Below the pieces are notes generated by a model that searched no databases, was not told where the DNA came from, and was given only the letters and a program-made list of their open reading frames with translations. From Spirochaetota bacterium (GTDB lineage Bacteria; Spirochaetota; UBA4802; JAFGDQ01), in NCBI GenBank assembly GCA_016934735.1, contig JAFGSG010000071.1, positions 27,369-91,368 on the forward strand: DNA of 64,000 bases, given 5' to 3'. The position numbers were made by a program, and so were the translations under genes. Of the stretch, positions 1 to 64,000 are shown in pieces; positions within the stretch are counted from its first letter, which is position 1, and the number at the start of each line of letters is the position of its first letter.

Positions 1-623
1 AGCTTCATAAAATTAAAACCATCTGCCCTGCATGTTGAGATATAAAGGATGCCGTCCTTTTTCAGATCTTTATAAGCTTTCTTTAAGATTAGGTCGGGCC
101 TGTGGAGATGTTCAATTGTAGACCATAGAGTGATTAGATCGAATTTTTTTGAAAAGTTAATTTTCATATAATCGCCCTGACGGACATTCAGTCCGAGCCT
201 GTTTGCAAAGTCCACGCAGTCTTTTGATATATCAATGCCGTATGAATGCCAGCCTTTTCCTTTTAAGAAATTTACAAAATAACCAGCTGCGCATCCGATA
301 TCAAGGCTACGGCGTTTTTCTTTTAACCGGTTTTCATATTTATAAAAACCAAGATCTGCAAGATTAAGCTTAAATACGCGCTCAATTTCATTTTTTGTGC
401 TACCGGAAAAATAATTGTCATAGCCCCGTTCTGTTCTTTTTGTAAAGTATGTTTTTTTATAATAGTATGATATTTCTCTTTCATCCGGAACCTGCGACAG
501 GAATTTAAGTCCGCAATTACTGCACTTAACAAGCGTGAACTCATCTCCCATCGCGGATGTTTTTTTAAATACTGTGTTGTTATCTTTTGATGCGCAGATT
601 ATACATGTATCTATTATTTTCAT
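1..623 (-). CDS. SAM-dependent methyltransferase with N-terminal zinc ribbon (3' end cut by window)
   Basis: The reverse strand is open from an ATG at 623 to the window edge, so about 207 residues are visible and the C-terminus is missing. The N-terminus has CIIC (residues 7-10) and CSNCG (about 34-38), a four-cysteine zinc ribbon as found ahead of many class I methyltransferases. The motif SLDIGCAAGYFV is the glycine-rich SAM-binding loop, followed by an acidic motif GIDIS and by TLWSTIEHLHRP, a motif typical of methyltransferase types 11/12. It lies 15 bp downstream of lpxB on the same strand, so it is probably co-transcribed and may modify a small molecule or cell-envelope sugar. The substrate cannot be read from sequence. 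Confidence 0.85.
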   Translation of the reverse strand, partial: MKIIDTCIICASKDNNTVFKKTSAMGDEFTLVKCSNCGLKFLSQVPDEREISYYYKKTYFTKRTERGYDNYFSGSTKNEIERVFKLNLADLGFYKYENRLKEKRRSLDIGCAAGYFVNFLKGKGWHSYGIDISKDCVDFANRLGLNVRQGDYMKINFSKKFDLITLWSTIEHLHRPDLILKKAYKDLKKDGILYISTCRADGFNFMK

Positions 624-638
624 TGTATCCCTTGAATA

Positions 639-1769
639 TTAATCGTTTATCAGCGATATCACTATTTTAGCAATTCTTTGAATAGCTCCAGATTTTCCAA
701 GTATATTTTTAACTTTGCGGATTCCGGCAATCATTTCTTTCAACGAGTTTTTATTGTCCAGATATTTTGAAACTTCGACGAATATTGTTTTACCTGTAAC
801 GTTTCTCTGCAGAAGCTCCGGGCAGATTTTTTTTCCTGCAACAATATTAACCAGCGCAATATTTTTTACTTTAAGAACTAGCTTTGCCAGCAGTTCAGAT
901 AAAATGTCAACTTTGTAAATTACGATCATTGGTTTGCCCAGTATTGCTGTTTCCAGGGTTGCAGTACCTGATGAGATTATAATAAAGTCGCACTTGTTTA
1001 TTGCTTTATAAGTATTGTTAAAAATCAGCTGTATTTTTAATGTCTTATATTGCGGTTTATCGAGTATTTCTTTAATATAGCTGCTCTCGTTTTTTTTTGC
1101 GACAGGAAGAAGAAATGCCGTATTATATTTTTCTTTTATCAGAATGGCAGCATCTAACATTGCAGGAAGATGAAGCTTAACTTCCGAAAGCCTTGAACCA
1201 GGGAGAAGGCCAATGTATATATTTGCGGGTTTGACTGCAATATCGCACGCATCAGCAGATTTTTCTTTGACAATATCTATAAGCGGATTGCCTGTAAAAA
1301 AAGCTCTTACGCCTTCTCTTCTGTATATCTCTTCTTCAAAAGGATAAAGCACAATCATTGCATCGATATATTTTTTTATCTTTTTTATTCTGGAGTAATG
1401 CCATGCCCATATTTGCGGCGATATATAATAGATTATTTTAATATTATTCTTTTTAAGCTTTTCTGCAAGCCGGAGATTGAATCCGGGAAAGTCGACTAAA
1501 ATAACAGAATTAATTTTTTTGGATAAAATAAACCCATAAATATTTTGAAGTGCATTTTTATAAAATCGCAGTTTAAGAAGAGGCTCAATGATTCCCATAC
1601 AGGCAAAATCTTTATAATTATACAGAAGCTTTACATTTTCTTTTTTAAGATTTTCTCCGCCGACGCCGTAAAAATCGATTTCATTGTTTAGATTTTTAAC
1701 AGCATTGACAAGCATGCCTGCATGCACATCTCCGCTTGTTTCCCCTGTCATTATGAATACTTTTTTCAT
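639..1769 (-). CDS. lpxB: Lipid-A-disaccharide synthase
   Basis: This 376-residue protein matches the GT19 family LpxB, which joins UDP-2,3-diacylglucosamine and 2,3-diacylglucosamine-1-phosphate (lipid X) to form the lipid A disaccharide at the inner membrane. It has the family N-terminus with GETSGDVHAGMLV (residues 9-21), then FYGVGG, the VDFPGFNLRLA block, and the C-terminal nucleotide-binding half with LLPGSRLSEV and SSGTATLE. The length is normal for the family. It is the clearest sign that the cell makes lipid A and has an outer membrane. No other lpx gene is near; the downstream neighbour is a methyltransferase in the same direction. Confidence 0.96.
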   Translation of the reverse strand: MKKVFIMTGETSGDVHAGMLVNAVKNLNNEIDFYGVGGENLKKENVKLLYNYKDFACMGIIEPLLKLRFYKNALQNIYGFILSKKINSVILVDFPGFNLRLAEKLKKNNIKIIYYISPQIWAWHYSRIKKIKKYIDAMIVLYPFEEEIYRREGVRAFFTGNPLIDIVKEKSADACDIAVKPANIYIGLLPGSRLSEVKLHLPAMLDAAILIKEKYNTAFLLPVAKKNESSYIKEILDKPQYKTLKIQLIFNNTYKAINKCDFIIISSGTATLETAILGKPMIVIYKVDILSELLAKLVLKVKNIALVNIVAGKKICPELLQRNVTGKTIFVEVSKYLDNKNSLKEMIAGIRKVKNILGKSGAIQRIAKIVISLIND

Positions 1770-2057
1770 TGAAAGCTGTATTATTAATTTTTTACTAATC
1801 TGCGATATTCAGGCTGTTAATGATAACAGTAGTTGTTATAATGATTAAATAATAATACTATAATTATAAAGAAACACAATAATCGGCAATAATAAATAAT
1901 TTTATTATTGATTTTATCTATAGTATAAAATATTATACAATCGATATGCTGAGAGAGTTCCTGTGAAATTTATAAAAGTCAATTAAGATTATATTTTATT
2001 AATTTTAATATTGAGAAATATTTTTTTTCTAAATAAATTACCATAGGAGAAATAATT

Positions 2058-2228
2058 ATGAAGCTATCTGCACCAAAATTCGTTCTTTGGCTAATAGCCC
2101 TGATAATAGGTGTTCTCGGTCTATTGGGATATCTTATCTCAATCCCGTTTATCACTGTCTATGCGTTTTGGCTGGTTTTCATTGGATTTGTCCTGTTGCT
2201 GATTGGAACTGCTTTTAAGGGAATCTAG
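2058..2228 (+). CDS. Small two-helix membrane protein (56 aa)
   Basis: This short ORF starts with ATG after a good ribosome binding site (AGGAGA, 2045-2050, 7 bp spacing) and ends with TAG. The 56-residue product starts MKLSAPK and then has two hydrophobic stretches, about residues 8-29 and 33-52, with a short polar turn (SIP) between them, so it should be a hairpin in the inner membrane. Small proteins with this MKLSAPK start and two helices occur in several anaerobic bacteria; no function is known to me. It stands alone between lpxB (divergent) and the ABC importer. Confidence 0.75.
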   Translation: MKLSAPKFVLWLIALIIGVLGLLGYLISIPFITVYAFWLVFIGFVLLLIGTAFKGI

Positions 2229-2614
2229 GTATAAGGTGAAACGATTGCATATATGCTATTGTCGTATTAACAGCGATTTATTTATGACTAAATGTATGCA
2301 AGGGTCGATCCGTATTTGTAAATAGTAAATAAGCCCAAGCTATGGCGGATATTTTCTTAAGGCAGATATCCGTCATGTGCTTCATGAATTTTCTTACCTG
2401 TAATTTTAAATATTTTATCGCCTTATTATCCTTTTACGGTAATGAAGATGCGGAAATTATGTCTGCAACAACAGCTTCCTGTCCATTAGAAAATGCGTAT
2501 GCAGGGAACAGGAAAATCCGAACTTTTATCTGGAAAAATATAGGATAAAATAATATTCAGCGAATATTTTAATATTCAGATCCATAATAAGCAGGATTAT
2601 AAATAATTCTGCGC
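2229..2614. other. Intergenic stretch without a supportable gene
   Basis: This stretch lies between the 3' ends of the small membrane protein and the ABC fusion gene. A 68-codon frame starting at 2342 has no ribosome binding site and no recognisable domain, and I do not call it. No strong hairpin followed by a T-run is visible. Confidence 0.5.
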
Positions 2615-4018
2615 CTATTTACTGCGAATTATATTCCCTTCCTTCATCTCATACAAAGTTATATTTCTGTTTGTAAGTTCTTCAGGATAATGCGTAATTA
2701 TTATAGAAGGGATTTTTCGTTTTACAAAGAGGTCAAAATACATATCCCATAGTTTTATTCTGGCTTCTTTATGCAGATTGTTAAAGGGTTCATCCAAAAT
2801 CATAAAATCGGGATTAAGCATTAATGCCCGGGCAAAAGACAGAAGTTTTTTCATTCCTCCGCTTAATTCATCAGGGTAGAGATTTATATTCTCTGTCAGT
2901 TCGCAGAGTTCAAGAAAATATAGGGTTATACTTTCATAACCTTGTATCCTTTTCCAGCGCGCAGGCAGGGAAGCATTGCCAAAACAGTCAAGATGGTTTA
3001 ATAACACGTCTTCCTGAAAAATCATTCCTGGATTGCATGGGAGAGAAACGCTGCCTGAATGTGGTTTAAGTATACCGCAAATTATTTTCGCAAGGGTTGT
3101 TTTACCGCATCCTGAATTGCCCGTAAGCACAGCGGTTTCTCCGGACGATATGTGAAAATGTTCCAGAGAAATTATATTTTTTTTGCTGTAAGAGAATATT
3201 ACATTTTTTAAATCCAGGCTTGTGAAGGCCGGATTAAAATAATTATTTGGAATGAATTTATTTTTTTCAGCAGTCATGCTTTTTCTTCTATTCGGGAAAA
3301 AATAATTCCCTACCCAACGGCTAAAAAAAGCCAGTATGCCAACTATTATTAAAAATAAAAGAGCGGTTGCATAAAAGGAAGTCATATCGAACGTATAAAA
3401 ATATTCATTTACAATCCTTCCAATCCCGTTCTTTGCTCCAAACCATTCACCGATAATTGAACTTTTTAAAGCAAGTATTACACCGAGAATTAATATGGTT
3501 TTTAAGTATGGAGCAAGTGAGGGAATAATCAATTCAGTAAGTTTCATTTTTTTTGAATCGGCGTATATCCTGAACATATCCCGCATTAAAGGGCTAATTG
3601 TCTTTCTGCCTTCCTGGATGTTTATTATAACGAGCGGCAATGTAATAAAAAATACAACTACAACAGGGGCTGCCCCCTCTGTTCCGACTATCAGCATCAG
3701 AGGAATTATCCATAGTATTGGCGGCGCTCCCTGTAGTATTATTACGGGGAAAAAGAAAATCCTTTCTATGGCAAGTATGCTTCCTGTTGCTATGCCTATT
3801 CCAGTACCAATAACAAATGCAAGAGCGAATCCGGATAATGTTCTTATAATAGTAATTGCGAGATTAATATAGGTCGAGGGCAGCATAAGTATTTGACACA
3901 GCTTAAGCAATACTTTATGCGGGTAGGGGATTATGCTTTCGGTGAAGACTTCAGACATGATTATCCAGACAGTGGCTATTAAGATAATCCCGGATGTATA
4001 ATAAGCAATCTTTTTCAT
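2615..4018 (-). CDS. ABC transporter permease-ATPase fusion (nitrate/sulfonate/taurine type)
   Basis: One 467-residue chain carries both the membrane and ATP-hydrolysing parts of an importer. Residues 1-250 have about six hydrophobic helices and the cytoplasmic EAA-type loop typical of SsuC/TauC-like permeases. A linker follows, then an ATPase from about residue 265: Walker A GNSGCGKTT (near 303), signature LSGGMKKL, Walker B FMILDEP and the H-loop ITHYPEE. In this family the two parts are normally separate genes. The binding-protein gene lies 36 bp upstream in the same direction, so the pair forms a complete uptake system. The substrate may be an aliphatic sulfonate, a thiamine precursor or another small organic compound; it cannot be decided from sequence. 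Confidence 0.88.
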   Translation of the reverse strand: MKKIAYYTSGIILIATVWIIMSEVFTESIIPYPHKVLLKLCQILMLPSTYINLAITIIRTLSGFALAFVIGTGIGIATGSILAIERIFFFPVIILQGAPPILWIIPLMLIVGTEGAAPVVVVFFITLPLVIINIQEGRKTISPLMRDMFRIYADSKKMKLTELIIPSLAPYLKTILILGVILALKSSIIGEWFGAKNGIGRIVNEYFYTFDMTSFYATALLFLIIVGILAFFSRWVGNYFFPNRRKSMTAEKNKFIPNNYFNPAFTSLDLKNVIFSYSKKNIISLEHFHISSGETAVLTGNSGCGKTTLAKIICGILKPHSGSVSLPCNPGMIFQEDVLLNHLDCFGNASLPARWKRIQGYESITLYFLELCELTENINLYPDELSGGMKKLLSFARALMLNPDFMILDEPFNNLHKEARIKLWDMYFDLFVKRKIPSIIITHYPEELTNRNITLYEMKEGNIIRSK

Positions 4019-4054
4019 TTATACTGTTTTAATTTTACTAAATCGGAAAACCAA

Positions 4055-4966
4055 TTAGTAGTTAAAGAAAAATTTTTCATCAATAACTGTTGTATTCCCG
4101 ATCTTTTCCTGGTACTTTCTGCAAAGCTCAGCTCCAGTTGCCGACTCGGGTAAATCAAAAATGACTTTTTCCAATGCTCTTTCAATAACCAAATTATCAA
4201 TTTGAAAAACATCTCTGTATTTAAGAGATAATTCTTTGGGATTTTTATCAATGTAGTTAATATTTTTTATTAATTTTTTTACTATGTTTCTTAAAAATGC
4301 TGCATTTATTTTAGCGAATGATTTTTTAGTAAATAAAGATACCTGCGGAGAGCGGCCATCCCCATCGTTTATTTCCTTCCATTTTTCGGAAAATGAAAAT
4401 ACTTCATATGCCTTCTTTTCTAAAATCAGCTTGGAAGCAAGAGGCTCCGGTACACAAATCCCTTCTGCTTTTCCTGCAAGTAAAAATCCAACCTGCTGCC
4501 CGATAGGAGCATAATCGATTATAACCCGATCCAGTAAATTTTCATTTTTTAAAATTGCCTTAAGCTGAAGTTCCAGAGGGCTCTTTGCAAAAGGAACCAG
4601 GATTCTTTTTCCCGAAAAGTCAGCCAGGTTTGTAAATTGTTCTTCCGTGCTTACAAGAGAAGAAACACCCCACACAGGAGTTGCGACCATCACTACGTCA
4701 TTGGAGGCAAGATAATAAGTAAGTCCCAGAGAAAATCCTGTCATAAGGACAGGAAATTTTCCTTTAATAAATTCAGCCATTGACATTATATGATCGTCAA
4801 AAGTATGAACTTTAATTTTAAAATTATCAATCAGGATATTATCCAATTCCATTACAGGTATTGAAGAAAGCGTTCTTGGCACATAAATATCGATTGTTAA
4901 ATTTTTCTCCCCCGCATTTGATATAACTATAGTTGAAAAGAATATCAGTAATAATATTTTTTTCAC
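4055..4966 (-). CDS. ABC transporter substrate-binding protein (NMT1/SsuA-like)
   Basis: This is a 303-residue exported binding protein. It begins with a signal peptide (MKKILLLIFFSTIVISNA, cleavage near residue 18) without a clear lipobox. The body resembles the NMT1/SsuA/ThiY group of periplasmic binding proteins, including the segment LTGFSLGLTYYLA-like for ligand contact, GKRILVPF at the domain crossover and GKAEGICVPEP in the second lobe. It is the upstream gene of the pair with the permease-ATPase fusion and would deliver the ligand to it. Members of the group bind sulfonates, nitrate or pyrimidine precursors, so the ligand remains open. Confidence 0.85.
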   Translation of the reverse strand: MKKILLLIFFSTIVISNAGEKNLTIDIYVPRTLSSIPVMELDNILIDNFKIKVHTFDDHIMSMAEFIKGKFPVLMTGFSLGLTYYLASNDVVMVATPVWGVSSLVSTEEQFTNLADFSGKRILVPFAKSPLELQLKAILKNENLLDRVIIDYAPIGQQVGFLLAGKAEGICVPEPLASKLILEKKAYEVFSFSEKWKEINDGDGRSPQVSLFTKKSFAKINAAFLRNIVKKLIKNINYIDKNPKELSLKYRDVFQIDNLVIERALEKVIFDLPESATGAELCRKYQEKIGNTTVIDEKFFFNY

Positions 4967-5435
4967 AACATTTCCCCTTCATTCATTTATAATACAAGAA
5001 AATAATTACATAATAAATAAATTGTCAAACTGAATAAAAATTATAACAGAAGATCTTTTGTCTTTTCTTAAAAACATATGCACAATAAATTTGTTTTAAA
5101 GCAAGACAAGATAATATTTAAAAATGTAAAATTACCGGCACTGTTCTATTATAAGCAGTTTCATTATGCTTGACATAAAAAAGGGGTGTTACTTAATTAA
5201 AACATCACTTAGTAATCTGAATCAGCCAACTTTTATATTAATTAAACGGCGAAATATATCAGAATACTATAACCGGTACACTCCATACGGGCAACAACCG
5301 GGGCGCCATTGCGATTATTGTCCAGTTTAAGAAAAACCTATAAAATATATGATGAATTTACTGCATTCTATAATACACTTATTTAATATGAATATTTATT
5401 GAGCTTTGTTAAAATATATACGACAGGGTAAGAAT
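4967..5435. other. Divergent intergenic region upstream of the hydrogenase operon
   Basis: This 469 bp region separates two divergent transcription units. A TTGACA box occurs at 5170-5175 with a poor -10 match about 17 bp later, so any promoter call here is weak. Positions 5271-5330 form a noticeably GC-richer island inside AT-rich DNA, but I recognise no known RNA element in it. Confidence 0.4.
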
Positions 5436-8400
5436 ATGGTCAATGTTACAATTAACGGAAAAGAGTATTCAGTAAAAGAGGATTCGACAATTATTGATGC
5501 AGCGCGGGCAAACGGTATAGATATTCCAGCCCTCGGATACGATCCGCGCGTAAGCCCGCCGAGCAATGTGGAAGCAGCATTTGTTGAAGTCACACTGGGA
5601 GATAAGACAAGATTTATATCCGCAACATCTTCACTTGTTGAAATCGGCATGTCTATCCGGACTGAATCCGATGCCTTAAAAAATTACAGACAGATATATC
5701 TGCAGGCCCTGTTGCGTCATCATTACGGGGACTGTGCCGCTCCATGCGTTCAGCACTGTCCAGCAAATATTGATATTCAGAAATATATTTATCATGTCAG
5801 CTGCGGTAATTTTTTGGAGGCTCTTGCGGTCATTAAAGATAGCAATCCGCTGCCCTCTGTGTGCGGGCGCGTTTGTCCGCATCCGTGCGAAACAGACTGC
5901 AGGCGAAATGCATTGGACGGCGCGGTCAATATAAACGGTATAAAACGATTTGTTGCGGACTGGAATGTATCGCAGCCTAGTCAGTACAAACCCGAGTGCA
6001 GTCCGGATACTGGATATAGGATTGCAGTAGTAGGCGCTGGCCCTGCAGGTCTTACTGCCGCCTGGTTTTTAAGACGGGCTGGTCATCAGGTTACAATATT
6101 TGAAATGCAGGAAGCAGCCGGCGGCATGCTGCGCTGGGGTATACCGTATTACCGGCTTCCGGAAAGAGATTTGGATATAGAAATTAAAGCAATAATTGAT
6201 CTGGGTGTTGATATTAAATATAATAAAGCATTAGGCCGTGATTTTACTCTTGAATCACTTATAAGGGACGGATTTAATGCTGTGTTTACCGCGTTGGGGG
6301 CTCAAAAGGCAACCTCAATGGGTGTCAAAGGCGAAGATCTCGACGGCGTTATGTCCGGTCTGGATTTTCTGGCTAGGCTTGGGCGCAACGGGAAACCGTC
6401 ACTCGGAGAAAGAGTCATAGTATTAGGGGGCGGAAATACTGCTATGGATGCTGCGCGCAGCGCCGTGCGTCTGGGCGTAAAGGATGTTACCATTGTGTAT
6501 CGCAGGAGCAGACAGGAAATGCCTGCTCAAAAGATTGAAGTAGATGAAGCTATAGAAGAAGGGGTCAACTTCCAGTTTTTATCTACGCCCGTGTCGATAC
6601 AAAAGAGCGGGAATATGCTGCAGGTCAACTGTATGAGGATGGTGCTTGGTGAGCCGGATAAAAGCGGCAGGCGCCGCCCGGTCCCGCAGGAAGGTTCTGA
6701 ATTTACCCTTACCGCTTCCACTGTAATTTCCGCAATAGGCCAGTCTGTTGACGGGCAGTGCATCGGCGATACAAGGCTGCTTGATAAATGGGGCAATATC
6801 CTGGTTGATTCAAAATCGATGCAGACTTCCATTCCATGGGTTTTTTCCGGAGGAGACTGTGTCACAGGGCCCGATATAGCCGTAACGGCAATTGGCGCAG
6901 GCAAAAGAGCTGCGCAGTCGATTGATCAGTATGTCAGAACCGGTAAAGTTATTTTACCCGAAGAACCGTATACATGTACAAAAGGAGAATGGAGCAGCCT
7001 TCCGGCTGAAACTTTTAAAGGAGTTAAATACGATAACCGCAGGGAAGTGCCTTCACTGCCTCCAAATACGCGGAAGAATAATTTTGATGAATCATCAATT
7101 ACGTGGGATGCTGAAACAGCAATGGCTGAAGCTTCCCGCTGCCTGGCCTGCGGCTGCACCGAACGATATGATTGCTCACTCCGCACTTATGCGAGCCGGT
7201 ATGGTGTTCAGCACGATACCTCACAGCCTGCCAAACCTTTACCTGTTGACGATAATCATCCTATTATTACAAGGGATACAGGCAAATGTATTTTATGCGG
7301 ACTTTGCCTCAAGGTCTGCCGCGAAATGGAAGGCGTTTCGGCTTTGAGTTTTTATGAAACAAACAACATCCTGACTATCGGCCCGAACGATCACAAACCT
7401 CTTGATATGACCACGTGTGTTTCATGCGGCCATTGTGCAACCGTTTGCCCGACCGGAGCTCTAACTCTTAAGCCAACTCTGCCGGATGTCTACCGCGCGC
7501 TGAAAAATGAGGAACTTACTGTCATTGCCCAGATAGCACCTGCCGTACGCGCTTCATTCGGAGACTATTATGGCATTGACGCAGCACAGGTTATGCCTGT
7601 TTTAAGCTCTTCCCTGAAAAAACTCGGATTCGACTTTGTATTCGATACATGCTGGGCGGCAGATTTAACTATTATGGAAGAAGGAACCGAATTTCTTTCG
7701 CGTCTTGCCAATGGAGGGGTGCTGCCGCAGATGACTTCATGCTGTCCTGCATGGGTCAATTATTGCGAAAAAATGGCTCCTGATATTTTACCGCATCTTT
7801 CTTCGTGTAAATCTCCGCAGCAGATGTTCGGAGCGGTTATGAAGCAGTACTTCACCAAACAGCTTAATGTACGTCCGGAAGCATTATACTTTGTTTCAAT
7901 AATGCCGTGCAACGCCAAAAAATACGAGTCCATGAGACCGGAATTCAGTACGGGTGACACACCGGATGTAGATAAAGTAATGACCACCACGGATATTATC
8001 GATATGTTAAAAGAGAGAAATATTGATCCATGCTGCATTGAACCGGGTCAGGTTGACGCTTTCTTCGGAAAAGTTAGCGGAGCAGGGATTATCTTCGGCG
8101 CAAGCGGAGGTGTAGCCGAAGCTGCCCTGCGTCTTGCTGCAGAGCGTGTAACCGGCAAACAGATGGAAAGTTTTGAATATGAAGGAGTAAGGGGGCTTCA
8201 GGGTGTAAAGGAAAGCGTTGTTACACTGGGAGACTCTAAAGTCCGTCTTGCGGTTGTAAGCGGTCTCCAGAATGCCCAGAAGCTGATTGACCGCATCAGA
8301 GCCGGAGACGCTCCTTATGACCTGATCGAAGTCATGGCATGCCCCGGCGGATGCATTAACGGGTCGGGCAATCCGGCTCCCATGCTGCATGCGGATACGG

Positions 8401-8858
8401 AACAGCGGCTGGAAGTATTATACAGGCTGGATCAGGAAGCTCCGATACGGAAAAGCCAGGACAATCCTGCGGTTCAGGCGATCTACAACAACTGGCTCGG
8501 CGAGCCGTTCTCCAGGATGTCGCATCATTCACTGCATACAACATATCGCAGGCGATCGATGCGTACCCATGATGCACCTTTGGAACCGCTGAAGATAGAA
8601 TCGCATACAATCGGCGTATGCATAGGCACCAACTGCTATGTCAAGGGTTCATGGAAGCTTCTGGAGGGGCTTTCCATTGAATTGAAGCAGCGCGGGTTGT
8701 CCGATCAGTTTCGCGTACAGGCCAGATTCTGTACCGGTGAATGTGAAGCAGGCCCGAATATTGTGATAGGCGGCAGAGTTATACCCATTCAGGACATGAA
8801 TGATTCCGCATCTATTGTAGATGAGCACTTGCTGCCGTTAATTAATAAAAAAAGATAA
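5436..8858 (+). CDS. Multidomain NAD(P)H-linked [FeFe]-hydrogenase with GltD/NfnB-type module
   Basis: This 1140-residue enzyme should couple H2 formation or uptake to NAD(P)H and ferredoxin in the cytoplasm. Domains in order: a [2Fe-2S]-ferredoxin-like fold (1-80) whose cysteine ligands are all replaced; a GltD-type double [4Fe-4S] segment (98-170); FAD site GAGPAG (200-205); NAD(P) site GGGNTAMDAA (331-340) followed by YRRSRQ, the NADPH-type arginine pair; two [4Fe-4S] motifs (about 618-675); the H-cluster domain with TSCCPAW (767-773), MPCNAKKYE (823-831) and MACPGGC (967-973); and a C-terminal NuoE-like domain with Cys 1062, 1067, 1099 and 1103. I choose the ATG at 5436; a TTG at 5406 would only add ten unconserved residues. 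It heads the operon with the small ferredoxin and sensory hydrogenase. The maturases HydEFG are not in the window. Confidence 0.93.
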   Translation: MVNVTINGKEYSVKEDSTIIDAARANGIDIPALGYDPRVSPPSNVEAAFVEVTLGDKTRFISATSSLVEIGMSIRTESDALKNYRQIYLQALLRHHYGDCAAPCVQHCPANIDIQKYIYHVSCGNFLEALAVIKDSNPLPSVCGRVCPHPCETDCRRNALDGAVNINGIKRFVADWNVSQPSQYKPECSPDTGYRIAVVGAGPAGLTAAWFLRRAGHQVTIFEMQEAAGGMLRWGIPYYRLPERDLDIEIKAIIDLGVDIKYNKALGRDFTLESLIRDGFNAVFTALGAQKATSMGVKGEDLDGVMSGLDFLARLGRNGKPSLGERVIVLGGGNTAMDAARSAVRLGVKDVTIVYRRSRQEMPAQKIEVDEAIEEGVNFQFLSTPVSIQKSGNMLQVNCMRMVLGEPDKSGRRRPVPQEGSEFTLTASTVISAIGQSVDGQCIGDTRLLDKWGNILVDSKSMQTSIPWVFSGGDCVTGPDIAVTAIGAGKRAAQSIDQYVRTGKVILPEEPYTCTKGEWSSLPAETFKGVKYDNRREVPSLPPNTRKNNFDESSITWDAETAMAEASRCLACGCTERYDCSLRTYASRYGVQHDTSQPAKPLPVDDNHPIITRDTGKCILCGLCLKVCREMEGVSALSFYETNNILTIGPNDHKPLDMTTCVSCGHCATVCPTGALTLKPTLPDVYRALKNEELTVIAQIAPAVRASFGDYYGIDAAQVMPVLSSSLKKLGFDFVFDTCWAADLTIMEEGTEFLSRLANGGVLPQMTSCCPAWVNYCEKMAPDILPHLSSCKSPQQMFGAVMKQYFTKQLNVRPEALYFVSIMPCNAKKYESMRPEFSTGDTPDVDKVMTTTDIIDMLKERNIDPCCIEPGQVDAFFGKVSGAGIIFGASGGVAEAALRLAAERVTGKQMESFEYEGVRGLQGVKESVVTLGDSKVRLAVVSGLQNAQKLIDRIRAGDAPYDLIEVMACPGGCINGSGNPAPMLHADTEQRLEVLYRLDQEAPIRKSQDNPAVQAIYNNWLGEPFSRMSHHSLHTTYRRRSMRTHDAPLEPLKIESHTIGVCIGTNCYVKGSWKLLEGLSIELKQRGLSDQFRVQARFCTGECEAGPNIVIGGRVIPIQDMNDSASIVDEHLLPLINKKR

Positions 8859-8873
8859 AAGGTAAAACATTTT

Positions 8874-9149
8874 ATGCTGCTTATAACTATCTGCGTGGGC
8901 AGTTCCTGCAGTTTGAGAGGTTCGGACGAACTGGCTATGGAATTACAGAAGCTAATTAAAAAGGAACAGCTTGAAGGGCTGGTAGATATTGTAGGGGCAT
9001 TCTGCATGGATTTGTGTTCAAAGGGCGTTTCAGTACGCGTAGGGGATGCTCAATTCAGCGGAATTAAACCGGAGCAGGCGGAAGAATTCTTTTATAAGGA
9101 AATCATAAGCCGGGCGGATAGAAAACTCCTGAGCAGAAATCCGGATTGA
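8874..9149 (+). CDS. Small thioredoxin-like [2Fe-2S] ferredoxin (NuoE C-terminal type)
   Basis: The 91-residue product has Cys7, Cys12, Cys44 and Cys48, spaced as in the [2Fe-2S] cluster of thioredoxin-like ferredoxins and the C-terminal half of NuoE/HndA. It resembles the last domain of the hydrogenase encoded 15 bp upstream, and sits in the same operon. It probably passes electrons to or from the hydrogenase or to the downstream sensory protein. The N-terminal helical domain of full NuoE is absent. Confidence 0.85.
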   Translation: MLLITICVGSSCSLRGSDELAMELQKLIKKEQLEGLVDIVGAFCMDLCSKGVSVRVGDAQFSGIKPEQAEEFFYKEIISRADRKLLSRNPD

Positions 9150-9186
9150 ACCGGAGTTATGCTATACTGCCGGGAAAAGAGGGAAT

Positions 9187-10902
9187 ATGAGTGAACCGCT
9201 TATCATTACAAATTCGGCGCGCTGCCGCGACTGCTATCGTTGTGTCCGCAATTGCGACGTAAAAGCTATCAGAGTAAAAAACGGCCAGGCCCAGGTTGTA
9301 CCTGAGTTGTGCATTCTCTGCGGTACCTGCGTCAGGATATGTCCGCAGAAGGCAAAAGGAGTTCGCAGCTCAACCCCGGATGTTAAGGAAGCGCTGAACG
9401 GCGGCAGGAAGCTGATTGCTTCAGTGGCGCCTTCAACTCCGGCCTATTTTACCATGAACTCTTTTGCAGACATGGAGAATGCGCTACTCGCACTGGGCTT
9501 TACTGCAGTTGAAGAAACGGCAGTAGGCGCAGAAGTCGTAAGCGCAGCTCATCGGGAATATGTTGAAAAAAATCCGGATAGAAAACCGGTCATTACGTCT
9601 TCATGTCCTGTTATCGTCAATCTTATCCAGCAGTATTACCCTGACCTTATCCCTCATCTTGCTCCAATTGTTTCTCCCATGATTGCCCATGGGCGCATGC
9701 TGAAGAATAAATACGGTGCTGATGCCTATATTGTTTTCATTGGTCCGTGCATCGCAAAAAAAATGGAAATACTGGATGAACCGGTAGCCGGTGTAATAAA
9801 CGCGGTTATAACTTTTCGAGGTCTTCAGGAATGGTTGATTGAAAAAGAAGTTATAATTAATAAATCTACTGATATTTGCGCTACTACGCATGAAATGAAA
9901 GCAAGACTTTTTCCTGTAGAAGGAGGACTGATCGGCGCAGCCCGTCTTAATACTGATATGCTTAGTGCGCAGATGATAGTCACCAGCGGGCTTGCTGCCT
10001 GCCGGGATGTTTTACGCGATATTGCAGCTGGCCAGCTTAATGCTGATATGGTAGAGCTTATGGCCTGCAGCGGAGGGTGTATTAATGGGCCTGTCATGGC
10101 CGATCTTCCGGGCGGTATCTACCGGTCTCGCCAGAAGATCATAGAATACTTTAAAAATAATCCTTATCATCCTCAGATATCGAAAGATGACTGGCCTCCT
10201 CTTTCACGTACATACCGGAACAGGGAGCAGCCTATACCAGAGTTTACAGAGGAGCAGATTCAGGACATACTGCATCGTGTGAATAAGTATACTCCTGAAG
10301 ATGAGCTGAACTGTCAGGCATGCGGTTATGAAAGCTGTCGTGAGAAAGCAATAGCTACTCTTCGCGGAATGGCGGAATTAACAATGTGTATTCCATATAT
10401 GCGAAGCCGCTCTGAATCACTCAGGCAGGTGGTTATGGATGTTTCTCTTAATCCCGTTATAATTGTTGACTATAACCTGCAGGTCCAGGACATGTCCCCG
10501 TCTGCTGAAGCGCTTTTTAAAGTATCACTTGCAGGGGTGAAAGGAAAATTTCTCTCCGTTCTTATACCTATCATTGACGATTATCTTTCGGTACGTGACA
10601 CAGGCATGCCGGTAATTTCCAAAGTTAATCGTTTCAGCAGCGGCATAGTTGTTGAACAAACCATTGTCCGGGTAGAAGGCCAGGCTCTTCTGGTTGCAAT
10701 AATGCGGGATATTACGGAGGAGGAAAAGGAAAGACAAAAATTTGTAGGATTAAGATCTGAAATGCTTGAGAAAACCAGAGAAGTTGTACAGAAGCAAATG
10801 CGGGTTGCCCATGAGATTGCACACCTTCTTGGGGAGACAACCGCTGAAAGCAAGATGATCGTTTTAAATCTCGCAAGGCTGCTGGAAGAGGAAGAGCAGT
10901 AA
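9187..10902 (+). CDS. hydS: Sensory [FeFe]-hydrogenase with PAS domain
   Basis: This 571-residue protein matches the putative H2-sensing group C hydrogenases. Residues 10-60 hold two [4Fe-4S] motifs (CRDCYRCVRNC and CILCGTCVRIC). The H-cluster domain follows with TSSCPVIV (137-144), IGPCIAKK (185-192) and MACSGGC (292-298). In catalytic enzymes the first motif is TSCCP; here the first cysteine, used for proton transfer, is serine, which fits a sensor rather than a fast catalyst. An extra iron-sulfur motif CQACGYESC lies at 376-384, then a PAS domain (about 410-510) and a C-terminal coiled coil. Its stop overlaps the start of the SpoIIE-type phosphatase by one base, so the two are translationally coupled and probably act in one signalling route. 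Confidence 0.92.
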   Translation: MSEPLIITNSARCRDCYRCVRNCDVKAIRVKNGQAQVVPELCILCGTCVRICPQKAKGVRSSTPDVKEALNGGRKLIASVAPSTPAYFTMNSFADMENALLALGFTAVEETAVGAEVVSAAHREYVEKNPDRKPVITSSCPVIVNLIQQYYPDLIPHLAPIVSPMIAHGRMLKNKYGADAYIVFIGPCIAKKMEILDEPVAGVINAVITFRGLQEWLIEKEVIINKSTDICATTHEMKARLFPVEGGLIGAARLNTDMLSAQMIVTSGLAACRDVLRDIAAGQLNADMVELMACSGGCINGPVMADLPGGIYRSRQKIIEYFKNNPYHPQISKDDWPPLSRTYRNREQPIPEFTEEQIQDILHRVNKYTPEDELNCQACGYESCREKAIATLRGMAELTMCIPYMRSRSESLRQVVMDVSLNPVIIVDYNLQVQDMSPSAEALFKVSLAGVKGKFLSVLIPIIDDYLSVRDTGMPVISKVNRFSSGIVVEQTIVRVEGQALLVAIMRDITEEEKERQKFVGLRSEMLEKTREVVQKQMRVAHEIAHLLGETTAESKMIVLNLARLLEEEEQ

Positions 10903-12077
10903 TGAGGCAGTTTGTCGAATTCTCGTGGATAAGTCTGAACAAGGACGGAGAGGAATTATGCGGGGATTCGGTAATCATCCAGTCCTCCCGCGATTCATTT
11001 GTGGCAGTATTGTCGGACGGGCTCGGAAGCGGCGTAAAGGCAAGCATATTATCAACCCTGACAGCGGAAATCGCAGCCCGGATGTTCGATTCCGGTGGAA
11101 CCGTTGAGGAAGTGATGCAGACTCTCGTAGAAACGCTTCCGGAATGCTCCGTTCGGAAGCTAGCCTATGCTACCTTTGCGGTTTTAACCGTTGATCATGG
11201 CACGGAAGCACATCTGGTAGAGTTTGACAGTCCTTCACTCATCCTGGTGCGCAACGGAAAATTAGCTGAATTATCATTTGAAGAGCATCAGATTAAAGGC
11301 CGCGTCATCCGCGAGGCGCGTTTTGCATTGCAGGACAATGACTATATGGTACTCATAAGTGATGGTTATGAACATGCGGGACTGGGAGGAATATACCGTC
11401 TCGGATGGGGATGGAAGAATGTAGCCACATCAGTCCAGCGTTTTGTACAGACCGGCATGGATACAGACAGGCTTTCTGATGCACTTTCGCGTACCTGCAT
11501 GAAATTATACAGCGGAAAGCCGGGAGATGATTCCACAGTTATCTGCATGAAAGTGCGGCCGGCGGTATCTGTGTGCATCCTGACAGGCCCTCCAGGCAAC
11601 AGAGAACTGGACAGCTTTGCGGTTAACAGGCTAATGTCTGCAGAGGGAGATAAAATAATTTGCGGGGGCAGCACAGCACAAATGGTCGCCCGGGAACTTA
11701 AGCTGAAGCTTGAGGTCGAATGGGTGCCGCCATGGAAAGTGAGCGGGGAAAAGCCCAGAAAAAAAGGTTCCCCGCCGACAGCAAAATTAGAGGGTATAAA
11801 TTTTGTTACTGAAGGCATTCTGACTATCGGCCAGGCTGTAGAACTGCTGGAGAAATGTAAAACAATATATGAACTTCCCGGCGATAACGATGCCGCAACC
11901 AGATTAGCGCGTTATTTGCTTGCTGCAGACGATATTTATCTAATCGTGGGTACTGCTATAAATCCTAACCAGGTTGCAGACCTTATACGCGGCGAGCCGA
12001 TGAGGATGGTATATATACGTGAACTCGTTCAAAATCTGACAAAGAGAAATAAACAGGTTACAGTGGAAAGGATTTAG
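10902..12077 (+). CDS. SpoIIE-type PP2C serine phosphatase coupled to the hydrogenase sensor
   Basis: Residues 1-225 of this 391-residue protein form a PP2C/SpoIIE phosphatase: SDGLGSG is the first metal-binding motif, followed by ISDGYE and by GDDSTVI near 215. The remaining 165 residues are a separate domain that I do not recognise, with GPPGNRELD at its start and GDNDAATRLA near the end. It begins on the last base of the sensory hydrogenase stop codon. SpoIIE-type phosphatases next to PAS-containing [FeFe]-hydrogenases are a recurring arrangement in anaerobes. The likely role is to change a phosphoprotein in response to H2 or redox state; the target is unknown and no anti-sigma partner is visible here. 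Confidence 0.87.
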   Translation: MRQFVEFSWISLNKDGEELCGDSVIIQSSRDSFVAVLSDGLGSGVKASILSTLTAEIAARMFDSGGTVEEVMQTLVETLPECSVRKLAYATFAVLTVDHGTEAHLVEFDSPSLILVRNGKLAELSFEEHQIKGRVIREARFALQDNDYMVLISDGYEHAGLGGIYRLGWGWKNVATSVQRFVQTGMDTDRLSDALSRTCMKLYSGKPGDDSTVICMKVRPAVSVCILTGPPGNRELDSFAVNRLMSAEGDKIICGGSTAQMVARELKLKLEVEWVPPWKVSGEKPRKKGSPPTAKLEGINFVTEGILTIGQAVELLEKCKTIYELPGDNDAATRLARYLLAADDIYLIVGTAINPNQVADLIRGEPMRMVYIRELVQNLTKRNKQVTVERI

Positions 12078-12088
12078 TATGTAAGATC

Positions 12089-12104
12089 CAGGGTTTAAAC
12101 CCTG
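12089..12104. repeat. 16-bp perfect palindrome between convergent genes
   Basis: CAGGGTTTAAACCCTG is a perfect palindrome between the stop of the phosphatase gene and the stop of the convergent kinase remnant. No T-run follows, so it is at most a weak terminator; it may be a dispersed intergenic repeat. Confidence 0.6.
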
Positions 12105-12106
12105 TC

Positions 12107-12622
12107 CTATTCATCATCATGAATAATTACTTTTGAAGGATCATCAGTTCGTATTAATCTGCGAGGAATCCGGATAACTGCCTTTGTACCTGGTGCGCCT
12201 TTTAACGGATCGCTGTTTGTTTCTATAGAAATGCTGCCGGAATGGGCTTTTATAATGCCATAAGTTTCAGCAAGTCCGAGGCCGGTTCCTTCTCCCGGTG
12301 ATTTTGTTGTGAAGAATGGCGTAAAAAGCTGTTCCATGTTGTCATCACTAATGCCTGTTCCGGTATCATGAATTGTTATAAATATAGTATCTATATTGTC
12401 ATCAATCGTTATTGTCAGGCAGCCTCCGTCCGGCATAGCTTCCAGTGCATTTTTTTCCAGATTTATTAAGGCATTAACAATTTTGTTATGGTCAATCCAG
12501 AGGTGTTCATCATTAATGTTCGATAAAATCGATATTTCAACATTATCAGGTTTAATAATACCTGCAAGACTGTCACCTATTATGCGAGATATACTTGTTT
12601 CTTTTAATTTAAGCCCCAGCAA
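12107..12622 (-). CDS. Histidine-kinase ATPase domain, N-terminally truncated (possible remnant)
   Basis: This 171-residue frame is a complete HATPase_c domain: N box around NALINLEKNALEA, G1 box DTGTGIS, F box FTPFF and G2 box GTGLGLAE. The dimerisation/phosphoacceptor helix domain (H box) and any sensor are missing. The only start is a TTG two codons after an in-frame TAA, with a poor ribosome binding site, and the 200 bp upstream carry no recognisable kinase sequence. It therefore looks like the 3' remnant of a kinase gene, though a stand-alone ATPase cannot be excluded. It converges on the hydrogenase operon and could once have been its regulator. Confidence 0.65.
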   Translation of the reverse strand: MLGLKLKETSISRIIGDSLAGIIKPDNVEISILSNINDEHLWIDHNKIVNALINLEKNALEAMPDGGCLTITIDDNIDTIFITIHDTGTGISDDNMEQLFTPFFTTKSPGEGTGLGLAETYGIIKAHSGSISIETNSDPLKGAPGTKAVIRIPRRLIRTDDPSKVIIHDDE

Positions 12623-12840
12623 GGATTACCTATAATTGTTTATCTTGGATTTGATTTAGAGCAAATATTATAATGTTTAAAAGCTATTGGCCAACCAGAT
12701 ATATAAAATATTGTAAATGTCAGTATGCATGATCAGTTTTTACGAAACGTATAGATCTTATAGATGCTGATTGAACATACAAGGTCTGAAATGTTTTTAA
12801 AAGTCAATATCATTTTACTTGAATTTGGACAACGTTAGAA

Positions 12841-12975
12841 TCAATTTACCCAACCTGAAATAAATGCAGAATAAATCAGAGTACAAAAGACTACAATAAT
12901 GAACGAGAAATATGCCAGCGATACCCCTGCCATATGAATTGGCTTCGTAAGAAAACCGATGGTGCTTATAAGCAT
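12841..12975 (-). CDS. Possible small hydrophobic ORF downstream of the tRNA pair (44 aa)
   Basis: A 44-codon frame from ATG 12975 encodes two hydrophobic segments and ends in IYSAFISGWVN. The composition looks like a membrane protein, but there is no ribosome binding site, and longer versions of the frame run through the tRNA terminator and the tRNA-Glu gene, so they cannot be real. It could be the tail of a decayed gene. Confidence 0.2.
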   Translation of the reverse strand: MLISTIGFLTKPIHMAGVSLAYFSFIIVVFCTLIYSAFISGWVN

Positions 12976-13000
12976 TGCAGAAAAAGCGAGTATATTTGGA

Positions 13001-13034
13001 AATAAAAAACTCAACCTTATGGTTGAGTTTTTAG
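13001..13034 (-). terminator. Rho-independent terminator of the tRNA operon
   Basis: An 11-bp perfect stem (13006-13016 with 13021-13031) with an ATAA loop lies 13 bp past the 3' end of tRNA-Glu. On the minus strand the stem runs into TTTTTTATTT. The position and the T-run make this a strong terminator for the tRNA-Lys/tRNA-Glu transcript. Confidence 0.88.
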
Positions 13035-13044
13035 ATGCATTACG

Positions 13045-13117
13045 CATCCCCGAGGGGATTTGAACCCCTGTTGCAGGGATGAAAACCCTGTGTCCTAGAC
13101 CCCTAGACGACGGGGAC
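13045..13117 (-). tRNA. tRNA-Glu (anticodon TTC)
   Basis: The 73-nt sequence folds as a tRNA: acceptor strand GTCCCCG pairs with CGGGGAT (one G-T pair), the anticodon stem CAGGG/CCCTG encloses TT-TTC-AT, and the T arm has GGGGTTCAAATCCCC. The 3' CCA is not encoded. It is the second gene of a tRNA pair and is followed by a terminator. Confidence 0.95.
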
Positions 13118-13151
13118 AAATATAAAAGCGCAAATAAAATAATATGCACTT

Positions 13152-13224
13152 TGAGTCGCGGGAGAATTGAACTCCCGACCCACTGCTTAAAAGGCAGTTG
13201 CTCTACCGACTGAGCTAGCGACTC
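13152..13224 (-). tRNA. tRNA-Lys (anticodon TTT)
   Basis: The 73-nt sequence has acceptor GAGTCGC/GCGACTC with A as discriminator base, a D arm containing AGCTCAGTCGGTAGAGC, anticodon stem ACTGC/GCAGT around CT-TTT-AA, and a T arm with CGGGAGTTCAATTCTCCCG. CCA is not encoded. It lies 34 bp upstream of tRNA-Glu and is probably co-transcribed with it. Confidence 0.96.
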
Positions 13225-13424
13225 GGGTGATTTATTATACAGGACGCTAAAGTATTAAATACACCTTATCTGTCAAACAAAAAAACAAAAAATATGCCGG
13301 TATTTTAAATTTTAACAAAAAATTTTATAAAATCAAATTAATAAATATAGCTTTTCATTTGATTTTAAAAGATATACTTGGCGCCGGAGTCGGTTGCTCT
13401 AAAATTAAAGTAGAGAAATAATAA

Positions 13425-13497
13425 CTGTCATTTGATGAATGTCGCAATATTATACATAAATTTATATTTATGTATAATTGGCATCTGTCAGTTGATA
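13425..13497. repeat. Hairpin flanked by short direct repeats
   Basis: A perfect 12-bp inverted repeat (13450-13461 with 13466-13477, loop TTAT) is flanked by near-identical direct repeats, CTGTCATTTGATG at 13425 and CTGTCAGTTGATA at 13485. It lies just past the 3' end of the acetyltransferase gene and could act as its terminator, or be a scar of a small insertion. Confidence 0.5.
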
Positions 13498-13520
13498 GTT
13501 AAAAATTTACTGTAAAAAAG

Positions 13521-13997
13521 TCAATCTAAATTATAATAAAAAATCTTAATAATATTTTTATCGTTACCCTTTTCTTTTTCAAGAAATGACCAGCCTGATT
13601 TTATGTAATAATTTTCAAGATTGTATTTATCGGACTCAGTAAAGAGATGGAGCCGGTTATATTTAAGTGATTTAGCCTTTTCTATCACCTGCCTGATTAG
13701 TAAATAGCCTAATCCGCGGTTTCTGTATTCCGGCAGAACAAAAAGCGATGCGAGCCATGGGTTCAGGTCTTTTCTTGACCAGAGATCGTTCTCCTTTAAC
13801 GATACCATACCGACAGGAATTTCATCTTCAATCACAATCCATGTTACAGGTATTTTGGCGTTCTTTGTTCTTTCTTCGTACGCTTTTATGACCAGATCAA
13901 AAGTAATTGACCTGGTTTGGTACCATTCCTTATATGCCCAGAAAGCAAGGATGGGTGCGTATTCCGGATGTTTTGTTAAAATTGTAATATATGCCAT
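13521..13997 (-). CDS. GNAT family N-acetyltransferase
   Basis: The 158-residue protein has the GNAT fold signature: beta strand and loop LASLFVLPEYRNRGLGYLLI, where RNRGLG is the acetyl-CoA pyrophosphate-binding motif A, followed by AKSLKYNRLHLFTE and the C-terminal YYIKSGWSF block. It should transfer an acetyl group from acetyl-CoA to an amine; the substrate is not predictable. It stands alone between the tRNAs and the divergent hdr operon. Confidence 0.9.
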   Translation of the reverse strand: MAYITILTKHPEYAPILAFWAYKEWYQTRSITFDLVIKAYEERTKNAKIPVTWIVIEDEIPVGMVSLKENDLWSRKDLNPWLASLFVLPEYRNRGLGYLLIRQVIEKAKSLKYNRLHLFTESDKYNLENYYIKSGWSFLEKEKGNDKNIIKIFYYNLD

Positions 13998-14281
13998 ATA
14001 AAGTATTTTTCACAATATTTTTTAAAAAATAATTTTTGATAGTAAATATCAACAAATTTTATTGATTTAAAAATAAAAAAGTTATATATTTAATATGTTA
14101 TATAGACCAATATTTATTGACAGAATTATTAATTTTTTTAAAACTGCCATTGGACAATATTATATAATGTTTTCCGGGTTTAAATATAATTCAGATGTTG
14201 ACAAATTTTTAGTTATCTAATAAAATAAATATTTTTTAATATATCTTTACAGTACGCATCATTGTTAAGGATAAAGAAAAC

Positions 14282-14878
14282 ATGAAAGCGGATACATATA
14301 AATTAAAAGACTTTTCGTCTTTTACAAAAGACATTATAAACGTAAGCGGAGAAAAGATTAACAATTGCTATCAGTGTAGAAAATGCACTGCCGGCTGTCC
14401 AATAACGTTCGCTATGGATATTCTGCCTCATCAGATCATCAAATATATTCAGCTTGGATTTGAGGAGAAAGTTTTAACCTCAAAGACGATATGGCTGTGC
14501 GCAGCATGCGAGACATGCGGGACAAGGTGCCCTAATGAAATTGACCTTGCGGCAATGATGGATGCGTTGAGGCAAAGAGCTCTGGCAACACAATACAGGA
14601 ACCGGATTGGAGAAAAGGGAACATCGGTCTTTCATCAAGAGTTTTTGTCTTCAGTAAAGTCAAACGGCCGGGTATATGAAGCAATGATGATGGCTAAATC
14701 GAGAATGAGGTCTGGACACTTTTTGACTTATCTCCTGAGAGGCGACTGGATAGCTGATATTAAGCTTTTTATTCCTATGCTTTTAAAAGGAAAGATGGGC
14801 ATGTTGCCGCACAGGATCAGGAATAGAAAAGAAATAAAGAAATTATTTAAAAAATTTGCAATAGGACGGAAGGTTTGA
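14282..14878 (+). CDS. hdrC: Heterodisulfide reductase subunit C homologue
   Basis: This 198-residue protein has two complete [4Fe-4S] motifs, CYQCRKCTAGCP (about residues 30-41) and CAACETCGTRCP (about 75-86), in the spacing of HdrC. The C-terminal half is basic and helical. HdrC passes electrons between HdrA and HdrB. It is the first gene of hdrC-hdrB-hdrA-mvhD-metV-metF, has an AAGGA ribosome binding site, and ends 3 bp before hdrB. In this context the complex most likely feeds a methylene-tetrahydrofolate reductase, not a CoM-S-S-CoB reductase. Confidence 0.93.
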   Translation: MKADTYKLKDFSSFTKDIINVSGEKINNCYQCRKCTAGCPITFAMDILPHQIIKYIQLGFEEKVLTSKTIWLCAACETCGTRCPNEIDLAAMMDALRQRALATQYRNRIGEKGTSVFHQEFLSSVKSNGRVYEAMMMAKSRMRSGHFLTYLLRGDWIADIKLFIPMLLKGKMGMLPHRIRNRKEIKKLFKKFAIGRKV

Positions 14879-14881
14879 TCT

Positions 14882-15742
14882 GTGAACACGAAAGTATCAT
14901 ATTATCCAGGTTGTTCCCTGCGCGGTACAGGGAGGGAATACGGAGAGTCAGCCGAGGCGGTGTTTAAATCGTTAGGCACGGAACTTGTTGAGCTTCCGGA
15001 CTGGAGCTGCTGCGGTGCTTCATCTGCTCACAGTGAAAACAAGGGCCTTGCGGTGGAGATAGCTGCGCGGAATCTGATTCTGGCAAAAGAGAGCGGTCTA
15101 AAGGATATGGTCATTCCATGCTCAGCCTGCTTCCAGAGGACTAAAGTTGCCGAGTATGAATTAAAGGAAAATCCGCAGGCATATCCGGATATCAGTTATA
15201 ACAGTGAAGTCAATATTCCGGATATTGTGAGTTTCGTACATAATAAAATCGGTATTGAAGCGATAAAAAAAAATGTTATTAAAAAGCTTACTGGCTTAAA
15301 AGTCGTAAGCTATTACGGTTGCCTTATTTCACGCCATCCGAAAATAACAGGAGCCGGAAATTTTGAAAATCCGACTGAGATGGATACAATTCTTGAAGCT
15401 CTGGGAACTGAAGTGATAGACTGGGGATATAAGACAGACTGTTGCGGCGGAAGCCTTGCCATCTCGCAAGCTGAAATTATGCAGAAGCTTGTAGGCAATC
15501 TTTACGACAAAGCGCTCGAAGCAGGTGCTGAGTGCATTGCTGTCTGCTGTCCGCTGTGCCATGCAAATCTCGATATGTATCAGAAGGAAATATCAAAAAG
15601 ATTTAAAAAAAATTATAATACTCCCATTTTTTATTTTACTGAACTCATAGGCCTTGCGATAGGGGAAAAAGATATTATAAAATGGCTAAAAAGACATCTT
15701 ACTGATCCGATTAAATTGCTTAAAGAGAAGAATTTATTATAA
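14882..15742 (+). CDS. hdrB: Heterodisulfide reductase subunit B homologue
   Basis: The 286-residue protein carries both cysteine-rich CCG domains that in HdrB hold the paired non-cubane iron-sulfur clusters. The first has PGCSLRG, SCCGASS and PCSACF; the second has YYGCLIS, TDCCGGS and CCPLCH. All cysteines of both motifs are present. It starts with GTG 3 bp after hdrC. In methanogens this subunit reduces the heterodisulfide; in the acetogen-type MetVF complex its partner is unsettled, and it may simply relay electrons. Confidence 0.93.
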   Translation: MNTKVSYYPGCSLRGTGREYGESAEAVFKSLGTELVELPDWSCCGASSAHSENKGLAVEIAARNLILAKESGLKDMVIPCSACFQRTKVAEYELKENPQAYPDISYNSEVNIPDIVSFVHNKIGIEAIKKNVIKKLTGLKVVSYYGCLISRHPKITGAGNFENPTEMDTILEALGTEVIDWGYKTDCCGGSLAISQAEIMQKLVGNLYDKALEAGAECIAVCCPLCHANLDMYQKEISKRFKKNYNTPIFYFTELIGLAIGEKDIIKWLKRHLTDPIKLLKEKNLL

Positions 15743-15756
15743 AAGGAAATTTTAAA

Positions 15757-15867
15757 CTCACCTCCTAATCCCCGGAGGGGGCCAACGGTTGTGAAGATTT
15801 GAAGGCGGTTGCTGGGATTTATTCCAAGATGGTGCCCCCTTTAGGGGTATAGGGGGCCGAGAGCGGA
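15757..15867. repeat. Palindromic intergenic element inside the hdr-met operon
   Basis: The two ends of this about 110-bp GC-rich stretch are imperfect inverted copies: the left arm (about 15761-15782) and the reverse complement of the right arm (15833-15856) share the pattern CC.CCTA..CCCC...GGGGGC. It fills the gap between hdrB and hdrA in otherwise AT-rich spacer DNA. It looks like a small non-autonomous palindromic element and could form RNA structure in the operon transcript. Confidence 0.6.
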
Positions 15868-15904
15868 AAAGCTAATTTAATTTTTTACAAATGAGATATT
15901 GATT

Positions 15905-18900
15905 ATGTCTGAAAATAATATAATACAATTAGACGATAAAAGAAAACCCGGCACTGGCCTGGGTGCTGTAATGGTTGTAGGCGGCGGTATTGCCGGCATG
16001 CAGACTGCTATCGATCTCGCGGACAGCGGATTCAAGGTGTATCTTGTTGAGGAAAAGACGCATATAGGCGGAAGAATGTCCCAGCTTGACAAGACTTTCC
16101 CGACAAACGACTGTGCCATGTGTATTATTTCGCCCAAGCTTATCGAAGTTGACAAGAATATAAATATTGAGATACTTACAAACACTGAAGTTATGGTTGT
16201 TGAAGGACAAGCCGGGAATTTCAGCGTAAAGTTAAAAGAAAATCCCAGATATGTTGATATAGCTAAATGCACGTCATGCGGGGATTGTATTAAAGTGTGT
16301 CCTGTGCTTGTGCCGAATGAATTCAACACCGGGTTCGATCAGAGAAACGCGGTTTACAAGCTTTATCCTCAGGGAATACCGAGCACGTACGCAATCAGTA
16401 AAGCGGACAGGGCGCCGTGCGGCATAACATGCCCTGCCGGGATCAATGTACAGGGATATGTTGCGCTTACATCAAACGGCAAATTCAATGAAGCTTACGA
16501 TCTAATCGTTGAGAGAAATCCTTTCCCTTCCGTATGCGGGCGTGTGTGCCATCATCCATGCGAAGGAGTGTGCAACAGGGGCGAGATAGATGAGCCTGTG
16601 GCTATCAACAATCTGAAAAGATATAACGCGGATTGGGTAAGACAGAAGCGCAAAGAGGAAGGCTTTAAAGTTGAGAAAGCTGAAATCGATCCAATGAAGC
16701 CAAAGATAGCTATTGTAGGCGGAGGACCTTCGGGATTGACTGCTGCACGCGATCTTGTGCTCGACGGGTATCCTGTGACAGTGTTTGAAGCGCAGAGCAA
16801 ACTTGGCGGAGCAATGAGATGGGGTATTCCCAGATACAGGCTCCCTGACGAAATGCTGGACTGGGACATTCAGAACATCATCGATCTTGGAGTTGAGGTT
16901 AAACTGCAAAGCGCGCTGGGTAAAGATTTTACGATCAAATCTCTAAAGAATGAAGATTACAAAGCAGTGTATCTCGGCATGGGACTTCCGAAGGCAAGGA
17001 AGCTTAACATCAAAGGCGCGGATTCAGAGGGCGTACTTTGGGGCATGGATTTTCTCACTGAAGTGAATATGGGGAAATCGCCTAAAGTCGGGAAGAAAGT
17101 CGTGGTAATCGGCGGCGGCAATGTCGCCATTGATGCGGCAATGACAGCGAAAAGACAGGGCGCAGAAGATGTCACAATAGTCTCACTCGAATGCCGTGAA
17201 GAAATGCCGGCTCACGAATGGGAGATCGAGGACGCTGTAAGCGAAGGCATTAAGCTTAATCCTTCATGGGGCCCGGATGAAATAACCGCAAGCGACGGAA
17301 AAGTAACGGGGATAAAACTAATTCAGTGCACATGTGTATTTGATGAAAGCCAGAGGTTTAATCCCCAGTACAACCCGGAATGCGGTGAGGAACTTAAAGC
17401 TGATACAATTATTATAACAATAGGACAAGCTGCCGATCTGAACTGGGTGAATGACGACAGCAGTATTGAACTCGCAAGCGGAGGCATAAAAGCTGATAAT
17501 CTGACTCTGGCTACAAACATTGAAGGCGTGTTTGCAGGCGGTGACATCGCATACGGGCCTAAGTCCGTTGTTGAAGCAATAGCTCAGGGTCATGAAGCCG
17601 CGGAGAGCATACGCAGATTCATCGAAGGAAAAGATTTATCCGCAGGCCGTGAAAAAGAAGATAAGCCTGCGGCAAAAGTTCCGAAGGACAGGCCGTATTA
17701 TAAGAAATCGAGAACAATAGCTGAAAACATACCTGTAAAAGACAGGCAGGACAATTATAATGAGATAGCGCGTACATTCACGCAGGAAATGGCAATTGAA
17801 GAAGCAAAACGCTGTCTTGCATGCGGCATATGCAGCGAGTGTATGCAGTGCGTTGCAGCGTGCCTGCCAGGCGCAATCAATCACAACGAAATAGTAAAAG
17901 AGACCGTGATTAATGTGGGCGCTGTTGTAGCCGCTCCCGGCTTTGATCCATTTGATCCTTCGGGAAAGCCCGAGTATGGCTACGGAAGATATGCCAACGT
18001 TATCACATCCATGGAAATGGAGCGGACATTCAGCGCATCAGGTCCGTATCAGGGCCATGTGTCAAGGCCTTCTGATCACAAGCTGCCGGCGAGAATTGCA
18101 TGGATACAATGCGTTGGTTCGCGGGATTCTTCAATAGGCAAGGATTATTGTTCATCTGTCTGCTGTACATACGCTACAAAACAGGCATCGCTCGCCAAAG
18201 ACCATTACGGCGACCAGGTAAATGCAACTATCTTTCTTAACGATTTAAGGACATTCGGTAAAGGATTCGACCGCTATTACAACAATGCGGTGAAGAAATA
18301 CGGCGTAAGATACATAAACAGTTTTATATCGACAATTAAAGAAATTCCGGGAAGCAAGAATCTGTTAATTAAATATATCAATGAACAGGGCGGGCTAGCA
18401 GAAGAAGAATTTGATATGGTTGTGCTTTCGGTCGGGCTTGTCCCTTCAGCGTCTTCCGCAAGGCTCGCGAAAGCTCTGGAAATTGAGCTCAATGAATTCG
18501 GATTTACGAAGCCTCAGCCGCTAAGGCCTGGCGAAACATCCAGAAAAGGCATATTTGTTGCAGGCGTTTTCGAGAATCCGAAAGACATACCCGAAAGTGT
18601 AATGAGCGCATCGAGCGCAGCTGCCCTTTCATCCGAATTGATTTCGGCTTCAAGGGGGTCTCTCACTGAGCACAAGGATTATCCACCGGAAAAAGATATT
18701 AGCAAAGACGGCGTGCGTATCGGAGTATTCGTATGCCATTGCGGGATAAACATTGCCGGAGTAGTCGACGTGCCTGCTGTTACCGAATATGCAAAAACAT
18801 TGCCGAATGTGGTTTTCACTGACGATAATTTATTTACATGCTCTACAGATACGCAGGAAAAGATCAAGAAAGCAGTTGAAGAGCATAATCTTACAAGGGT

Positions 18901-20374
18901 GATAGTTGCTTCATGCACTCCGAGGACTCATGAGCCGCTTTTTCAGGATACAATAAGAGAAGCCGGGCTTAATAAATATTTGTTCGAAATGGCGAATATA
19001 CGTGATCAATGTTCGTGGGTCCACCAGAGCGATCATCCAAAGGCTACTGAAAAGGCAAAGGATCTTGTAAGGATGGCTGTTTCAAGATCAGCTACGCTTG
19101 AACCGCTGTATGAACTCCCGTTCGAGATCGATCAGAAAACGCTTGTAATCGGCGGAGGCGTATCCGGGATGACTGCCGCGCTCGGGCTCGCGAAGCAGGG
19201 ATTCGAATCATATCTTGTTGAGTGCTCGGATAAGCTGGGCGGGCATGCTCTAAAGATTCATTATACTCTCGAAGGCATTGAGCCGAAGAATTTTATCAGC
19301 GAACTGATCGAGTCAGTAAAGTCAAATGCAAAGATCAGGGTTCTGCTGAATACAAAGATCAGGAATACATCTGGTCATGTGGGTAATTTTACAACACAGA
19401 TTGAATCTTCCGGGAGTAAAAGCGAGATAAGGCACGGTGCTGTCATTGTTGCTACAGGCGGAGAAGAATATAAACCGACCGAATATCTTTATGGACAGAA
19501 TAAGGATGTTGTTACTCAGGTTATGCTTGAAGATATTATAGCAAAAACTCCGGATGTCCTTAAATCTGTGAAAAATGTTGTTATAATTCAGTGCGTTGGT
19601 TCGCGCGATGACGAGCATCCCTATTGCAGCCGTTACTGCTGTTCTGCAGCGTTGAAGAACGCGATTTGCATTAAAGAGATGAATGAGGGCGCAAATATTT
19701 ACATTCTTTATCGCGACATCAGGGCATACGGTTTTAAAGAACTGTATTATAAAAAAGCGAGAGAGATGGGAATAACTTTTATAAGATATGATGAGAAGAT
19801 AAAACCGGAAGTATCCGTAAACGGAAACGGGCTTGTTGTGAATGTTTATGATAAAGAACTGAAAGTGAATTTTGAAATTGAAAGTGATATAGTCGCATTA
19901 AGCGCAGCGATAAGGCCGGACCCCAAGGGGGAAAGCATTAAACAAATTTTTAAGCTTCCCGGTGATCAGGATGGCTTTTTTCTTGAGGCGCATATGAAGC
20001 TCAGGCCGCTTGATTTCGCAAGCATGGGAGTTTTCCTGTGCGGGCTCGCGCATTCGCCGAAGCTGCTCGATGAGAGCATAGCTCAGGCAAAGGGCGCTGT
20101 TTCCAGGGCATGCACTGTTCTTTCCAAGAAAGAGATGATGGTTGGCGGTATTGTGTCTCACGTCAATCCTGACAAATGTGTAGCATGCCTTACATGCGTA
20201 AGGGTATGCCCTTACGATGTGCCGAAGATAAGCGCTGACGGAGTAGCGGAGATTTCGAGCGCATCATGCCAGGGCTGCGGCAGCTGTGTGGCAGCATGCC
20301 CGAGAAAGGCGATCGAAGTGTATCATTATAAGGATGATCAGATATTGAGCAAATGCGAGGCATTGTATGTGTAA
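15905..20374 (+). CDS. hdrA: Giant HdrA flavoprotein with inserted GltD/NfnB-type NAD(P)H module
   Basis: This 1489-residue protein is far longer than the usual HdrA (about 650). Order: HdrA N-terminal FAD domain with GGGIAGM and the DCAMCIISPK cysteine block (20-90); [4Fe-4S] CTSCGDCIKVC (122-132); a GltD-type insert with cysteine pairs (172-225), FAD site GGGPSG (272-277) and NAD(P) site GGGNVAIDAA (403-412); an HdrA C-terminal half beginning with CLACGICSECMQC; then a second HdrA copy from about 940, with FAD site GGGVSGM near 1085 and two terminal [4Fe-4S] motifs (CVACLTCVRVC, CQGCGSCVAAC). The NAD(P) site is followed by SLECREEMPA, lacking the arginine pair of NADPH-specific relatives. 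I choose ATG 15905 over the TTG at 15899. It probably is the flavin core that bifurcates electrons from NAD(P)H. Confidence 0.93.
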   Translation: MSENNIIQLDDKRKPGTGLGAVMVVGGGIAGMQTAIDLADSGFKVYLVEEKTHIGGRMSQLDKTFPTNDCAMCIISPKLIEVDKNINIEILTNTEVMVVEGQAGNFSVKLKENPRYVDIAKCTSCGDCIKVCPVLVPNEFNTGFDQRNAVYKLYPQGIPSTYAISKADRAPCGITCPAGINVQGYVALTSNGKFNEAYDLIVERNPFPSVCGRVCHHPCEGVCNRGEIDEPVAINNLKRYNADWVRQKRKEEGFKVEKAEIDPMKPKIAIVGGGPSGLTAARDLVLDGYPVTVFEAQSKLGGAMRWGIPRYRLPDEMLDWDIQNIIDLGVEVKLQSALGKDFTIKSLKNEDYKAVYLGMGLPKARKLNIKGADSEGVLWGMDFLTEVNMGKSPKVGKKVVVIGGGNVAIDAAMTAKRQGAEDVTIVSLECREEMPAHEWEIEDAVSEGIKLNPSWGPDEITASDGKVTGIKLIQCTCVFDESQRFNPQYNPECGEELKADTIIITIGQAADLNWVNDDSSIELASGGIKADNLTLATNIEGVFAGGDIAYGPKSVVEAIAQGHEAAESIRRFIEGKDLSAGREKEDKPAAKVPKDRPYYKKSRTIAENIPVKDRQDNYNEIARTFTQEMAIEEAKRCLACGICSECMQCVAACLPGAINHNEIVKETVINVGAVVAAPGFDPFDPSGKPEYGYGRYANVITSMEMERTFSASGPYQGHVSRPSDHKLPARIAWIQCVGSRDSSIGKDYCSSVCCTYATKQASLAKDHYGDQVNATIFLNDLRTFGKGFDRYYNNAVKKYGVRYINSFISTIKEIPGSKNLLIKYINEQGGLAEEEFDMVVLSVGLVPSASSARLAKALEIELNEFGFTKPQPLRPGETSRKGIFVAGVFENPKDIPESVMSASSAAALSSELISASRGSLTEHKDYPPEKDISKDGVRIGVFVCHCGINIAGVVDVPAVTEYAKTLPNVVFTDDNLFTCSTDTQEKIKKAVEEHNLTRVIVASCTPRTHEPLFQDTIREAGLNKYLFEMANIRDQCSWVHQSDHPKATEKAKDLVRMAVSRSATLEPLYELPFEIDQKTLVIGGGVSGMTAALGLAKQGFESYLVECSDKLGGHALKIHYTLEGIEPKNFISELIESVKSNAKIRVLLNTKIRNTSGHVGNFTTQIESSGSKSEIRHGAVIVATGGEEYKPTEYLYGQNKDVVTQVMLEDIIAKTPDVLKSVKNVVIIQCVGSRDDEHPYCSRYCCSAALKNAICIKEMNEGANIYILYRDIRAYGFKELYYKKAREMGITFIRYDEKIKPEVSVNGNGLVVNVYDKELKVNFEIESDIVALSAAIRPDPKGESIKQIFKLPGDQDGFFLEAHMKLRPLDFASMGVFLCGLAHSPKLLDESIAQAKGAVSRACTVLSKKEMMVGGIVSHVNPDKCVACLTCVRVCPYDVPKISADGVAEISSASCQGCGSCVAACPRKAIEVYHYKDDQILSKCEALYV

Positions 20375-20404
20375 ATCTTGTAAATACTGGTAGTGTGTGG
20401 AGAG

Positions 20405-20509
20405 TCAGTTATTATAAAGATCGTCCCTTATGCCCTCACCTGACGGCGCTATCGCTCGGCCACCCTCCTGCCTTTCGGGTGGGTGAGGGCACAGCTCGTT
20501 CTTAACTGA
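20405..20509. repeat. Palindromic element between hdrA and mvhD
   Basis: Outer inverted repeats TCAGTTA (20405-20411) and TAACTGA (20503-20509) enclose inner repeats TGCCCTCACC (20431-20440) and GGTGAGGGCA (20482-20491), with a GC-rich centre. The element is about 105 bp, non-coding, and inside the operon. It resembles a small MITE or a REP-like repeat; its folding could affect expression of mvhD-metVF. Confidence 0.6.
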
Positions 20510-20628
20510 GTCCGTTTCCCTTTTTCATAGTACCGGTATTTAGGGGGGGCAAAGCTGCAAGGACTATCTATATTATATCGATTTAAGAGTAAGTTTTACT
20601 GTATGTGAATATCAGGAGTGTATTATAA

Positions 20629-21054
20629 ATGAGCAATAATTACGAACCGAAGATCATAGCTTTCTGCTGCAGGTACTGCGCGTATACTGCTGCTGATCTT
20701 GCGGGTTCCATGAGACTTGAATATCCTTCCAACATAAGAGTTGTACAGCTTTTATGTACAGGAAGGATTGATGTGCTTCATGTGCTTAAGGCATTTGAAC
20801 AGGGCGCTGATGCTGTATATGTCGCAGGATGCGAACCTGGTGACTGTCATTTCCTGGAAGGAAATTACAGGGCTGTAAAAAGAATCGCATACGCAAAGAA
20901 CCTGTTAAAGGAGATCGGACTCGAACCTGAACGCCTTGAATTTTTTCATATAGGTGCTTCGGAAGGCCCCAGATTTGCGGAAGCAGCAAAGGAAATGACG
21001 GATCGGGCGCTGAAGCTCGGCCCGAATCCCTTGAGAAAAAAGCAGGGAGAATAA
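20629..21054 (+). CDS. mvhD: MvhD/FlpD-type hydrogenase iron-sulfur subunit
   Basis: The 141-residue protein has the MvhD pattern: FCCRYCAYTAADLAGS near the N-terminus, LLCTGRID in the middle and VAGCEPGDCHF, with cysteines that bind a [2Fe-2S] cluster. MvhD joins electron-donating modules to HdrA. No MvhAG or FlxAB hydrogenase or dehydrogenase subunits accompany it, as in acetogens where it connects HdrABC with MetFV. Start ATG follows AGGAG by 11 bp. Confidence 0.93.
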   Translation: MSNNYEPKIIAFCCRYCAYTAADLAGSMRLEYPSNIRVVQLLCTGRIDVLHVLKAFEQGADAVYVAGCEPGDCHFLEGNYRAVKRIAYAKNLLKEIGLEPERLEFFHIGASEGPRFAEAAKEMTDRALKLGPNPLRKKQGE

Positions 21055-21060
21055 TATTTT

Positions 21061-21088
21061 GTGGGGGCGAATAATTATTCGCTTCTGC
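21061..21088 (+). repeat. Intergenic hairpin with GCGAATAATTATTCGC core
   Basis: Positions 21067-21082 are a perfect palindrome, and the flanks (GTGGGG and TTCTGC) extend the stem when read as RNA with G-U pairs. The same GCGAAT...ATTCGC core occurs in the hairpin at 55698-55721, suggesting a dispersed repeat family. Here it lies between mvhD and metV in the operon transcript. Confidence 0.6.
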
Positions 21089-21113
21089 GCAACATCGTTA
21101 TAGAGGTATAATT

Positions 21114-21782
21114 ATGATAGTAGGAGATCGAAAGCCGATAGAGGAAATAAAGGAGATGCTTGCTCCATATAAAAAAATTCTGCTCGTAGGATGCGGAACG
21201 TGCATAAGCGTGTGCATGACCGGCGGCGAAAAAGAAGTTGGCATTCTCGCAAGCGAATTGCGGATGATTTCTGAACTTGAAAAGAAAGACTGGGAAATAT
21301 CCGAGACAACTATTCAAAGGCAATGTGAAAGGGAGTATATTGAGCCGCTTAAAGAGCAGTTTGAAAAAGCGGATGTGGTAATGTCAATGGCCTGCGGTGT
21401 GGGCATACAATACATGGCAGAAGTATTTCCCGAAAAAATAGTGCTGCCTGCTGTAAATACTACGTTCTACGGCACAAACGTAAAAGAAGGCGAATGGCAG
21501 GAACGATGCGCCGGATGCGGCGATTGCGTTCTGGATAAAACGCTCGGCATTTGCCCTGTTGCGCGCTGTTCAAAAGGACTTTATAACGGGCCGTGCGGAG
21601 GTACTGACAATGGTAAATGCGAGGTAAACAAGGACCTGGACTGCGCATGGTACCTGATATATAACAGGATGAAGGAACACGGCAAACTGGACATGCTTGA
21701 TGAAATAATACCTGCACGAAGCTGGAAAACGAGTCTTCACGGCGGGCCGAGAAAAAGAGTTAGGGAGGATGCGCAAAAATGA
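21114..21782 (+). CDS. metV: Methylenetetrahydrofolate reductase partner subunit
   Basis: The 222-residue protein matches the MetV family (methylene-tetrahydrofolate reductase C-terminal domain proteins). It has VGCGTCISVC near residue 24, MACGVG in the middle, and a cysteine-rich tail with CAGCGDC, CPVARCSKG, GPCGG and C(E)VNKDLDC that should bind zinc and/or iron-sulfur clusters. MetV forms the core reductase with MetF and connects it to HdrABC-MvhD. It overlaps metF by four bases and has a GAGG ribosome binding site. Confidence 0.93.
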   Translation: MIVGDRKPIEEIKEMLAPYKKILLVGCGTCISVCMTGGEKEVGILASELRMISELEKKDWEISETTIQRQCEREYIEPLKEQFEKADVVMSMACGVGIQYMAEVFPEKIVLPAVNTTFYGTNVKEGEWQERCAGCGDCVLDKTLGICPVARCSKGLYNGPCGGTDNGKCEVNKDLDCAWYLIYNRMKEHGKLDMLDEIIPARSWKTSLHGGPRKRVREDAQK

Positions 21783-22705
21783 AAGCGAACAGCAATCTGG
21801 AAAAGATACTGGAAAGAGGCGAATTCGCGGTCACGGGAGAGCTCGGACCGCCTAAAGGCAATGATGTTGAAGTAATTAAGAAGAAGGCACAGTTCCTTAA
21901 AGGTAATGTCGATGCTGTAAACATTACGGATAATCAGACAGCTGTTGTGAGGATGTCGAGCATTGCAGCGTCGAAGCTCCTCCTCGATCTGGGCGTTGAG
22001 CCGGTTATGCAGATGGTTGTACGGGACAGGAACAGGATCGCTATACAGAGCGACATACTGGGCGCAACTGCACTCGGGCTGAAAAACATGCTGTGCTTAA
22101 GCGGCGACCACCAGACTTTCGGGAACCAGCCGGACGCGAAAAATGTTTTTGATATTGATTCAATACAGCTTATAGGCCTTGTTAAAAGACTGAGAGATGA
22201 GAAAAAAATGCTGAACCTTGAAGATGAAATAGAAGGCGATGTAGGCATTTTTATCGGAGCTGCCGCGAATCCGTTTGCCGAACCTTTCGGGTTCAGACCA
22301 TTAAGGCTTAGAAAGAAGGTGGCTGCTGGTGTTAATTTTATTCAAACCCAGTGCATATACGATATGAAAATATTCAAAGAGTTTATGAAGGCTGTATGCG
22401 ATATGGGTCTTGATCAGAAGGTTCATATACTCGCAGGAGTCACACCGCTTAAATCAGCAGGAATGACTAAGTACATGGCAAACAATGTTCCCGGGATAAT
22501 TATACCGGAAGAACTTGTTAAGAGAATGGCGGGCGTAGCAAAGGAAAAAGCTGCCGAGGAAGGAATTAAAATCTGCGTTGAGCAAATACAGGAATTGCGC
22601 GAAATTAAAGGCGTACACGGCATTCATCTAATGGCTATTGAGTGGGAGTCGCGCGTTCCAGAGATAGTATCGCAGGCTAAGCTCCTGCCGAGGCCGGTCG
22701 TTTAA
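21779..22705 (+). CDS. metF: Methylenetetrahydrofolate reductase
   Basis: The 308-residue FAD-dependent TIM-barrel enzyme reduces 5,10-methylene-tetrahydrofolate to methyl-tetrahydrofolate. Recognisable blocks are VTGELGPPKG at the N-terminus, VDAVNITDNQ, CLSGDH around residue 105, FIGAAANPFAEP and FIQTQCIYD. It overlaps metV by ATGA, so the two subunits are coupled. The genes upstream indicate that electrons come through HdrABC-MvhD and not directly from NADH as in E. coli. The product could feed methionine synthesis or acetyl-CoA synthesis; CODH/ACS genes are not in this window. Confidence 0.95.
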   Translation: MKANSNLEKILERGEFAVTGELGPPKGNDVEVIKKKAQFLKGNVDAVNITDNQTAVVRMSSIAASKLLLDLGVEPVMQMVVRDRNRIAIQSDILGATALGLKNMLCLSGDHQTFGNQPDAKNVFDIDSIQLIGLVKRLRDEKKMLNLEDEIEGDVGIFIGAAANPFAEPFGFRPLRLRKKVAAGVNFIQTQCIYDMKIFKEFMKAVCDMGLDQKVHILAGVTPLKSAGMTKYMANNVPGIIIPEELVKRMAGVAKEKAAEEGIKICVEQIQELREIKGVHGIHLMAIEWESRVPEIVSQAKLLPRPVV

Positions 22706-22709
22706 AGGT

Positions 22710-24089
22710 TTATCTTACCTTGCCTCTTGAGAGTGAGGCGAGTATGCCGAATAAGCATAGAAAACCGGAAAAGATAAATGCCGTTTTTATGCTTATCATT
22801 AATTGCGGAAAATTTTCCGGAATTAATTCGGCATTACCGATGAAGATCGCCAGTATAAACATGGCTATCCCCATACTGATTGTCTGCCCTGTCATACGCG
22901 TGGTTCCTAGTATCCCCGAAGCAATACCCAGATATTTTTTTTCTACGGAGCTCATTATAGCGTTGGAATTGGGAGATGCAAAAAGCGCAAATCCTATCCC
23001 CGTGATAATAAGAATAATTAAAATATACGAAAGAGATGTATCGTTATTAAGAAGGGCGAACATGAAAAGCGAAAGCCCGGATAAAGTCATGCCTATGGAT
23101 GATACAATCCTGGGTTCTATTTTGTCTGAAAGCCGTCCTGCGAACGGGGAAAACAGCGCCATGATAACCGGCTGGGATACCATCAGTATTCCCGCGCTCT
23201 GAGGGCTCAGTTGTTTAATGTACTGAAGATAAATGCTCAGGAAAAATGTCGTAGCAAAAGTAGCGCAGTAATTAAGAAATGCAGCCAGGTTCGACAATGC
23301 AAAAACCCTGTTGGTCACGAATAGATTTATATTAACAAGAGGGCTCTTTATCCGTTTTTCCATAAAAATAAAGATTATTATAATACATATACCCGCGATT
23401 ATCAGCCCTGAACTGAATCCCGCTCCCCACTTTGAAAAATTGGAAATGCCGTACATAATTGCCGCAAGCCCTGCGCTGTAAAGAACGGAACCGACAAGAT
23501 CAAATTTTTCGCCTTTTGCGTCTGCCCATTCACTTTTTAATTTAAGCAGTATTAGCACTAAAGCGATTAATCCGATCGGAATATTGACCAGAAAAATACT
23601 TCTCCATCCGAAATTTTGTGTAAGGAATCCTCCGACAAACGGCCCGCATGAAAGCCCCAGATAGGTGGATGTAACGGATATACCGAGCACTTTTCCTCTT
23701 TCATTGGGCGGGAATACGGATGTTAAGAGCGCCATTCCGGTACTGAATATCATGGAAGTTCCGATGCCTTGTGCCAGCCTTAAAGCGATCAGCATTTCAG
23801 AACAGGTACAGATGGTCATTAAGAATGATACAATTGTAAAAATGCATAATCCGATTGTATAAATTTTTTTTCTTCCGTGTATATCGGCAAAGCGGCCGAA
23901 CGGCAGCAGCAGAACTGCAGTAGCTAAAAGATATGCTGTGTTTATCCAGCTGAGGGAGATCGCATCCATCGCAAATTCCCTGCCAATTGTTGGAAGCGCC
24001 ACAGTAATAGATGAGACTTCAAAAGGCGCCAGGAAGGCTGCCATTGTAACAATTATTTGTGTGACCCTCTTTACATTTCTATCTTCCAT
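22710..24089 (-). CDS. MFS drug exporter, DHA2 (14-helix) family
   Basis: The 459-residue protein has about 14 hydrophobic helices. It shows the MFS motif A variant GRFADIHGRKKIY after helix 2 and the antiporter motif C around GLSCGPFVGGFLT in helix 5, typical of DHA2 proton antiporters such as EmrB/QacA. It should export hydrophobic or organic compounds using the proton gradient. It converges on metF with only 4 bp between stops, and lies 49 bp downstream of another MFS gene in the same direction. Confidence 0.9.
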   Translation of the reverse strand: MEDRNVKRVTQIIVTMAAFLAPFEVSSITVALPTIGREFAMDAISLSWINTAYLLATAVLLLPFGRFADIHGRKKIYTIGLCIFTIVSFLMTICTCSEMLIALRLAQGIGTSMIFSTGMALLTSVFPPNERGKVLGISVTSTYLGLSCGPFVGGFLTQNFGWRSIFLVNIPIGLIALVLILLKLKSEWADAKGEKFDLVGSVLYSAGLAAIMYGISNFSKWGAGFSSGLIIAGICIIIIFIFMEKRIKSPLVNINLFVTNRVFALSNLAAFLNYCATFATTFFLSIYLQYIKQLSPQSAGILMVSQPVIMALFSPFAGRLSDKIEPRIVSSIGMTLSGLSLFMFALLNNDTSLSYILIILIITGIGFALFASPNSNAIMSSVEKKYLGIASGILGTTRMTGQTISMGIAMFILAIFIGNAELIPENFPQLMISIKTAFIFSGFLCLFGILASLSRGKVR

Positions 24090-24138
24090 TCTTATCAGTC
24101 CTGTAGTAAGGATACATGGTCGTTCATTTCCAATATGG

Positions 24139-25332
24139 TTATTCGACAGCTACCGGAGCTTCTCGGGTAATTCGAATTGCCCCGTATTTCAGCGCGTTAA
24201 ATGAAAGCAGAATGATACCGATTAAAAAAGCGATTGCGCATGAGTTGAATGCGGCAAGGTATGTGCCTGTATAATCTATCAGAAAGCCCAGCGGCAGGCT
24301 GAATAACATCATGCCTCCATAGAAGCTTGCCATGTATAATGCATTTGCAGTGTTCTTTTCATTTGTGTTTACAAGGCTGATCATGGTCGTATTTATAATC
24401 GGAAACAATATTCCGTGGGTCAGCCCGTACATTATTCCAATTCCGATCAGGATGGGAAGTGAGTAAAGAAAGTTAAGAAGCGCATTCAATAATGCCCCGG
24501 TAAAGAACATTGTTATTAAAATCCGGTTAATATTATAGCCGGATAATTTGCCGATTATTTTAAATCTGATTATAATCAGCACTGCTATATAAAATATAAA
24601 GAAATAGGAAAATTGAAAATTCGTTGTCGAGAGCACAAAGTTCGGCAGATAGGTAACTATAACGCCGAAGCATCCTCCGAAAATTACTGCTGCAACCGTA
24701 ATGATTATAAAACGAAAGCTGCGAAAAAGATGAAGAAATCCGGCCCGTGTTTCGGTTGATGATTTATCGGGATGAGGCTCTGGCTTAGGCATTATAAAAG
24801 TGACGCATAAACTCAGAAAAACAAGAACAGCTGAAATAGCGAAAATATAATAAAACGGATATCCTTTTGATAAGAGAAGCTCTCCGGCAAACGGACTAAT
24901 GGCATTTGTAATTGCTCCCGTAATGCCGTAAATCCCTATCGCTTCTGCCGCGTCTTTCATCGGCACTATGTCGAATACAATGTTTGTTCCGAATATCATC
25001 GAGATTGAAAAGGCGATTCCATGCAGAATCCGGATTATTAAAATATTCCATGAAAAAGCGGAAATAAAAATATATGATATAAACGCGATTGTCATCAATA
25101 AATAACCCGTGCGGAGAACAATGATTTTATTTTTCACACGGATAAATGAAGCGATGCTAACGGACGTAATAATTATAAGAATTTTATCAACATTATTCAT
25201 AATGCCGATATGCGCTTCGGGAGCGCCTAATTGTTTTAGAAAGATCGGGAACAATATGTAGAACGAATTTCCCAAAAAGAACATCAGGTTTGTAAGAGCA
25301 ACATAATAGTATAAAGGCTTAAATTTTTTCAT
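24139..25332 (-). CDS. MFS transporter (12-helix)
   Basis: This 397-residue protein has twelve hydrophobic segments and the general MFS layout, with a short polar loop around residues 190-205 between the halves (PEPHPDKSST). Motif A is weak, which places it among YfcJ/YhhS-like or sugar/metabolite transporters of unknown substrate. It is the first gene of a two-transporter unit with the DHA2 gene downstream. It is divergent from the adenylate-forming enzyme gene. Confidence 0.88.
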   Translation of the reverse strand: MKKFKPLYYYVALTNLMFFLGNSFYILFPIFLKQLGAPEAHIGIMNNVDKILIIITSVSIASFIRVKNKIIVLRTGYLLMTIAFISYIFISAFSWNILIIRILHGIAFSISMIFGTNIVFDIVPMKDAAEAIGIYGITGAITNAISPFAGELLLSKGYPFYYIFAISAVLVFLSLCVTFIMPKPEPHPDKSSTETRAGFLHLFRSFRFIIITVAAVIFGGCFGVIVTYLPNFVLSTTNFQFSYFFIFYIAVLIIIRFKIIGKLSGYNINRILITMFFTGALLNALLNFLYSLPILIGIGIMYGLTHGILFPIINTTMISLVNTNEKNTANALYMASFYGGMMLFSLPLGFLIDYTGTYLAAFNSCAIAFLIGIILLSFNALKYGAIRITREAPVAVE

Positions 25333-25513
25333 GCAGTTACTATATAATTTTCCCGATATTTTGTACTTCCGTATTAACCGGGCGCTTCTTTGTCAATTAA
25401 TCTTTTATTTTTATAAAAGATATTATAATTTAAACTTGATTTGATTTCTATAGCTTATATATTTGCAAAGCATACTGGTATAAATTAAGCGGATTTATAA
25501 AAGGTTTTTCATA

Positions 25514-26812
25514 ATGCATAAACCATTTTTTTCTGATAAGTACTATAAAGATTCTCTGGATGCGCTGACTATTGCTCTTGAAACAGCGCCCGCATATCGT
25601 ACATGGCGGCAGTTCGATCCCGGGAAGGATGCTTCCATAGACGACCGCTATGCTGCCATGCCTGTACTGACAAAGAAAGATATCCGCGAGCATTTCCCCG
25701 GCGTCGTAGTTCCGCACGGCCGCAGTTTAACTGAGGGAATAGAGAACGGAGAGATTGAATTCGTGGAGACCAGCGGCACAACAGCGGAAAAAATTACAAA
25801 TGTCTGGAATCAGATGTGGTGGAATGCTTCCGAAGCCGCGTCGTGGAAACTCAATTCCCATACCGCTCATCTTGACCACTCTTTCCGTGAAGCTCAGCTC
25901 GCGAGTGCGCTTAGCGTGGGTTTTCACTCAAACGATGATCTTCCCATGCATGCCCGGATACTTAACGGCCGCTTTCTGTTCCTTAACGAAAAAATGAGCG
26001 CCCACGAATGGACAAAAGCGCACTACGAACGGATGATACGCGAGCTGGATGAGTTTAAACCTGCTGTTCTTGAGGGAAATCCATCGCTTCTCGCACGTCT
26101 GGCATGGTGGGCTATTGATAATAATAAGTCTGTTTATCAGCCTCAGGTAATTCTTTTCACATATGAGTTCCCGTCAGCGCTTCATTTGCAAAGTCTTAAG
26201 CAGATATTTCATGTTCCAATGGCGAGCTCATATGGTTCAACCGAAACAGGATATGTTTTTATGCAGTGCGAGCATGGTATATTCCATCAGAATGCTGATT
26301 TCTGCAGAGTAGATTTTGAACCTCTGAAAGATATGTACGGCAGACAGGACACAGGACGTATATTAGTCACGACCTTTCATAATCCATGGACTTCGCTTAT
26401 CCGCTTCGATGTAGGGGATCTTGTGCGTCTCAATGACTCTTATGCCTGCTCCTGTGGCCGTAAAGAAGGCTTAATGCTGAGATCCATAGAAGGCCGCACG
26501 GCAAATGCTACATTTACAACATCAGGGCGTCTTATTACAACAAAACAACTGGATGATGTTCTTTCAAAGTTTAATGGTCTTCGTGAGTATCATCTTGACC
26601 AGGCTTCTCAAAAAGAGTATAACTTAAAGATTATAATGCAGCATAAAAATGATGTTATAGTAAAAGAAATAATCCGTGAGATGCATTTTCTTTACGGAAA
26701 AGATGCTGCAATAAAAGTTGAAGCAGTCGAAGATATTATGCCCGCATCTTCGGGGAAATACCGCCGTACCTGGGCGCATCTTAAATTTGACACAAAGGAT
26801 CTTTTTTCATGA
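25514..26812 (+). CDS. PaaK-like adenylate-forming enzyme (phenylacetate-CoA ligase family)
   Basis: The 432-residue protein shows the ANL superfamily landmarks: the phosphate-binding ETSGTTAEK (near residue 78), ASSYGSTETGY in the middle, IRFDVGDLVRL, and a C-terminal domain with YHLDQ, in the order of PaaK-type CoA ligases. It should activate a carboxylic acid as an acyl-adenylate, possibly transferring it to CoA or a carrier protein. A C-C pair (CSCG) after the core is common in this family. It overlaps the next gene by four bases, an unusual partnership with a peptidase-like protein. The substrate is unknown. Confidence 0.88.
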   Translation: MHKPFFSDKYYKDSLDALTIALETAPAYRTWRQFDPGKDASIDDRYAAMPVLTKKDIREHFPGVVVPHGRSLTEGIENGEIEFVETSGTTAEKITNVWNQMWWNASEAASWKLNSHTAHLDHSFREAQLASALSVGFHSNDDLPMHARILNGRFLFLNEKMSAHEWTKAHYERMIRELDEFKPAVLEGNPSLLARLAWWAIDNNKSVYQPQVILFTYEFPSALHLQSLKQIFHVPMASSYGSTETGYVFMQCEHGIFHQNADFCRVDFEPLKDMYGRQDTGRILVTTFHNPWTSLIRFDVGDLVRLNDSYACSCGRKEGLMLRSIEGRTANATFTTSGRLITTKQLDDVLSKFNGLREYHLDQASQKEYNLKIIMQHKNDVIVKEIIREMHFLYGKDAAIKVEAVEDIMPASSGKYRRTWAHLKFDTKDLFS

Positions 26813-27513
26813 AAAAAATTAAACCTGTATATCTCATTGCAGGAGGGAACTGGCGGAAGCCGGGAGCTCTTATGCCTATTCTGAAAGAAGTAATGAAGGC
26901 AGCAGGCAAGGAACACCCTCAAATCGGCTACATAGGCACTGCTAACGGGGATGATCCATGGTTTTTTGATTCAATAAACGAAAATTTAATGAGCGCAGGT
27001 GCAGACAGTATCCGGCAGATTTTCCTCGCAGATAATAATGCGGATATGAAAGCGGCAAAGTCCGCTTTAAGCAGTGTGGACGCAATATTTATGTCCGGCG
27101 GCGACGTTGAAGAAGGAATGCGATGGCTCAATCTGCATAAGCTTACCCCGTTCCTAATGGAGTTATATGCAAATGGCGTTTTATTTTTCGGTCTTTCCGC
27201 AGGCAGCATAATGTTGGGTAAGCAATGGGTGCGCTGGAAGGATCCGGATGATGATTCGTCAGCATCGCTGTTTGGCTGCATGGGTATAGCTCCGGTTGTG
27301 TGCGATACTCACGCTGAAAAAGACAAATGGGAAGAACTTATAACTGCAGTTAAACTGCTCGGCGACAAAAGCAAAGGATACGGCATACCTGCGGGCGGAG
27401 TGATCGTTGCAGGCGCGGATGGAGGACTTTCCGCTCTGGTGAAACCGGCAGCATTATTTGTAAACAACAGCGGCCGCGTTGTCAGAACAGACGATATACC
27501 TGTTTTAAAATAA
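26809..27513 (+). CDS. Peptidase S51 (dipeptidase E/cyanophycinase-like) family protein
   Basis: The 234-residue protein has the class I glutamine-amidotransferase-like fold of S51 peptidases. The nucleophile elbow is FGLSAGS (around residue 127), with serine as nucleophile; MSGGDVEEG upstream and the CDTHAEKDKW segment with a histidine are in the expected places. S51 enzymes cleave aspartyl dipeptides or cyanophycin. Its ATG overlaps the TGA of the PaaK-like gene, so the two are co-translated and may act on the same acyl-amide metabolite. Confidence 0.85.
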   Translation: MKKIKPVYLIAGGNWRKPGALMPILKEVMKAAGKEHPQIGYIGTANGDDPWFFDSINENLMSAGADSIRQIFLADNNADMKAAKSALSSVDAIFMSGGDVEEGMRWLNLHKLTPFLMELYANGVLFFGLSAGSIMLGKQWVRWKDPDDDSSASLFGCMGIAPVVCDTHAEKDKWEELITAVKLLGDKSKGYGIPAGGVIVAGADGGLSALVKPAALFVNNSGRVVRTDDIPVLK

Positions 27514-27611
27514 TACATATTTTTGAGATAACTTGTAATAAAAGCCGGAAAAATTCGAAAGTTAACTCTTTTTCTACAGGTATTATGTGCTGAATCAGCA
27601 TTTATTCTAAA

Positions 27612-28241
27612 TTAAGATTTGATATTATTCCCGGAAGAGGATGCGTTTATAAGGTTGCCAGTAAATGTAATGATATGATCATTGATAAGCAGTTCAAATG
27701 CAGATGCAGGATCAATTTCGATAGAGAAGAGTTCCTTCAGGGGTACAGACCTTATATCGCATAATATTGTTCGGTTCACTCCAGCATGCGCCACAATCAC
27801 AACATCCCCAGTGCTGTTAAGCGCGATTTTTTTGAAAGCAGGCAGCGCCCTTTTCTGCACGTCCGTAAAGCTCTCACCTCCTGGACGCCTGTAATGCGTT
27901 ATGTCTCTGCCGCGCTTTTCGAATTCATCCGGGAATCTGCTTCGGACTTCAGTAAAAGCAAGATTATCCCAGTCCCCCATGTGTATTTCGCGAAGGCGCT
28001 TCTCAGCCTTTACGGATATTTGGAATTTTTCAGCAATTATCGATGCAGTCTGCGAAGCGCGCAAAAGATCGCTGCTGTAAACAGCAGATATATCATATTT
28101 TGATAGCTCGTTTGCCAGATGCTCCGCCTGGAGGATTCCCTCAGGCGAGAGCGGAGGATCAGTCTGGCCGAGAAATCTTCTCTCATTATCCTGAGAAACC
28201 GGCTTTGCGTGTCTTGCTAAAAAAATCTTTCGTGTCCGCAT
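27612..28241 (-). CDS. Histidine phosphatase family protein (phosphoglycerate mutase/CobC-like)
   Basis: The 209-residue protein begins with FLARHAKP (RHA catalytic motif, residues 8-13), followed by TDPPLSPEG, the SSDLLRASQTA block, EIHMGDWD, and the second catalytic histidine in VIVAHAGV. This is the branch of small phosphatases that includes alpha-ribazole phosphatase CobC. No cobalamin genes are near, so the substrate stays open. Confidence 0.9.
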   Translation of the reverse strand: MRTRKIFLARHAKPVSQDNERRFLGQTDPPLSPEGILQAEHLANELSKYDISAVYSSDLLRASQTASIIAEKFQISVKAEKRLREIHMGDWDNLAFTEVRSRFPDEFEKRGRDITHYRRPGGESFTDVQKRALPAFKKIALNSTGDVVIVAHAGVNRTILCDIRSVPLKELFSIEIDPASAFELLINDHIITFTGNLINASSSGNNIKS

Positions 28242-28577
28242 TCTGTCTTATTATTAGAGTTATCTCAAAATTAAGTTTTATATTCGATAACTTGAAATAC
28301 ATTATAAAATTTTTAAGGAGTCCTTTTAAGCCTGAAGTAAAATCCTTCAAAAACATGAAAAATTTACTTTGAAGGCATTCCGCGTAAAATTGTATAAAGC
28401 ATTCCATTTTAAAGTCAGTTATTTATGTAAAATCGAATTTTTGGAATGAGTTCCAATAAATTTGCCTGATTATAAATAAAATAATATTTGACTATATTGA
28501 TTTGTAAATAAAATAATTATATCAAATTAATTAATATTGGAAATGTATTTTGATCAGTCCATATTCGGAGGCAGGTC
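28242..28577. other. Intergenic region upstream of cydA
   Basis: This AT-rich region holds no gene that I can support. It contains the candidate cydA promoter listed separately and a small inverted repeat TTTTAAGGAGTCCTTTTAA near 28314 that is unlikely to be a terminator as it has no T-run. Confidence 0.4.
28488..28517 (+). promoter_or_regulatory. Candidate sigma-70 promoter of cydAB
   Basis: TTGACT (28488-28493) and AATAAT (28512-28517) are separated by 18 bp and lie 60 bp before the cydA start. Both boxes have one mismatch to consensus. In AT-rich DNA such matches are common, so this is tentative. Confidence 0.35.
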
Positions 28578-29894
28578 ATGGATGCTGTTTTTCTGTCAAG
28601 GATACAATTCGGATTATCAGTCGGATTTCATTTTATTTTCCCCTCATTAACCCTCGGATTGACTTTAATAATATCAGTCTTTGAAACATTGAATTATAAA
28701 TCGGGCAGCGACAGGTATAGGGCGGTTTCTTCTTTTCTTATCAGGATATTCGCTCTCATATTCACACTCGGGGTTGCCACAGGCATTGTGCTTGAGTTTT
28801 CGTTCGGTACAAACTGGGCGGAATATTCCCGGCTGGTAGGCGATATATTCGGCGCGCCGCTTGCGGCAGAAGCAATATTCGCTTTTTTTCTTGAGTCAGT
28901 GTTTCTCGGCATTCTGCTTTTCGGCAGGAAAAAAGTCTCAGCGAAAGCCTATCTCGTTTCAGCATATCTTGTAACGTTCGGTTCGCATTTATCCGCTTTC
29001 TGGATACTTGCAGCAAATTCATGGATGCAGACCCCGGCAGGTTTTACACTTATAGAGGGCAGGGCAGTGCTCCAGAGTTTTTTCGAAGCAGTTTTTAATC
29101 ATTCGACCCTGATCCGCCTGGTGCATGTTGTACTGTCTTCTTGGATTGCAGGATCAGCCTTTGTAGCAGGCATAAGCGCATTTTATTTGATTAAAAATAA
29201 ATTTAATGAACATGCAAAGCCTATGCTTAAAATTGCCATAATTATTTTCATTTTTTCTTCAATTGCAATTCTTGTCTCGGGTCACACTCATTCTATTCAA
29301 GTCGCCAGGACACAGCCCGCCAAGATGGCATCCTTCGAAGCGCTCTGGAAAACGGAAAAGGGCGCACCTATGTCGCTGATCGGCATTCCATGTGAAGAAG
29401 AGCAGAAGACCTATCTGGAGATCAGCGTTCCCAGGCTGCTGAGCCTTCTGATCGACTTTAACCCGGATTCCGAGGTTATAGGCCTGGAAGCTTTTCCGGA
29501 GGACGAATGGCCTCCGATTATTCCGACATATTTATCCTATCATGTAATGATAGGGCTTGGTATGCTGTTTATTGTAATGGCGTTCATTTATGCATTTCTT
29601 CTCTTTGATAATAAATTGTATGATAATAAAAAATGGCTGCGGGTGTTAGTCTTTGCAATTCCGCTACCGCATATTGCAATACAGCTCGGCTGGATAGCAG
29701 CCGAGGTAGGCAGGCAGCCATGGGCTGTTTACGGAGTGCTCAGGACGTCGGACGCTGCTTCGCGGGTTGTGCCCGCCGGCCAGATACTGTTCACGCTTAT
29801 TATGTTCGGCATTATATATACATTGCTCTTTTGCATGTTTATCTATATACTCATCAAACTGATAAACAAAGGATTTGAATCCGTGGATTACTAG
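28578..29894 (+). CDS. cydA: Cytochrome bd-type quinol oxidase subunit I
   Basis: The 438-residue membrane protein reduces oxygen with quinol at the inner membrane. It has the N-terminal RIQFGLSVGFHFIFP with the heme-ligand histidine, the VLSSWIAGSAF helix with another heme-ligand region, and the family signature GRQPWAVYGVLRT near the C-terminus. At 438 residues it lacks the C-terminal insertion of the E. coli Q loop (522 residues), so it belongs to the short-Q-loop class. RBS GGAGG precedes the ATG. With cydB it would scavenge oxygen and protect the oxygen-sensitive hydrogenases and Hdr proteins. Confidence 0.95.
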   Translation: MDAVFLSRIQFGLSVGFHFIFPSLTLGLTLIISVFETLNYKSGSDRYRAVSSFLIRIFALIFTLGVATGIVLEFSFGTNWAEYSRLVGDIFGAPLAAEAIFAFFLESVFLGILLFGRKKVSAKAYLVSAYLVTFGSHLSAFWILAANSWMQTPAGFTLIEGRAVLQSFFEAVFNHSTLIRLVHVVLSSWIAGSAFVAGISAFYLIKNKFNEHAKPMLKIAIIIFIFSSIAILVSGHTHSIQVARTQPAKMASFEALWKTEKGAPMSLIGIPCEEEQKTYLEISVPRLLSLLIDFNPDSEVIGLEAFPEDEWPPIIPTYLSYHVMIGLGMLFIVMAFIYAFLLFDNKLYDNKKWLRVLVFAIPLPHIAIQLGWIAAEVGRQPWAVYGVLRTSDAASRVVPAGQILFTLIMFGIIYTLLFCMFIYILIKLINKGFESVDY

Positions 29895-30035
29895 GCTTTA
29901 TTTTAGAAATGTTATTTAATGTCAATACCTGATTATAAATTGGAATACCTTATAATTAAATTTAATTTCTCAAATTACCTTCTTCCTGAAGGCAAGGCAG
30001 TTATCAGCAGCATTAGAAATTAAAGAGGGGGGATT

Positions 30036-31040
30036 ATGGAATTTATCGATATTTTACGGAATATATGGTTTATCCTGATCGGCGTATTATTTATCGGATA
30101 TACAATACTTGACGGATTTGATCTGGGGGTGGGCATGCTTATGCCTTTTATCGCAAAGGATGACGCAGATAAAAAAAAGCTGATCAATTCAATATGGCCG
30201 GTATGGGACGGCAATGAAGTATGGCTGATCGCGGGCGCAGGCGCGTTATTCGCGGCCTTTCCTGCGGCCTATGCTGCGGTATTCAGCGGATTCTATTTGC
30301 TTTTTATGCTCACATTATTCGCGCTTATTTTCAGGGCTGTTTCAATGGAATTCTGGCATTATGATATTAAAAGAAAAAAATTATGGGCAGCCGCTTTTTC
30401 AATAGGTAGTTTTTTCCCGCCTTTGTTCTTCGGGCTGATAATCGGCAATGTTATGCTCGGGCTGCCGTTAAACGATAAGTTCCAGTTTACATCTGATCTT
30501 TCAGTAATATTCAGGCCTTTCCCTGTGCTTGCTGCTGTTCTTGTAATTGTATTTATGATAATACACGGCGCCTCCTATGTTGCGCTCAAAACAGAAGGGG
30601 CCCTTCATGATAAAGCGGAAAGTGCAGCATTGAAATTATGGCCTTTCGCTGTCTTTTTATTTATTATTGCTGTGATTTCTATCTTTTTCTTTTTCCCGGA
30701 AAGATCAGTTAATCCCTTAATGTGGATATTTTCATTATTAATATTCATCGTATTATTTACATTCAGATTATCAATGAAAAGAATGAAGATCTGGAAGTCC
30801 GGGTTTACTTTTATTTTGTCTTCTGTCGTCCTTGCGTGCCTGTGGATTTGTGCAGGAGTACTGCTCTATCCTAATCTCTTAAACAGCACCGGAGGCGGGA
30901 ACAGCCTGAGCATTTACAATGCATCTTCAAGCGAGCTGACTTTGCTGATCATGTTCGTATTTGCTCTTATCGGAATGCCGGTTGTAATCGCGTATACGAT
31001 TTTTGTTTACCGCATCTTTAAGGGCAAAGTAAAGGAATAA
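30036..31040 (+). CDS. cydB: Cytochrome bd-type quinol oxidase subunit II
   Basis: The 334-residue protein has about eight or nine helices and the CydB signature GYTILDGFDLGVGML (near residue 22), followed by WDGNEVWLI. It is the partner of cydA, lying 141 bp downstream in the same direction, with GAGGGGGG ahead of its ATG. No cydX-like small ORF or cydCD exporter is visible nearby. A decayed flavodoxin-type gene follows after 2 bp. Confidence 0.95.
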   Translation: MEFIDILRNIWFILIGVLFIGYTILDGFDLGVGMLMPFIAKDDADKKKLINSIWPVWDGNEVWLIAGAGALFAAFPAAYAAVFSGFYLLFMLTLFALIFRAVSMEFWHYDIKRKKLWAAAFSIGSFFPPLFFGLIIGNVMLGLPLNDKFQFTSDLSVIFRPFPVLAAVLVIVFMIIHGASYVALKTEGALHDKAESAALKLWPFAVFLFIIAVISIFFFFPERSVNPLMWIFSLLIFIVLFTFRLSMKRMKIWKSGFTFILSSVVLACLWICAGVLLYPNLLNSTGGGNSLSIYNASSSELTLLIMFVFALIGMPVVIAYTIFVYRIFKGKVKE

Positions 31041-31042
31041 TT

Positions 31043-31484
31043 GTGTATAATGACTTAACAATTTATTATTTCAGCGGTACAGGCAATGCTTTAACTGCAA
31101 GCCGCTGGATCGCCGGTTATGCACGTAAAAAAAAGCTTAAAACGAATCTGGTTTCGATCGACAGATTTATAAAAATAACTGTTCCGCCCGCACAAGGCCA
31201 TCCAGGTTTCGCATGGCCTCGCCGTATTTATTGCTGTCATCAGTTCAATTCTTCCGGTTGCACTCGCATTGGAGCTGTTTAATTCTTTTATTCCTTCGCC
31301 TCTTATTAAGACAGCCGACTTTTTTATCAGATGGGGCATATCATTATCAATATTTTTTATCGTTTCGGGATTGGTATTCTGGCTGATTAGAATAAAGTGG
31401 CTGAATAATATTTTTTCATATACATCTCTTACTAAATACTGGAGACGTTACCTTGCCTCAGGTCTTAAACCTAAAGATTTTTAA
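31043..31484 (+). pseudogene. Decayed flavodoxin-type/membrane redox gene with internal deletion
   Basis: Residues from 31043 read as the start of a flavodoxin: YYFSGTGNALTAS is an FMN phosphate-binding loop, followed by KLKTNLVSIDRF. After about 31175 this frame loses sense. A second frame, open from 31179 to the TAA at 31484, reads as a membrane tail with two hydrophobic helices and ends TSLTKYWRRYLASG. I infer that a longer gene (flavodoxin, probably ferredoxin, then membrane domain) lost its middle and was joined out of frame. A dedicated pair of small genes is less likely, since the second frame has no good start. It follows cydB by 2 bp. Confidence 0.7.
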
Positions 31485-31572
31485 ATGTGTATTCCCTCTT
31501 ATGGTGTGGAGTGCCATTATCAAACAAACTGGTTCAGGTTCACTCAGTATATCGGATAACAAATCATAAGCA

Positions 31573-31941
31573 TTAGCAAGCGATTGACTTTAATGATAAA
31601 ATAACTGTCCCGATACCGGAAATAATATTCAGATAAATTATAATATTTGATAGTGCTGAATTAAAATGATCGCTGCGCTTCACGAATACCTTATGAACTA
31701 AAAATGGGATTACTCCTGCGATTCCCATAATTATTCCAAGCCATAAACCCTGTGAAGATTGTTTTTCGATTTCTAATAAACCGTATAATATAAGCAATAT
31801 TATAGGTATATGCAGAATCAGAAAAATAGTTATCCTGCCCGGAATTCTGAGAATTTCCCACTCTCTTTCATATGCAGATTCGATCTCATGCAGCAGCAGT
31901 AATGTTGCATTGATGGCAAAAAGAATTGTCAGCATCTTCAT
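31573..31941 (-). CDS. DUF6713-like four-helix membrane protein
   Basis: The 122-residue product starts MKMLTILFAINATLLLLHEIESAYEREW-like and has four hydrophobic helices; the HEIESAYEREWE segment with charged residues after helix 1 is characteristic of this small family of unknown function. I set the start at 31941, since AAGGAG lies just before this ATG; an upstream ATG at 32034 would run into the next gene. It is downstream of the YwaF-like gene and probably in one transcript. Confidence 0.8.
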   Translation of the reverse strand: MKMLTILFAINATLLLLHEIESAYEREWEILRIPGRITIFLILHIPIILLILYGLLEIEKQSSQGLWLGIIMGIAGVIPFLVHKVFVKRSDHFNSALSNIIIYLNIISGIGTVILSLKSIAC

Positions 31942-31996
31942 TGCTTTACTCCTTAAACATAAAATATATAACACATTCGGGTGAAAATAAGTTCCC

Positions 31997-32710
31997 TTAG
32001 TGCCTGAGTCCTTTAAAATATTTGCGGTAATCATTTATATCAAAAGGCAAATACAACAGGAAGAAAATGATTATAGCTGCTATTTCCATTGCAAAGATAT
32101 TATACGGCCAGGAGCCCATGCAATCCAGTAATGTGGATCCGCCTGGTTTATGGCAGATATACAGATAATTTGATTTTAAAACATGATTTATCGGTGCGAC
32201 AATTATTGCGTAAATATTTGTTATTATAAGTGCTTTCCATACAGATTTTAAAGACGGCCTGAAGTCCTCAATGAAAATAAAATACATAACTGACAGAACT
32301 AGTGCATTGTGCGTTAAAAAGAATTTAAGAAACATGAAATGCGGGAAAGTGAATTCGAGATTCGGGGTGATTAAAGCGATCATCGCTCCGCCAAGGCTCC
32401 AGAAGTAAGCCAGTTCAATAAAAGATCTGTTTTTCATGATCAGTATAACAGCGCATATATACGCCGAAATACCGCAGAGATGAAGCGGCAATGATGTATT
32501 AAGAGACCATTTCCCGTGTAGGATTTTCCATAGATTCCCCGCAATTTCAAGAAGAATGATCAATATGCCAAGATTGATTCTGAAAATTCTGTTTATACGT
32601 TCATTGACTGCTCTTTTAAGAAAGAGAATTGTAATAATATTAATTATAAAGAGTATTATGAGAGCAGCAATATGTTCGCAGGAAAATAAATTAAATATTG
32701 AAGAGTTCAT
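31997..32710 (-). CDS. YwaF/TIGR02206 family integral membrane protein
   Basis: The 237-residue protein has about seven hydrophobic helices and the family pattern: LPLHLCGISAY in the third helix, the FWSLGGAMIALITPNLEF motif, the FFLTHNALVL segment and YLYICHKPGG near the end. The family is widespread, inner-membrane and without known function. It lies 55 bp upstream of the DUF6713-like gene. Confidence 0.87.
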   Translation of the reverse strand: MNSSIFNLFSCEHIAALIILFIINIITILFLKRAVNERINRIFRINLGILIILLEIAGNLWKILHGKWSLNTSLPLHLCGISAYICAVILIMKNRSFIELAYFWSLGGAMIALITPNLEFTFPHFMFLKFFLTHNALVLSVMYFIFIEDFRPSLKSVWKALIITNIYAIIVAPINHVLKSNYLYICHKPGGSTLLDCMGSWPYNIFAMEIAAIIIFFLLYLPFDINDYRKYFKGLRH

Positions 32711-32755
32711 AAATTATTTTCATGGTTCAAGATTCATTAAAAGCAGTTCCCGCTT

Positions 32756-33556
32756 TTATTTGAATCTCTTAAGGCTGTTTTTTTTAAAATGCCATTCCGG
32801 AGTGCGAAGTTCATTGTCTTCAATAATGTACCAAGGCGAAATATTTTCATAGTTTTTTAAAATATGAATTTCCTGGGATGGCATATAGCTTTGCGCAAGC
32901 AGCATAATTTTCCGTCCGGATAATATGTTTTCTGCCAGGTCTATCACGAGAACAGCATGTCCCGGAGTACCTCCCTGAATAAAGACGTCTCCTATTTCAA
33001 TATCTTTGATTTTTACCGGTACCATTTCCTTTGACAAAGAAAGAGTTCCCGCATATATATAAATGAATTCGAGATATTTATCAAAGGTATTTCTTGAATG
33101 ATCTGGATTTGAAGTTAAAACCCATTCTGCTTTATTACCTTTTATGCCCATCCTGTACCCTTTCGCGTATTTTAAAAAAGGAATCCGCATCCCGTTTGTT
33201 ATTGTAAAAGAAATATTATTATATTGTTTTTTTTGATAAAAGTACTCGGCTCTTAGTTTAATCACAGCATCCGCACACTGGATCAAATCTTTATTAAGAA
33301 TAGGGACATCAAGTACTGAGATGTGGACATTATTGGGCTTAATTCTTCCATTAAATAATTTTACTGGGGATCCAAATTTTTTAAGAGGTAAGTTCCGCAA
33401 AAATGACTGGTAAGAGTCTTCAGTATAGACTAAACGTTCGAATCCACTGGGAGGAATAAACCGTCCGGAAATAGTAGCTTTATCATTATTAATAGTCTGC
33501 GGATAAAGAAAAGAATTATATAAAAATATTATAATTAATGTGAATAATTTGTTCAG
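32756..33556 (-). CDS. DUF4846 family exported protein, probable CTG start
   Basis: The frame is open from 33556 and encodes about 266 residues. The first ATG/TTG candidate inside (33400) would delete the conserved segment RFIPPSGFERL that begins DUF4846 proteins, so the true start must lie upstream. The only candidate near a natural position is CTG at 33556, overlapping the TGA of the upstream gene; it gives a signal peptide (NKLFTLIIIFLYNSF) directly before the family domain. The domain has LRNLPLK, VIKLRAEYFY, and GTPGHAVLVIDLAE, all characteristic. No function is known. The weak start implies translational coupling to the small gene upstream. Confidence 0.8.
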   Translation of the reverse strand: MNKLFTLIIIFLYNSFLYPQTINNDKATISGRFIPPSGFERLVYTEDSYQSFLRNLPLKKFGSPVKLFNGRIKPNNVHISVLDVPILNKDLIQCADAVIKLRAEYFYQKKQYNNISFTITNGMRIPFLKYAKGYRMGIKGNKAEWVLTSNPDHSRNTFDKYLEFIYIYAGTLSLSKEMVPVKIKDIEIGDVFIQGGTPGHAVLVIDLAENILSGRKIMLLAQSYMPSQEIHILKNYENISPWYIIEDNELRTPEWHFKKNSLKRFK

Positions 33557-33753
33557 CCTTTTCGTTTAATTGCTCCGCTTCTCATCATTTCATGTAATTC
33601 TGCGAGCAGCCTTTTTTCCTGCTGGTCGAGTATTCCGTCTTCGTCAGCAATTGCCATGATTTCGTCAAACTCGGCAGACGTTACTACATGGTCTGCTATC
33701 GCTTTTTTAATCAGTTCTGCGATTCTGTTCGCGGATTCGCTCGGTTTATGCAT
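33553..33753 (-). CDS. Small acidic protein with EF-hand/TerB-like helix pair (66 aa)
   Basis: The 66-residue protein is mostly helical. The segment ADEDGILDQQEKRLL resembles an EF-hand loop, or the DG.(I/L)...E.. pattern found in TerB-like domains. It starts with ATG and ends in TGA overlapping the DUF4846 gene. The function is unknown; a regulatory or metal-binding role is only a guess. Confidence 0.7.
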   Translation of the reverse strand: MHKPSESANRIAELIKKAIADHVVTSAEFDEIMAIADEDGILDQQEKRLLAELHEMMRSGAIKRKG

Positions 33754-34036
33754 ATTGGTATCCTGTTTTAGTATTTTTATAATAAATGCCGATCCAGCCA
33801 GATAAAGTTAAAAAATAATATTTATGATATTTTCAAACATGGTCTAAATTAATCAATAAATATTTTTATTAAATGTTAATGTATTTAAATGCGTTTTACA
33901 CATTCTTTAAATATACTTCAGCATAAGTTCAAATCTAAACAGCCGGGAAATGCCGAATGCGAATAATGATATAATGTCGCGCAGGAATATCGGATTGATT
34001 CAATGAATTGGATGCGGGAAAACTGAAGCGTCGAAA

Positions 34037-34996
34037 TTATAATTTTTGTCGTAAGCGCAGCAGTGATCTTCTCCTTTTCTTTTTATTTCCAATTTTACTC
34101 AATAATAAAAAAATAAGCCAGCCGAGTATGAACATTGATAAAATAAAAATACCATATGATATCTGCCACGGTATCCTTCTTGTCATTAAAGTGAATTCAG
34201 ACATACCGCCGATGCTCGCTATCAAATTTAAAGGCAGAAATATTATATTAATAATTGTAAGTTTTTTAATTAATAGGTTCATATTGTTATTTACAATAGA
34301 GCCTCTTGCGTCCATTAATCCCGCGAATATTTGAGAATAAATTTCTGTCTGTTTGCCTGCCTGCTCGTGTTCAATTATAATGTCATTTAAAAAATTTAAA
34401 TTTGTTGATAGTTTATTAATTTTTAAATATCCGTAAAATTTATTTAAAACAGTTTTATTACCGTTTAGGGCGTCGAGATAAAATACCAGAATTTCGCTTA
34501 AATTGAACATTTGCAGTAAATGTTCATTTTCCATCGATTTATTTATTTTATATTGAGTATCGCGATACATTACTTTTATTATTTTTAAATGCTCAATAAA
34601 ATGCTTTATTGAATTATTTAAAAATAATATAATAAGATCAAATAAGGATTTGATCTGGATAGAAATTTTTTCATTGAAATAATTGATGTTTTCCTGGGAT
34701 ATGATTATTAATTTGTTGTTAGTAATAAAAAATCCGACTGATGATATATTAAATGTTGAATCATCTCCCAGTTTAAATGAATTTGGTATTTTCCAGATTA
34801 GAGTTATTTTATCATTTTCGGTTTCCAGTCTGGCGACTTCATCAGGGTCCAATGCGGAGGTTAAATTATGAGTGTCTACGGAATAAACATTTATTATTTC
34901 GTTTTTGGTATCCTCGTTAATATTATAGTAATATAAAATATTACCTTCTTCCGATTTTATAATTGTGTTATTGATAATTTGATATTTTTCCAGCAT
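34037..34996 (-). CDS. CorA-like divalent cation transporter with GMS signature
   Basis: The 319-residue protein has the CorA architecture: a long N-terminal soluble domain, a charged helix, two C-terminal helices (about 245-263 and 279-300) and a very basic tail. The hallmark GMN motif at the pore mouth after helix 1 reads GGMSEFT here (GMS at 264-266). The N-terminus, with the sequence LTSALDPDEVARLE, matches CorA family proteins. Some CorA relatives with altered signatures act on other ions or as exporters, so Mg2+ uptake is not certain. Confidence 0.8.
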   Translation of the reverse strand: MLEKYQIINNTIIKSEEGNILYYYNINEDTKNEIINVYSVDTHNLTSALDPDEVARLETENDKITLIWKIPNSFKLGDDSTFNISSVGFFITNNKLIIISQENINYFNEKISIQIKSLFDLIILFLNNSIKHFIEHLKIIKVMYRDTQYKINKSMENEHLLQMFNLSEILVFYLDALNGNKTVLNKFYGYLKINKLSTNLNFLNDIIIEHEQAGKQTEIYSQIFAGLMDARGSIVNNNMNLLIKKLTIINIIFLPLNLIASIGGMSEFTLMTRRIPWQISYGIFILSMFILGWLIFLLLSKIGNKKKRRRSLLRLRQKL

Positions 34997-35297
34997 TCTG
35001 ATTCACCTTGATCTGTCCTTTACTTATTCAATCGTAATAATATATTTATTGCAAGAACATTATAAACAAGTATTATATAAAACAGTTAAAGGCTATTTCG
35101 CTTCAACCTGATTTTTTTGCCTTTAGGCTGTCAGCTTCTGCTTTATTTCAAAATATGTGAAAACCTGATTGACTTTTTAAAAATATCTTCCGTTATTTCT
35201 AATAATCAGCTAATACTGACATGATATAGACGAAAGTAACAAATAATTGCTGATAATGGGGATTATAATATAAATTATTTGCCCAGAGAATAATAGC
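34997..35297. other. Divergent intergenic region
   Basis: The region separates the CorA-like gene and the TRAP binding protein gene, which diverge. It is AT-rich; I see no terminator, repeat or known RNA element. Confidence 0.4.
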
Positions 35298-36356
35298 ATG
35301 ATAAGTAAAATAAAACTAATATATATTTTTGTTATAAGTATTTTTATTTTTACATTAGCTTTGCAGAAAGACGAAAAAAAGCTGATGGGGCAGGAAATAA
35401 TTAAACTTGGATTTTCACATGGTTTTCCTGCGGATCATACAATGCAGGTGCGTGTATTTGAACCCTGGGCAAAAGAAATCAGCAGGCTTAGTAAAGGTAG
35501 AGTAGAGATATTATTTTTCCCTGACGGCACACTTGGCAAAATGCCTGATCAATATAAACTGGCTGAAGATGGTGTTATTGATATTTCGTATGCTATACAG
35601 GATTACACCCCAGATCTTTTCCCACTCACAACCGTATTTGAACTGCCTTTTATGACCCCAAGTGCTGAGAAGGCATCCAGGACAATGTGGTTAACCTATG
35701 AAAAATTTGCTGAATTCCGGAATGAATACAACAAAGTAAAAGTACTTGCATTGTTTTGTCACCCAGGGAGGCATTTTTATTCGATCTCAAAACCCATTAA
35801 AGAAGTGAAGGATTTTAAGGGTATAATATTTACTACCACAAATTCTTTTGCGACCAATGTCGTCAGAATTTTTGGTGCAAATCCTGTTCCAATGACTGTG
35901 GCTGATACATATGCTGCTATGGAAAATGGAATTGTAGGCGGGACTGTTGTTTCTTGGGAAGAACTTAATACTTTTAAACTGGACCGCTTCATTAACTATG
36001 CTACAGAAGTATACTTTAATACAATGGCAATGATGGTTGTCATGAATAAAAAAAAATACAATTCTCTTCCTAAGGATATTCAGAAGCTTATTGATAATAC
36101 CACCGGTCTTGGAATGTCAGTGGATGCTGGAAAGTCATATGATGATGTTGAGATATCATTCAGGAATCTTGCCGAAAAAAAAGGCATTAAAAGATTCAAT
36201 TTTTCCGGTTCTGATATGGAAAAACTGGAATCATTTACATTGCCGTTAAGGCGACAATGGGTAAAAAATATGGAGAAAAAAGGTCTTCCTGGGCAGGCTA
36301 TCCTTCAGGAGGCAACAGTGCTGCATGAAATCTTTAAACTTAATAAAAAATGGTAA
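35298..36356 (+). CDS. TRAP transporter solute-binding protein (DctP family), orphan
   Basis: The 352-residue protein begins with a membrane-targeting segment (ISKIKLIYIFVISIFIFTLAL) and then the DctP-type fold: LGFSHGFPADH near the start, KMPDQYKLAEDGVIDIS, and the conserved block around FKGIIFTTTNSF with PVPMTVADTYAAMENGIVGG, which holds the ligand-carboxylate arginine region in classical members. DctP binds organic acids such as C4-dicarboxylates for the DctQM permease. Neither DctQ nor DctM is adjacent: the next gene is on the opposite strand. It may serve a permease encoded elsewhere. Confidence 0.9.
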   Translation: MISKIKLIYIFVISIFIFTLALQKDEKKLMGQEIIKLGFSHGFPADHTMQVRVFEPWAKEISRLSKGRVEILFFPDGTLGKMPDQYKLAEDGVIDISYAIQDYTPDLFPLTTVFELPFMTPSAEKASRTMWLTYEKFAEFRNEYNKVKVLALFCHPGRHFYSISKPIKEVKDFKGIIFTTTNSFATNVVRIFGANPVPMTVADTYAAMENGIVGGTVVSWEELNTFKLDRFINYATEVYFNTMAMMVVMNKKKYNSLPKDIQKLIDNTTGLGMSVDAGKSYDDVEISFRNLAEKKGIKRFNFSGSDMEKLESFTLPLRRQWVKNMEKKGLPGQAILQEATVLHEIFKLNKKW

Positions 36357-36401
36357 AACAATTTTACTTGCTCCAGTCTTTAAAAATTGTTAGTCTCTTA
36401 T

Positions 36402-37340
36402 CTATTCAACCAGCATCCATTTCCCGTGAGTGTAGAATAATTCTGCAGTGAATGTGTAATATTCACCCGGGCTACCGTCATATCTGGTCATTTCAATTTT
36501 ATTATTGCCTTTCCATATGGGATTTACAGCTCCCCATCGAAGTTTTCTTTCAAAATTTTTCTTATAGTTTTTCCCTGCTTTTTCCCAGATCTCGATCCCG
36601 TTGGGCATATATCCTGAAATCATATCTACAGAAGAGCAAATAAACCATTTCTTATCAGGTGAAAATACAGGTGCTTCCCATACCTCAATCTGTTCGCAGT
36701 TATATTCATTAATTAATGAATAGCTTCCTCCCTCCCAGTATTGAATAAATATTAAGAACTGGCGTACGTGTTTATAATAATGTGCAAAAGTATAATATCT
36801 TGAATCGACTGCAGCTTTTTCGCGATGATCTGTGTCGGTGAGCGAAACTAATTTTTTATTTAAACATTTGATTGTCAAAGAATAATTATTGCGGGAGACT
36901 TTTTCATGCAGAAGTGGCAATTTTCTTTTTTCAATATATTGAGCACATTCATAGGAATTATGGATTCTTTTCGGACAATTCATTACTGAAGACAAATTCT
37001 CCGGCAGGTTTTCCTGCATAACAGCTTTTTCAATATATCCCCCGAAAGCGTAACCCGATTCATCGGATGAAATTTTTACTGAATACCAGTTGGAAGTAAT
37101 TCCGGATATTTTTTGTTTTATGCCGGAATCAGCAATGACATCTATGCGGCGGCCTTTAAGTATTCCACTGATCACTTCTCCGTTCAGTCCGGGTTTTGAA
37201 CGGATACGAAGAGCAGAGGCAGTAACCCGGCCGGTTAGAGGCAATTCATTATTATTTAAATATTTTTCTTTTGCCCGGACTTCGTTACATAAATAAATTG
37301 TGAGGATAATTGCCGGCAAAACCGCAGTATATTTTTTCAT
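36402..37340 (-). CDS. Exported SH3-domain protein
   Basis: The 312-residue protein has a signal peptide (residues 1-23, ending IYLCNEVRA) and a bacterial SH3 domain at about 37-110, with ASALRIRSKPGLNGEVI and WYSVKI...GYAFGGYIE. The rest has no recognised domain; its C-terminal half contains repeated aromatic-rich beta segments (WEGGSYSL, IEVWEAPVFSPDKKWFICSS), similar to bacterial WD-like or lipoprotein-associated domains. Bacterial SH3 domains usually bind peptidoglycan or peptides, so an envelope role is likely. Confidence 0.8.
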   Translation of the reverse strand: MKKYTAVLPAIILTIYLCNEVRAKEKYLNNNELPLTGRVTASALRIRSKPGLNGEVISGILKGRRIDVIADSGIKQKISGITSNWYSVKISSDESGYAFGGYIEKAVMQENLPENLSSVMNCPKRIHNSYECAQYIEKRKLPLLHEKVSRNNYSLTIKCLNKKLVSLTDTDHREKAAVDSRYYTFAHYYKHVRQFLIFIQYWEGGSYSLINEYNCEQIEVWEAPVFSPDKKWFICSSVDMISGYMPNGIEIWEKAGKNYKKNFERKLRWGAVNPIWKGNNKIEMTRYDGSPGEYYTFTAELFYTHGKWMLVE

Positions 37341-37621
37341 ACATTATCTCCGGAAACCGGATAATTTTTCCGGGCTGTTTTTCGGATTTACCTGATAATT
37401 AAATAATAGATATTTTATTAAATGTCAATGATATTAAAAATATAAATTAAATTACTTGAAACTAAATAAACTATTGTAATATTTTGTCTGTTATATTCGG
37501 CGTGCTGTTTGAGTTTTCGCAGGCTTATCATGATGCGTCCTTGTCCGGGTTCATCTGTAAATTTTATTATTTTAAACCTGCCGTCATGATCAACAAAAGA
37601 GTATTTATCAGGAGTAATATA

Positions 37622-40108
37622 ATGCAGGAAAGAGAATATAATTTTAAGGATATTGAAAAAAAGTGGCAGAAGATATGGGCAGAAGAAGATATCTTTACTG
37701 TAAAGAAGGATTCGTCTAAAAAGAAATACTATGTGCTTGAGATGTTCCCGTATCCGTCAGGGTATCTTCACATGGGGCATGTGCGTGTGTATTGCATAGG
37801 CGATATAATCGCCAACTACATGAGAATGCAGGGCTATAATGTAATTCATCCTATGGGCTACGACGCTTTCGGGCTTCCTGCAGAGAACGCTGCAATCAAG
37901 AACAAAATACATCCTGCTGAATGGACATATTCTAACATTGACCATGCCCGCGGGCAGTTTAAAAAGCTCGGAATATCATACGACTGGACGAGGGAGATCG
38001 CTACCTGCGACGAAAGTTATTATAAATGGAACCAGTGGTTCTTTATCAAATTTTTTGAGAAGGGGCTTGCGTATAGAAAAAATTCCGCAGTCAACTGGTG
38101 TGATGACTGCAAAACAGTGCTCGCGAACGAACAGGTTCACGACGGCAAATGCTGGCGCTGCGAGAATCCTGTTACACAGCGCGATCTATCGCAATGGTTC
38201 TTTAAGACTACTGCGTACTCTCAGGAACTTCTTGACGGTCATGAAGAGATTAACTGGCCTGAGCGCGTGCTGATTATGCAGAAGAACTGGATTGGCCGCA
38301 GCACAGGCGTAACCATTCTTTTCAAGGAAGCGAAGACGGGCGAAGAAATACCTGTATTCACAACAAGGCCGGATACAATATTCGGTGCAACTTATGTTGT
38401 ACTCGCATCCGAGCATACTATGGTAGAAAAGATCAAGGCAATGGTTGACGCGAAAAAGAAAGCGGAGATCGAAAGGTTTCAGGATAAGTGCAAAAAGATA
38501 GACAAGACTGTTGAGACCATGCTTAATTTGGAGAAGGAAGGTGTCGACACTGGTGTGCATGCAATAAATCCGGTTAACGGGAACAAAGTGCCCATATATA
38601 TTGGAAATTACGTGCTCATGGATTACGGCACAGGCGCAATCATGGCAGTGCCTACCCATGACTCGAGAGACTTTGCGTTTGCTAAAAAGTACAATCTGCC
38701 CATGATTTTAGTCATTCAGCCTAAAGATAAAAAATTGAAGCCGGAGGATATGAAAGACGCTTATGAGGATGAGGGCGTGCTTGTGAATTCCGGAAAGTTT
38801 AACGGAATTGCCAATCTCGAAGCAATTGAAAAGATAGCAGACTGGATGGAGTCAAAAGGCTTTGGCAAAAAGTCCGTAAATTACAAGCTAAAAGACTGGC
38901 TCATCTCGAGACAGAGATACTGGGGCACGCCCATACCCGCGATTTATTGCGACAAATGCGGCATTGTCATGGAGAAGGAAGAGAATCTCCCTGTTATTCT
39001 TCCAAAGGATATTGAGTTCACCGGAAGCGGCAATCCTCTTGAAACATCAAAATCATTTTTAAAAACAAAGTGCCCCAAATGCGGCGGCGAGGCGCGAAGA
39101 GAGACGGACACTATGGACACATTCGTTGACTCGTCCTGGTATTTTGTCAGATACTGCGATCCTAAAAACGACAAAGCGTGCATAGACAGGGAAATTGCAA
39201 AGAGAGAAATGCCGGTTGACCAGTACGTTGGCGGGCCGGAACATGCCTGTATGCATCTTATATATGCACGTTTTTTCACAAAGGTAATGCGCGATCTGGG
39301 CATTTTACCGTATGGTGAACCGTTTAAGAAGCTCTTAACGCAGGGCATGGTTATCAAAGACGGCAATAAGATGTCCAAATCCAAGGGTAACACTGTCAGC
39401 CCTGATGACATCGTAGATAAATACGGAGCGGACACAGTACGCGCATTTATGCTCTTTGCTTCCCCTCCTGACAAAGATCTCGAATGGTCGGATAAAGGCG
39501 TAGAAGGCTGTTTCAGATTCCTTAACAGAATATGGAGGCTGGTTGACAAATTCAGCGCCTCTTACTCAAAGAACACTGATTCTGCGAAACTGGAGCTGAC
39601 CCCGGATATTAAAGAATTGAGAGGGGAACTCCATAGATCGGTAAAGGCAGTTACGACGGATATAGGCGAAAGAATGCAGTTCAATACGGCTATTGCGCGG
39701 ATGATGGAGCTTGTGAACGCAGTATATAAAGTAAATGAAGAAGAACTTGCCACTGATGCCGGTAAGGCAGTGCTGTCAGAAATATTCGGCAAGCTTGTAC
39801 CTATGCTTGCGCCGTTTGTTCCGCACATAGCGGAAGAAATGTGGGAGATGCTCGGTTACAGTGAGATGATCGTTACACACCAATGGCCGGAATACATAGA
39901 AGAGCTATGTGCGAAGAACGAGATAGAGATCGTATTCCAGGTTAACGGTAAGATCCGTTCAAAGGCAAATGTGCCGGCAGGCATACCAAAAGATGAAATG
40001 GAAAAAACCGCGCTTGCGGATGAACGCATTAAAGAATTCATTAAAGACAATAAGGTATTAAAGGTCGTCGTTGTTCCCGGTAAACTTGTCAATATTGTTG
40101 TGAAGTAA
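37622..40108 (+). CDS. leuS: Leucyl-tRNA synthetase
   Basis: The 828-residue class Ia synthetase attaches leucine to tRNA-Leu. It has PYPSGYLHMGH (HIGH motif, 50-53), a zinc-type cysteine group around WCDDCKTVLANEQV...CWRC, the editing domain with TTRPDTIFGATY, and KMSKS at 583-587. I place the start at ATG 37622 because AGGAG lies 12 bp before it and the N-terminus matches the family (YNFKDIEKKWQ); the frame also stays open 138 bp upstream. Two RNA-modification genes follow closely in the same direction. Confidence 0.97.
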   Translation: MQEREYNFKDIEKKWQKIWAEEDIFTVKKDSSKKKYYVLEMFPYPSGYLHMGHVRVYCIGDIIANYMRMQGYNVIHPMGYDAFGLPAENAAIKNKIHPAEWTYSNIDHARGQFKKLGISYDWTREIATCDESYYKWNQWFFIKFFEKGLAYRKNSAVNWCDDCKTVLANEQVHDGKCWRCENPVTQRDLSQWFFKTTAYSQELLDGHEEINWPERVLIMQKNWIGRSTGVTILFKEAKTGEEIPVFTTRPDTIFGATYVVLASEHTMVEKIKAMVDAKKKAEIERFQDKCKKIDKTVETMLNLEKEGVDTGVHAINPVNGNKVPIYIGNYVLMDYGTGAIMAVPTHDSRDFAFAKKYNLPMILVIQPKDKKLKPEDMKDAYEDEGVLVNSGKFNGIANLEAIEKIADWMESKGFGKKSVNYKLKDWLISRQRYWGTPIPAIYCDKCGIVMEKEENLPVILPKDIEFTGSGNPLETSKSFLKTKCPKCGGEARRETDTMDTFVDSSWYFVRYCDPKNDKACIDREIAKREMPVDQYVGGPEHACMHLIYARFFTKVMRDLGILPYGEPFKKLLTQGMVIKDGNKMSKSKGNTVSPDDIVDKYGADTVRAFMLFASPPDKDLEWSDKGVEGCFRFLNRIWRLVDKFSASYSKNTDSAKLELTPDIKELRGELHRSVKAVTTDIGERMQFNTAIARMMELVNAVYKVNEEELATDAGKAVLSEIFGKLVPMLAPFVPHIAEEMWEMLGYSEMIVTHQWPEYIEELCAKNEIEIVFQVNGKIRSKANVPAGIPKDEMEKTALADERIKEFIKDNKVLKVVVVPGKLVNIVVK

Positions 40109-40113
40109 AAATA

Positions 40114-40986
40114 ATGCTTGTAGCAGATGACTGGAAAGATTACGAACTCATCGACACAGGGCATGGCGAAAGACTTGAGCGCTGGGGTGAGTTCATTCTA
40201 CGGCGGCCCGACCCGCAGGTGATCTGGCCTGCAGAGAAAGACGCAGATTTCTGGAACATGGCTGACGCTCATTATCACAGGAGTCCGAAGGGCGGGGGTA
40301 GATGGGAGTATAAACGCGTACTGCCTTCAAGATGGACAATATCCTACAAAGATTTAATGTTTTATATTAGGCCTACAGACTTTAAACATACCGGAATCTT
40401 CCCCGAACAGGCTGTCAACTGGAAATGGATAATTGATGTGATACGGAAAGCAGCGCGTCCTGTCAAAGTAATAAATCTGTTCGCATATACAGGGGCTGCT
40501 ACAGTCGCTGCTGCATCAGCTGGTGCAGAAGTATGCCATGTCGATGCTGCAAAGGGTATGGTAAACTGGGCGAAAGAGAACCTTGCTTTATCCAGCCTCG
40601 CTGACAGGCCGGTACGTTTTATTACAGACGACGTGATCAAATTTGTAAAGCGAGAGAAAAGGCGCGGTCACATGTATGACGCTGTTATCATGGATCCGCC
40701 TTCTTACGGCCGCGGCCCTGACGGTGAGGTATGGAAGCTCGAAGACGCTCTGTATACACTTATTGAACAATGCCTTAATATATTATCTTCCGAACCTCTT
40801 TTCTTTTTAATTAATTCATACACAACAGGATTTTCACATGCAGTGCTAGAAAATATTCTTAAAATGCAAATGCAGAAAAAATTCGGAGGCTGTACTGAAA
40901 CAGGCGAAGTCGGGCTGCCAGTAACAGCATCAGGTTTATCGCTTCCATGCGGCATATACGGAAGATGGGGTAATAGCGCGAACTGA
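40114..40986 (+). CDS. RlmI-like class I SAM-dependent methyltransferase
   Basis: The 290-residue protein has the SAM-binding motif NLFAYTGAATVAAASAGA (near 128-145), the acidic VDAAKGMVNWAKENL, and the catalytic-type motif IMDPPSYGRGP (about 188). This is the pattern of RlmI/RlmK-type rRNA (m5C/m2G) methyltransferases without the N-terminal PUA domain. It starts 5 bp after leuS. A function in RNA methylation is likely but the target is unproven. Confidence 0.88.
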   Translation: MLVADDWKDYELIDTGHGERLERWGEFILRRPDPQVIWPAEKDADFWNMADAHYHRSPKGGGRWEYKRVLPSRWTISYKDLMFYIRPTDFKHTGIFPEQAVNWKWIIDVIRKAARPVKVINLFAYTGAATVAAASAGAEVCHVDAAKGMVNWAKENLALSSLADRPVRFITDDVIKFVKREKRRGHMYDAVIMDPPSYGRGPDGEVWKLEDALYTLIEQCLNILSSEPLFFLINSYTTGFSHAVLENILKMQMQKKFGGCTETGEVGLPVTASGLSLPCGIYGRWGNSAN

Positions 40987-41036
40987 AATAATACTTATCT
41001 TGCAAAATTGATTGAAAAGAGATAAAATCAATCATT

Positions 41037-41723
41037 ATGAAAATCCGTGTTATATTCGAAGACAATCATATTATAGTTGCTGAAAAGCCGGTGAATGTAC
41101 CGAGCCAGAGAGATGAGTCTAATAATGAGGATATGCTGACTCTGTTGAAAAAGGACATCAGAGAGCGCTTCGCTAAACCGGGGAATGTATATCTCGGCCT
41201 GGTGCACAGACTGGATAGGCCTGCGGGCGGGATCATGGTTTTTGCAAAGACGTCAAAGGCAGCCTCCAGACTATCAGGGCAGATGCGCGCCGGAAGTTTT
41301 AAAAAAAAATACTTAGCCATTCTTCATGGAAAACTGAAGGAAACGCAGGGCAAATTAAGACATTTTTTGCTGAAAGATGAACGGACCAATATTGTAAGCA
41401 TTATGGATGAGTCGATAAAAAATGCCAAGCTTGCTTTGTTATCCTATGAGTTTGTCGAACATAAAAAAGGTTTGAGCCTGGTAAAGGTCGATCTTATTAC
41501 AGGCAGGCCGCACCAGATCAGAGCTCAGTTCGCGTGTATAGGCAATCCATTGTGGGGGGATCAGAAATACGGTTCGGATATAAACAGGCTGGGCCAGCAG
41601 TTGGCATTGTGGTCGGCTGAGATCGCGTTCGTTCATCCGGTTTCAAACGAAGAGCTTTCTTTTACAAGCAGTCCTCCGGCAAAAGAACCATGGAATCTGT
41701 TTGATAATTTCAGAATGAGCTGA
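41037..41723 (+). CDS. RluA-family RNA pseudouridine synthase
   Basis: The 228-residue protein isomerises uridine to pseudouridine in RNA. It has VHRLDRPAGGIMVFAK with the catalytic aspartate (HRLD, near residue 60), KKKYLAILHG, and GRPHQIRAQFA. There is no N-terminal S4 domain, as in the shorter RluA/RluC-type members. It follows the methyltransferase by 50 bp and ends 6 bp before a convergent gene. Confidence 0.92.
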   Translation: MKIRVIFEDNHIIVAEKPVNVPSQRDESNNEDMLTLLKKDIRERFAKPGNVYLGLVHRLDRPAGGIMVFAKTSKAASRLSGQMRAGSFKKKYLAILHGKLKETQGKLRHFLLKDERTNIVSIMDESIKNAKLALLSYEFVEHKKGLSLVKVDLITGRPHQIRAQFACIGNPLWGDQKYGSDINRLGQQLALWSAEIAFVHPVSNEELSFTSSPPAKEPWNLFDNFRMS

Positions 41724-41729
41724 TAATTT

Positions 41730-42701
41730 TTAAAAATTAATATGCACATTGGGGCGGAAGATCAAAGACCAGTGTTCGTCAACCCTTTGTTTAAGCCTTC
41801 CCGAATATCCGCTGGAATTTGTTTTCAACGCTCCAACCGATAACGATAATGCCACGTTTTCGCTAACAACAAGCTTTTTTCCGAAAAGGAAAAGATACCT
41901 GGTTATCCTGTGTTTGCCCAGCATTTGCGGGTCAAAATCAATCCTGACTTCCTGTTCGCTGTTTTTTGTAAATATATTCAGTATCGGATTGCCCCCTTCA
42001 AGGATATAATCAATCCTGTTCCGTTTAATAGAAATATAAAGGGCGTCTTTTATATCAGGATGATAATGTTTTTTATATCCTATTGCATAACTCCAGCTTA
42101 TATCTCTTGTTTTTCTTACATCAGATCCTTTTACTTTTATTTCTGTTTCAAACCAGTTGTCATCAACCATGGTGTTGTCAACAATGTGTTTATTGCCGTA
42201 GCTAAAAAGAAGTCCGCTGAAACCTTTCCCCACTACTTCTTTGTCTTCCTTTATAAAATCCACAACATTGCCCAGAAAGAAGGAGAATGCCCATGGTTCC
42301 GGGAAGCCGGCTGTTATTGATCTGACAATATTAATATTTTCGGAAATTTGCGATTTTTCCTGCCATGCTGTGTTTTTTTTTATGTAAACGCCTGCAATAG
42401 GCAGGGGGTAGATACTGGCTTCGAGAAGGACGAACTGGGGCATATAGATATTTTTGATCAGATAATAATAAATATTCTTTTCATTTGAATAAGGTTCTTT
42501 CGGGATCGATTTATCCGTAAGAGAAAATATATATGAAACATTTGAATAATACTGATCAAGTTCAAAACTGAATTCGTGTTTTCCCGCGTCATCAAGCTGA
42601 AATGTTTTTTCGTAAGCTAAGGATCTTAAGGGATAGAATAAAATTAAAAATAAAAGCCATGTTTCTATAAATATCAGATTTTTATTTGTATTTATAATCA
42701 T
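41730..42701 (-). CDS. Exported protein, probable outer-membrane beta-barrel
   Basis: The 323-residue protein has a signal peptide (hydrophobic residues 13-28, cleavage near SLAYEK) and a body of alternating polar and aromatic strands, for example EIKVKGSDVRKTRDISWSYAIGYKKHY and HRITRYLFLFGKKLVV. It ends in FRPNVHINF; a terminal phenylalanine is the usual assembly signal of outer-membrane barrels. I do not recognise the family. It converges on the pseudouridine synthase. Confidence 0.65.
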   Translation of the reverse strand: MIINTNKNLIFIETWLLFLILFYPLRSLAYEKTFQLDDAGKHEFSFELDQYYSNVSYIFSLTDKSIPKEPYSNEKNIYYYLIKNIYMPQFVLLEASIYPLPIAGVYIKKNTAWQEKSQISENINIVRSITAGFPEPWAFSFFLGNVVDFIKEDKEVVGKGFSGLLFSYGNKHIVDNTMVDDNWFETEIKVKGSDVRKTRDISWSYAIGYKKHYHPDIKDALYISIKRNRIDYILEGGNPILNIFTKNSEQEVRIDFDPQMLGKHRITRYLFLFGKKLVVSENVALSLSVGALKTNSSGYSGRLKQRVDEHWSLIFRPNVHINF

Positions 42702-42800
42702 ATTTTTACTGCATTGCGTGGGAATTCCCGAACGTTCTCAATATCTTTCAGAAACAGCCTGTTGTTTAAGGATACATCGCGTTAAAAGAAAAAGCAAGAA

Positions 42801-43601
42801 CTATGATGCAAGATATTTCGATAACTTATAAAGAGCACGTTTAACGGAAGGCATTCCGAATGATAATCCGGAAAGGAAGCCGTAGTATTCTTTCCCGTCC
42901 CTCTTTTCTGTGGGCTTTATCGGCCGCGGATTGGTCGGGAGCCCGAATTTTTCCGGGATGTCTTTTAGTATTGTAATTACGTGCATGCCTCCGAATTCTT
43001 CAAGCCCGTAAATGCATGCGTCCGGGAAATTTTTTTTTATTATTTTCAGCCTTTTTTTCGCAATCGCGACAATCTTGAGCCTGAAGTCGAATGTGAGCGC
43101 ATCGCTTGGGCATGCGCTCACGCATGCCGGTATTTCTCTTGCTTTTACAGTGCACGCATGGCATTTGTATGCTTTGTCTTTATCAATAAATCCGCCTGTA
43201 CCGTACTCATTGTAATCCTTGTTCGCCAGATGCGGTACATTGTATACGCACGCCCGGACGCACTCATCGCATCCAATGCATTTTTCCTGATCTATAATAA
43301 CCCAGTAGTTGTTTTTATAAATCGCTTCAGCAGGGCAGACTGTAATGCAGTTCGCTATTTCACAGTGAAAACATTTTTTATGCATCATTTGCAGGATGGG
43401 TATGCTGCTGTCAGCACTTTCTATTCCGGTAATTATTACATGGTTGAAGGTGATTGCGGATAATTTCTCAGGACTTGTATATTCATGTGGAAAGGAAGAT
43501 ATCTCATCCGAAGGCAGATTGTTCCATTGTTTGCATGCAGTCTGACATGCCTTGCATCCGGTGCATTTTGTTGTGTCTACAAGGAATGCTTTATCAGCCA
43601 T
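42801..43601 (-). CDS. Formate-dehydrogenase-type four-cluster iron-sulfur subunit
   Basis: The 266-residue protein has four [4Fe-4S] motifs: CTGCKACQTACKQW, CFHCEIANCITVC, CIGCDECVRACVYNVP and CHACTVKAREIPACVSAC. This is the FdnH/FdhB type of electron-transfer subunit. The C-terminal membrane helix of FdnH is absent, so it should be soluble or bound only through the alpha subunit. Its ATG is 1 bp after the stop of the alpha gene. No cytochrome b gamma subunit is in the window. Confidence 0.9.
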   Translation of the reverse strand: MADKAFLVDTTKCTGCKACQTACKQWNNLPSDEISSFPHEYTSPEKLSAITFNHVIITGIESADSSIPILQMMHKKCFHCEIANCITVCPAEAIYKNNYWVIIDQEKCIGCDECVRACVYNVPHLANKDYNEYGTGGFIDKDKAYKCHACTVKAREIPACVSACPSDALTFDFRLKIVAIAKKRLKIIKKNFPDACIYGLEEFGGMHVITILKDIPEKFGLPTNPRPIKPTEKRDGKEYYGFLSGLSFGMPSVKRALYKLSKYLAS

Positions 43602-43602
43602 T

Positions 43603-46563
43603 TTATGCCTCCCTGTCCATGTTTACCAGAAAAGCTTTGTATTCAGGAACACCGGAATTTGCGTCTCCAATGTCATGAGCCAGATTATTGAAGCAATTTA
43701 GTATTGTCGCATTACCGGAATTTGAAACAATGCCTATCAATTCAATTTTTCTTCCGTTAATTATAAACGGCTGAATTCTTTTTGTCACCATGCAATAAGC
43801 GCTTAATTTGCCTCTAAGGGAATGAATTGATACTTTATCGCCGTTCCGAATGCCTTTGGCTTCTGCAAGCGACTGGCTTATTTCGCATAAATAAAACGGC
43901 GAAAGCTCGTCAAGCCATGAAAGATTTTTGGTCATAACGCCTTGCTGCCATTGCTCTGCAATCCTGAACACTGTTGCAATATAAGGATATACTCTGCTGT
44001 TCCCGCCCTGATTTTGCTTTGCAGCAATGATTGCCGGATTAAATGCGGCAGCGTTAAGCAGGTTGCCTGTCGGGCTTTCCATCGGTTCATAATGTTCCGG
44101 CAAAGGGCCGTCTGCCATGTTTCCGGCAAATATTTTTCCGACTCCTTCCTCCAGCATAATAAACGGATTTTTTTCCGCAGGGCCTGCCATGCCCTCGCCG
44201 TTAACCGCGTCTCCCTCCCATACGTCGTCCCATTCTGTCAGTTGTTTTTCCTGGGCCCACGGTTTGCCGAGCCTGTTTACGCCTGCCCTGTTGTAAAGTA
44301 TTCTGCTGTTGCCGGGCCAGCTCCATGCCCATCCCGGGTACAAGCCAAGCTTGCTTGACAAGTCCCGCGTGCTTCTTCTTGCGGTCATGCTGCCGGTTTC
44401 GGAATAGCTTCCGCAATAGAGCCAGTTGCCTGCAACAGTGGAACCGTCATCCTTCAGCCTGCCGAATTCAGGTACCTGTTTATGGGTTTTCAGGTCATAT
44501 CCGTTTATTTCTCTGCAGACCTCAAGAGGATCGGGGTCGTTTTTCTCTCCTTTGTAATCCCAGTTTGAGTGCGTTATGCAGTCGGGGAAAGAAGCGTTTT
44601 TATCTTCAGTGTAAAGTCTTTTTAATTCATTAAAAATCGTATCAATGATCCATAAATCGGATTTTGCCTGCTCCGGGGGATTCACAGCTTTGTTCCTCCA
44701 TTGCACCCATCTTCCGGAGCTGGTCAGGGTGCCGTCTTTTTCAAACGCGGATGCAGACGGTATAAAAAAAACTTCGGTTTTTATTTTTTCGGGTTTTGCA
44801 TTCGGCCTTTTCCAGAAAGCAGCGCTTTCAGTTTCAAATATACCGGTCACTGCGATCCATTCGAGGTTTTCCATTGTCTTTGCTTTTAATCCGGTATTTG
44901 GAGCGTTCATCAATGGATTCGCACCGGCAAATACAGCTCCCTTAATTATACCTTTCTGTATTTCGCTAAAAATATTTTTTTGGTAATTGCTTTTGCTGAT
45001 TTTAGGAAGCCAGTGAAAGCAGTAATCGCTTTCTTTTAATGCGGCTGCCCCGTAATAAGCTTTAAGCAGATTTATTATCTGATAATTTCTCCTGCTTAGA
45101 ATATTTATGCTCATGGGATTATTTGTTAGAGGGGACACGCTTTTTATGTACGAATCTAGAGTAGAATGTTCTTCAGCAAGAGGGACAGGGAGATATCCCG
45201 GCAGATAATCGGATCGCATTCCGTGATCGTCACATCCCTGTTCATTCGGCCCCTGCCTCAGCGCGTTTAGTCCGCCGCCCGGAATGCCGATGTTTCCTAA
45301 CAGCATCTGGAGGATAGCGTATGCCCTGATATTCTGCGCGCCTACAGTGTGCTGTGTTGCTCCGGAAGAAAAAAGTATCGCTCCTGCTTTTCCGGATTTG
45401 CCGGTTGAAGTAAACATATTCGCGATTTTTAAAAAAGTATCTTCGGGGCATCCAGTTATCCGGGAAACAATATCCGGTGTGTATCTGGAAAAATGATTTT
45501 TTATAATCTGGAAAACAGATCTGCTGTTTTTCAGGGTCTTGTCTGCACGCGGAATGCCTTTTCTGTCCTTCTCATAATCCCATGCGTTGTAATTATATTT
45601 TTCGCCTTTTAAACCATTGAAAATGCCGTTTTGAAATTTATATTCCTGATTTATGATAAATGATGCGTTTGTATATTCTAAGACATATTCCCTGTTTATT
45701 CTGTTGTTTTGAAGCGCATAGTTAATAATGCCTCCGATAAACGCGATATCTGTACCCGGCCGCAAAGGCGCGTATATATCGGCTAAAGATGATGACCTTG
45801 TGTAACGGGGATCAACATGGATAACCTTCCCGCCTTTTCCCTTTGCTTTTAAAATGAATCTGACAGAAACCGGATGAGTTTCAGCCGGATTGCTACCGAT
45901 TGCCAGGATCACGTCCGCGTTCTTAATGTCTATCCAGTGATTTGTCATTGCGCTATATCCGAAGGTGTTGCGAAGAGCCAGGCCTGCTGCGCTGTGCGAG
46001 TATTCCGATTCATTGTATATACCGGTGATGCCTAAAATCCTGGCCATTTTGGAAAGAAGGTAATATTCCTCATTGTTAAGCGATGATCCGGCAGCAACAA
46101 CTATTCCTGAGGTTCTGTTTACAGTGGTTTTCCCTTCATATTCTATAAATGTTTTTTCCCTTGCGTCCTTAATTTTTTCTGCGATCTTCTTTATTGCTTC
46201 TTCCCACGATATCTCGCGCCAGTCCGATGCATATGGCGCCCTGTACATTACTCTTCCGAGTCTTTTACTATTATGGCTGCTTAGCTGAAAAGCGGCACTG
46301 CCTTTTGAGCACAATTTGCCCCTGTTGATGGGATGTACCGGGTCGCCTTCAATGTTTACAATTTTATCATCTTTAACGGATACGGTCATACCGCACCCCA
46401 TACTGCACATGGGGCATATACTTGAAATTTCTTCTGCGCCTTTTAGTTTATTAACCGCCGCCCTGCGACAGCTGTATAAGAAAGATAAGGAAGCGTTTCC
46501 CAGAAATGCAGCCATGGTCGTGAAGCCGGATAATTTAAGGAAATTTTTTCTGGTAACCTTCAT
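43603..46563 (-). CDS. Formate-dehydrogenase-like molybdopterin oxidoreductase, Ser at the Sec/Cys position
   Basis: The 986-residue protein belongs to the FdnG branch: an N-terminal targeting segment (TRKNFLK, near-Tat, residues 4-10), a [4Fe-4S] motif CPMCSMGCGM with GKLCSKG, then the molybdopterin domains and the tail DIGDANSGVPEYKAFLV. The block matching FdnG NQARVUHGP reads NESEYSHSA here, so residue 189, the molybdenum ligand position, is Ser (codon TCG) followed by the conserved His190. There is no in-frame TGA. The start at 46563 has AGGA upstream. Formate oxidation needs Sec or Cys, so activity may differ. It is followed at once by the iron-sulfur subunit. Confidence 0.88.
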   Translation of the reverse strand: MKVTRKNFLKLSGFTTMAAFLGNASLSFLYSCRRAAVNKLKGAEEISSICPMCSMGCGMTVSVKDDKIVNIEGDPVHPINRGKLCSKGSAAFQLSSHNSKRLGRVMYRAPYASDWREISWEEAIKKIAEKIKDAREKTFIEYEGKTTVNRTSGIVVAAGSSLNNEEYYLLSKMARILGITGIYNESEYSHSAAGLALRNTFGYSAMTNHWIDIKNADVILAIGSNPAETHPVSVRFILKAKGKGGKVIHVDPRYTRSSSLADIYAPLRPGTDIAFIGGIINYALQNNRINREYVLEYTNASFIINQEYKFQNGIFNGLKGEKYNYNAWDYEKDRKGIPRADKTLKNSRSVFQIIKNHFSRYTPDIVSRITGCPEDTFLKIANMFTSTGKSGKAGAILFSSGATQHTVGAQNIRAYAILQMLLGNIGIPGGGLNALRQGPNEQGCDDHGMRSDYLPGYLPVPLAEEHSTLDSYIKSVSPLTNNPMSINILSRRNYQIINLLKAYYGAAALKESDYCFHWLPKISKSNYQKNIFSEIQKGIIKGAVFAGANPLMNAPNTGLKAKTMENLEWIAVTGIFETESAAFWKRPNAKPEKIKTEVFFIPSASAFEKDGTLTSSGRWVQWRNKAVNPPEQAKSDLWIIDTIFNELKRLYTEDKNASFPDCITHSNWDYKGEKNDPDPLEVCREINGYDLKTHKQVPEFGRLKDDGSTVAGNWLYCGSYSETGSMTARRSTRDLSSKLGLYPGWAWSWPGNSRILYNRAGVNRLGKPWAQEKQLTEWDDVWEGDAVNGEGMAGPAEKNPFIMLEEGVGKIFAGNMADGPLPEHYEPMESPTGNLLNAAAFNPAIIAAKQNQGGNSRVYPYIATVFRIAEQWQQGVMTKNLSWLDELSPFYLCEISQSLAEAKGIRNGDKVSIHSLRGKLSAYCMVTKRIQPFIINGRKIELIGIVSNSGNATILNCFNNLAHDIGDANSGVPEYKAFLVNMDREA

Positions 46564-46677
46564 GAACAATCCTGTGGTAAAAACCTTTTACGGAATTTGT
46601 CTTTTAAAAATATTCAGCATTACTTATGACTGACTTTTAATATGTGTCAATAAAATATTTATCAAAATGGATTTTCC

Positions 46678-46705
46678 TTGACACTGGCGAGTTGTTCTTT
46701 AATAT
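46678..46705 (+). promoter_or_regulatory. Candidate sigma-70 promoter of the small lipoprotein gene
   Basis: A perfect TTGACA (46678-46683) is followed after 16 bp by TAATAT (46700-46705), 41 bp before the gene start at 46746. The -10 box has four of six consensus bases. The gene has its own terminator at 47041, which supports a monocistronic unit. Confidence 0.5.
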
Positions 46706-46745
46706 ATAGGAGCAGTTATTCTGTATTATATGAGACTAAGGAGGA

Positions 46746-47033
46746 ATGATGAAAGCAGTTAAGACGTTTTTAATAATTATAACAGCCGTAATGCTTATGG
46801 TTTCATGTAAAATGTCAGATAAGGAAATGACCCCGGAAGATTTTTTAAAGATCGAAACTGAATATCTTAACTCGGATTTAAAGATTGAAACAAAAGAAGC
46901 CATAGCAAAGAAATACGGCTATACCATTAAAGCATTTACGGATTTTGAAGAAAAAGTGGATAATGACCCTGCCCTTAAAAAACAGATCGGCGAATTAATG
47001 CTTAACCAGAAAACGAAAGGTGTAAGGAAATAA
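46746..47033 (+). CDS. Small lipoprotein (95 aa)
   Basis: The 95-residue protein has a type II signal peptide with lipobox LMVSC (Cys at about residue 22) and a short acidic helical body. The family is unknown to me. ATG at 46746 (or 46749) follows AGGAGG. It is a separate transcription unit with a promoter and a strong terminator, divergent from the formate-dehydrogenase-like genes. Confidence 0.8.
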   Translation: MMKAVKTFLIIITAVMLMVSCKMSDKEMTPEDFLKIETEYLNSDLKIETKEAIAKKYGYTIKAFTDFEEKVDNDPALKKQIGELMLNQKTKGVRK

Positions 47034-47040
47034 ATTGAGC

Positions 47041-47080
47041 TTATAGAGACGCAATGCGTTGCGTCTCTATAATTTTTTTT
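47041..47080 (+). terminator. Strong Rho-independent terminator (14-bp stem)
   Basis: TTATAGAGACGCAA (47041-47054) pairs perfectly with 47059-47072, with loop TGCG and a run of eight T. It lies 7 bp after the lipoprotein stop. The stem also contains the stop codon of the convergent amidohydrolase gene. Palindromes with AGAGACGCAA arms are frequent intergenic repeats in other bacteria. Confidence 0.9.
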
Positions 47081-47921
47081 CCAGGAAATTTTTTAAAATA
47101 ACAGCCGCGTTTTCTCCGCATATATTTTTTTTATCATCCTCATTGTTTAAAACTTTATTAATTGAATCAAAATACTTTTTAAAATTTATAAGAGGATAGT
47201 CGCTGCCGAATAGTATTTTTTTTGAACCGGTAATTCTAACAGCTATTTCGAATATATCTTCTTTATAAAGATAGGGAGATGCTGCAGTGTCGTAGTAAAC
47301 ATTTTTAAGCGAAGCACGTGTTTCTTCCATCAGCTCGTAGAAAAACAGTCCCCCGCCCCAGTGCGCGAGTATAATAACAGCACTGGGAAAATTTTTTATT
47401 ATCGTATACAATATTGAAAGATCCGTGCTATGTTTTCCCGTGTAGTCTTTGCCCACAGGTTCGCTTACATGAACACAGACCGGCAGAGAGTATTTTGTGC
47501 CTGCAGCGAATACCTCCTCTAAAATACCAGCGGTTCTATATGTCAGTCCTTCACCGTAAAATGCTACTTCTCCGATGCCTGCCAGTCCGAGTTCTTTTAT
47601 ATATTTTGCCCAGTCGTCTGCCTGCTGTTTATCATTCAGAGGGACGGAGCCGAACGGGATAATTCTTCCTTTTGATGAATTTTTTAAACTGCTGAAATAT
47701 TTATTCTGTTTTTCGCAGTATTTTTCTTTTTCCCATGGAAATCCCATTGCGGCTGCGTAGCCGACGTTCGATTCATCCATTGCCTTAATAAGTGTATTGT
47801 GGCTGATCAATTTTGATTTTTCGCAGGAATAAAGAATAGAAAATGTCTGGTCGTCTAAAAAATTTGTTTTGTTCTCAATTACATATGAATCGAATACGTG
47901 AGTATGAAAATCAATTATCAT
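47067..47921 (-). CDS. Amidohydrolase-2 family metal-dependent hydrolase
   Basis: The 284-residue protein is a TIM-barrel hydrolase: IDFHTHVFD at the N-terminus (HxH metal motif), HVSEP in the middle, LAHWGGGLFFYE, and GSDYPLINFKKY with the metal-binding aspartate. The order of motifs fits the amidohydrolase-2/TIM-barrel group acting on carboxylated rings or lactones. I chose ATG 47921, which begins right at the conserved MIIDFHTH; an upstream TTG at 47948 would add nine residues. Confidence 0.87.
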   Translation of the reverse strand: MIIDFHTHVFDSYVIENKTNFLDDQTFSILYSCEKSKLISHNTLIKAMDESNVGYAAAMGFPWEKEKYCEKQNKYFSSLKNSSKGRIIPFGSVPLNDKQQADDWAKYIKELGLAGIGEVAFYGEGLTYRTAGILEEVFAAGTKYSLPVCVHVSEPVGKDYTGKHSTDLSILYTIIKNFPSAVIILAHWGGGLFFYELMEETRASLKNVYYDTAASPYLYKEDIFEIAVRITGSKKILFGSDYPLINFKKYFDSINKVLNNEDDKKNICGENAAVILKNFLEKKL

Positions 47922-48152
47922 TTTATGTGTAGCAGAGGCTGACTGCAATTCAATTTAATTAGACCTGCCGGAAACCGAGTATCCGTTTTAATGAAAGATT
48001 AAACTTATGTAAATCTCTCTCAATCTTATCATTTGAAACGGCCTTTATACAAAGATTCAGGCAGTAAGATGGAACAATATTGATACTTTTTATGATGTCA
48101 ATATATTTTTATTCCAAGGTGTAATACAAAACGGGCTGCAAACTGAGAAAAG

Positions 48153-48620
48153 CTATCTCAGGATTTTTGCCAGTATTATTCCAAGGATAAGCCAGAATGG
48201 TATGGAAATTATTAATGCCCAGTTCATTCCCCTGAGCACAGATTTTGATTTAAGCAGGTCTTTTCTTTCAAGGCATCTTTCAATCTTCATTTTTAGCTCT
48301 TCCGCATTTATAGGCTTTGGCAGGTAATCAAAAGCGCCACCCCTGATTGACTGAACGGCAGAATCGAAAGATGGATATCCTGTGAGAATGAGGATTATTG
48401 TATTTGGACGGCTTGCGAGTATTTTATTAATCAATTCAAGACCGTCCATCTCGGGCATCACCATGTCGGTAATCACCAGATCAATGGGCATTTCGCTGAA
48501 TTTTTCAAGAGCTTCCTTCCCCGATGTTGCTTTGACCGGGTTATAGCCCCATTTCTGCAGCAATTCGGAGAGAATGTTTACTATATGTTTTTCATCATCT
48601 ACAACTAAAATATTATCCAT
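48153..48620 (-). CDS. Response regulator receiver with C-terminal membrane helix
   Basis: The 155-residue protein has a complete receiver domain: acidic pair DD (8-9), phospho-acceptor Asp52 in VITDMVMP, and YLPKPI with the conserved lysine near 100. Instead of an output domain, it ends with a charged linker and a hydrophobic helix (about residues 134-153), so it should be anchored to the inner membrane by its tail. No kinase is adjacent. It starts at ATG 48620; the frame upstream has no support. Confidence 0.88.
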   Translation of the reverse strand: MDNILVVDDEKHIVNILSELLQKWGYNPVKATSGKEALEKFSEMPIDLVITDMVMPEMDGLELINKILASRPNTIILILTGYPSFDSAVQSIRGGAFDYLPKPINAEELKMKIERCLERKDLLKSKSVLRGMNWALIISIPFWLILGIILAKILR

Positions 48621-48824
48621 AATATTCTCTTTATATATAAGATTTAAAAACAATAGCAGGGCTGAATCAGCCTTCCGGTATCAATCATTTCTGAGTTATA
48701 AGAAGTATTTTAAATGATTTTCCGGAAAGATACTGATACATACATATACATTTCATAGAAAAATACTATATTTTAACTGTTTTGTCAAGTATTATCGATA
48801 TATTATCCGTGTCATTATCCCGGC

Positions 48825-48968
48825 ATGGATGAATTATGGATCATCAGAGCGGACTTGCCTGAGTTATTAAATATTGAGGATATCTTAAAAAGTTATAATT
48901 TTTTTGTGACGATTCAGCCAAAATTCGAACTATATATTGAAGGGTATGTTAAGAGTAGAACTTTTTAA
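48825..48968 (+). CDS. Possible 47-aa small protein
   Basis: ATG 48825 to TAA 48968 encodes 47 residues starting MDELWIIRADLPELLN, with a protein-like composition in AT-rich DNA. There is no clear ribosome binding site. It sits 24 bp before the small lipoprotein gene and on the same strand. The rest of the 338-bp gap up to 48992 holds nothing I can identify. Confidence 0.3.
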   Translation: MDELWIIRADLPELLNIEDILKSYNFFVTIQPKFELYIEGYVKSRTF

Positions 48969-48992
48969 TATTAAGCAGTTTTGGAGGGTAAT

Positions 48993-49199
48993 ATGAAAGT
49001 CATAATAATTAAGTTAATCAGATTGCTGGCACTTGCATTTATACCTGCGCTCATTATATACGCATGCGGCCCTGGGGATAGGAATAATGAAGCTGATATA
49101 AACAATAACGTAAACTCAATTGGAGTTTTCGGAGATTGGTTAGGCGTATATGATTACACATTGTCGGAATTACAATATGAAGATAGATTTTTCGGATAG
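48993..49199 (+). CDS. Small lipoprotein-like exported peptide (68 aa)
   Basis: ATG 48993 follows a strong GGAGG and encodes 68 residues: a signal sequence (KVIIIKLIRLLALAFIPALII) ending YAC (lipobox-like), and a short acidic tail rich in asparagine. A TTG 12 bp upstream lies inside the ribosome binding site and is not used. The product is probably a lipoprotein of unknown role. Confidence 0.65.
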   Translation: MKVIIIKLIRLLALAFIPALIIYACGPGDRNNEADINNNVNSIGVFGDWLGVYDYTLSELQYEDRFFG

Positions 49200-49324
49200 T
49201 GCAATATTTATATTCCTCGTATTATAAAATTTTAAATAATGGTATTATTCGCATTCAGCAGGATAACAAAGGAGTTGCAGCTCCTTATCCTGTAACAGTC
49301 AAATAAAGCATACCCCCCTCCTAA

Positions 49325-49365
49325 AAACAAGACCGGCGGCATAGTCCGCCGGTCTTGTTTTAAAA
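49325..49365 (+). terminator. Strong Rho-independent terminator upstream of ade
   Basis: AAACAAGACCGGCGG (49325-49339) pairs perfectly with 49346-49360; the loop is CATAGT. It follows the small lipoprotein gene by about 125 bp. The 3' side has TTGTTTT but no longer T-run. The rest of the 49200-49524 gap is AT-rich without other recognisable signals, apart from a small hairpin AGGAG/CTCCT near 49270. Confidence 0.8.
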
Positions 49366-49524
49366 AACTTGTTGTCATTTTTTCTGCCGTCTTTTGATAA
49401 TACTTTCAGAAGTCATCTTATGCAAATACTTATTTTTAAGATAACTTGTAGATTATAATATTTTCTGTTTATATAAGTATTTAAAATACAACTTAATAAA
49501 TATTAAATTTTCAGGAGAAGCTGA

Positions 49525-51279
49525 ATGTTCCCTTATAATGCAGACAACCGCAATCTTGTAGAAACAGCGCTTGGAAACAAGCCTGCTGATCTTGTAATAC
49601 GCAACGGCAGTCTTATTGACGTATATACAGGCCGCGTGCTCGAAAAGCGTTCTGTTGCTGTGTCAGGGAGGTGGATCTCGTACGCGGGCCCGGACGCGGA
49701 TTACGCGATAGGAAAAGGCACGCGCGTTATCGAAGCAGAGGGACACGTAATTTCACCGGGTTTTGTCGACGGGCACACTCATGTTACAAGCTTTTTTGAT
49801 ATTGCCGATCTTCTAATGTATTCGATTCCGGGAGGTACTACAACATTCATTACAGAAGTCGACAGCTACGGCTTCGGACTTGGAGCACAGGGATTCAGAA
49901 TCTTTCTGGATCAGGTAAAGGACAGACCTGTTAAATTTTTCTGTACTGTCCCTGCGCTTGTTTCCGCCAGCCCGGCTTCTGCTCATCATGCTATAAAGCC
50001 GGAAGAGATAAGAGAATTGCTTAAAATGGAGGAAGTGCTTGGAATGGGCGAATCCTACTGGCAGAATGCAATACTTACAGAGGATAACCGTGTGCTCGAG
50101 CTGATGCAGGAAACCATAAAAGCAGGGAAGTCAGTACAGGGGCACGCTGCAGGTGCAGCTGACAGAAGGCTTGGTGCTTACGCGTGTGCCGGAGCCGTGT
50201 CGTGCCACGAGGCTGTATCTCCGGAAGATATTCTGAACAGGCTTGAGATGGGCTACTGGACTTTTCTGCGCCAGGGCTACATAAGGGAGGATGTTGAGGC
50301 ATTAAAGCCGCTTATCGGCAGTATCAGTCTACGGAAATGCATTCTATGCACTGATGGGATTGACGCTGAATTCCTTCTGCAGCGCGGTTATTTTAACGAT
50401 GTAATTCAGAATGCGATAAACATGGGCATCCCTCCTGTAGAAGCAATACAAATGTCATCCCTGAACTGCGCAGAGCTTTATCATATGGACCATCTTATAG
50501 GCGGCATTGCCCCGGGCAGATATGCGGACATCTGCATTCTGCCTTCACTGGACGTAATTAAACCCGATGTTGTAATTTCGAACGGCCGCATTATATACGA
50601 AAACGGCGCTGTCAGTGCCGGGCTTGAGCGCATACCATACAAAAAACAAATATATATGACTGTAAATGTCCCTCCTGTAAAACCTGAGGATTTTATTGTT
50701 GCAGCTGACAAATGCTCAAAACCGGGTATGGTCAGGACTATTGATATCCAGTCTAACGGGCTTGTTGCCAAGGAAGGATCTGCAAAGGCTCCTGTTGCAG
50801 ACGGAAAAGCTGCAGCTGATCCGGAGAATGATCTGCTTAAGGCTGTGTTCATTGACAGGGCTACCGGAAAAGCAGAGATGTTCACCGGATTCGTCCGTGG
50901 AATGGGGATGAGAGCGGGAGCTGCCGCAACAACACAGGCATGGGATGCATCTGCTATTGTAGCTGTCGGGGCAAACGATGAGGATCTCGCTCTTGCTGTA
51001 AACAAAGTAATCGCTCATCAGGGCGGGACGGTAATCGCTGTCGGAGGCAAAGTGGCAGTCGATCTCCCGTTCCCGATCGCAGGCTATGTTTCGGATGCTC
51101 CGGTCGAAGAGGTCACTGCAGGTATGATATCTTTTCAGAAGAAGTTTGAAGAGCTGGGGTCAAAATTGCGGTCTGCTCATCTTACGCTTGTAGTCCTTAC
51201 ATCTGCTGCAATACCTTTTATACGTATCACTGAGAAAGGCTATTTCCGCTTCCGCGAGAATGATTATGTCGGGATCTAG
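49525..51279 (+). CDS. ade: Adenine deaminase family protein
   Basis: The 584-residue protein belongs to the two-domain adenine deaminase family (adenine to hypoxanthine plus ammonia). The N-terminal amidohydrolase domain has SPGFVDGHTHV with the metal histidines (about 84-94), GGTTTFITE, GHAAGA, and an ILCTDGIDAE segment with the catalytic aspartate. The C-terminal Ade-specific domain includes VGANDEDLALAVN and GGTVIAVGGK. Length and order are as usual. ATG follows AGGAG. It is alone with a convergent neighbour overlapping its stop by four bases. Confidence 0.9.
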   Translation: MFPYNADNRNLVETALGNKPADLVIRNGSLIDVYTGRVLEKRSVAVSGRWISYAGPDADYAIGKGTRVIEAEGHVISPGFVDGHTHVTSFFDIADLLMYSIPGGTTTFITEVDSYGFGLGAQGFRIFLDQVKDRPVKFFCTVPALVSASPASAHHAIKPEEIRELLKMEEVLGMGESYWQNAILTEDNRVLELMQETIKAGKSVQGHAAGAADRRLGAYACAGAVSCHEAVSPEDILNRLEMGYWTFLRQGYIREDVEALKPLIGSISLRKCILCTDGIDAEFLLQRGYFNDVIQNAINMGIPPVEAIQMSSLNCAELYHMDHLIGGIAPGRYADICILPSLDVIKPDVVISNGRIIYENGAVSAGLERIPYKKQIYMTVNVPPVKPEDFIVAADKCSKPGMVRTIDIQSNGLVAKEGSAKAPVADGKAAADPENDLLKAVFIDRATGKAEMFTGFVRGMGMRAGAAATTQAWDASAIVAVGANDEDLALAVNKVIAHQGGTVIAVGGKVAVDLPFPIAGYVSDAPVEEVTAGMISFQKKFEELGSKLRSAHLTLVVLTSAAIPFIRITEKGYFRFRENDYVGI

Positions 51280-52199
51280 ATATTAAAAATATCCGTTTTA
51301 TCCGCGTCTTTCTGGGAACGGGTTATTAAGAGCTGGGTCATTTGTTCCATCAGCAGATAAGGCATATGAACCACAAAGGATTCGATCCACTGTGCTTTTT
51401 CCCTTGCGACATCTTTTGGGTCTTCTCCGTAAACCCTTTCAAGCATTTCCAGGTGATATGCTTCGGTTGCTTTTAATGCCTGCTTACAAAAGTCGCGCGC
51501 TTCTCTGTTAATAATTCCGTTATGGCTGAGAGCACAGCGTTTTGCCGGAATTGATGCAAGCTTGCGCAAACTGTTGCAATATTGTTCTAGAGATAAGAAA
51601 TAGTTAGGCCAGAAAACGTTCATGTCAGGATAATATAACCCGCAGGCATCGCCTGTTGCAAGAGTACCATCCTTTGCTTCGTACAAAGCCATCTGGCACG
51701 GCGAATGTCCTGGTGTAGAATGCACGGTCCAGTTTACGCCATCGCCCAGATCAATATTGCTTCCTTCTTCAATTATTTTATCCACTTTAAAAGTATAATG
51801 ACTGAGCCTGGGGGGCAGTTCAGCAATTTCTTTTAAAACTTTCATCCGTTTTGCAATAAAATCATCCATTTTGATAAAATCTTCAATTACTCTTTCATTA
51901 GTTAAGGTCTTGGATGCAATTGCGCCTGCGACCAGTTTAAGATGCTTCCATTTCTTTTTTAAATGCGGAACAGCGCCAATATGGTCGTTGTGCTCATGTG
52001 TAAGAGTAATATATTTTATTCTCTCAGGTTCAATCTGTAATTCATTCAACTGCTCCAGTATTATTGCTACTGTTGCACCTGTGCCTCCTTCAATAAGCAT
52101 TGCATCTTTTCCCAGCGATAAATACATAGGGAAAAACGGGGTTCCAAGCTGGTAAAAATGTTCAGTGATTTTTATTGGTTTGAACTTTCTTATTGGCAT
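51276..52199 (-). CDS. MBL-fold metallo-hydrolase
   Basis: The 307-residue protein has the metallo-beta-lactamase zinc motif HEHNDHIG (about residues 67-74), a histidine at HSTPGHSPCQ, an aspartate in TGDACGLY and a late histidine in LSHNG. This is the two-zinc hydrolase fold used by glyoxalase II, lactonases and RNases; the C-terminal helices do not point to a single subfamily. It is monocistronic and overlaps the 3' end of ade by four bases. Confidence 0.9.
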   Translation of the reverse strand: MPIRKFKPIKITEHFYQLGTPFFPMYLSLGKDAMLIEGGTGATVAIILEQLNELQIEPERIKYITLTHEHNDHIGAVPHLKKKWKHLKLVAGAIASKTLTNERVIEDFIKMDDFIAKRMKVLKEIAELPPRLSHYTFKVDKIIEEGSNIDLGDGVNWTVHSTPGHSPCQMALYEAKDGTLATGDACGLYYPDMNVFWPNYFLSLEQYCNSLRKLASIPAKRCALSHNGIINREARDFCKQALKATEAYHLEMLERVYGEDPKDVAREKAQWIESFVVHMPYLLMEQMTQLLITRSQKDADKTDIFNI

Positions 52200-52434
52200 A
52201 ATTTTACTTCCTTTTTGCTGTTTTAAAAAAAGGTTTATGAAAAACGCAAGTATTTATTTAAATTTTTTCTTTGCAAGCTTTTTTCCGTAAGAAAGGTTTA
52301 ATTCTTGATTTTTTCGGATTTCTATTCGAATTTTTATCTAACCAATAATGTTTATTATCATACTACAGCGCAGGCAGGATTAAATTTACAATTGATCATA
52401 AATATTTTTTTAAAGAATAAATTAAGGCAGAATT

Positions 52435-54372
52435 ATGAAAAGACACATTATAAGTGAATTATTTTGTATTATATTTATTAGTCTTGTGTTTGAAGCATAT
52501 TCTTCTGCTGAAGAAAGTATAGCAGATGCCGTAAAAAGATTTGCTGAGGGCAGAAAACCAACGCGGGTTGCTGTTCTTGATTTTGCTGGATCTGGAGATA
52601 AAAACCGCTACGGCGCGTTCATAGCTGACTCGATCATAAGCGAACTCGGCAAATACAAGCTTACTTTGCTGGAGCGAAAAAGGCTTGAGCTGCTTTTGAA
52701 GGAAAGCGAGCTTGCGCAGACAGGAGCCGTGGATTCCGAAGGTGCAAGGAAGCTCGGCACGCTTCTGCCTGTGGATGTGGTTGCGTCCGGATCGTACACG
52801 GAGTTCGGGGGCAGACTCGTTATTAACGGCAGGTTTATTCATGTGGGCACGGGGGAGATCATTTACGCATTCACTGCGTCAATGCCTGTGGAGCAGTCGA
52901 AGCCAGTTGCTTTTCCAGTTCCCGGCGCAAAGCCCGACTGTGAAAAAGAAAAAGCTCTGATAAAGAAAGCAATGAGCGATCTCAGCAGCGAAAGCTCTAT
53001 CAGTAAAGCTGTAGAAACCTCGGTCAGCATTCCGTTTGAAGGAGAGTGCGGGAAAGTGCATTATGATGTTTTGTATTATTTCACAAACTATAAGATATAT
53101 CCTTCCAAATATAAATCATTTTTAATAAACACGTTAAGTTCTATCGATAATCCTTCGGATGACAACAGGGCAGGCGAAATAATCAGATACTTTGCTTCAG
53201 ACGGTGTCGTTGACAATGACGAATGGGCTGCTTCTCTTGCGATCCTGAAAAGAACGCGGGTTATGTGGCATTCTGTTACTCTCGGGAATATGCTCAAGGG
53301 AAGCAAAACTGATACGGTGCTTTTAAAAGCAAGGATTGATGAGGTCATGGTTCTCGCGTTGGACAAGAAAATAGGCAAGCCTGTGCCTGCAGCACCTGAG
53401 GATGTTCTTTTTGCTGCGATCTCCGGCTTAAGATCATACTATCAAATTGAAAATATGGAACCGTCTGCTTACGCTTTCAGAAAATACAGCCATATAATAC
53501 CTGACAATGACAAGTATAATAAAAAAGCTGCAGATATATTGAGCACAATGTATTTCAATGCGAACAAAAGGGCTGACCAGAAAGAAATACTTTCAATAAT
53601 AATTTCTTTCTTTAAGAGCAGAGAGTCGGAGGTCATGTGCGAGGAATGCGCTGACCTTTTTAAAAGCGTTGTGGCAAAGACAGATGGCCGCAATGAGACC
53701 GATAAGAATAAGTTTAATAGCTATGCTGAAGATATCGATGTTCTAAACCGATCGCTGGGGGATGTTTACTGCAGGTCAGTCGGTGCAGCCAGGAAGAAAG
53801 GATATAGATACATTGTTGAAGAACGTGAGCTTCATATCCTGAGAAATAAAATGAAGTGCTCACTGACGCCTGCCATAAGAGACCTTGAAGCTGATATGCG
53901 CTCCGGCGACTGGGATAAAAAACTTGTTGCAGTTGAAAAGCTGTCAAAAATAGGTATGGCCGCAAAAGAAGCAGAAGGCACTTTAATCAAATATCTGGGA
54001 CAGCAGGGATTCGGGTTTCAGGGAGGAAAGCTTCGCAGTCTATGCGCAAAGACCCTCGGTAACATAAAGACAAATAATCAGAAGGGGATAGAGATGCTCA
54101 TTGAATCATTCCCGGATTACGACAACGGGGTCTCGCACGAAGCAGAAGAAGCGATAAAGAAAATAGGTTTGCCCGCAATGCCTTATCTGATAAAGGGACT
54201 GAGACACGGCAGCCACGCGGTGCGCTTCCGATGCGCAAAGGCGCTCGGGAACATGGGCAGACATGCGAAATCCGCGCTTCCGGAACTGAACTGGCTTTCA
54301 GAGAAAGACAGCGATCCGTACGTCCGCAAAGAGGCAAAGGGAGCAGCACAGATGATAAGCAACGATTATTAG
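52435..54372 (+). CDS. Exported FlgO/CsgG-like domain protein with C-terminal HEAT repeats
   Basis: The 645-residue protein has a signal peptide (residues 1-25), then a FlgO/CsgG-type domain (about 40-165: VAVLDFAGSG, LTLLERKRLELLLKE, LPVDVVASGSYTE), the fold used in outer-membrane lipoproteins that assemble secretion or flagellar structures. A long middle part of unknown fold follows, and the C-terminal 180 residues are helical HEAT-like repeats (DWDKKLVAVEKLSKIG, AVRFRCAKALGNMG). It has no lipobox. It probably works as a periplasmic scaffold. Confidence 0.83.
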   Translation: MKRHIISELFCIIFISLVFEAYSSAEESIADAVKRFAEGRKPTRVAVLDFAGSGDKNRYGAFIADSIISELGKYKLTLLERKRLELLLKESELAQTGAVDSEGARKLGTLLPVDVVASGSYTEFGGRLVINGRFIHVGTGEIIYAFTASMPVEQSKPVAFPVPGAKPDCEKEKALIKKAMSDLSSESSISKAVETSVSIPFEGECGKVHYDVLYYFTNYKIYPSKYKSFLINTLSSIDNPSDDNRAGEIIRYFASDGVVDNDEWAASLAILKRTRVMWHSVTLGNMLKGSKTDTVLLKARIDEVMVLALDKKIGKPVPAAPEDVLFAAISGLRSYYQIENMEPSAYAFRKYSHIIPDNDKYNKKAADILSTMYFNANKRADQKEILSIIISFFKSRESEVMCEECADLFKSVVAKTDGRNETDKNKFNSYAEDIDVLNRSLGDVYCRSVGAARKKGYRYIVEERELHILRNKMKCSLTPAIRDLEADMRSGDWDKKLVAVEKLSKIGMAAKEAEGTLIKYLGQQGFGFQGGKLRSLCAKTLGNIKTNNQKGIEMLIESFPDYDNGVSHEAEEAIKKIGLPAMPYLIKGLRHGSHAVRFRCAKALGNMGRHAKSALPELNWLSEKDSDPYVRKEAKGAAQMISNDY

Positions 54373-54381
54373 AGGTGAATC

Positions 54382-54660
54382 ATGGAAGGTATATCAGCAT
54401 CGGAAAAAAAGAATCTTAAAGCAAAGGCTCATCATTTAAAGCCTGTTGTGCAGATAGGACACAAAGGGATGACAAAAGCTTTGATAAAAGCAATTGATGA
54501 CGCATTAATTGCTCATGAGCTTATTAAAATACAATTTCTTGATTTCAAGGAAGAGAAGAGAGAACTTGCACAGGAAATCTCTAAAGAGACCGGGTCTGTG
54601 ATTGTAGGAATGATAGGGAATGTGCTTATTCTTTACAGGAAAAATCCGGAAGATGAGTAA
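54382..54660 (+). CDS. yhbY: YhbY/CRS1 family RNA-binding protein
   Basis: The 92-residue protein is a single CRM (YhbY) domain: LKAKAHHLKPVVQIGHKGMTKALI, with the GHKG loop contacting RNA (GxxG motif), and IGNVLILYRK at the end. YhbY associates with pre-50S ribosomal particles in E. coli. It begins 9 bp after the FlgO/HEAT gene, and its RBS (AGGTG) lies in the gap. Confidence 0.93.
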   Translation: MEGISASEKKNLKAKAHHLKPVVQIGHKGMTKALIKAIDDALIAHELIKIQFLDFKEEKRELAQEISKETGSVIVGMIGNVLILYRKNPEDE

Positions 54661-54722
54661 TTTCAGGTTATTTTAAAAATAAGTTTTGCTTTTAAATGTA
54701 TTTCAATTTATGTATGTACAAC

Positions 54723-55613
54723 TTAATTGTGAGATGGCTTATGACTTTTTTTCTTTTTAGGTATGCCGGACTCGCATGGCACTTTAGTCTGGCATAACCC
54801 GCATGTATTTACTTCAAGATCGTAGCGAGTCATTGCGTATTCAACACATAGCTCGTCAACGTGCGCCTTGCATTTTTCTTTATCATGCCCATTCTCCGTA
54901 ATGGCTCCGACCGGGCATCTTGTCATGCAGACACCGCAACTGCCTTCGGTCAGAAAAAGACAATATTCATTGTGGTTTTTATATGGCCTTTTAGTAGGAG
55001 GGATTTTTATCTGTGCTATAATTGAACCGCATCTCATGGCCTTGCCAACGGCTGTAATAAGCCCGTCGCACAGCCCGAATGTTCCAAGCCCTGCAGCATA
55101 AGCTGTGTGCCTTTCAGACCAGGTTGAAGCATAGCTGTATTTCGGGGATGTCTGTTCAGACCAATGCGGCGGACTGCATGGCGCCATTGCCTTAATGCCT
55201 TCTCCTTCCAGTTTAGCAATCAAATACTTCTGAAGCTTTATATTGATAAGTACGCCGAATTTTTTTCCTCTTGCCCATCGCTCTGAAGGATATGTTGATT
55301 CTTTGCGGTTGTCCGTCTTCGTCTCCTTAATATGCGGAAGGACCCAGCTTATGACTGTCAGTTCATCTGCTTTTATTGCGGATTCAGGATAAAGTTTTTT
55401 AAACGCTTCTGCAGGCGTCATGTAAAAATTACCGATATCCCTTTTAAATTCTTCGAATATCGGGTCATCGCCCGAGGCAAAACCGACTATCGATTTTTCA
55501 AAGGCTTTATCATTTGAAGAGTTCTCAAGCGTGTTCTCAGGCGACTGAATAAATTTTTCGATCAGTCCTGTAATCCATTTACTTTTATCGGAAGATTTTA
55601 ATGCATTGTCCAT
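54723..55613 (-). CDS. QueG-like 4Fe-4S double-cluster protein
   Basis: The 296-residue protein resembles the iron-sulfur part of epoxyqueuosine reductase QueG: the C-terminal half has CGVCMTRCPVGAI and CGLCQTKVPCESG, and the middle has TWSERHTAYAAGLGTFGL, a typical substrate/cobalamin-proximal segment. It lacks the strict QueG length and may be a distinct reductase. It is alone between yhbY (convergent) and ino1. Confidence 0.83.
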   Translation of the reverse strand: MDNALKSSDKSKWITGLIEKFIQSPENTLENSSNDKAFEKSIVGFASGDDPIFEEFKRDIGNFYMTPAEAFKKLYPESAIKADELTVISWVLPHIKETKTDNRKESTYPSERWARGKKFGVLINIKLQKYLIAKLEGEGIKAMAPCSPPHWSEQTSPKYSYASTWSERHTAYAAGLGTFGLCDGLITAVGKAMRCGSIIAQIKIPPTKRPYKNHNEYCLFLTEGSCGVCMTRCPVGAITENGHDKEKCKAHVDELCVEYAMTRYDLEVNTCGLCQTKVPCESGIPKKKKSHKPSHN

Positions 55614-55697
55614 AAAGCTGTATTTAAATATTTCATTATGTCAATTCATAAAATTATATATGATGCTGTACCAGGATGACATTTAAGATAAACAAGA

Positions 55698-55721
55698 AGG
55701 GCGAATCCGTAAATTCGCCCT
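55698..55721 (-). terminator. Hairpin terminator downstream of ino1
   Basis: AGGGCGAAT (55698-55706) pairs with ATTCGCCCT (55713-55721), loop CCGTAA. It lies just past the stop of the inositol-phosphate synthase gene on the minus strand and is followed there by TCTTGTTT. It shares the GCGAAT/ATTCGC core with the hairpin at 21061-21088. Confidence 0.75.
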
Positions 55722-55728
55722 GTTATTT

Positions 55729-57042
55729 TTAATCATAAGATTCTGATCCGAGGAATGTAACCGGCGGAACGTCCATTAGCCAGCGAAGTGTGTTTTTAAG
55801 CTTCATAAGCTGGACAAACAGATCGTGTGTAGGATGCGCACCGGGTTCGTACATAGGGCTTTTCCAATAGAAAGAGAGCCATTCCTGAATGCCGTACATG
55901 GCTGACCTTTGCGCAAGGTCAATCAAAAGTGCGAGGTCAAGAACGATCGGCGCAGCAAGTATGGAATCCCTGCACAGAAAGTCGACCTTGATTTGCATTG
56001 GATATCCTAACCATCCGAAAATATCTATATTGTCCCAGCCTTCTTTGTTGTCTCCTCTGGGCGGATAATAATTGATGGTGACTTTATGATAATAATCCTT
56101 GTACAGATCAGGATATAATTCGGGCTGGAATATGCGGTCAAGTACTGAAAGCTTGCTTACTTCCTTTGTTTTAAAAGATCCCGGGTCATCCAGCACTTCT
56201 CCGTCGCGGTTTCCCAGTATGTTTGTCGAGAACCAGCCATTGACGCCAATCATTCTGGCTTTGAGGCCTGGCCCCAGAATTGTTTTCATCAATGTCTGGC
56301 CTGTCTTGAAATCCTTGCCGCTTATACAGACTCTATTTTTATCCGCAAGTTCGCGCAAAGCGGGAATATCGGTGCAGAGATTCGGCGCGCCATTTGCGTA
56401 CGGAATTCCGAGGTCAAGAGCCGCATATGCGTATATCATGCTCGGGGCGATTTTAGGATTGCTTTCTTTTAAAGCCTTCTCAAAATTTGCGAGCGTGTCG
56501 TGCACGCCCGGAACTATCTCCTGATAGATCTCAGTGCTGCCGCACCAGACCATTATCATCCTTGTTACATTTTTTTCTTTTTTAAAGTTGTTTATATCAT
56601 CCTTGACCATCTGCGCAAGGTCCATGTATGTCTTGGCTTTTTTAACCCACGGCCCGTCCAGCTTTTTAACATATTCCCTATTGAACACTGCTTTCCAGGG
56701 CTTAATAGCAGAGAGTTCTTTTTTAACCGGCTCAATATCTTCTGTTTTTAAAACAGCGGCTTTACAGGCGGATTCATAGGCGTCGTCTTCGAATATATCC
56801 CATGCTCCGAACTCCAGATCATTCAGATTTGCAAGCGGCACAAAGTCCTTTATGTTGATGTCTTTACTGCTGTCTCCCTTGCCGATTCTGATCTTGCCCA
56901 TCTGTGTCAGCGATCCTATAGGCTTGCTGAGGCCTTTTTTTATTCTTAACACACCGGCAATAAATGTTGTGCTTACAGCACCTAAGCCGGGTATAAGAAT
57001 ACCTAACTTACCTTCCGGCTTTGCAATGTCTTCTTTTTTCAA
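55729..57042 (-). CDS. ino1: Inositol-3-phosphate synthase
   Basis: The 437-residue protein converts glucose-6-phosphate to inositol-3-phosphate with NAD+. It has the Rossmann motif GKLGILIPGLGAVSTTFIAGV at the N-terminus, MIMVWCGSTEIYQ, and the C-terminal phosphate-binding block KVDFLCRDSILAAPIVLDLA. This matches the shorter archaeal/Thermotoga/actinobacterial type of the enzyme. The product may serve inositol lipids or compatible solutes such as di-inositol phosphate. It is monocistronic with a terminator downstream. Confidence 0.94.
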   Translation of the reverse strand: MKKEDIAKPEGKLGILIPGLGAVSTTFIAGVLRIKKGLSKPIGSLTQMGKIRIGKGDSSKDINIKDFVPLANLNDLEFGAWDIFEDDAYESACKAAVLKTEDIEPVKKELSAIKPWKAVFNREYVKKLDGPWVKKAKTYMDLAQMVKDDINNFKKEKNVTRMIMVWCGSTEIYQEIVPGVHDTLANFEKALKESNPKIAPSMIYAYAALDLGIPYANGAPNLCTDIPALRELADKNRVCISGKDFKTGQTLMKTILGPGLKARMIGVNGWFSTNILGNRDGEVLDDPGSFKTKEVSKLSVLDRIFQPELYPDLYKDYYHKVTINYYPPRGDNKEGWDNIDIFGWLGYPMQIKVDFLCRDSILAAPIVLDLALLIDLAQRSAMYGIQEWLSFYWKSPMYEPGAHPTHDLFVQLMKLKNTLRWLMDVPPVTFLGSESYD

Positions 57043-57168
57043 TTTTTAAATCTCTCCTTTTGCTTTAGGCATAAATAAATATAATATTTGTATGATATGT
57101 CAAGATATATTAAGATCACTGTCAAGAATAAATTATTCATTAATTTATTATAAAACCCGTATAATCTC

Positions 57169-57196
57169 TTGACATTATGATAATAATCAGGATAAT
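57169..57196 (+). promoter_or_regulatory. Candidate sigma-70 promoter for the YIP1 gene
   Basis: A perfect TTGACA (57169-57174) and GATAAT (57191-57196), separated by 16 bp, lie 48 bp before the YIP1 gene start. Only one base of the -10 box departs from consensus. Confidence 0.55.
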
Positions 57197-57243
57197 TATA
57201 GCGTCAAATTGACGTGTTATAATTTTATTTTGAGGAGGAATTT

Positions 57244-57948
57244 ATGGCTGAATACGGTTTTAATTTTCAAAAATTAATTGAGGAATCAAAAAGTGTTTTA
57301 ACTAGTCCTAAGCAGTATTTTTCGTCAATGGCAAAGACCGGCGGATTTGTAGAGCCGATCATAAAAGCATTGATTTACGGAATTGTTGCCGGAATAATAA
57401 GTTTGATTTGGTCACTGCTGAGTCTTACTACGGCATCATCAATGGGGATGTTCGGCGCAGGGGCTGCGGGGATAATGATATTAATCTGGGCAATAGTCGG
57501 CGCTATTATCGGACTTTTTATAGGTGGAATCATTATTCTGATCATTTCTGCGATATGCGGCGGCAGCACCAATTTTGAAACTAATGTCAGAGTAGCTGCC
57601 TCTTTAATGGTATTGAGCCCGGTCAGCGCACTTCTTGCAGTATTGGGAGCTATAAGCATAAGTCTCGGGGTTATTGTCAGCCTTATTGTAATGCTTTATG
57701 GAATATATTTACTCTATGTTGCTCTTGTAAACACTCTTGGAGCAAAAGAAGGAACATCAAAGATAGTTTCCATAGTACTTGGTGTTATTATACTTATTTT
57801 TATGCTGGGCGGTTTAATGTGCGCATCTACTGCGAGTAAATTTTCAAGCGATATGATGAAAAATGTGCCTGCAGCTGACAGCAAAGAAATAAAGGAAATG
57901 CAGGAAAAATTAAAAGAGCTGCAGGAATTGCAGAAAAAAATGGAATAA
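57244..57948 (+). CDS. YIP1 family membrane protein
   Basis: The 234-residue protein starts with a conserved amphipathic segment (SKSVLTSPKQYFSSM) and has about five hydrophobic helices rich in glycine and isoleucine, then a charged coiled coil tail (KEIKEMQEKLKELQELQKKME). This is the layout of YIP1/DUF1282 proteins. The function in bacteria is unclear. GAGGAGG is an excellent ribosome binding site, so the gene is probably well expressed. Confidence 0.87.
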   Translation: MAEYGFNFQKLIEESKSVLTSPKQYFSSMAKTGGFVEPIIKALIYGIVAGIISLIWSLLSLTTASSMGMFGAGAAGIMILIWAIVGAIIGLFIGGIIILIISAICGGSTNFETNVRVAASLMVLSPVSALLAVLGAISISLGVIVSLIVMLYGIYLLYVALVNTLGAKEGTSKIVSIVLGVIILIFMLGGLMCASTASKFSSDMMKNVPAADSKEIKEMQEKLKELQELQKKME

Positions 57949-57965
57949 GATTCAATCCCGTAAAC

Positions 57966-58003
57966 TGTCGGGTGCAAATGGTCGTTCGTGACCGCACCCG
58001 ACA
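57966..58003. terminator. Bidirectional hairpin between convergent genes
   Basis: TGTCGGGTGC (57966-57975) pairs perfectly with GCACCCGACA (57994-58003); the loop holds a second short stem GGTC/GACC. No long T-run follows on either side, so termination would be weak; the position between the convergent YIP1 and ACP genes fits a bidirectional terminator. Confidence 0.55.
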
Positions 58004-58012
58004 TAAAGTCAT

Positions 58013-58267
58013 TCATGTCCGTTTTTTTATCATTTCCTCAATGTAATCGCAAATCTGATTTATTGTACGAATTTCAAGGGTTTGTTTTTTCTCCTCCTGT
58101 GTGAGCGGCGTACCTATCATTTTTTCCATATGTTCAAGCAGTGCTATCGCGTCAATGCTGTCGAATTCATATTTTTCCTTTAAATTATCATCCAGACCCG
58201 GATCATTTATTTCAAATTCTTCTTTAAAAATATTTAATATTTCCTTTATTATTGATTCTCGCGTCAT
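58013..58267 (-). CDS. Acyl carrier protein
   Basis: The 84-residue acidic helical protein has the carrier signature YEFDSIDAIALLEHME; the serine of DSIDAI (near residue 38) should receive 4'-phosphopantetheine. It differs from the fatty-acid-synthase AcpP (DSLDTVE). It is not beside fatty-acid genes, so it may serve a specialised acyl or aminoacyl transfer; the PaaK-like adenylate-forming enzyme at 25.5 kb is far away and no link can be claimed. Confidence 0.88.
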   Translation of the reverse strand: MTRESIIKEILNIFKEEFEINDPGLDDNLKEKYEFDSIDAIALLEHMEKMIGTPLTQEEKKQTLEIRTINQICDYIEEMIKKRT

Positions 58268-58439
58268 TTAAAATATCCTTTAATTGTTGAGTATTGGGTT
58301 TGCTGCAAATTAAATATACCATCTCTTACGGAGGCGTTCATATAATTACCGAAGGTTAAATCCTGTGGCAATCGGGTAATTTTACCTTACAAACTCTCTG
58401 ACATGATAGACAGAGTTTTTTATATCAGTTCAACTTAAA

Positions 58440-59021
58440 TTATTTAATCAGATAAGCGTCGTAAACAACAGCATTTGGCAGGCGCATTGCAAAACCGATT
58501 GCCATCGACTTGTTCAGCCAGTCATATTTTTTCGCACTTGTTTCGAACTGCATATAAATTCTAAAAAAATACAGGCTTGGGTCTACGACTTCGCCTTTGG
58601 CCATTCTTTCCAGAACTTCCGTATTGCCGTAGCGGTATCCCCTTGTCTGCAGATAGACTAATGCTTCGTCATCAGTCTTGAGCAAATAGCGCGTATCAAT
58701 AATCGCTAAATTATCCTTTCTGATTATTTGCCAGTCAGCACCATTGTTCTGTATTGTGCCCTTAAAGTCCGGGCCCTCAAATTTTCCGCCTGTAATCGGA
58801 ATGATCTTTCGTGTGCCGAGATCGGAAGTCTGTCCAAGATCCCATACCGGAGCGATTAAATCAACAGACCATCGTCCCAGAAATTCAAGCTTGGGTTTCG
58901 GAGGCTCAAAGCCTTTAGTATCCGCTGTGTTTGTTTCTTCCTTTTTCATTGATGGAGATGAAATTATACCAAATACTATCATTGATAATAATAACCCGAT
59001 AATCATGCTCCAGTATTCCAT
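58440..59021 (-). CDS. DUF3237 family protein with N-terminal membrane anchor
   Basis: The 193-residue protein has an N-terminal hydrophobic helix (about residues 5-25), a polar linker and a DUF3237 domain with VWDLGQTSDLGTRKIIPITGG, GADWQII and YLLKTDDEALVYLQTRGYRYG. The family is common and unassigned. I place the start at ATG 59021 because GGGAG lies seven bases upstream; the longer frame to 59060 begins inside the inverted repeat of the palindromic element and lacks a ribosome binding site. Confidence 0.85.
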   Translation of the reverse strand: MEYWSMIIGLLLSMIVFGIISSPSMKKEETNTADTKGFEPPKPKLEFLGRWSVDLIAPVWDLGQTSDLGTRKIIPITGGKFEGPDFKGTIQNNGADWQIIRKDNLAIIDTRYLLKTDDEALVYLQTRGYRYGNTEVLERMAKGEVVDPSLYFFRIYMQFETSAKKYDWLNKSMAIGFAMRLPNAVVYDAYLIK

Positions 59022-59050
59022 ACCTTTTCTCCCTGAAAGTATATAATAGA

Positions 59051-59154
59051 GTTGTTGCATAACTCAATATAACATATGAGAAGTCCGGAGAAATTCCCTC
59101 CCCCGCCTGCGGCGGGGGAGGGAATTTCCCATTATTTCTTAGTTTTGCAACAAG
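59051..59154. repeat. MITE-like palindromic element (104 bp)
   Basis: The ends GTTGTTGCATAACT (59051-59064) and the reverse complement of 59141-59154 (CTTGTTGCAAAACT) agree at 12 of 14 positions. The centre holds a perfect 18-bp stem (59090-59107 with 59111-59128) with a three-base loop, very GC-rich in AT-rich surroundings. It carries no ORF, sits directly upstream of the DUF3237 gene, and looks like a non-autonomous mobile element. Confidence 0.6.
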
Positions 59155-59579
59155 TCTAATGATAATTGATAACATTTATAAATATGAAGGAAGACAAAGT
59201 CAATTAAACTTTTATAAGCAGTAAATTATATATATTTTTAAGATGGCCTCACAAATTCAAAGAAAAAATATAAACATATTATATATTTTGTACTTGCAAA
59301 TTTTATAGATATTTGTTTTACATGTGTCTGTTTTTATTATTTTGTACATTATTGGATTATTTGTAACTGTTATAAAAATGCAGATCCATTTTTACACAGC
59401 TGCAATTTTTTCCCCAATATTATTATTCGATGAAAATGAATATTTATTACTGCTTGTTAATGGTATAAAGTAGTATAAAATCCTGTTAAAAAAGCCGAGT
59501 TATTATATTAGCGAGTCTAATTTTTTATATTTTTTAAAGATCTCAATGAAATATATAGTGTTTTAAATCCGGGAAAACA
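59155..59579. other. AT-rich stretch without a recognisable gene
   Basis: This 425-bp stretch between the palindromic element and the small coiled-coil ORF has no open frame I can support. It is dominated by A and T runs; a promoter for the downstream genes probably lies here but cannot be pinned down. Confidence 0.4.
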
Positions 59580-59711
59580 ATGAGTATGGAATTACAGCAA
59601 AGAGCGGAAAGAATAACAAAAGAACTTAAAGAAGCTCTGATCCCGCTGCGCGATGAAATACGAAAGCTGAAAGAAAATAATTACCCTAATAACAGTAATA
59701 TAGCCAAATAA
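59580..59711 (+). CDS. Small coiled-coil ORF (43 aa)
   Basis: ATG 59580 to TAA 59711 encodes 43 residues. Residues 3-34 form a strongly charged helix with leucine-type spacing (QRAERITKELKEALIPLRDE), followed by a short asparagine-rich tail. The amino-acid pattern favours a real protein, but only a weak purine-rich stretch (GGGA) precedes the start. It lies about 170 bp before the TetR gene. Confidence 0.4.
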   Translation: MSMELQQRAERITKELKEALIPLRDEIRKLKENNYPNNSNIAK

Positions 59712-59882
59712 GCACATCTTTTTATAAAGATATTGATAAATACATCCATCAATTTTTGAGAAACTGAATTTTGGAAAGCCTCTTTTATAGCTCTTTTTAG
59801 ATTGTTCAGGTTTTGTTTCCGCTAGTTGGGCGGGGTGGATTGATAATGATGTAATGAAATAATTGAAACTTGAGGTATTTAC

Positions 59883-60491
59883 ATGCTGACAAAAGGCCAC
59901 AGAAGAAAACAGCAGATCATTGATACAGCAAAGGATATGTTCATTAAATACGGTTTTCAGAGCACGCATATCGGTAAGGTATGCGACGAACTGAGAATTG
60001 CCCGCGGAACCGTATATCAGTACTTCGGAAACAAGCGTGAAATATTATACGCCATTCTTGATTCAGCAGAAGAAAGTATTGATGATATACTTGATCCTGA
60101 CGATATAAAGGATTTTTTAAAAAACAATAATTCCCAGAAAAGTCTTTTAACCTATATTAACGAAAAGATAGCATCAACAATTGATATTATTATAAACGAG
60201 CCTATAATCCTGAAACTGATATTCAAAGATATCGTAGGTATTGATGAAGGTGTTTTTAAAAGAATTAACGAATTCATTGAATATATTGTTAAAGCAATAG
60301 TGGTTTATATTGATGAAATAATAAAAAAGGGATTTTTCAAAAAGGGAATCAATCCGGAAGATACGGCTCAGATAATACTGGGCGGTATATTATTTATGGT
60401 GAATAATTATAATAATAAACAATATGCTAAACTGGAAAAGAATGCTGTTGAAACACTGATAGATAATTGCTTTAAAGGCGTATTGAAATAA
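59883..60491 (+). CDS. TetR family transcriptional regulator
   Basis: The 202-residue protein has an N-terminal TetR helix-turn-helix: QIIDTAKDMFIKYGFQSTHIGKVCDELRIARGTVYQYFGNKREIL in the family pattern (about residues 12-55), then a helical ligand-binding domain. It begins a probable operon with a HEAT-repeat protein 5 bp downstream and nadE, and has GAGG at a good distance. The ligand and operator are not recognisable. Confidence 0.93.
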   Translation: MLTKGHRRKQQIIDTAKDMFIKYGFQSTHIGKVCDELRIARGTVYQYFGNKREILYAILDSAEESIDDILDPDDIKDFLKNNNSQKSLLTYINEKIASTIDIIINEPIILKLIFKDIVGIDEGVFKRINEFIEYIVKAIVVYIDEIIKKGFFKKGINPEDTAQIILGGILFMVNNYNNKQYAKLEKNAVETLIDNCFKGVLK

Positions 60492-60496
60492 ACTGA

Positions 60497-61807
60497 ATGG
60501 GAGTTAAAAAATACTTACTTTATTTTATTTTTATTTTTTGTGCTGCTGCGAGCCTCAGGGCTGAAGAGAAAAAGAACAAAGAAATAATAAACCAGCTTTT
60601 AAGCGGCAATGAATTAAAAGTAAACAATGCTTTAGAAATTATATCCGCAAACAGATCTCCGGAATTGCTGCCTCTGATTTCATTAGCTATAATATCGGAT
60701 GAAAAAAGCGCTAATAAAGCAGCCGCGATTAAAGCATTAAAATATTATCCTCACAGGCAGGCAGCTTCTTACTGCATAGAAATAATTAAAAACACAAATT
60801 CATTCATCATCAGGAAAGAAATTATTGATTATCTTGCGGGTTCAACCGATAGGCAGGCGGTTCCCGCGATTATAAATGAACTAGGCAGCCCTTTTTTTGC
60901 TGTAAGGGAAAGCGCTATTCTTGCGCTGAAAAAAATAGGCGATGACAGAATGTTCCCTTACATTCTGAACATGATGGAGAACCGGAATCCTGTTTTTAAA
61001 GTATATGCTCTTAAGGCTATTTATCATCTTTATGACTTAAGGTTTTATGATCATTTGATAAAAATGCTTAAAGACGAGAACAAGTCAATAAGATATTATG
61101 TCTTTAAATGTATTGAAGCAAACAACCTTAAATCCGCCCTGCCGAATATCAGGAATTTAGCTCTTAACGACAGCAGCTGGGAAGTGAGAGTTAAAGCTAT
61201 TCAAATACTTGAGAGTTTTCTGGATAGAAAATCGCAGTATGTCCTGCTTACATGCCTGAGAGACGCTGAGAGAGAGGTCAGATATTATTCATCAAAGGCT
61301 TTAAACAAGTTAAAATTTGCTGGATCTGCTGTGCCTGTTTCTGCTGCTCTTTATTCCGAACCGGATGATGAGATAAAAGAAATATTGATGAATACTTTGA
61401 TTGCGTTGAATAACGGGGGCGGTTTTAAGGGGCTAAAAAATGTTTTATTAAAAGATGATAATTACAGGATGAGAATTTTATCTTCTTATGCTCTTGGGCG
61501 GATAAAGCATAAATGGTCTTCGTTGATATTGCTTGAAGCGAAAAATGATGCATCAAAGGAAGTAAGAGCCGAGATCTGCAATTCGCTGGGATTTTATAAC
61601 GATAAAAAAATAATAAACGAATTGCTTGATGTTGTTAATAATGAACCCGAAGCTTATGTAAGATCCGCAGCGCTGTTCTCTTTAAAAAGAATGGGATCAC
61701 GGCAGGCGGTTCTGCCTTTGTTTGACAGATTTACAGCAGAGAATGATCCGGTTGTCAAAGAGCAGATCAGGTTTGTTCTGAGAGGTCTTATCAAAGAAGC
61801 AAAGTAA
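60497..61807 (+). CDS. Exported HEAT-repeat protein
   Basis: The 436-residue protein has a signal peptide (GVKKYLLYFIFIFCAAASLRA, residues 2-22) and then about ten to twelve helical HEAT-type repeats over its whole length (for example AVRESAILALKKIGDDR, VRVKAIQILESF, VRAEICNSLGFY, VRSAALFSLKRMG). It should be a periplasmic binding scaffold. It is 5 bp from tetR and 9 bp from nadE, and so sits between unrelated functions in one transcript. Confidence 0.85.
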   Translation: MGVKKYLLYFIFIFCAAASLRAEEKKNKEIINQLLSGNELKVNNALEIISANRSPELLPLISLAIISDEKSANKAAAIKALKYYPHRQAASYCIEIIKNTNSFIIRKEIIDYLAGSTDRQAVPAIINELGSPFFAVRESAILALKKIGDDRMFPYILNMMENRNPVFKVYALKAIYHLYDLRFYDHLIKMLKDENKSIRYYVFKCIEANNLKSALPNIRNLALNDSSWEVRVKAIQILESFLDRKSQYVLLTCLRDAEREVRYYSSKALNKLKFAGSAVPVSAALYSEPDDEIKEILMNTLIALNNGGGFKGLKNVLLKDDNYRMRILSSYALGRIKHKWSSLILLEAKNDASKEVRAEICNSLGFYNDKKIINELLDVVNNEPEAYVRSAALFSLKRMGSRQAVLPLFDRFTAENDPVVKEQIRFVLRGLIKEAK

Positions 61808-61816
61808 AGGAAATAA

Positions 61817-63463
61817 ATGAAAATTGCAGTAGCGCAAATAAATCCGACTGTAGGCGACATCGGTGGAAATAAAAAAAAGATATTATCTTACATGCTTGAG
61901 GCGGAAAAACAGGGTGCTGAACTTGTGGTCTTTCCTGAAATGGCGCTGATTGGTTATCCTCCTATGGACCTGTTGCTGAACAAAAAATTAATCCGGGATA
62001 ACATTGATGCTCTTAATGAAATTGCCGGTAAAAGTAAGGATATTGCAGTTGTCTGCGGTTACGTGGAATACGATAATGATAATCCGCCAATGCTTTACAA
62101 CGCAGCAGCATTTATGCACTGCGGGAGTATAATTTCAAAGCATTATAAAACTCTTCTCCCGACCTATGATGTATTTGATGAAAGCCGTTATTTCTCACCC
62201 GCAAAAAAACAGGAACCTGTTAAGTTAAAGGATAAGCTGTTAGGCATTACTATATGCGAAGATATCTGGAACGATGAATATGATTCTGCCGGCCAGCTTG
62301 TAATCGGAAGAAAATATGAAGTTGATCCTGTCGCAATTTTAGCAGGCAGAAAAATTGACCTAATGATAAACATTTCCGCTTCTCCCTACGTAAAGGGCAA
62401 AAACGAATTGAAGTGGAAGATGATATCAAAGATCGCGGAGAAGCATTCACTTCCTATAATTTATGTAAATCAGGTCGGAGGCAATGACAGCCTCATATTT
62501 GACGGGAACAGCTTCTTTGTCAACGGCAAAGGAGAATTTAAAGCAGTTGCCGGAGGATTTAAAGAAGACCTGGTAATTATTGATATTACCGGCAGCAATA
62601 AAGCAATTAATCCTGTAGAGGACGGTATTGAGGACATTAGAAAAGCGCTTGTACTGGGCATCAAAGATTATTTTTCCAAATGCGGATTTAAAAGCGCTGT
62701 GCTCGGATTAAGCGGCGGAATTGATTCAGCTCTCACAGCCGCTCTTGCAGTACAGGCCCTGGGAGAAGATAAAGTGACCGGCATTACAATGCCTTCTGTG
62801 TATTCTTCCAAAGGAAGCGTGGATGATTCCCTGAGGCTTGCAAGGAACCTGGGCATAAGAATTGAAGAGCTCGCAATCAAAGATATATTTGAATCTTATA
62901 ATAATCTTTTTTCAGATTTATTCAAAGGCCTGCAGCGCGATGTTACGGAAGAGAATCTTCAGGCAAGGATAAGAAGCAATATCCTGATGGCTTTCAGCAA
63001 TAAATTCGGCAGCCTTTTACTTACAACCGGAAATAAATCCGAGCTGGCAATGGGATACTGTACTTTATACGGCGATATGGCAGGCGGTCTTGCAGTGATT
63101 TCCGATCTGCCAAAGACCATGGTTTATGAGCTTGCAGGGCACATCAACAGAGAAAGGGAGATAATACCTCCTGATACAATAACAAAAGCGCCCTCAGCTG
63201 AACTCCGTGAAAATCAGAAAGATCAGGATACTTTGCCGCCGTACGAGATCCTTGACCGCATTCTTGAAAGCTATATAGAAAAGCAAATGTCCGCAGATGA
63301 GATTATAGCTCAGGGTTTTGATGCGCGCATTGTAAAGGAGGTGCTGGCAACCGTAAACAGAAGCGAGTATAAGAGGAGACAGGCAGCGCCTGGCCTCAAG
63401 GTCACTAGCAAGGCATTCGGTACAGGCCGCAGGCTCCCTATAGCGCAGCGTTTTGTGCCCTGA
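61817..63463 (+). CDS. nadE: Glutamine-dependent NAD+ synthase
   Basis: The 548-residue enzyme makes NAD+ from deamido-NAD, ATP and glutamine. The N-terminal nitrilase-type glutaminase has catalytic Glu in FPEMALIGYP, Lys in KHYKTLLPTYDVFDE and Cys in TICEDIWND. The C-terminal synthetase has LGLSGGIDSALTAAL (ATP pyrophosphatase loop) and GNKSELAMGYCTLYGDMAGG. Domain order and length are as usual. It is the last gene of the tetR-HEAT-nadE unit. Confidence 0.95.
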   Translation: MKIAVAQINPTVGDIGGNKKKILSYMLEAEKQGAELVVFPEMALIGYPPMDLLLNKKLIRDNIDALNEIAGKSKDIAVVCGYVEYDNDNPPMLYNAAAFMHCGSIISKHYKTLLPTYDVFDESRYFSPAKKQEPVKLKDKLLGITICEDIWNDEYDSAGQLVIGRKYEVDPVAILAGRKIDLMINISASPYVKGKNELKWKMISKIAEKHSLPIIYVNQVGGNDSLIFDGNSFFVNGKGEFKAVAGGFKEDLVIIDITGSNKAINPVEDGIEDIRKALVLGIKDYFSKCGFKSAVLGLSGGIDSALTAALAVQALGEDKVTGITMPSVYSSKGSVDDSLRLARNLGIRIEELAIKDIFESYNNLFSDLFKGLQRDVTEENLQARIRSNILMAFSNKFGSLLLTTGNKSELAMGYCTLYGDMAGGLAVISDLPKTMVYELAGHINREREIIPPDTITKAPSAELRENQKDQDTLPPYEILDRILESYIEKQMSADEIIAQGFDARIVKEVLATVNRSEYKRRQAAPGLKVTSKAFGTGRRLPIAQRFVP

Positions 63464-63496
63464 TCCTTCTAAATATTTACGAATCCCGGATTTATT

Positions 63497-63607
63497 ATGA
63501 AAAAAAATAGTTTCTTCGGAATAGATATTATCCAGTCAGGTTATGGACGGCGATATTTGACACCTGCTGAAATAGGCTCTAAATGCATTATGCTTTTGAA
63601 GGAGTAA
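63497..63607 (+). CDS. Possible 36-aa leader ORF before the exchanger
   Basis: ATG 63497 to TAA 63607 could encode 36 residues (MKKNSFFGIDIIQ...). It lacks a strong ribosome binding site and has no family. Its last codon region (GGAG) forms the ribosome binding site of the exchanger gene that starts 6 bp later, so translation of one could influence the other. Confidence 0.25.
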   Translation: MKKNSFFGIDIIQSGYGRRYLTPAEIGSKCIMLLKE

Positions 63608-63613
63608 AAATAA

Positions 63614-64000
63614 GTGACAGTTATATTGTTTATTCTGGGCGTGCTTTTATTAGTGGGAGGAGGAGAACTATTAGTACGCGGGGCATCACGGCTTGCCGTA
63701 TCATTAGGCGTTTCTCCGCTTATTGTCGGGCTTACCATTGTTGCTTTCTGCACCAGTGCTCCGGAACTGGCTGTTACCCTTCAGGCGGTCTATGCCGGGA
63801 CAGCAGATATTGCGCTGGGAAATGTAATTGGAAGCAATATTTCAAATACCCTGTTAATTCTTGGTCTAAGTGCCGCGATTATACCATTGATTGTCTCGCA
63901 AAAATTACTGCGGGTAGATGTGCCCTTGATGATTGGTATAACTATACTCTTGTACGTGTTCGGATTGGATGGGCGAATCAGCCGTCCTGAAGGTTTCCTG
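63614..64000 (+). CDS. K+-dependent Na+/Ca2+ exchanger family protein (3' end cut by window)
   Basis: The frame starts with GTG 63614, with GGAG 9 bp upstream, and stays open to the window edge (129 residues). It has alternating hydrophobic helices and the first alpha repeat of the CaCA (YrbG) family: IVGLTIVAFCTSAPELAVT, then ALGNVIGSNISNTLLILGL. These residues line the ion path. The usual start motif G(T/F)GTSAPE reads FCTSAPE here. The second half would be beyond the window. Confidence 0.9.
   Translation, partial: MTVILFILGVLLLVGGGELLVRGASRLAVSLGVSPLIVGLTIVAFCTSAPELAVTLQAVYAGTADIALGNVIGSNISNTLLILGLSAAIIPLIVSQKLLRVDVPLMIGITILLYVFGLDGRISRPEGFL

Follow-up and report, generated by a model that had tools for sequence, protein, structure and literature searches.

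A GltD-fused [FeFe] hydrogenase and its gene neighborhood

The window, by which we mean the whole stretch of 64,000 nucleotides analyzed here, carries one intact open frame at positions 5436 to 8858 that encodes a fused hydrogenase of 1140 amino acids. The Pfam matches give the domain order as Fer2_4 (residues 1 to 78), Fer4_20, a GltD-like FAD/NAD(P) reductase, a cysteine group at residues 569 to 580, two [4Fe-4S] sites, the H-cluster domain, a small-subunit domain, and a C-terminal thioredoxin-like [2Fe-2S] domain. The features of the hydrogenase and the three genes that follow it lie on the + strand.

The Fer2_4 domain is of the NuoG/HydA [2Fe-2S] type and is devoid of cysteines. It was identified by Pfam, a profile search, and hhalign and covers residues 1 to 95 (5436..5720). 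The adjoining Fer4_20 region (5721..5990), which is predicted by Pfam to hold [4Fe-4S] clusters beside the FAD, contains Cys100, 104, 108, 143, 147, 151, and 155, all of them invariant. It opens with His96 (5721..5723), a candidate His ligand of a NuoG-N5-like [4Fe-4S] cluster, which is invariant in 76 of 76 sequences of the mixed alignment and whose role we infer from the HxxxC motif of NuoG and HydA. The GltD/NfnB-like FAD and NAD(P)H module follows at 5991..6935 (Pfam Pyr_redox_2, with PRK12771 above cutoff), and then the invariant Cys569, 572, 574, and 580 (7140..7175), which we assign to the [4Fe-4S] cluster of the Y-junction, on its GltD side. Two ferredoxin-type [4Fe-4S] clusters (Cys618-628 and Cys661-671, 7284..7466; Pfam Fer4_7/Fer4_21) are likewise formed by invariant residues. 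The H-cluster domain (Pfam Fe_hyd_lg_C, 294.7 bits) and the small-subunit domain (Fe_hyd_SSU) together occupy 7518..8555, and the C-terminal thioredoxin-like domain with its four cysteines (1062, 1067, 1099, and 1103) lies at 8604..8825 (Pfam 2Fe-2S_thioredx).

The TIGR02512 score of 461.3 bits, against a cutoff of 405.95, and the motifs TSCCPAW, PCNAKK, and MACPGGC place the protein among the group A [FeFe] hydrogenases. Apart from the N-terminal domain, the Fe-S ligands and H-cluster motifs are all present and invariant. Judging from its sequence, the protein most likely acts as a self-contained NAD(P)H:H2 oxidoreductase, in which a group A [FeFe] hydrogenase has received a GltD/NfnB module after its N-terminal [2Fe-2S] domain and before the [4Fe-4S] site that follows.

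Three genes follow the hydrogenase. The first encodes a separate 91-residue thioredoxin-like ferredoxin with four cysteines (8874..9149; a weak Pfam match), which is conserved beside the hydrogenase in Syntrophaceae-type loci, the second a PAS-bearing, HydS-like sensory-type [FeFe] hydrogenase (9187..10902), and the third a SpoIIE-type phosphatase (10902..12077). The four genes of this cassette are 64 to 84% identical, gene by gene, to Syntrophaceae-type loci, and in the trees the hydrogenase of the window is nested in a set otherwise from Syntrophaceae/Smithellaceae-like bacteria. The G+C content is 0.48 at positions 8001 to 12000, compared with 0.34 at 1 to 4000 and 0.37 at 12001 to 16000, with other blocks of the window reaching up to 0.46. 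The foreign tree position, the identity of the cassette, and the G+C content therefore make it likely that the cassette (5436 to 12077) was acquired horizontally from Syntrophaceae-type bacteria.

A full-length match was found in only two of 392 genomes of the phylum, namely, the window genome and the same-family genome G002, whose hydrogenase (L096) is a fused type that has the N-terminal cysteines. HydE and HydF are encoded near it. The plasmid collection yielded no close fused homologue. Mis-binning of the contig was ruled out, because LpxB on the same contig matches the same-family genomes G002 (60%) and G001 (53%), marking the contig as native. Searched with PF02906, the whole assembly shows two [FeFe] hydrogenase domains and no more, each of them in the cassette. 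Although the assembly is 91% complete, neither HydF nor HydG scored above its curated cutoff, which leaves H2 activity in this organism a prediction. Homologues of HydS and SpoIIE, at about 33% identity, likewise come after a cysteine-bearing fused hydrogenase in a Fibrobacteres MAG (L092, 5026-7711).

An N-terminal domain without its cluster ligands

The Fer2_4 match to residues 1 to 78 scores 45.1 bits (cutoff, 22.8), and a PDB sequence search aligns residues 2 to 93 with the [2Fe-2S] domains of 9bov_A, CpI, StnC (8oh5_C), and NuoG. A profile built from 22 cysteine-less sequences matches the 9bov_A, StnC-like, HydA, and NuoG chains over nearly the full length of the profile (best E value, 8.5e-17), and hhalign relates the cysteine-less to the cysteine-bearing domains at 99.8%. 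The NuoG/HydA-type fold of residues 1 to 95 is very probably retained. The initial annotation had described a ferredoxin-type domain without cysteine ligands at 5436 to 5700, and both its nature and its location are borne out, with the domain extending to about 5720. There are no cysteines in residues 1 to 99, the first one of the hydrogenase being at residue 100, and the four-cysteine pattern (C-x10/11-C-x2-C ... C) is absent.

Pairwise and multiple alignments to cysteine-bearing relatives place the former ligand positions at Gly34 (GGA, 5535..5537), Val45 (GTG, 5568..5570), Ala48 (GCA, 5577..5579), and Thr64 (ACA, 5625..5627), where the x10 and x2 spacing of the first three is the same as in StnC-type proteins. 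Within the clade, Gly34 is found in 22 of 22 aligned members and Thr64 in 20 of 22, while the second position is taken by Val, Phe, Ile, Leu, or Ala and the third by Ala or Ser. The ligand blocks first proposed were correct for the first three positions; Ala63, named as the fourth, is the neighbor of the true position. The alignments support the prediction that the N-terminal domain cannot bind a [2Fe-2S] cluster.

A sequencing or assembly error or a frameshift can be dismissed as an explanation for the missing cysteines, with a probability that we regard as negligible: each ligand codon is two to three substitutions away from a Cys codon, the gene is one open frame, and the loss recurs in homologues from independent assemblies.

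Distribution of the loss and selection on the domain

A contig scan for fused loci found 80, of which 21 are 63 to 77% identical to the window protein and 58 are readable relatives at 41 to 48% identity. All 21 of the former lack the four N-terminal cysteines, and all 58 of the latter have them (the CCCC pattern). Whole-genome searches covered the class of a Syntrophaceae genome, with a match in 18 of 155 genomes, and the class of an Anaerolineae genome, with a match in 2 of 298; the extra members from both searches are all cysteine-less. By our count, the clade comprises 28 distinct sequences, including that of the window, and the four cysteines are absent from all 28, which settles for the whole clade the question, raised with the initial annotation, of whether close homologues lack them too. 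The members come from Syntrophaceae, Smithella, Syntrophorhabdus, and Anaerolineae, mostly syntrophic bacteria, and have the replacement loop LGYDPRVSPP..E in common.

The CCCC pattern is also complete in the sampled StnC-like proteins (12/12) and unfused HydA proteins (14/14). A stand-alone ancestor that had already lost its cysteines was rejected for the nearest one examined, a relative from an Anaerolineae genome (L158), which has CCCC. In trees of residues 105 to 685 and 575 to 1038, each of four groups (cysteine-less, cysteine-bearing fused, StnC-like, and HydA) is set apart by a branch with a support of 99 to 100, and a mixture-model tree of 28 rows for residues 105 to 685 agrees. Because the StnC-like and HydA groups carry the cysteines and the cysteine-less group is one side of a branch, the sequences imply a single loss of the four cysteines in this sample.

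The N-terminal domain remains under purifying selection. Its dN/dS (Nei-Gojobori), computed for seven pairs of closely related clade members, is 0.08 to 0.30, usually somewhat above that of the catalytic domains and far below 1. Of 25 core positions that are hydrophobic in the cysteine-bearing set, 24 stay hydrophobic, compared with none of the four ligands being kept, and the mean pairwise identity of the domain is 0.67 in the cysteine-less clade versus 0.66 in the cysteine-bearing clade. Several positions, including G34, P37, P42, E46, S62, and Q90, do not vary within the clade and mostly carry other residues in the cysteine-bearing set. The clade-wide loss and the dN/dS values rule out a private pseudogenization. 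Neutral decay, in which the cluster was no longer needed and its domain is gradually disappearing, would agree with the somewhat variable ligand positions 2 and 4, but the dN/dS well under 1, the invariant Gly34 and Glu46, the preserved core, and a clade in which no truncated members were seen make it highly improbable.

Proposed electron wiring and relation to known systems

The GltD module is present alike in the cysteine-less clade, the CCCC sister clade, and the StnC-like proteins. Its presence in the latter two groups indicates that it predates the loss and therefore does not replace the cluster. The proposal that GltD had become the new electron entry is thus not supported, whereas the other parts of that early reading, namely, a fold family that is kept, a cluster that is missing, and a domain that is under selection, as would fit a structural or docking role, remain in place.

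Nor did the checked neighbors in the clade (including L065, L069, L107, and L071) include a NuoF/HydB gene directly beside the hydrogenase, and the HydB and HydC genes that accompany HydA in HydABC/Bfu-type systems are not found there; a NuoF gene occurs about 3 to 7 kb from the hydrogenase on three contigs of the clade. The loss of a HydBC partner is unsupported as the cause, since the cysteine-bearing sister clade is equally without NuoF directly beside the gene. Elsewhere in the window genome, a NuoF-GltD fusion of 1018 residues is encoded together with NuoE-like and thioredoxin-like ferredoxin genes, with no HydA beside them (L159, 1778-4834). The window itself also encodes a 1491-residue protein in which a GltD-type module and additional Fe-S motifs are joined to HdrA-like parts (15899-20374).

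In the Y of NiFe-HydABCSL, cluster A2 links A1 ([2Fe-2S]), A3, and A4, of which A1 lies toward the FMN (HydB); the H-cluster of the monomeric [FeFe] hydrogenase is on the A4/A5 arm (PMC8880783). A role of A1 as a ferredoxin port was proposed for one HydA (discussed in PMC9499530). In StnC, the electron path leads from FAD over the GltD clusters to the NuoG-like part, which contains the [2Fe-2S] cluster, and on to StnB; the StnC N-terminal domain shares in tetramer contacts (PMC10482914).

We favor, with moderate confidence, a reading in which arm A1 of the Y-junction was amputated and its domain retained as a scaffold, leaving a linear NAD(P)H-FAD-[4Fe-4S]n-H-cluster wire. As the sequences show for this sample, the ancestor of the clade lost the N-terminal cluster (arm A1, the counterpart of N1b in complex I) with every one of its four ligands, and the fold stayed under selection. 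From the sequence order and the invariant residues, the GltD module, inserted between His96 and Cys569-580, would sit on the His-ligated arm, so that FAD and the H-cluster would each have an arm of their own, leaving the third to A1. By analogy with homologous structures, the three-armed junction would become a linear wire running from FAD through the GltD [4Fe-4S] clusters and the junction [4Fe-4S] clusters to the H-cluster. The loss of A1 need not break the transfer from FAD to H2, and the exit to a HydB-type flavoprotein or a ferredoxin would be gone. The cluster-less domain may have been kept as a packing or subunit-interface scaffold, and the tetramer contacts of the StnC N-terminal domain give a reason to keep such a fold.

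The non-conducting domain might instead serve as a docking platform that recruits a specific partner, such as a ferredoxin, the 91-residue thioredoxin-like ferredoxin, or the sensory hydrogenase, while the electrons take another path. The clade-specific invariant positions in and around the loop suggest a new constrained surface, and the partner genes at 8874 to 12077 are conserved in Syntrophaceae-type loci. However, the deeper branches (L065-L067, L069, L071, and L107) have the same loop without those genes adjoining, and we consider docking unlikely. The same deeper members led us to reject coevolution with the ferredoxin, HydS, and SpoIIE genes as the cause of the loss.

The C-terminal domain shows a striking reciprocal pattern. 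Its four cysteines are complete in every cysteine-less member with a readable C-terminus, whereas in the cysteine-bearing fused members (58/58) the domain is absent or keeps at most its first cysteine pair, a contrast that is a single one between two clades. The identity of the thioredoxin-like domain is 0.68 in the cysteine-less clade compared with 0.44 in the sister clade, and the two cysteine sets, N-terminal and C-terminal, occur together in an unfused outgroup protein (L014). The C-terminal domain, as the only predicted [2Fe-2S] site left, may be the remaining partner port. These observations could be taken to mean that it now faces the partner in place of the lost N-terminal cluster, while the sister clade kept the N-terminal site and let the C-terminal one decay. 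Such a switch seems rather doubtful to us, given that it relies on one phylogenetic contrast and that in Thermotoga maritima HydABC the equivalent cluster, A5, is >30 A from any other cluster (PMC9499530). A slightly less doubtful, still speculative, extension is that the ancestor had two [2Fe-2S] ports, of which the two sister clades dropped opposite ones, which would make the cysteine-less clade a natural two-terminal Y-junction, strictly NAD(P)H linked and with a relocated partner port.

Complex I, formate dehydrogenases, and hydrogenases all contain the Y-junction, which evolution is described as having preserved throughout (PMC8880783), and its significance has been called unknown (PMC9499530). 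In the open-licence literature searched, we found no title or abstract describing such a loss in an [FeFe] hydrogenase. A natural clade with one arm gone and the rest kept offers a ready-made test of the role of that arm, and of whether the arm determines if H2 metabolism is ferredoxin linked, bifurcating, or plainly NAD(P)H linked, which bears on H2 transfer in syntrophic bacteria.

The closest known architectures are the following. StnC of the Stn transhydrogenase from Sporomusa ovata (8oh5_C) and 9bov_A have a like order of Fer2, Fer4_20/GltD, cysteine cluster, and two [4Fe-4S] sites over residues 2 to 679; StnC, however, keeps its [2Fe-2S] ligands, works with the partners StnAB, and ends in an inactive FdhF domain, in whose place the window protein has the H-cluster domain. 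The [FeFe] hydrogenases with a fused GltD from Clostridia, Actinobacteria, Verrucomicrobia, and others (for example, L096, L082 of Ruminiclostridium sufflavum, and L104) are alike in full architecture at 41 to 48% identity, but they keep the four N-terminal cysteines, and their C-terminal domain is half-degraded or absent. The HydDB group A2, the glutamate synthase-linked hydrogenases with a proposed H2/NAD coupling, resembles the window protein in its group A membership and GltD link (PMC5037454). The rule for placing a hydrogenase in that group calls for a GltD-type protein encoded separately and immediately downstream, and for no NuoF (PMC5037454). Here GltD is fused inside a single polypeptide that has lost its N-terminal cluster, and no NuoF gene lies directly beside it. 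Finally, the HydA of HydABC, or "M3c" HydA, with its clusters A1 to A5 (T. maritima; PMC9499530, PMC11406978) shares the N-terminal, ferredoxin-like, H-cluster, and C-terminal [2Fe-2S] domains, but it has A1, no GltD insertion, and the partners HydBC.

Follow-up and report, generated by a model that had tools for sequence, protein, structure and literature searches.

The closest described counterparts of the operon analysed here are Hdr-type methylene-tetrahydrofolate (methylene-THF) reductases. Partial accounts of the HdrCBA-MvhD-MetVF complex of Moorella thermoacetica give a tandem HdrA of about 1489 aa, which carries a GltD module in its first unit (PMC9430772) and has an NADH oxidation site. 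The enzyme of Sporomusa ovata shares this gene set, although its HdrA is 101 kDa and, in the excerpted description, without a GltD module (PMC9430772). In marine Chloroflexi (DscP3), the same complex has been inferred from an hdrABC-mvhD-metVF cluster, with the differences that hdrC is fused to hdrB and that two-component system genes flank metF_1 (PMC5736913). An HdrA with a GltD/NfnB-type insertion has also been reported for ANME-1 (HdrA9-11; PMC9012536). Furthermore, StnC of the Sporomusa Stn transhydrogenase is likewise a GltD module that supplies a chain of clusters in a larger electron-bifurcating enzyme, although it works with NADPH, is attached to NuoG- and FdhF-like parts and to StnAB and, in the excerpted account, comes without HdrA or MetVF (PMC10482914). 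According to the part of PMC13040438 that treats the subject, the description of the complex dates from 2014, and which third electron carrier the Type IV reductases use has not been established in the years since.

We analysed a 64,000-nucleotide stretch of a Spirochaetota genome (contig JAFGSG010000071.1, positions 27,369 to 91,368), here called the window, in which positions 14282-22705 hold six intact open reading frames in the order hdrC-hdrB-hdrA-mvhD-metV-metF, all on the + strand and with clear family matches:

14282..14878, + strand: hdrC, 198 aa; Fer4_8 match (5.3e-10); two CxxCxxCxxxC motifs, at residues 29 and 73
14882..15742, + strand: hdrB, 286 aa; CCG match (6.9e-25); intact CCG (noncubane cluster) motifs at two sites, residues 11 and 147
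15905..20374, + strand: hdrA, 1489 aa; tandem fusion of two HdrA units, the first of which holds a GltD module
20629..21054, + strand: mvhD, 141 aa; FlpD-type iron-sulfur adaptor; FlpD match (4.8e-49) covering the whole profile
21114..21782, + strand: metV, 222 aa; iron-sulfur partner of MetF; DUF5981 match (4.9e-36)
21779..22705, + strand: metF, 308 aa; catalytic subunit of methylene-THF reductase; MTHFR match (1e-38)

The hdrA frame was listed from a TTG at 15899, with the ATG at 15905 being the likely start, and metV shares 4 bases with metF. MetF scored 133.4-133.8 bits against PF02219 (cut-off 24) and is therefore a methylene-THF reductase homologue. The identical gene order was found in Moorella stamsii (L080) and in five further genomes (L042-L046) from the window's order, a recurrence that argues against a chance arrangement. 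All six subunits are 40-62% identical to those of M. stamsii, including HdrC (45%), MvhD (62%), MetV (51%), MetF (59%) and HdrA (51% over residues 9-1488), and both the gene order and the NADH-type motif discussed below were also read in genomes of the genus Moorella. The spirochete operon differs from these in the phylum of its host and in having two long intergenic gaps. Within the window, the gap between hdrA and mvhD contains no inverted repeat and has no further copy; two partial copies of the stretch lie elsewhere in the genome.

By gene set and domain order, we assign the operon as a predicted Type IV (Hdr-type) methylene-THF reductase of the Moorella subtype. An earlier note on this DNA had proposed the same six genes, a Moorella-type reductase and an HdrA with a built-in GltD-type NAD(P)H module, and each of these is borne out here, the last by Fer4_20 (1.1e-21) and Pyr_redox_2 (4.4e-57) matches inside HdrA. 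The note had also presented GltD within HdrA as new, a claim ruled out by the description of M. thermoacetica in the consulted portion of PMC9430772 and by full-length GltD-containing HdrA in 11/11 Moorella-genus genomes searched; such proteins occur in many other bacteria as well. In Moorella, an acetic-acid bacterium, an NADH-linked complex of this kind serves a carbon-fixation step; the operon is a known kind in a new host.

Elsewhere in the genome, we found Wood-Ljungdahl genes for acetyl-CoA synthase (ACS), carbon monoxide dehydrogenase (CODH; Prismane/CODH family, 634 aa), FTHFS, FolD, CdhD-type proteins and pterin-binding methyltransferase-type proteins. CODH/ACS, for which the note had recommended a search, and the rest of the methyl branch (FTHFS, FolD), whose absence it would have counted against its reading, are thus both present, and the pathway is predicted from these genes to be complete, formate dehydrogenase lying outside the set searched. 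In addition, a second MetVF is encoded beside a membrane cytochrome cluster with TmcC-like, FeS and cytochrome genes, an arrangement conserved in ten genomes and a candidate membrane-linked reductase, and a MenA-like prenyltransferase is encoded with matches under curated cut-offs.

A probable reading is that the operon encodes an NADH-linked, Moorella-type complex that would confurcate electrons onto methylene-THF, with a quinol or quinol-like compound most likely serving as third carrier at HdrBC. The gene set, the order of the domains, the intact cluster motifs, the point at which GltD is inserted, the NADH-type motif and the pathway genes are read from the sequence; we infer the formation of this complex, its electron route, the assignment of its ports, its third carrier and its direction. 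NADH would be oxidised at the GltD module, from whose clusters electrons would pass through the GltD-interrupted ferredoxin domain of the first HdrA unit to the HdrA flavins and on through MvhD and MetV to MetF, where methylene-THF would be reduced. Low-potential electrons from NADH and high-potential electrons from the quinol-like carrier, most likely docking at HdrBC, would thus be combined, and the flow would run in reverse when methyl groups are oxidised. The six genes, their order as in M. stamsii, the 40-62% subunit identities and a domain make-up matching that given in excerpts of PMC9430772 speak for this mechanism. So do the NADH-type motif, the position of GltD within the ferredoxin-docking domain and the MvhD-MetV-MetF sets without adjoining Hdr genes (all described below), together with the Wood-Ljungdahl genes and the MenA-like prenyltransferase. 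Several observations count against it. In the excerpted reports, the M. thermoacetica complex failed to reduce methylene-THF with NADH, and added NADH was not oxidised in an S. ovata assay. Furthermore, S. ovata MvhD was located mostly in the membrane fraction (PMC9430772), and MvhD rather than HdrBC may therefore face the membrane. Putative quinone synthesis in the genome rests on the sub-cut-off prenyltransferase matches, and the best matches of HdrB and HdrC to quinone enzymes likewise fall far under cut-off. The top NCBIfam matches of HdrB were the MFR SdhE anchor (150.8 bits) and CoB_CoM_SS_B (144.8 bits), both far under theirs.

It is possible, though we rate it appreciably below an even chance, that the complex operates chiefly in the opposite direction. 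Methyl-THF would then be oxidised, in a host oxidising acetate or methylated compounds, and its electrons delivered to NAD and to a quinone/cytochrome pool. This differs from NADH-linked confurcation in direction only, and both could hold together. The MetVF and membrane cytochrome cluster would suit the disposal of methyl-THF electrons, and T. phaeum is described in part of PMC6895022 as running the pathway both ways; however, no feature of the sequence fixes the direction.

MetVF might instead be mainly a ferredoxin-dependent Type II enzyme to which Hdr-MvhD is loosely attached as a side module for another reaction. Two further MetVF pairs in the genome have no adjoining Hdr genes, which speaks for this, but the arrangement of the six genes has been retained in both Moorella and the window's order. 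Moreover, a survey of 87 loci (80 named and 7 unnamed) yielded 73 full-length proteins past length and score limits, and among the 74 GltD-HdrA proteins classified (these and that of the window, typed by alignment columns), 41 have MetV encoded on their strand no more than 4 kb away. A side-module arrangement thus appears unlikely. MvhD-MetV-MetF without adjoining Hdr genes was seen at L038, in the window's genome, and at L173, in genome G008, which suggests that MetVF docks through MvhD.

The architecture of HdrA bears on how electrons could enter and leave the complex. Mapping by phmmer onto the methanogen HdrA of structure 5odc resolved a tandem of two HdrA units, the first of them split by the inserted GltD, a detail that the earlier note had missed:

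15968..16414, + strand: first half of HdrA unit 1, with the FAD fold; alignment of residues 22-174 with 5odc HdrA 146-298
16268-16300, + strand: first cluster motif of the unit 1 ferredoxin domain, at residue 122
16415..17644, + strand: GltD (NfnB-like) NAD(P)H module, with the Fer4_20 cluster region and the FAD and pyridine-nucleotide folds; aligned to 9n5u, 9bov, 8oh5, 4ylf and 5vj7
17183..17212, + strand: nucleotide-specificity stretch SLECREEMPA, with Glu where NADP-linked relatives show YRR
17822..18694, + strand: second half of HdrA unit 1; alignment of residues 643-860 with 5odc HdrA 293-510
17831-17863, + strand: second cluster motif of the unit 1 ferredoxin domain, at residue 643
18710..20371, + strand: HdrA unit 2, with an N-terminal domain and a C-terminal two-cluster ferredoxin domain; alignment of residues 937-1089 with 5odc 4-156 and of residues 1344-1488 with 5odc 503-650

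In this alignment, GltD sits between both cluster motifs of the domain equivalent to the ferredoxin-docking domain of methanogen HdrA, an inserted cluster domain that binds ferredoxin according to the relevant part of PMC9430772. The 5odc residues of that domain align to unit 1 only; unit 2 keeps the N- and C-terminal domains, with cluster motifs at residues 1425 and 1455. The placement of GltD may therefore be a structural reason for ferredoxin not being used. The earlier note had suggested a self-contained, possibly bifurcating unit, in which NAD(P)H electrons would go to methylene-THF (exergonic) and ferredoxin (endergonic). Methanogen HdrA-type flavoproteins do bifurcate to ferredoxin, as recounted in PMC9430772, and coupling to ferredoxin is assumed for MetFV-HdrABC in the excerpted text of PMC10553843; however, two 2026 papers report, in the portions available, that the second carrier in M. 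thermoacetica is not ferredoxin (PMC13040438, PMC13391211), and with the docking domain of unit 1 interrupted and unit 2 without a match to it, we consider ferredoxin as second product quite improbable.

The nucleotide site of the window's HdrA is predicted to be of the NADH type: it reads SLE where 5/5 solved GltD-type chains (9n5u, 9bov, 8oh5, 4ylf and 5vj7) have YRR, and CLE was found in 11/12 Moorella copies, the twelfth (L187) having been missed by the search pattern. An NADPH-linked complex is very unlikely, since, although the NADPH-type YRR motif is present in 45/74 GltD-HdrA proteins, among them that of G002, the closest relative, the window's copy reads SLEC and so places an acidic residue at the key position, as in Moorella, whose HdrA is reported in partial accounts to oxidise NADH. 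Among rows with uncut contexts, MetVF adjacency stood at 22/24 for the NADH-type motif against 19/40 (Fisher p 0.0004). When related rows were paired, 1.4 independent pairs went the same way, 0 the opposite way and 7.6 showed no difference (median p 1), and since this pairing gave no support, we claim no link between motif and adjacency.

The NAD(P)H module itself looks swappable. Relative to the window, about 200 residues of the G002 HdrA (about 354-555) are replaced, changing the NADH-type motif to the NADPH type, and apart from this segment the six subunits of the two operons are 63-91% identical. No donor of the segment was found among 46 genomes of the order, the best match being 54%. Some operons carry NuoEF in place of GltD. 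On an HdrA scaffold tree with GltD removed, which took in no sHdr sequences and omits L098, whose sequence was too short, and L129, a second operon of the NuoEF type whose boundary the script did not find, the NADH/NADPH motif requires at least 15 changes and the module type 9. We tentatively propose, at a little under even chances, that the ferredoxin-docking domain of Type IV HdrA is a socket for an NADH-type GltD, an NADPH-type GltD or a NuoE-NuoF-NuoG module.

In sum, this analysis extends a known enzyme complex to an apparently uncultured spirochete lineage. Being alike in all but the nucleotide segment, the sister operons of G000 and G002 offer a natural NADH/NADPH pair. If the socket model is true, NADH replaces ferredoxin and the third carrier needs another point of entry, of which HdrBC is the likeliest; it is the third carrier of Type IV reductases that decides how these acetogens gain energy at the methylene-THF step.

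The six-gene operon is real, intact and of an already known kind, and the gene order hdrC-hdrB-hdrA-mvhD-metV-metF proposed in the earlier note is borne out by the reading frames:

14282-22705, + strand: hdrC, hdrB, hdrA, mvhD, metV and metF, six open reading frames, each without an internal stop

Three bases separate hdrC from hdrB, metV and metF share a 4-base overlap, and each subunit was assigned to its family by Pfam and NCBIfam profiles, with HdrA matching both the HdrA2 and the GltD-type NAD(P)-binding families; its most likely start is ATG 15905, giving 1489 aa. The hdrA-mvhD gap is long, and a GC-rich stretch within it, at 20395-20560, recurs in part at two other places in the genome. 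The operon belongs to contig 98 in an assembly of 3.55 Mb (150 contigs, 90.85% complete), whose phylum we infer to be Spirochaetota from an RpoB tree in which the window's genome, G001 (same family), G048 and G257 (both of the same phylum) and a named Spirochaetes MAG form one starred group, with the MAG nested inside it. CODH/ACS, which the earlier note had proposed seeking elsewhere in the genome, was found on contig 137: ACS/CdhC and FTHFS occur there as the only copies in the genome, and the cluster also holds FolD, a RACo-type activator, two CdhD-type proteins, two pterin-binding proteins, two CooC-type ATPases and a 634 aa CODH.

Alignment to the solved methanogen HdrA (5odc) resolved two units, residues 22-174 plus 643-860 and residues 937-1089 plus 1344-1488. 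Unit 2 comprises an N-terminal domain and, at its C-terminus, the two-cluster domain, and nothing in it aligned with the inserted ferredoxin domain; unit 1 carries that domain, with cluster motifs beginning at residues 122 and 643, and the GltD module, roughly 400 residues long, is inserted between them. HdrA contains four CxxCxxCxxxC and four GGGxxG/A motifs, and three of the latter are taken as putative FAD sites and one as an NAD(P) site. The GltD module had been put forward as a new feature, which it is not, because PMC9430772 describes an M. thermoacetica HdrA of identical make-up, the GltD interruption being common to both.

The same operon with a GltD-containing HdrA, also proposed as a check, was sought in related genomes and found, in six-gene order, in five besides the window's (L042 to L046) and in Moorella stamsii. 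Full-length matches occurred in 8 of the 59 genomes of the kinship search, counting the window's own. Subunits at L042, L043 and L044 are 54-91% identical to the window's; at L045 and L046 hdrC is long and diverged, at L048 metV is present with metF undetected, and at L047 neither was detected. A scan of public genomes gave at least 581 relatives, of which the best 80 were retained; one of these, M. stamsii (L080), shares the gene order at 40-62% identity. All 11 Moorella-genus genomes searched encode a full-length HdrA 86-100% identical to the M. stamsii protein. Of 74 full-length GltD-HdrA proteins, 41 have MetV encoded on the same strand no more than 4 kb away, 23 do not, and 10 are cut by contig ends. 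One in-frame TGA is read through in HdrA of 22 of the 73 full-length rows (e.g., L056, L071, and L081), in the rows listed falling on the second cysteine of the NDCAMC motif, and MvhD is split by an in-frame stop in L042, L043 and L055; this pattern would be as expected for selenocysteine.

All five solved GltD-type chains listed (9n5u, 9bov, 8oh5, 4ylf, and 5vj7) have a YRR motif, whose arginines presumably bind the 2'-phosphate, whereas the window HdrA has SLE and the Moorella copies have CLE at this position. StnC (8oh5), with YRR where the window has SLE, binds NADPH according to PMC10482914, and HdrA is given as the NADH oxidation site of M. thermoacetica in PMC8760232. The window HdrA is thus read as probably NADH-linked. 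Among 74 GltD-HdrA proteins, 27 have the E type (Glu, as in the window's SLE), 45 YRR, and 2 neither.

On a tree of 87 HdrA scaffolds, built after cutting GltD out, 15 changes were needed for the E/YRR label and 9 for the module label (GltD, none, or NuoEF). Labels were clustered beyond chance (for either GltD type, none of 500 shuffles gave so low a value) and are therefore inherited, yet switching has been frequent. The window adjoins G002, its closest relative, with support of 94, and the two share 91% identity in MetV and 81% in MetF. Over HdrA residues 421-540, G002 falls to 25-33% identity versus 52-75% for the more distant G037; its best 200-residue mismatch excess spans residues 354-555 (score 57; maximum 33 in 2000 shuffles), and the divergent segment carries YRR. 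These comparisons indicate that in G002 (L044 7147-11616) HdrA residues about 354-555 were replaced, switching the NADH-type motif to the NADPH type; a donor of this segment was looked for among 46 genomes of the order and not found, the best match reaching 54%. At L081, two divergent operons are of the E and YRR types, respectively. The second operon of G008 (L050 1872-11586) reads hdrC, hdrB, an HdrA N-terminal piece, NuoE, NuoF, a NuoG-N-HdrA fusion, mvhD, metV and metF, and its NuoEF insertion sits, by sequence reading, after the first ferredoxin-domain motif. In a Desulfobacteraceae MAG (L129 2-9066), an HdrA-N part, NuoF and a further part of HdrA precede mvhD, metV and metF. Both operons are Type IV-like, with NuoE/NuoF plus a NuoG-N part standing in for GltD in HdrA.

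Other GltD proteins were also observed. At 5406-8858 in the window, an 1150 aa protein joins a YRR-type GltD module to a group A [FeFe] hydrogenase (TIGR02512, 461 bits; cut-off, 406). After it, 9187-12077 encodes a PAS protein resembling [FeFe] hydrogenase and an ORF that is phosphatase-like from sequence alone; G008 encodes a related GltD protein about 19 kb from the operon. A second GltD-HdrA of the window's genome (contig 44, L036 543-13824, outside the window) is 38% identical and is divided into two frames by an in-frame TAA. Its neighbors, ETF-like subunits, HdrB/HdrC-like proteins and an acyl-CoA ligase, suggest perhaps an ETF-linked Hdr complex.

As to the third carrier, the electron partner besides NADH and methylene-THF, PMC13040438 and PMC13391211 report that ferredoxin does not serve in this role in M. 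thermoacetica and that menaquinol has been proposed as co-donor. In the 5odc alignment, the ferredoxin-docking domain of the window HdrA is occupied by GltD. MvhD-MetV-MetF trios exist without adjoining Hdr genes, which suggests that MetVF may dock on MvhD, a placement that would leave HdrBC for the third carrier. S. ovata MvhD was found mostly in the membrane fraction (PMC9430772), which counts against HdrBC as the third-carrier site. A MenA-like prenyltransferase scoring below the cut-off is encoded on contig 78. A third MetVF (contig 87, L038 1670-9405, outside the window) has only MvhD upstream and glutamate-synthase-like proteins downstream.

The same genome carries a further candidate reductase cluster:

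Contig 78, L037 6390-9872, outside the window: second MetVF cluster

MetVF is preceded in a single run by a small CxxCH protein, a membrane subunit resembling TmcC/HmcE (164 bits with NCBIfam; cut-off, 240), a dicluster 4Fe-4S protein and a cytochrome with four CxxCH motifs. The arrangement TmcC-like, FeS, cytochrome, MetV is conserved in at least 9 genomes out of 46 in the order and also in G257, which belongs to another family (L163-L170 and L223). This is a lower bound, since the contexts covered were those of G257 and, within the order, of the nine MetV matches closest to this one; MetF follows in all except L166. No paper describing such a TmcC-like/FeS/cytochrome/MetVF cluster was found in the open-licence literature, and PMC10608574 notes a copy of MetF next to a hydrogenase that contains cytochrome c3. 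The contig 78 cluster is a candidate membrane-linked methylene-THF reductase. Variation in the NAD(P)H module, together with this putative cytochrome-linked second reductase of the same genome, constitutes the most interesting material.

What the first reader, a model, noticed from the sequence alone, without database searches (positions are those of the whole stretch)
43603..46563. Formate-dehydrogenase homologue with serine as the predicted molybdenum ligand
In FdnG-type enzymes the block NQAR-V-U/C-HGP puts Sec or Cys on Mo/W. The homologous block here is NESEYSHSA: the ligand is Ser189 (TCG at 45997-45999), with the following His kept. The rest of the protein, including the C-terminus, is FdnG-like. 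A Ser ligand is normal in DMSO-reductase-type enzymes but unusual in this branch, so the enzyme may oxidise or reduce something other than formate.
Basis: partly seen in the sequence, partly recalled or inferred. Interest (0 to 1): 0.75.

Follow-up and report, generated by a model that had tools for sequence, protein, structure and literature searches.

The report
Formate dehydrogenase relative, eroded active site
A bacterial (Spirochaetota) gene still has the full shape and electron wiring of formate dehydrogenase, but it and its four nearest cousins have lost the metal-binding residue and much of the formate pocket, so the serine seen here is more likely a by-product of that loss than the mark of a new serine-bound enzyme.

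Summary
The 986-aa FdnG-type protein (43603-46563, minus strand) has Ser189 (TCG, 45997-45999) where canonical enzymes have Sec or Cys, and no nearby Cys can stand in. The reading of serine as a DMSO-reductase-like Mo/W ligand is not supported. In 104 canonical FdnG proteins from many phyla, every one that covers the site has Sec or Cys followed by His. Only five proteins, all from this one Spirochaetota order and forming one clade, differ, and their ligand position is Ser, Pro, Gly, Ser and Asp. The His and the catalytic Arg are kept only in the window protein. Losses concentrate in the published active-site loops. The fold, the [4Fe-4S] cysteines, the downstream beta subunit with all 16 cluster cysteines, and the pairing of the two genes are kept. 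Dehalococcoides OmeA-like proteins, an independent lineage with Ser at the same place and reported to lack formate dehydrogenase activity, lost largely the same positions. Best reading: an independently evolved formate-dehydrogenase-N derivative that has given up formate chemistry while its iron-sulfur relay stays under selection. Scaffold or electron relay is the likeliest role. New substrate chemistry, with or without serine on the metal, cannot be excluded.

The parts
43603..46563 (-). fdnG-type catalytic-subunit homologue (986 aa) with non-canonical active site
   Evidence: AlphaFold2 model pLDDT 87, pTM 0.90, Z 55 and rmsd 1.5 A over 935 residues to D. vulgaris FdhA
45997..45999 (-). Ser189 codon (TCG) at the Sec/Cys metal-ligand position
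45979..46002 (-). residues 188-195, equivalent of the D. vulgaris active-site loop I191-P198; 4 of 6 near-invariant residues lost, His190 kept
45229..45258 (-). residues 436-445, equivalent of D. vulgaris R441-T450; Arg436, Asn440, Gln442 and Gly443 kept, Gly437, Val441, Ser444 and Thr445 lost (T450 equivalent is Asp)
45352..45381 (-). residues 395-404; near-invariant T395, Y398 and A399 replaced
43648..43716 (-). residues 950-972, degenerate C-terminal segment (WHFG...GDxxNxLTP motif of canonical enzymes eroded)
46309..46416 (-). [4Fe-4S] binding segment, Cys50/53/57/85 all kept; Lys87 just after it also kept
46444..46563 (-). Tat-type N-terminal signal (TRKNFLK) with a Cys32 where canonical enzymes of this order have a lipobox (FLTGC)
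42801..43601 (-). fdnH-type four-cluster iron-sulfur subunit, start one base after the fdnG-type stop; all 16 cluster cysteines kept

Best explanation
The gene pair encodes a periplasmic complex derived from a formate dehydrogenase-N type FdhAB that has lost formate chemistry. In one clade of this Spirochaetota order the Sec ligand was lost and the residues that hold formate and shape the metal site then changed freely. The protein fold, the proximal [4Fe-4S] site and the four-cluster partner subunit stayed under selection (shown by sequence). The most likely working mode (inferred) is a redox relay or scaffold: electrons pass through the iron-sulfur chain, or the alpha subunit holds the complex together, without oxidising formate, as proposed for OmeA in Dehalococcoides. 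Ser189 is then incidental: one state of an unconstrained position, not a conserved oxygen ligand. Whether a pterin cofactor is still bound is unknown.
For: (1) The ligand position is S, P, G, S and D in the five members, against Sec/Cys followed by His in every canonical homologue that covers the site. (2) The formate pocket as published for D. vulgaris (U192, H193, R441, Q447, T450; PMC10478512, PMC9820355) is broken in all five; the four other members keep none to two of the five residues. (3) Losses are enriched in the published active-site segments: window 8/14 against 22/182 elsewhere, Fisher p=1.9e-4; other members p=0.014 to 2e-7; canonical controls show no enrichment. (4) OmeA-like proteins of Dehalococcoidia, a separate lineage (AU test rejects one clade, p=2.5e-5), lost largely the same positions: 23 shared, odds ratio 22, p=1e-12; the Dehalococcoides member is reported inactive as a formate dehydrogenase (PMC5736913). 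(5) All FeS cysteines of both subunits are kept in all five genomes, and the ORFs of about 1000 codons are intact. (6) The five form one clade (SH-aLRT 98) with longer branches than their Sec sisters. (7) The genome keeps SelB, FdhD and two soluble formate dehydrogenases with Sec and Cys, so loss of Sec here was not forced. (8) A canonical cluster in the order (L160) carries mobA, an fdhE-like gene and fdhD next to the pair; none of the five variant loci does.
Against: The window protein is the least eroded member (166 of 196 near-invariant positions kept) and keeps His190, Arg436 and Gln442, so it alone might still have a working metal site. Retention of the proximal [4Fe-4S] and of Lys87 in four of five argues that electrons still reach or leave a redox centre in the alpha subunit, which fits a dead scaffold poorly. 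No membrane or cytochrome partner was recognised beside it, and the genome has no NrfD hit, so the relay has no identified ends.
Confidence: 0.66

Rival explanations
1. One reading: a working Mo/W enzyme with serine as metal ligand, acting on something other than formate, for example an N- or S-oxide.
For: Ser at the exact ligand position, with His190, Arg436 and Gln442 kept; the bis-MGD-type fold is intact.
Against: Ser is not conserved in the clade (S, P, G, S, D); the nearest relative has Pro-Asn there and no Arg. Several pocket positions carry unusual charged residues (V441E, T445D, L450R).
Confidence: 0.12
2. A working enzyme with bound cofactor but no protein ligand to the metal (as in arsenite oxidase) and a new substrate; the pocket changed because the substrate changed, with different members using different substrates.
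For: FeS site and Lys87 kept, scaffold residues kept; amino-acid divergence high but ORFs intact.
Against: No pocket residue pattern is shared by the five; the replacements differ among members. No substrate-related gene is conserved beside the pair.
Confidence: 0.17
3. A decaying gene without present function (pseudogene in the making).
For: Long branches and loss of catalytic residues.
Against: Intact frames of about 1000 codons in five genomes of two families, all 20 cluster cysteines kept, pair always kept together.
Confidence: 0.04
4. Sequencing or assembly error at the ligand codon.
For: Reads were not available.
Against: TCG is two changes from both TGA and TGC, the whole loop differs, and four other assemblies lack Sec/Cys as well.
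Confidence: 0.01

Closest known systems
Desulfovibrio vulgaris FdhAB / E. coli FdnGH (formate dehydrogenase-N type)
   Same: Fold (Z 55, rmsd 1.5 A over 935 residues), proximal FeS site, four-cluster beta subunit, Tat-type signal, gene order alpha-beta
   Different: Sec/Cys ligand lost, T450 and other near-invariant active-site residues lost, C-terminal segment degenerate
Dehalococcoides OmeA (FDH-like CISM large subunit, Ser at ligand; PMC5736913, PMC10772276)
   Same: Ser at the Sec/Cys position; 23 of the same near-invariant positions lost in the two groups; Tat-type FdnG-like protein
   Different: Separate lineage (AU p=2.5e-5); OmeA is followed by an apparent membrane subunit and lacks an adjacent FeS subunit (L168), whereas the window pair has the FeS subunit and no NrfD-type partner was found in the genome
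[quoted passage not shown] PMC6303296, PMC13059093)
   Same: Principle: a molybdoenzyme subunit kept after losing catalysis, working in an electron-transfer complex
   Different: QrcB has no redox cofactors, whereas the window protein keeps its [4Fe-4S] cysteines; not the same family by best match
DMSO reductase (Ser-ligated Mo)
   Same: Ser at the ligand position and the general superfamily
   Different: Distant (phmmer E 8.7e-5 to 1dms against about 1e-249 to FdhA)

Membership tests
Formate dehydrogenase-N alpha (FdnG, TIGR01553) | Profile match over the curated cut-off | tested here: met
   1040 bits against 814, residues 3-983
Formate dehydrogenase-N alpha (FdnG, TIGR01553) | Sec or Cys metal ligand | tested here: not met
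   Ser189
Formate dehydrogenase-N alpha (FdnG, TIGR01553) | Formate pocket His, Arg, Gln, Thr (H193, R441, Q447, T450 in D. vulgaris) | tested here: not met
   His190, Arg436 and Gln442 kept, Thr replaced by Asp445
Formate dehydrogenase-N alpha (FdnG, TIGR01553) | Proximal [4Fe-4S] cysteines and four-cluster beta subunit | tested here: met
   Cys50/53/57/85; 16 of 16 cysteines in the beta subunit
Formate dehydrogenase-N alpha (FdnG, TIGR01553) | Formate oxidation or CO2 reduction activity | not testable with these tools
   needs protein
OmeA (organohalide-respiration CISM subunit) | Descent from the OmeA lineage | tested here: not met
   separate clades; AU test p=2.5e-5
OmeA (organohalide-respiration CISM subunit) | Reductive dehalogenase in the same genome | tested here: inconclusive
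   no PF13486 hit in five genomes, but no control genome rang either
QrcB | Match to the QrcB profile over its cut-off | tested here: not met
   NF041783 81.5 bits against a cut-off of 440; TIGR01553 far better
DMSO reductase, Ser-ligated | Ser conserved as ligand among close relatives | tested here: not met
   S, P, G, S, D in the clade

The most novel reading that the evidence does not exclude
A clade of formate-dehydrogenase-N descendants in one Spirochaetota order has independently become a non-formate redox complex, in parallel with OmeA, and in the window species the metal site has been rebuilt around Ser-His-Arg for a new reaction.
Probability: 0.12. Interest if true: 0.72.

Novelty: new variant of a known kind. 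Interest (0 to 1): 0.45.

Why it matters
A curated profile names this protein a formate dehydrogenase well over its cut-off, so genomes carrying it will be credited with periplasmic formate oxidation that they probably lack by this route. Two unrelated lineages gave up Sec/Cys and then lost largely the same 23 positions. That gives a sequence signature for telling working formate dehydrogenases from retired ones, and a natural experiment on which residues serve formate chemistry and which serve the scaffold and electron wiring.

Tried and rejected
A 392-genome search of the phylum found no sixth member, although only matches up to E 1e-150 were listed. Idea that Sec loss was forced by loss of Sec decoding: rejected, SelB and a Sec formate dehydrogenase are present. 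Idea that the downstream gene 41730-42701 is a conserved third subunit: rejected, it is unlike the downstream gene of G001/G002, and that family also occurs in other genomes of the order, several of them on contigs other than the one with FdnG. Idea that the clade is OmeA acquired by transfer: rejected by tree. Papers on Ser variants of formate dehydrogenase were not found in the open library.

Full report
Observation. The ORF at 43603-46563 (minus) encodes a 986-residue protein that matches formate dehydrogenase-N alpha over its curated cut-off (TIGR01553, 1040 against 814 bits). Its best solved relatives are D. vulgaris FdhA, D. gigas FDH and E. coli FdnG. Residue 189 is Ser, codon TCG at 45997-45999. 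It aligns gap-free with Sec192 of D. vulgaris, and His190 follows it. The AlphaFold2 model (44 sequences; pLDDT 87, pTM 0.90) superposes on D. vulgaris FdhA with Z 55 and rmsd 1.5 A over 935 residues, so the whole fold is retained.

Who else does this. The window lies in an assembly related to Spirochaetota metagenome genomes: the same-family genome G002 is the record JAFGDQ010000103.1, named Spirochaetes bacterium. Searching 46 genomes of the order and 392 of the phylum gave many FdnG homologues. The full-length canonical ones of the order and those of many other phyla, 104 in all, carry Sec (TGA) or Cys at the ligand wherever that site is covered, followed by His, with the LRG-x-x-NVQG segment nearly invariant. 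Partial sequences such as L152 do not cover the ligand. Five proteins differ. Listed as ligand, next residue and pocket Arg position, they are: window S-H-R, G002 P-N-S, G001 G-Y-K, G037 S-S-S, G008 D-D-P. They form one clade with SH-aLRT 98, sister to the Sec enzymes of the same order, on long branches. Trees with members left out keep them outside the canonical clade of the order or basal to it, though long-branch effects are not fully excluded.

What was lost and what was kept. Of 196 columns that are at least 97% conserved in canonical enzymes, the five keep 166, 157, 154, 153 and 146 (window first); five divergent canonical proteins keep 186-195. The crystallographic formate pocket of D. 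vulgaris is U192, H193, R441, Q447 and T450, and the loop I191-P198 moves with catalysis (PMC10478512, PMC9820355). In these segments the window lost 8 of 14 near-invariant residues against 22 of 182 elsewhere (Fisher p=1.9e-4). The other members give p from 0.014 to 2e-7, and canonical controls give no enrichment. The window itself keeps His190, Arg436 and Gln442 but has Asp for Thr450. In contrast, the four [4Fe-4S] cysteines are kept in all five, Lys87 in four of five, and the beta subunit encoded next to it keeps all 16 cluster cysteines in all five genomes. Frames are intact. Amino-acid change is high but well below synonymous change where that could be estimated (window against G002: dN 0.38, dS 2.9, near saturation).

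Why Ser is probably incidental. If Ser were a selected ligand it should be conserved. Instead the position is S, P, G, S and D. The window TCG and the CCG of its sister G002 differ by one base, GGA in G001 is one base from TGA, and AGT in G037 is one base from a Cys codon. The pattern reads as drift after release from Sec. Loss of Sec was not forced: the genome has a full SelB, FdhD and a cluster with one Sec and one Cys soluble formate dehydrogenase. G037 and G008 also have a canonical Sec FdnG elsewhere in the genome.

A known parallel. Dehalococcoides OmeA, the FDH-like subunit of the organohalide respiration complex, is reported to have Ser in place of Cys/Sec and no formate dehydrogenase activity (PMC5736913; complex described in PMC10772276). 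I fetched OmeA-like proteins from Dehalococcoidia genomes. Three have Ser-Thr with Gly for Arg, one has Ser-Gln with Ser, one Gly-Pro with Asn. In L168, one of the Ser-Thr set, the alpha subunit is followed by an apparent membrane subunit and no FeS subunit, as described for Dehalococcoides. A tree separates them from the window clade, and a common clade is rejected (AU p=2.5e-5). Even so, the near-invariant positions lost in the two groups overlap strongly: 23 shared, odds ratio 22, p=1e-12. This suggests that the shared set serves formate chemistry, and that the window clade has given it up just as OmeA has. QrcB and ActB are further cases of molybdoenzyme subunits kept without catalysis (PMC6303296, PMC13059093).

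Context. In a canonical cluster of the order (L160), the alpha-beta pair is followed by mobA and an fdhE-like gene, with fdhD nearby (fdhD by the G012:C21 hit). None of the five variant loci has these neighbours. The window pair is followed by an unrelated predicted gene (41730-42701), unlike the gene downstream in G001 and G002. No NrfD-type membrane partner was found in the window's genome. A reductive dehalogenase search gave no hit, but the control was silent.

Conclusion. Shown: ligand and pocket loss in a clade, retention of fold, FeS sites and partner, and parallel loss with OmeA. Inferred: absence of formate chemistry, and a relay or scaffold role. Open: whether a Mo/W pterin cofactor is bound and, in the window species alone, whether Ser-His-Arg supports another reaction.

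Noticed in passing
L176-L180, L182 (Dehalococcoidia genomes G443, G680, G482, G510, G534, G576): Another FdnG-type group keeps Cys at the ligand but has Val or Ile for the catalytic His and Ala or Thr for the Arg; the members placed in the tree form their own clade.
   Followed up: partly
L150 (G038:C35): Two fdnG-type genes lie in tandem, one with Cys and one with Sec at the ligand.
   Followed up: no
L003-L024 N-termini: Most canonical FdnG of this order carry a Tat motif plus a lipobox-like FL(T/S)GC, suggesting Tat-exported lipoproteins.
   Followed up: no
46746-47948: A small lipoprotein gene and an amidohydrolase gene beside the pair are conserved next to it in G002 as well.
   Followed up: no
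L066 (Deltaproteobacteria bacterium YD0425bin50): Its FdnG nests among the Spirochaetota Sec enzymes; either a transfer or a mislabelled bin.
   Followed up: no
L148:11714-12406: The beta subunit next to the variant in G008 is only 230 aa and lacks the C-terminal tail found in the others.
   Followed up: no
L145:9187-12129: The G001 variant lacks similarity over the last 35 or so residues, where canonical enzymes have a conserved C-terminal segment.
   Followed up: no
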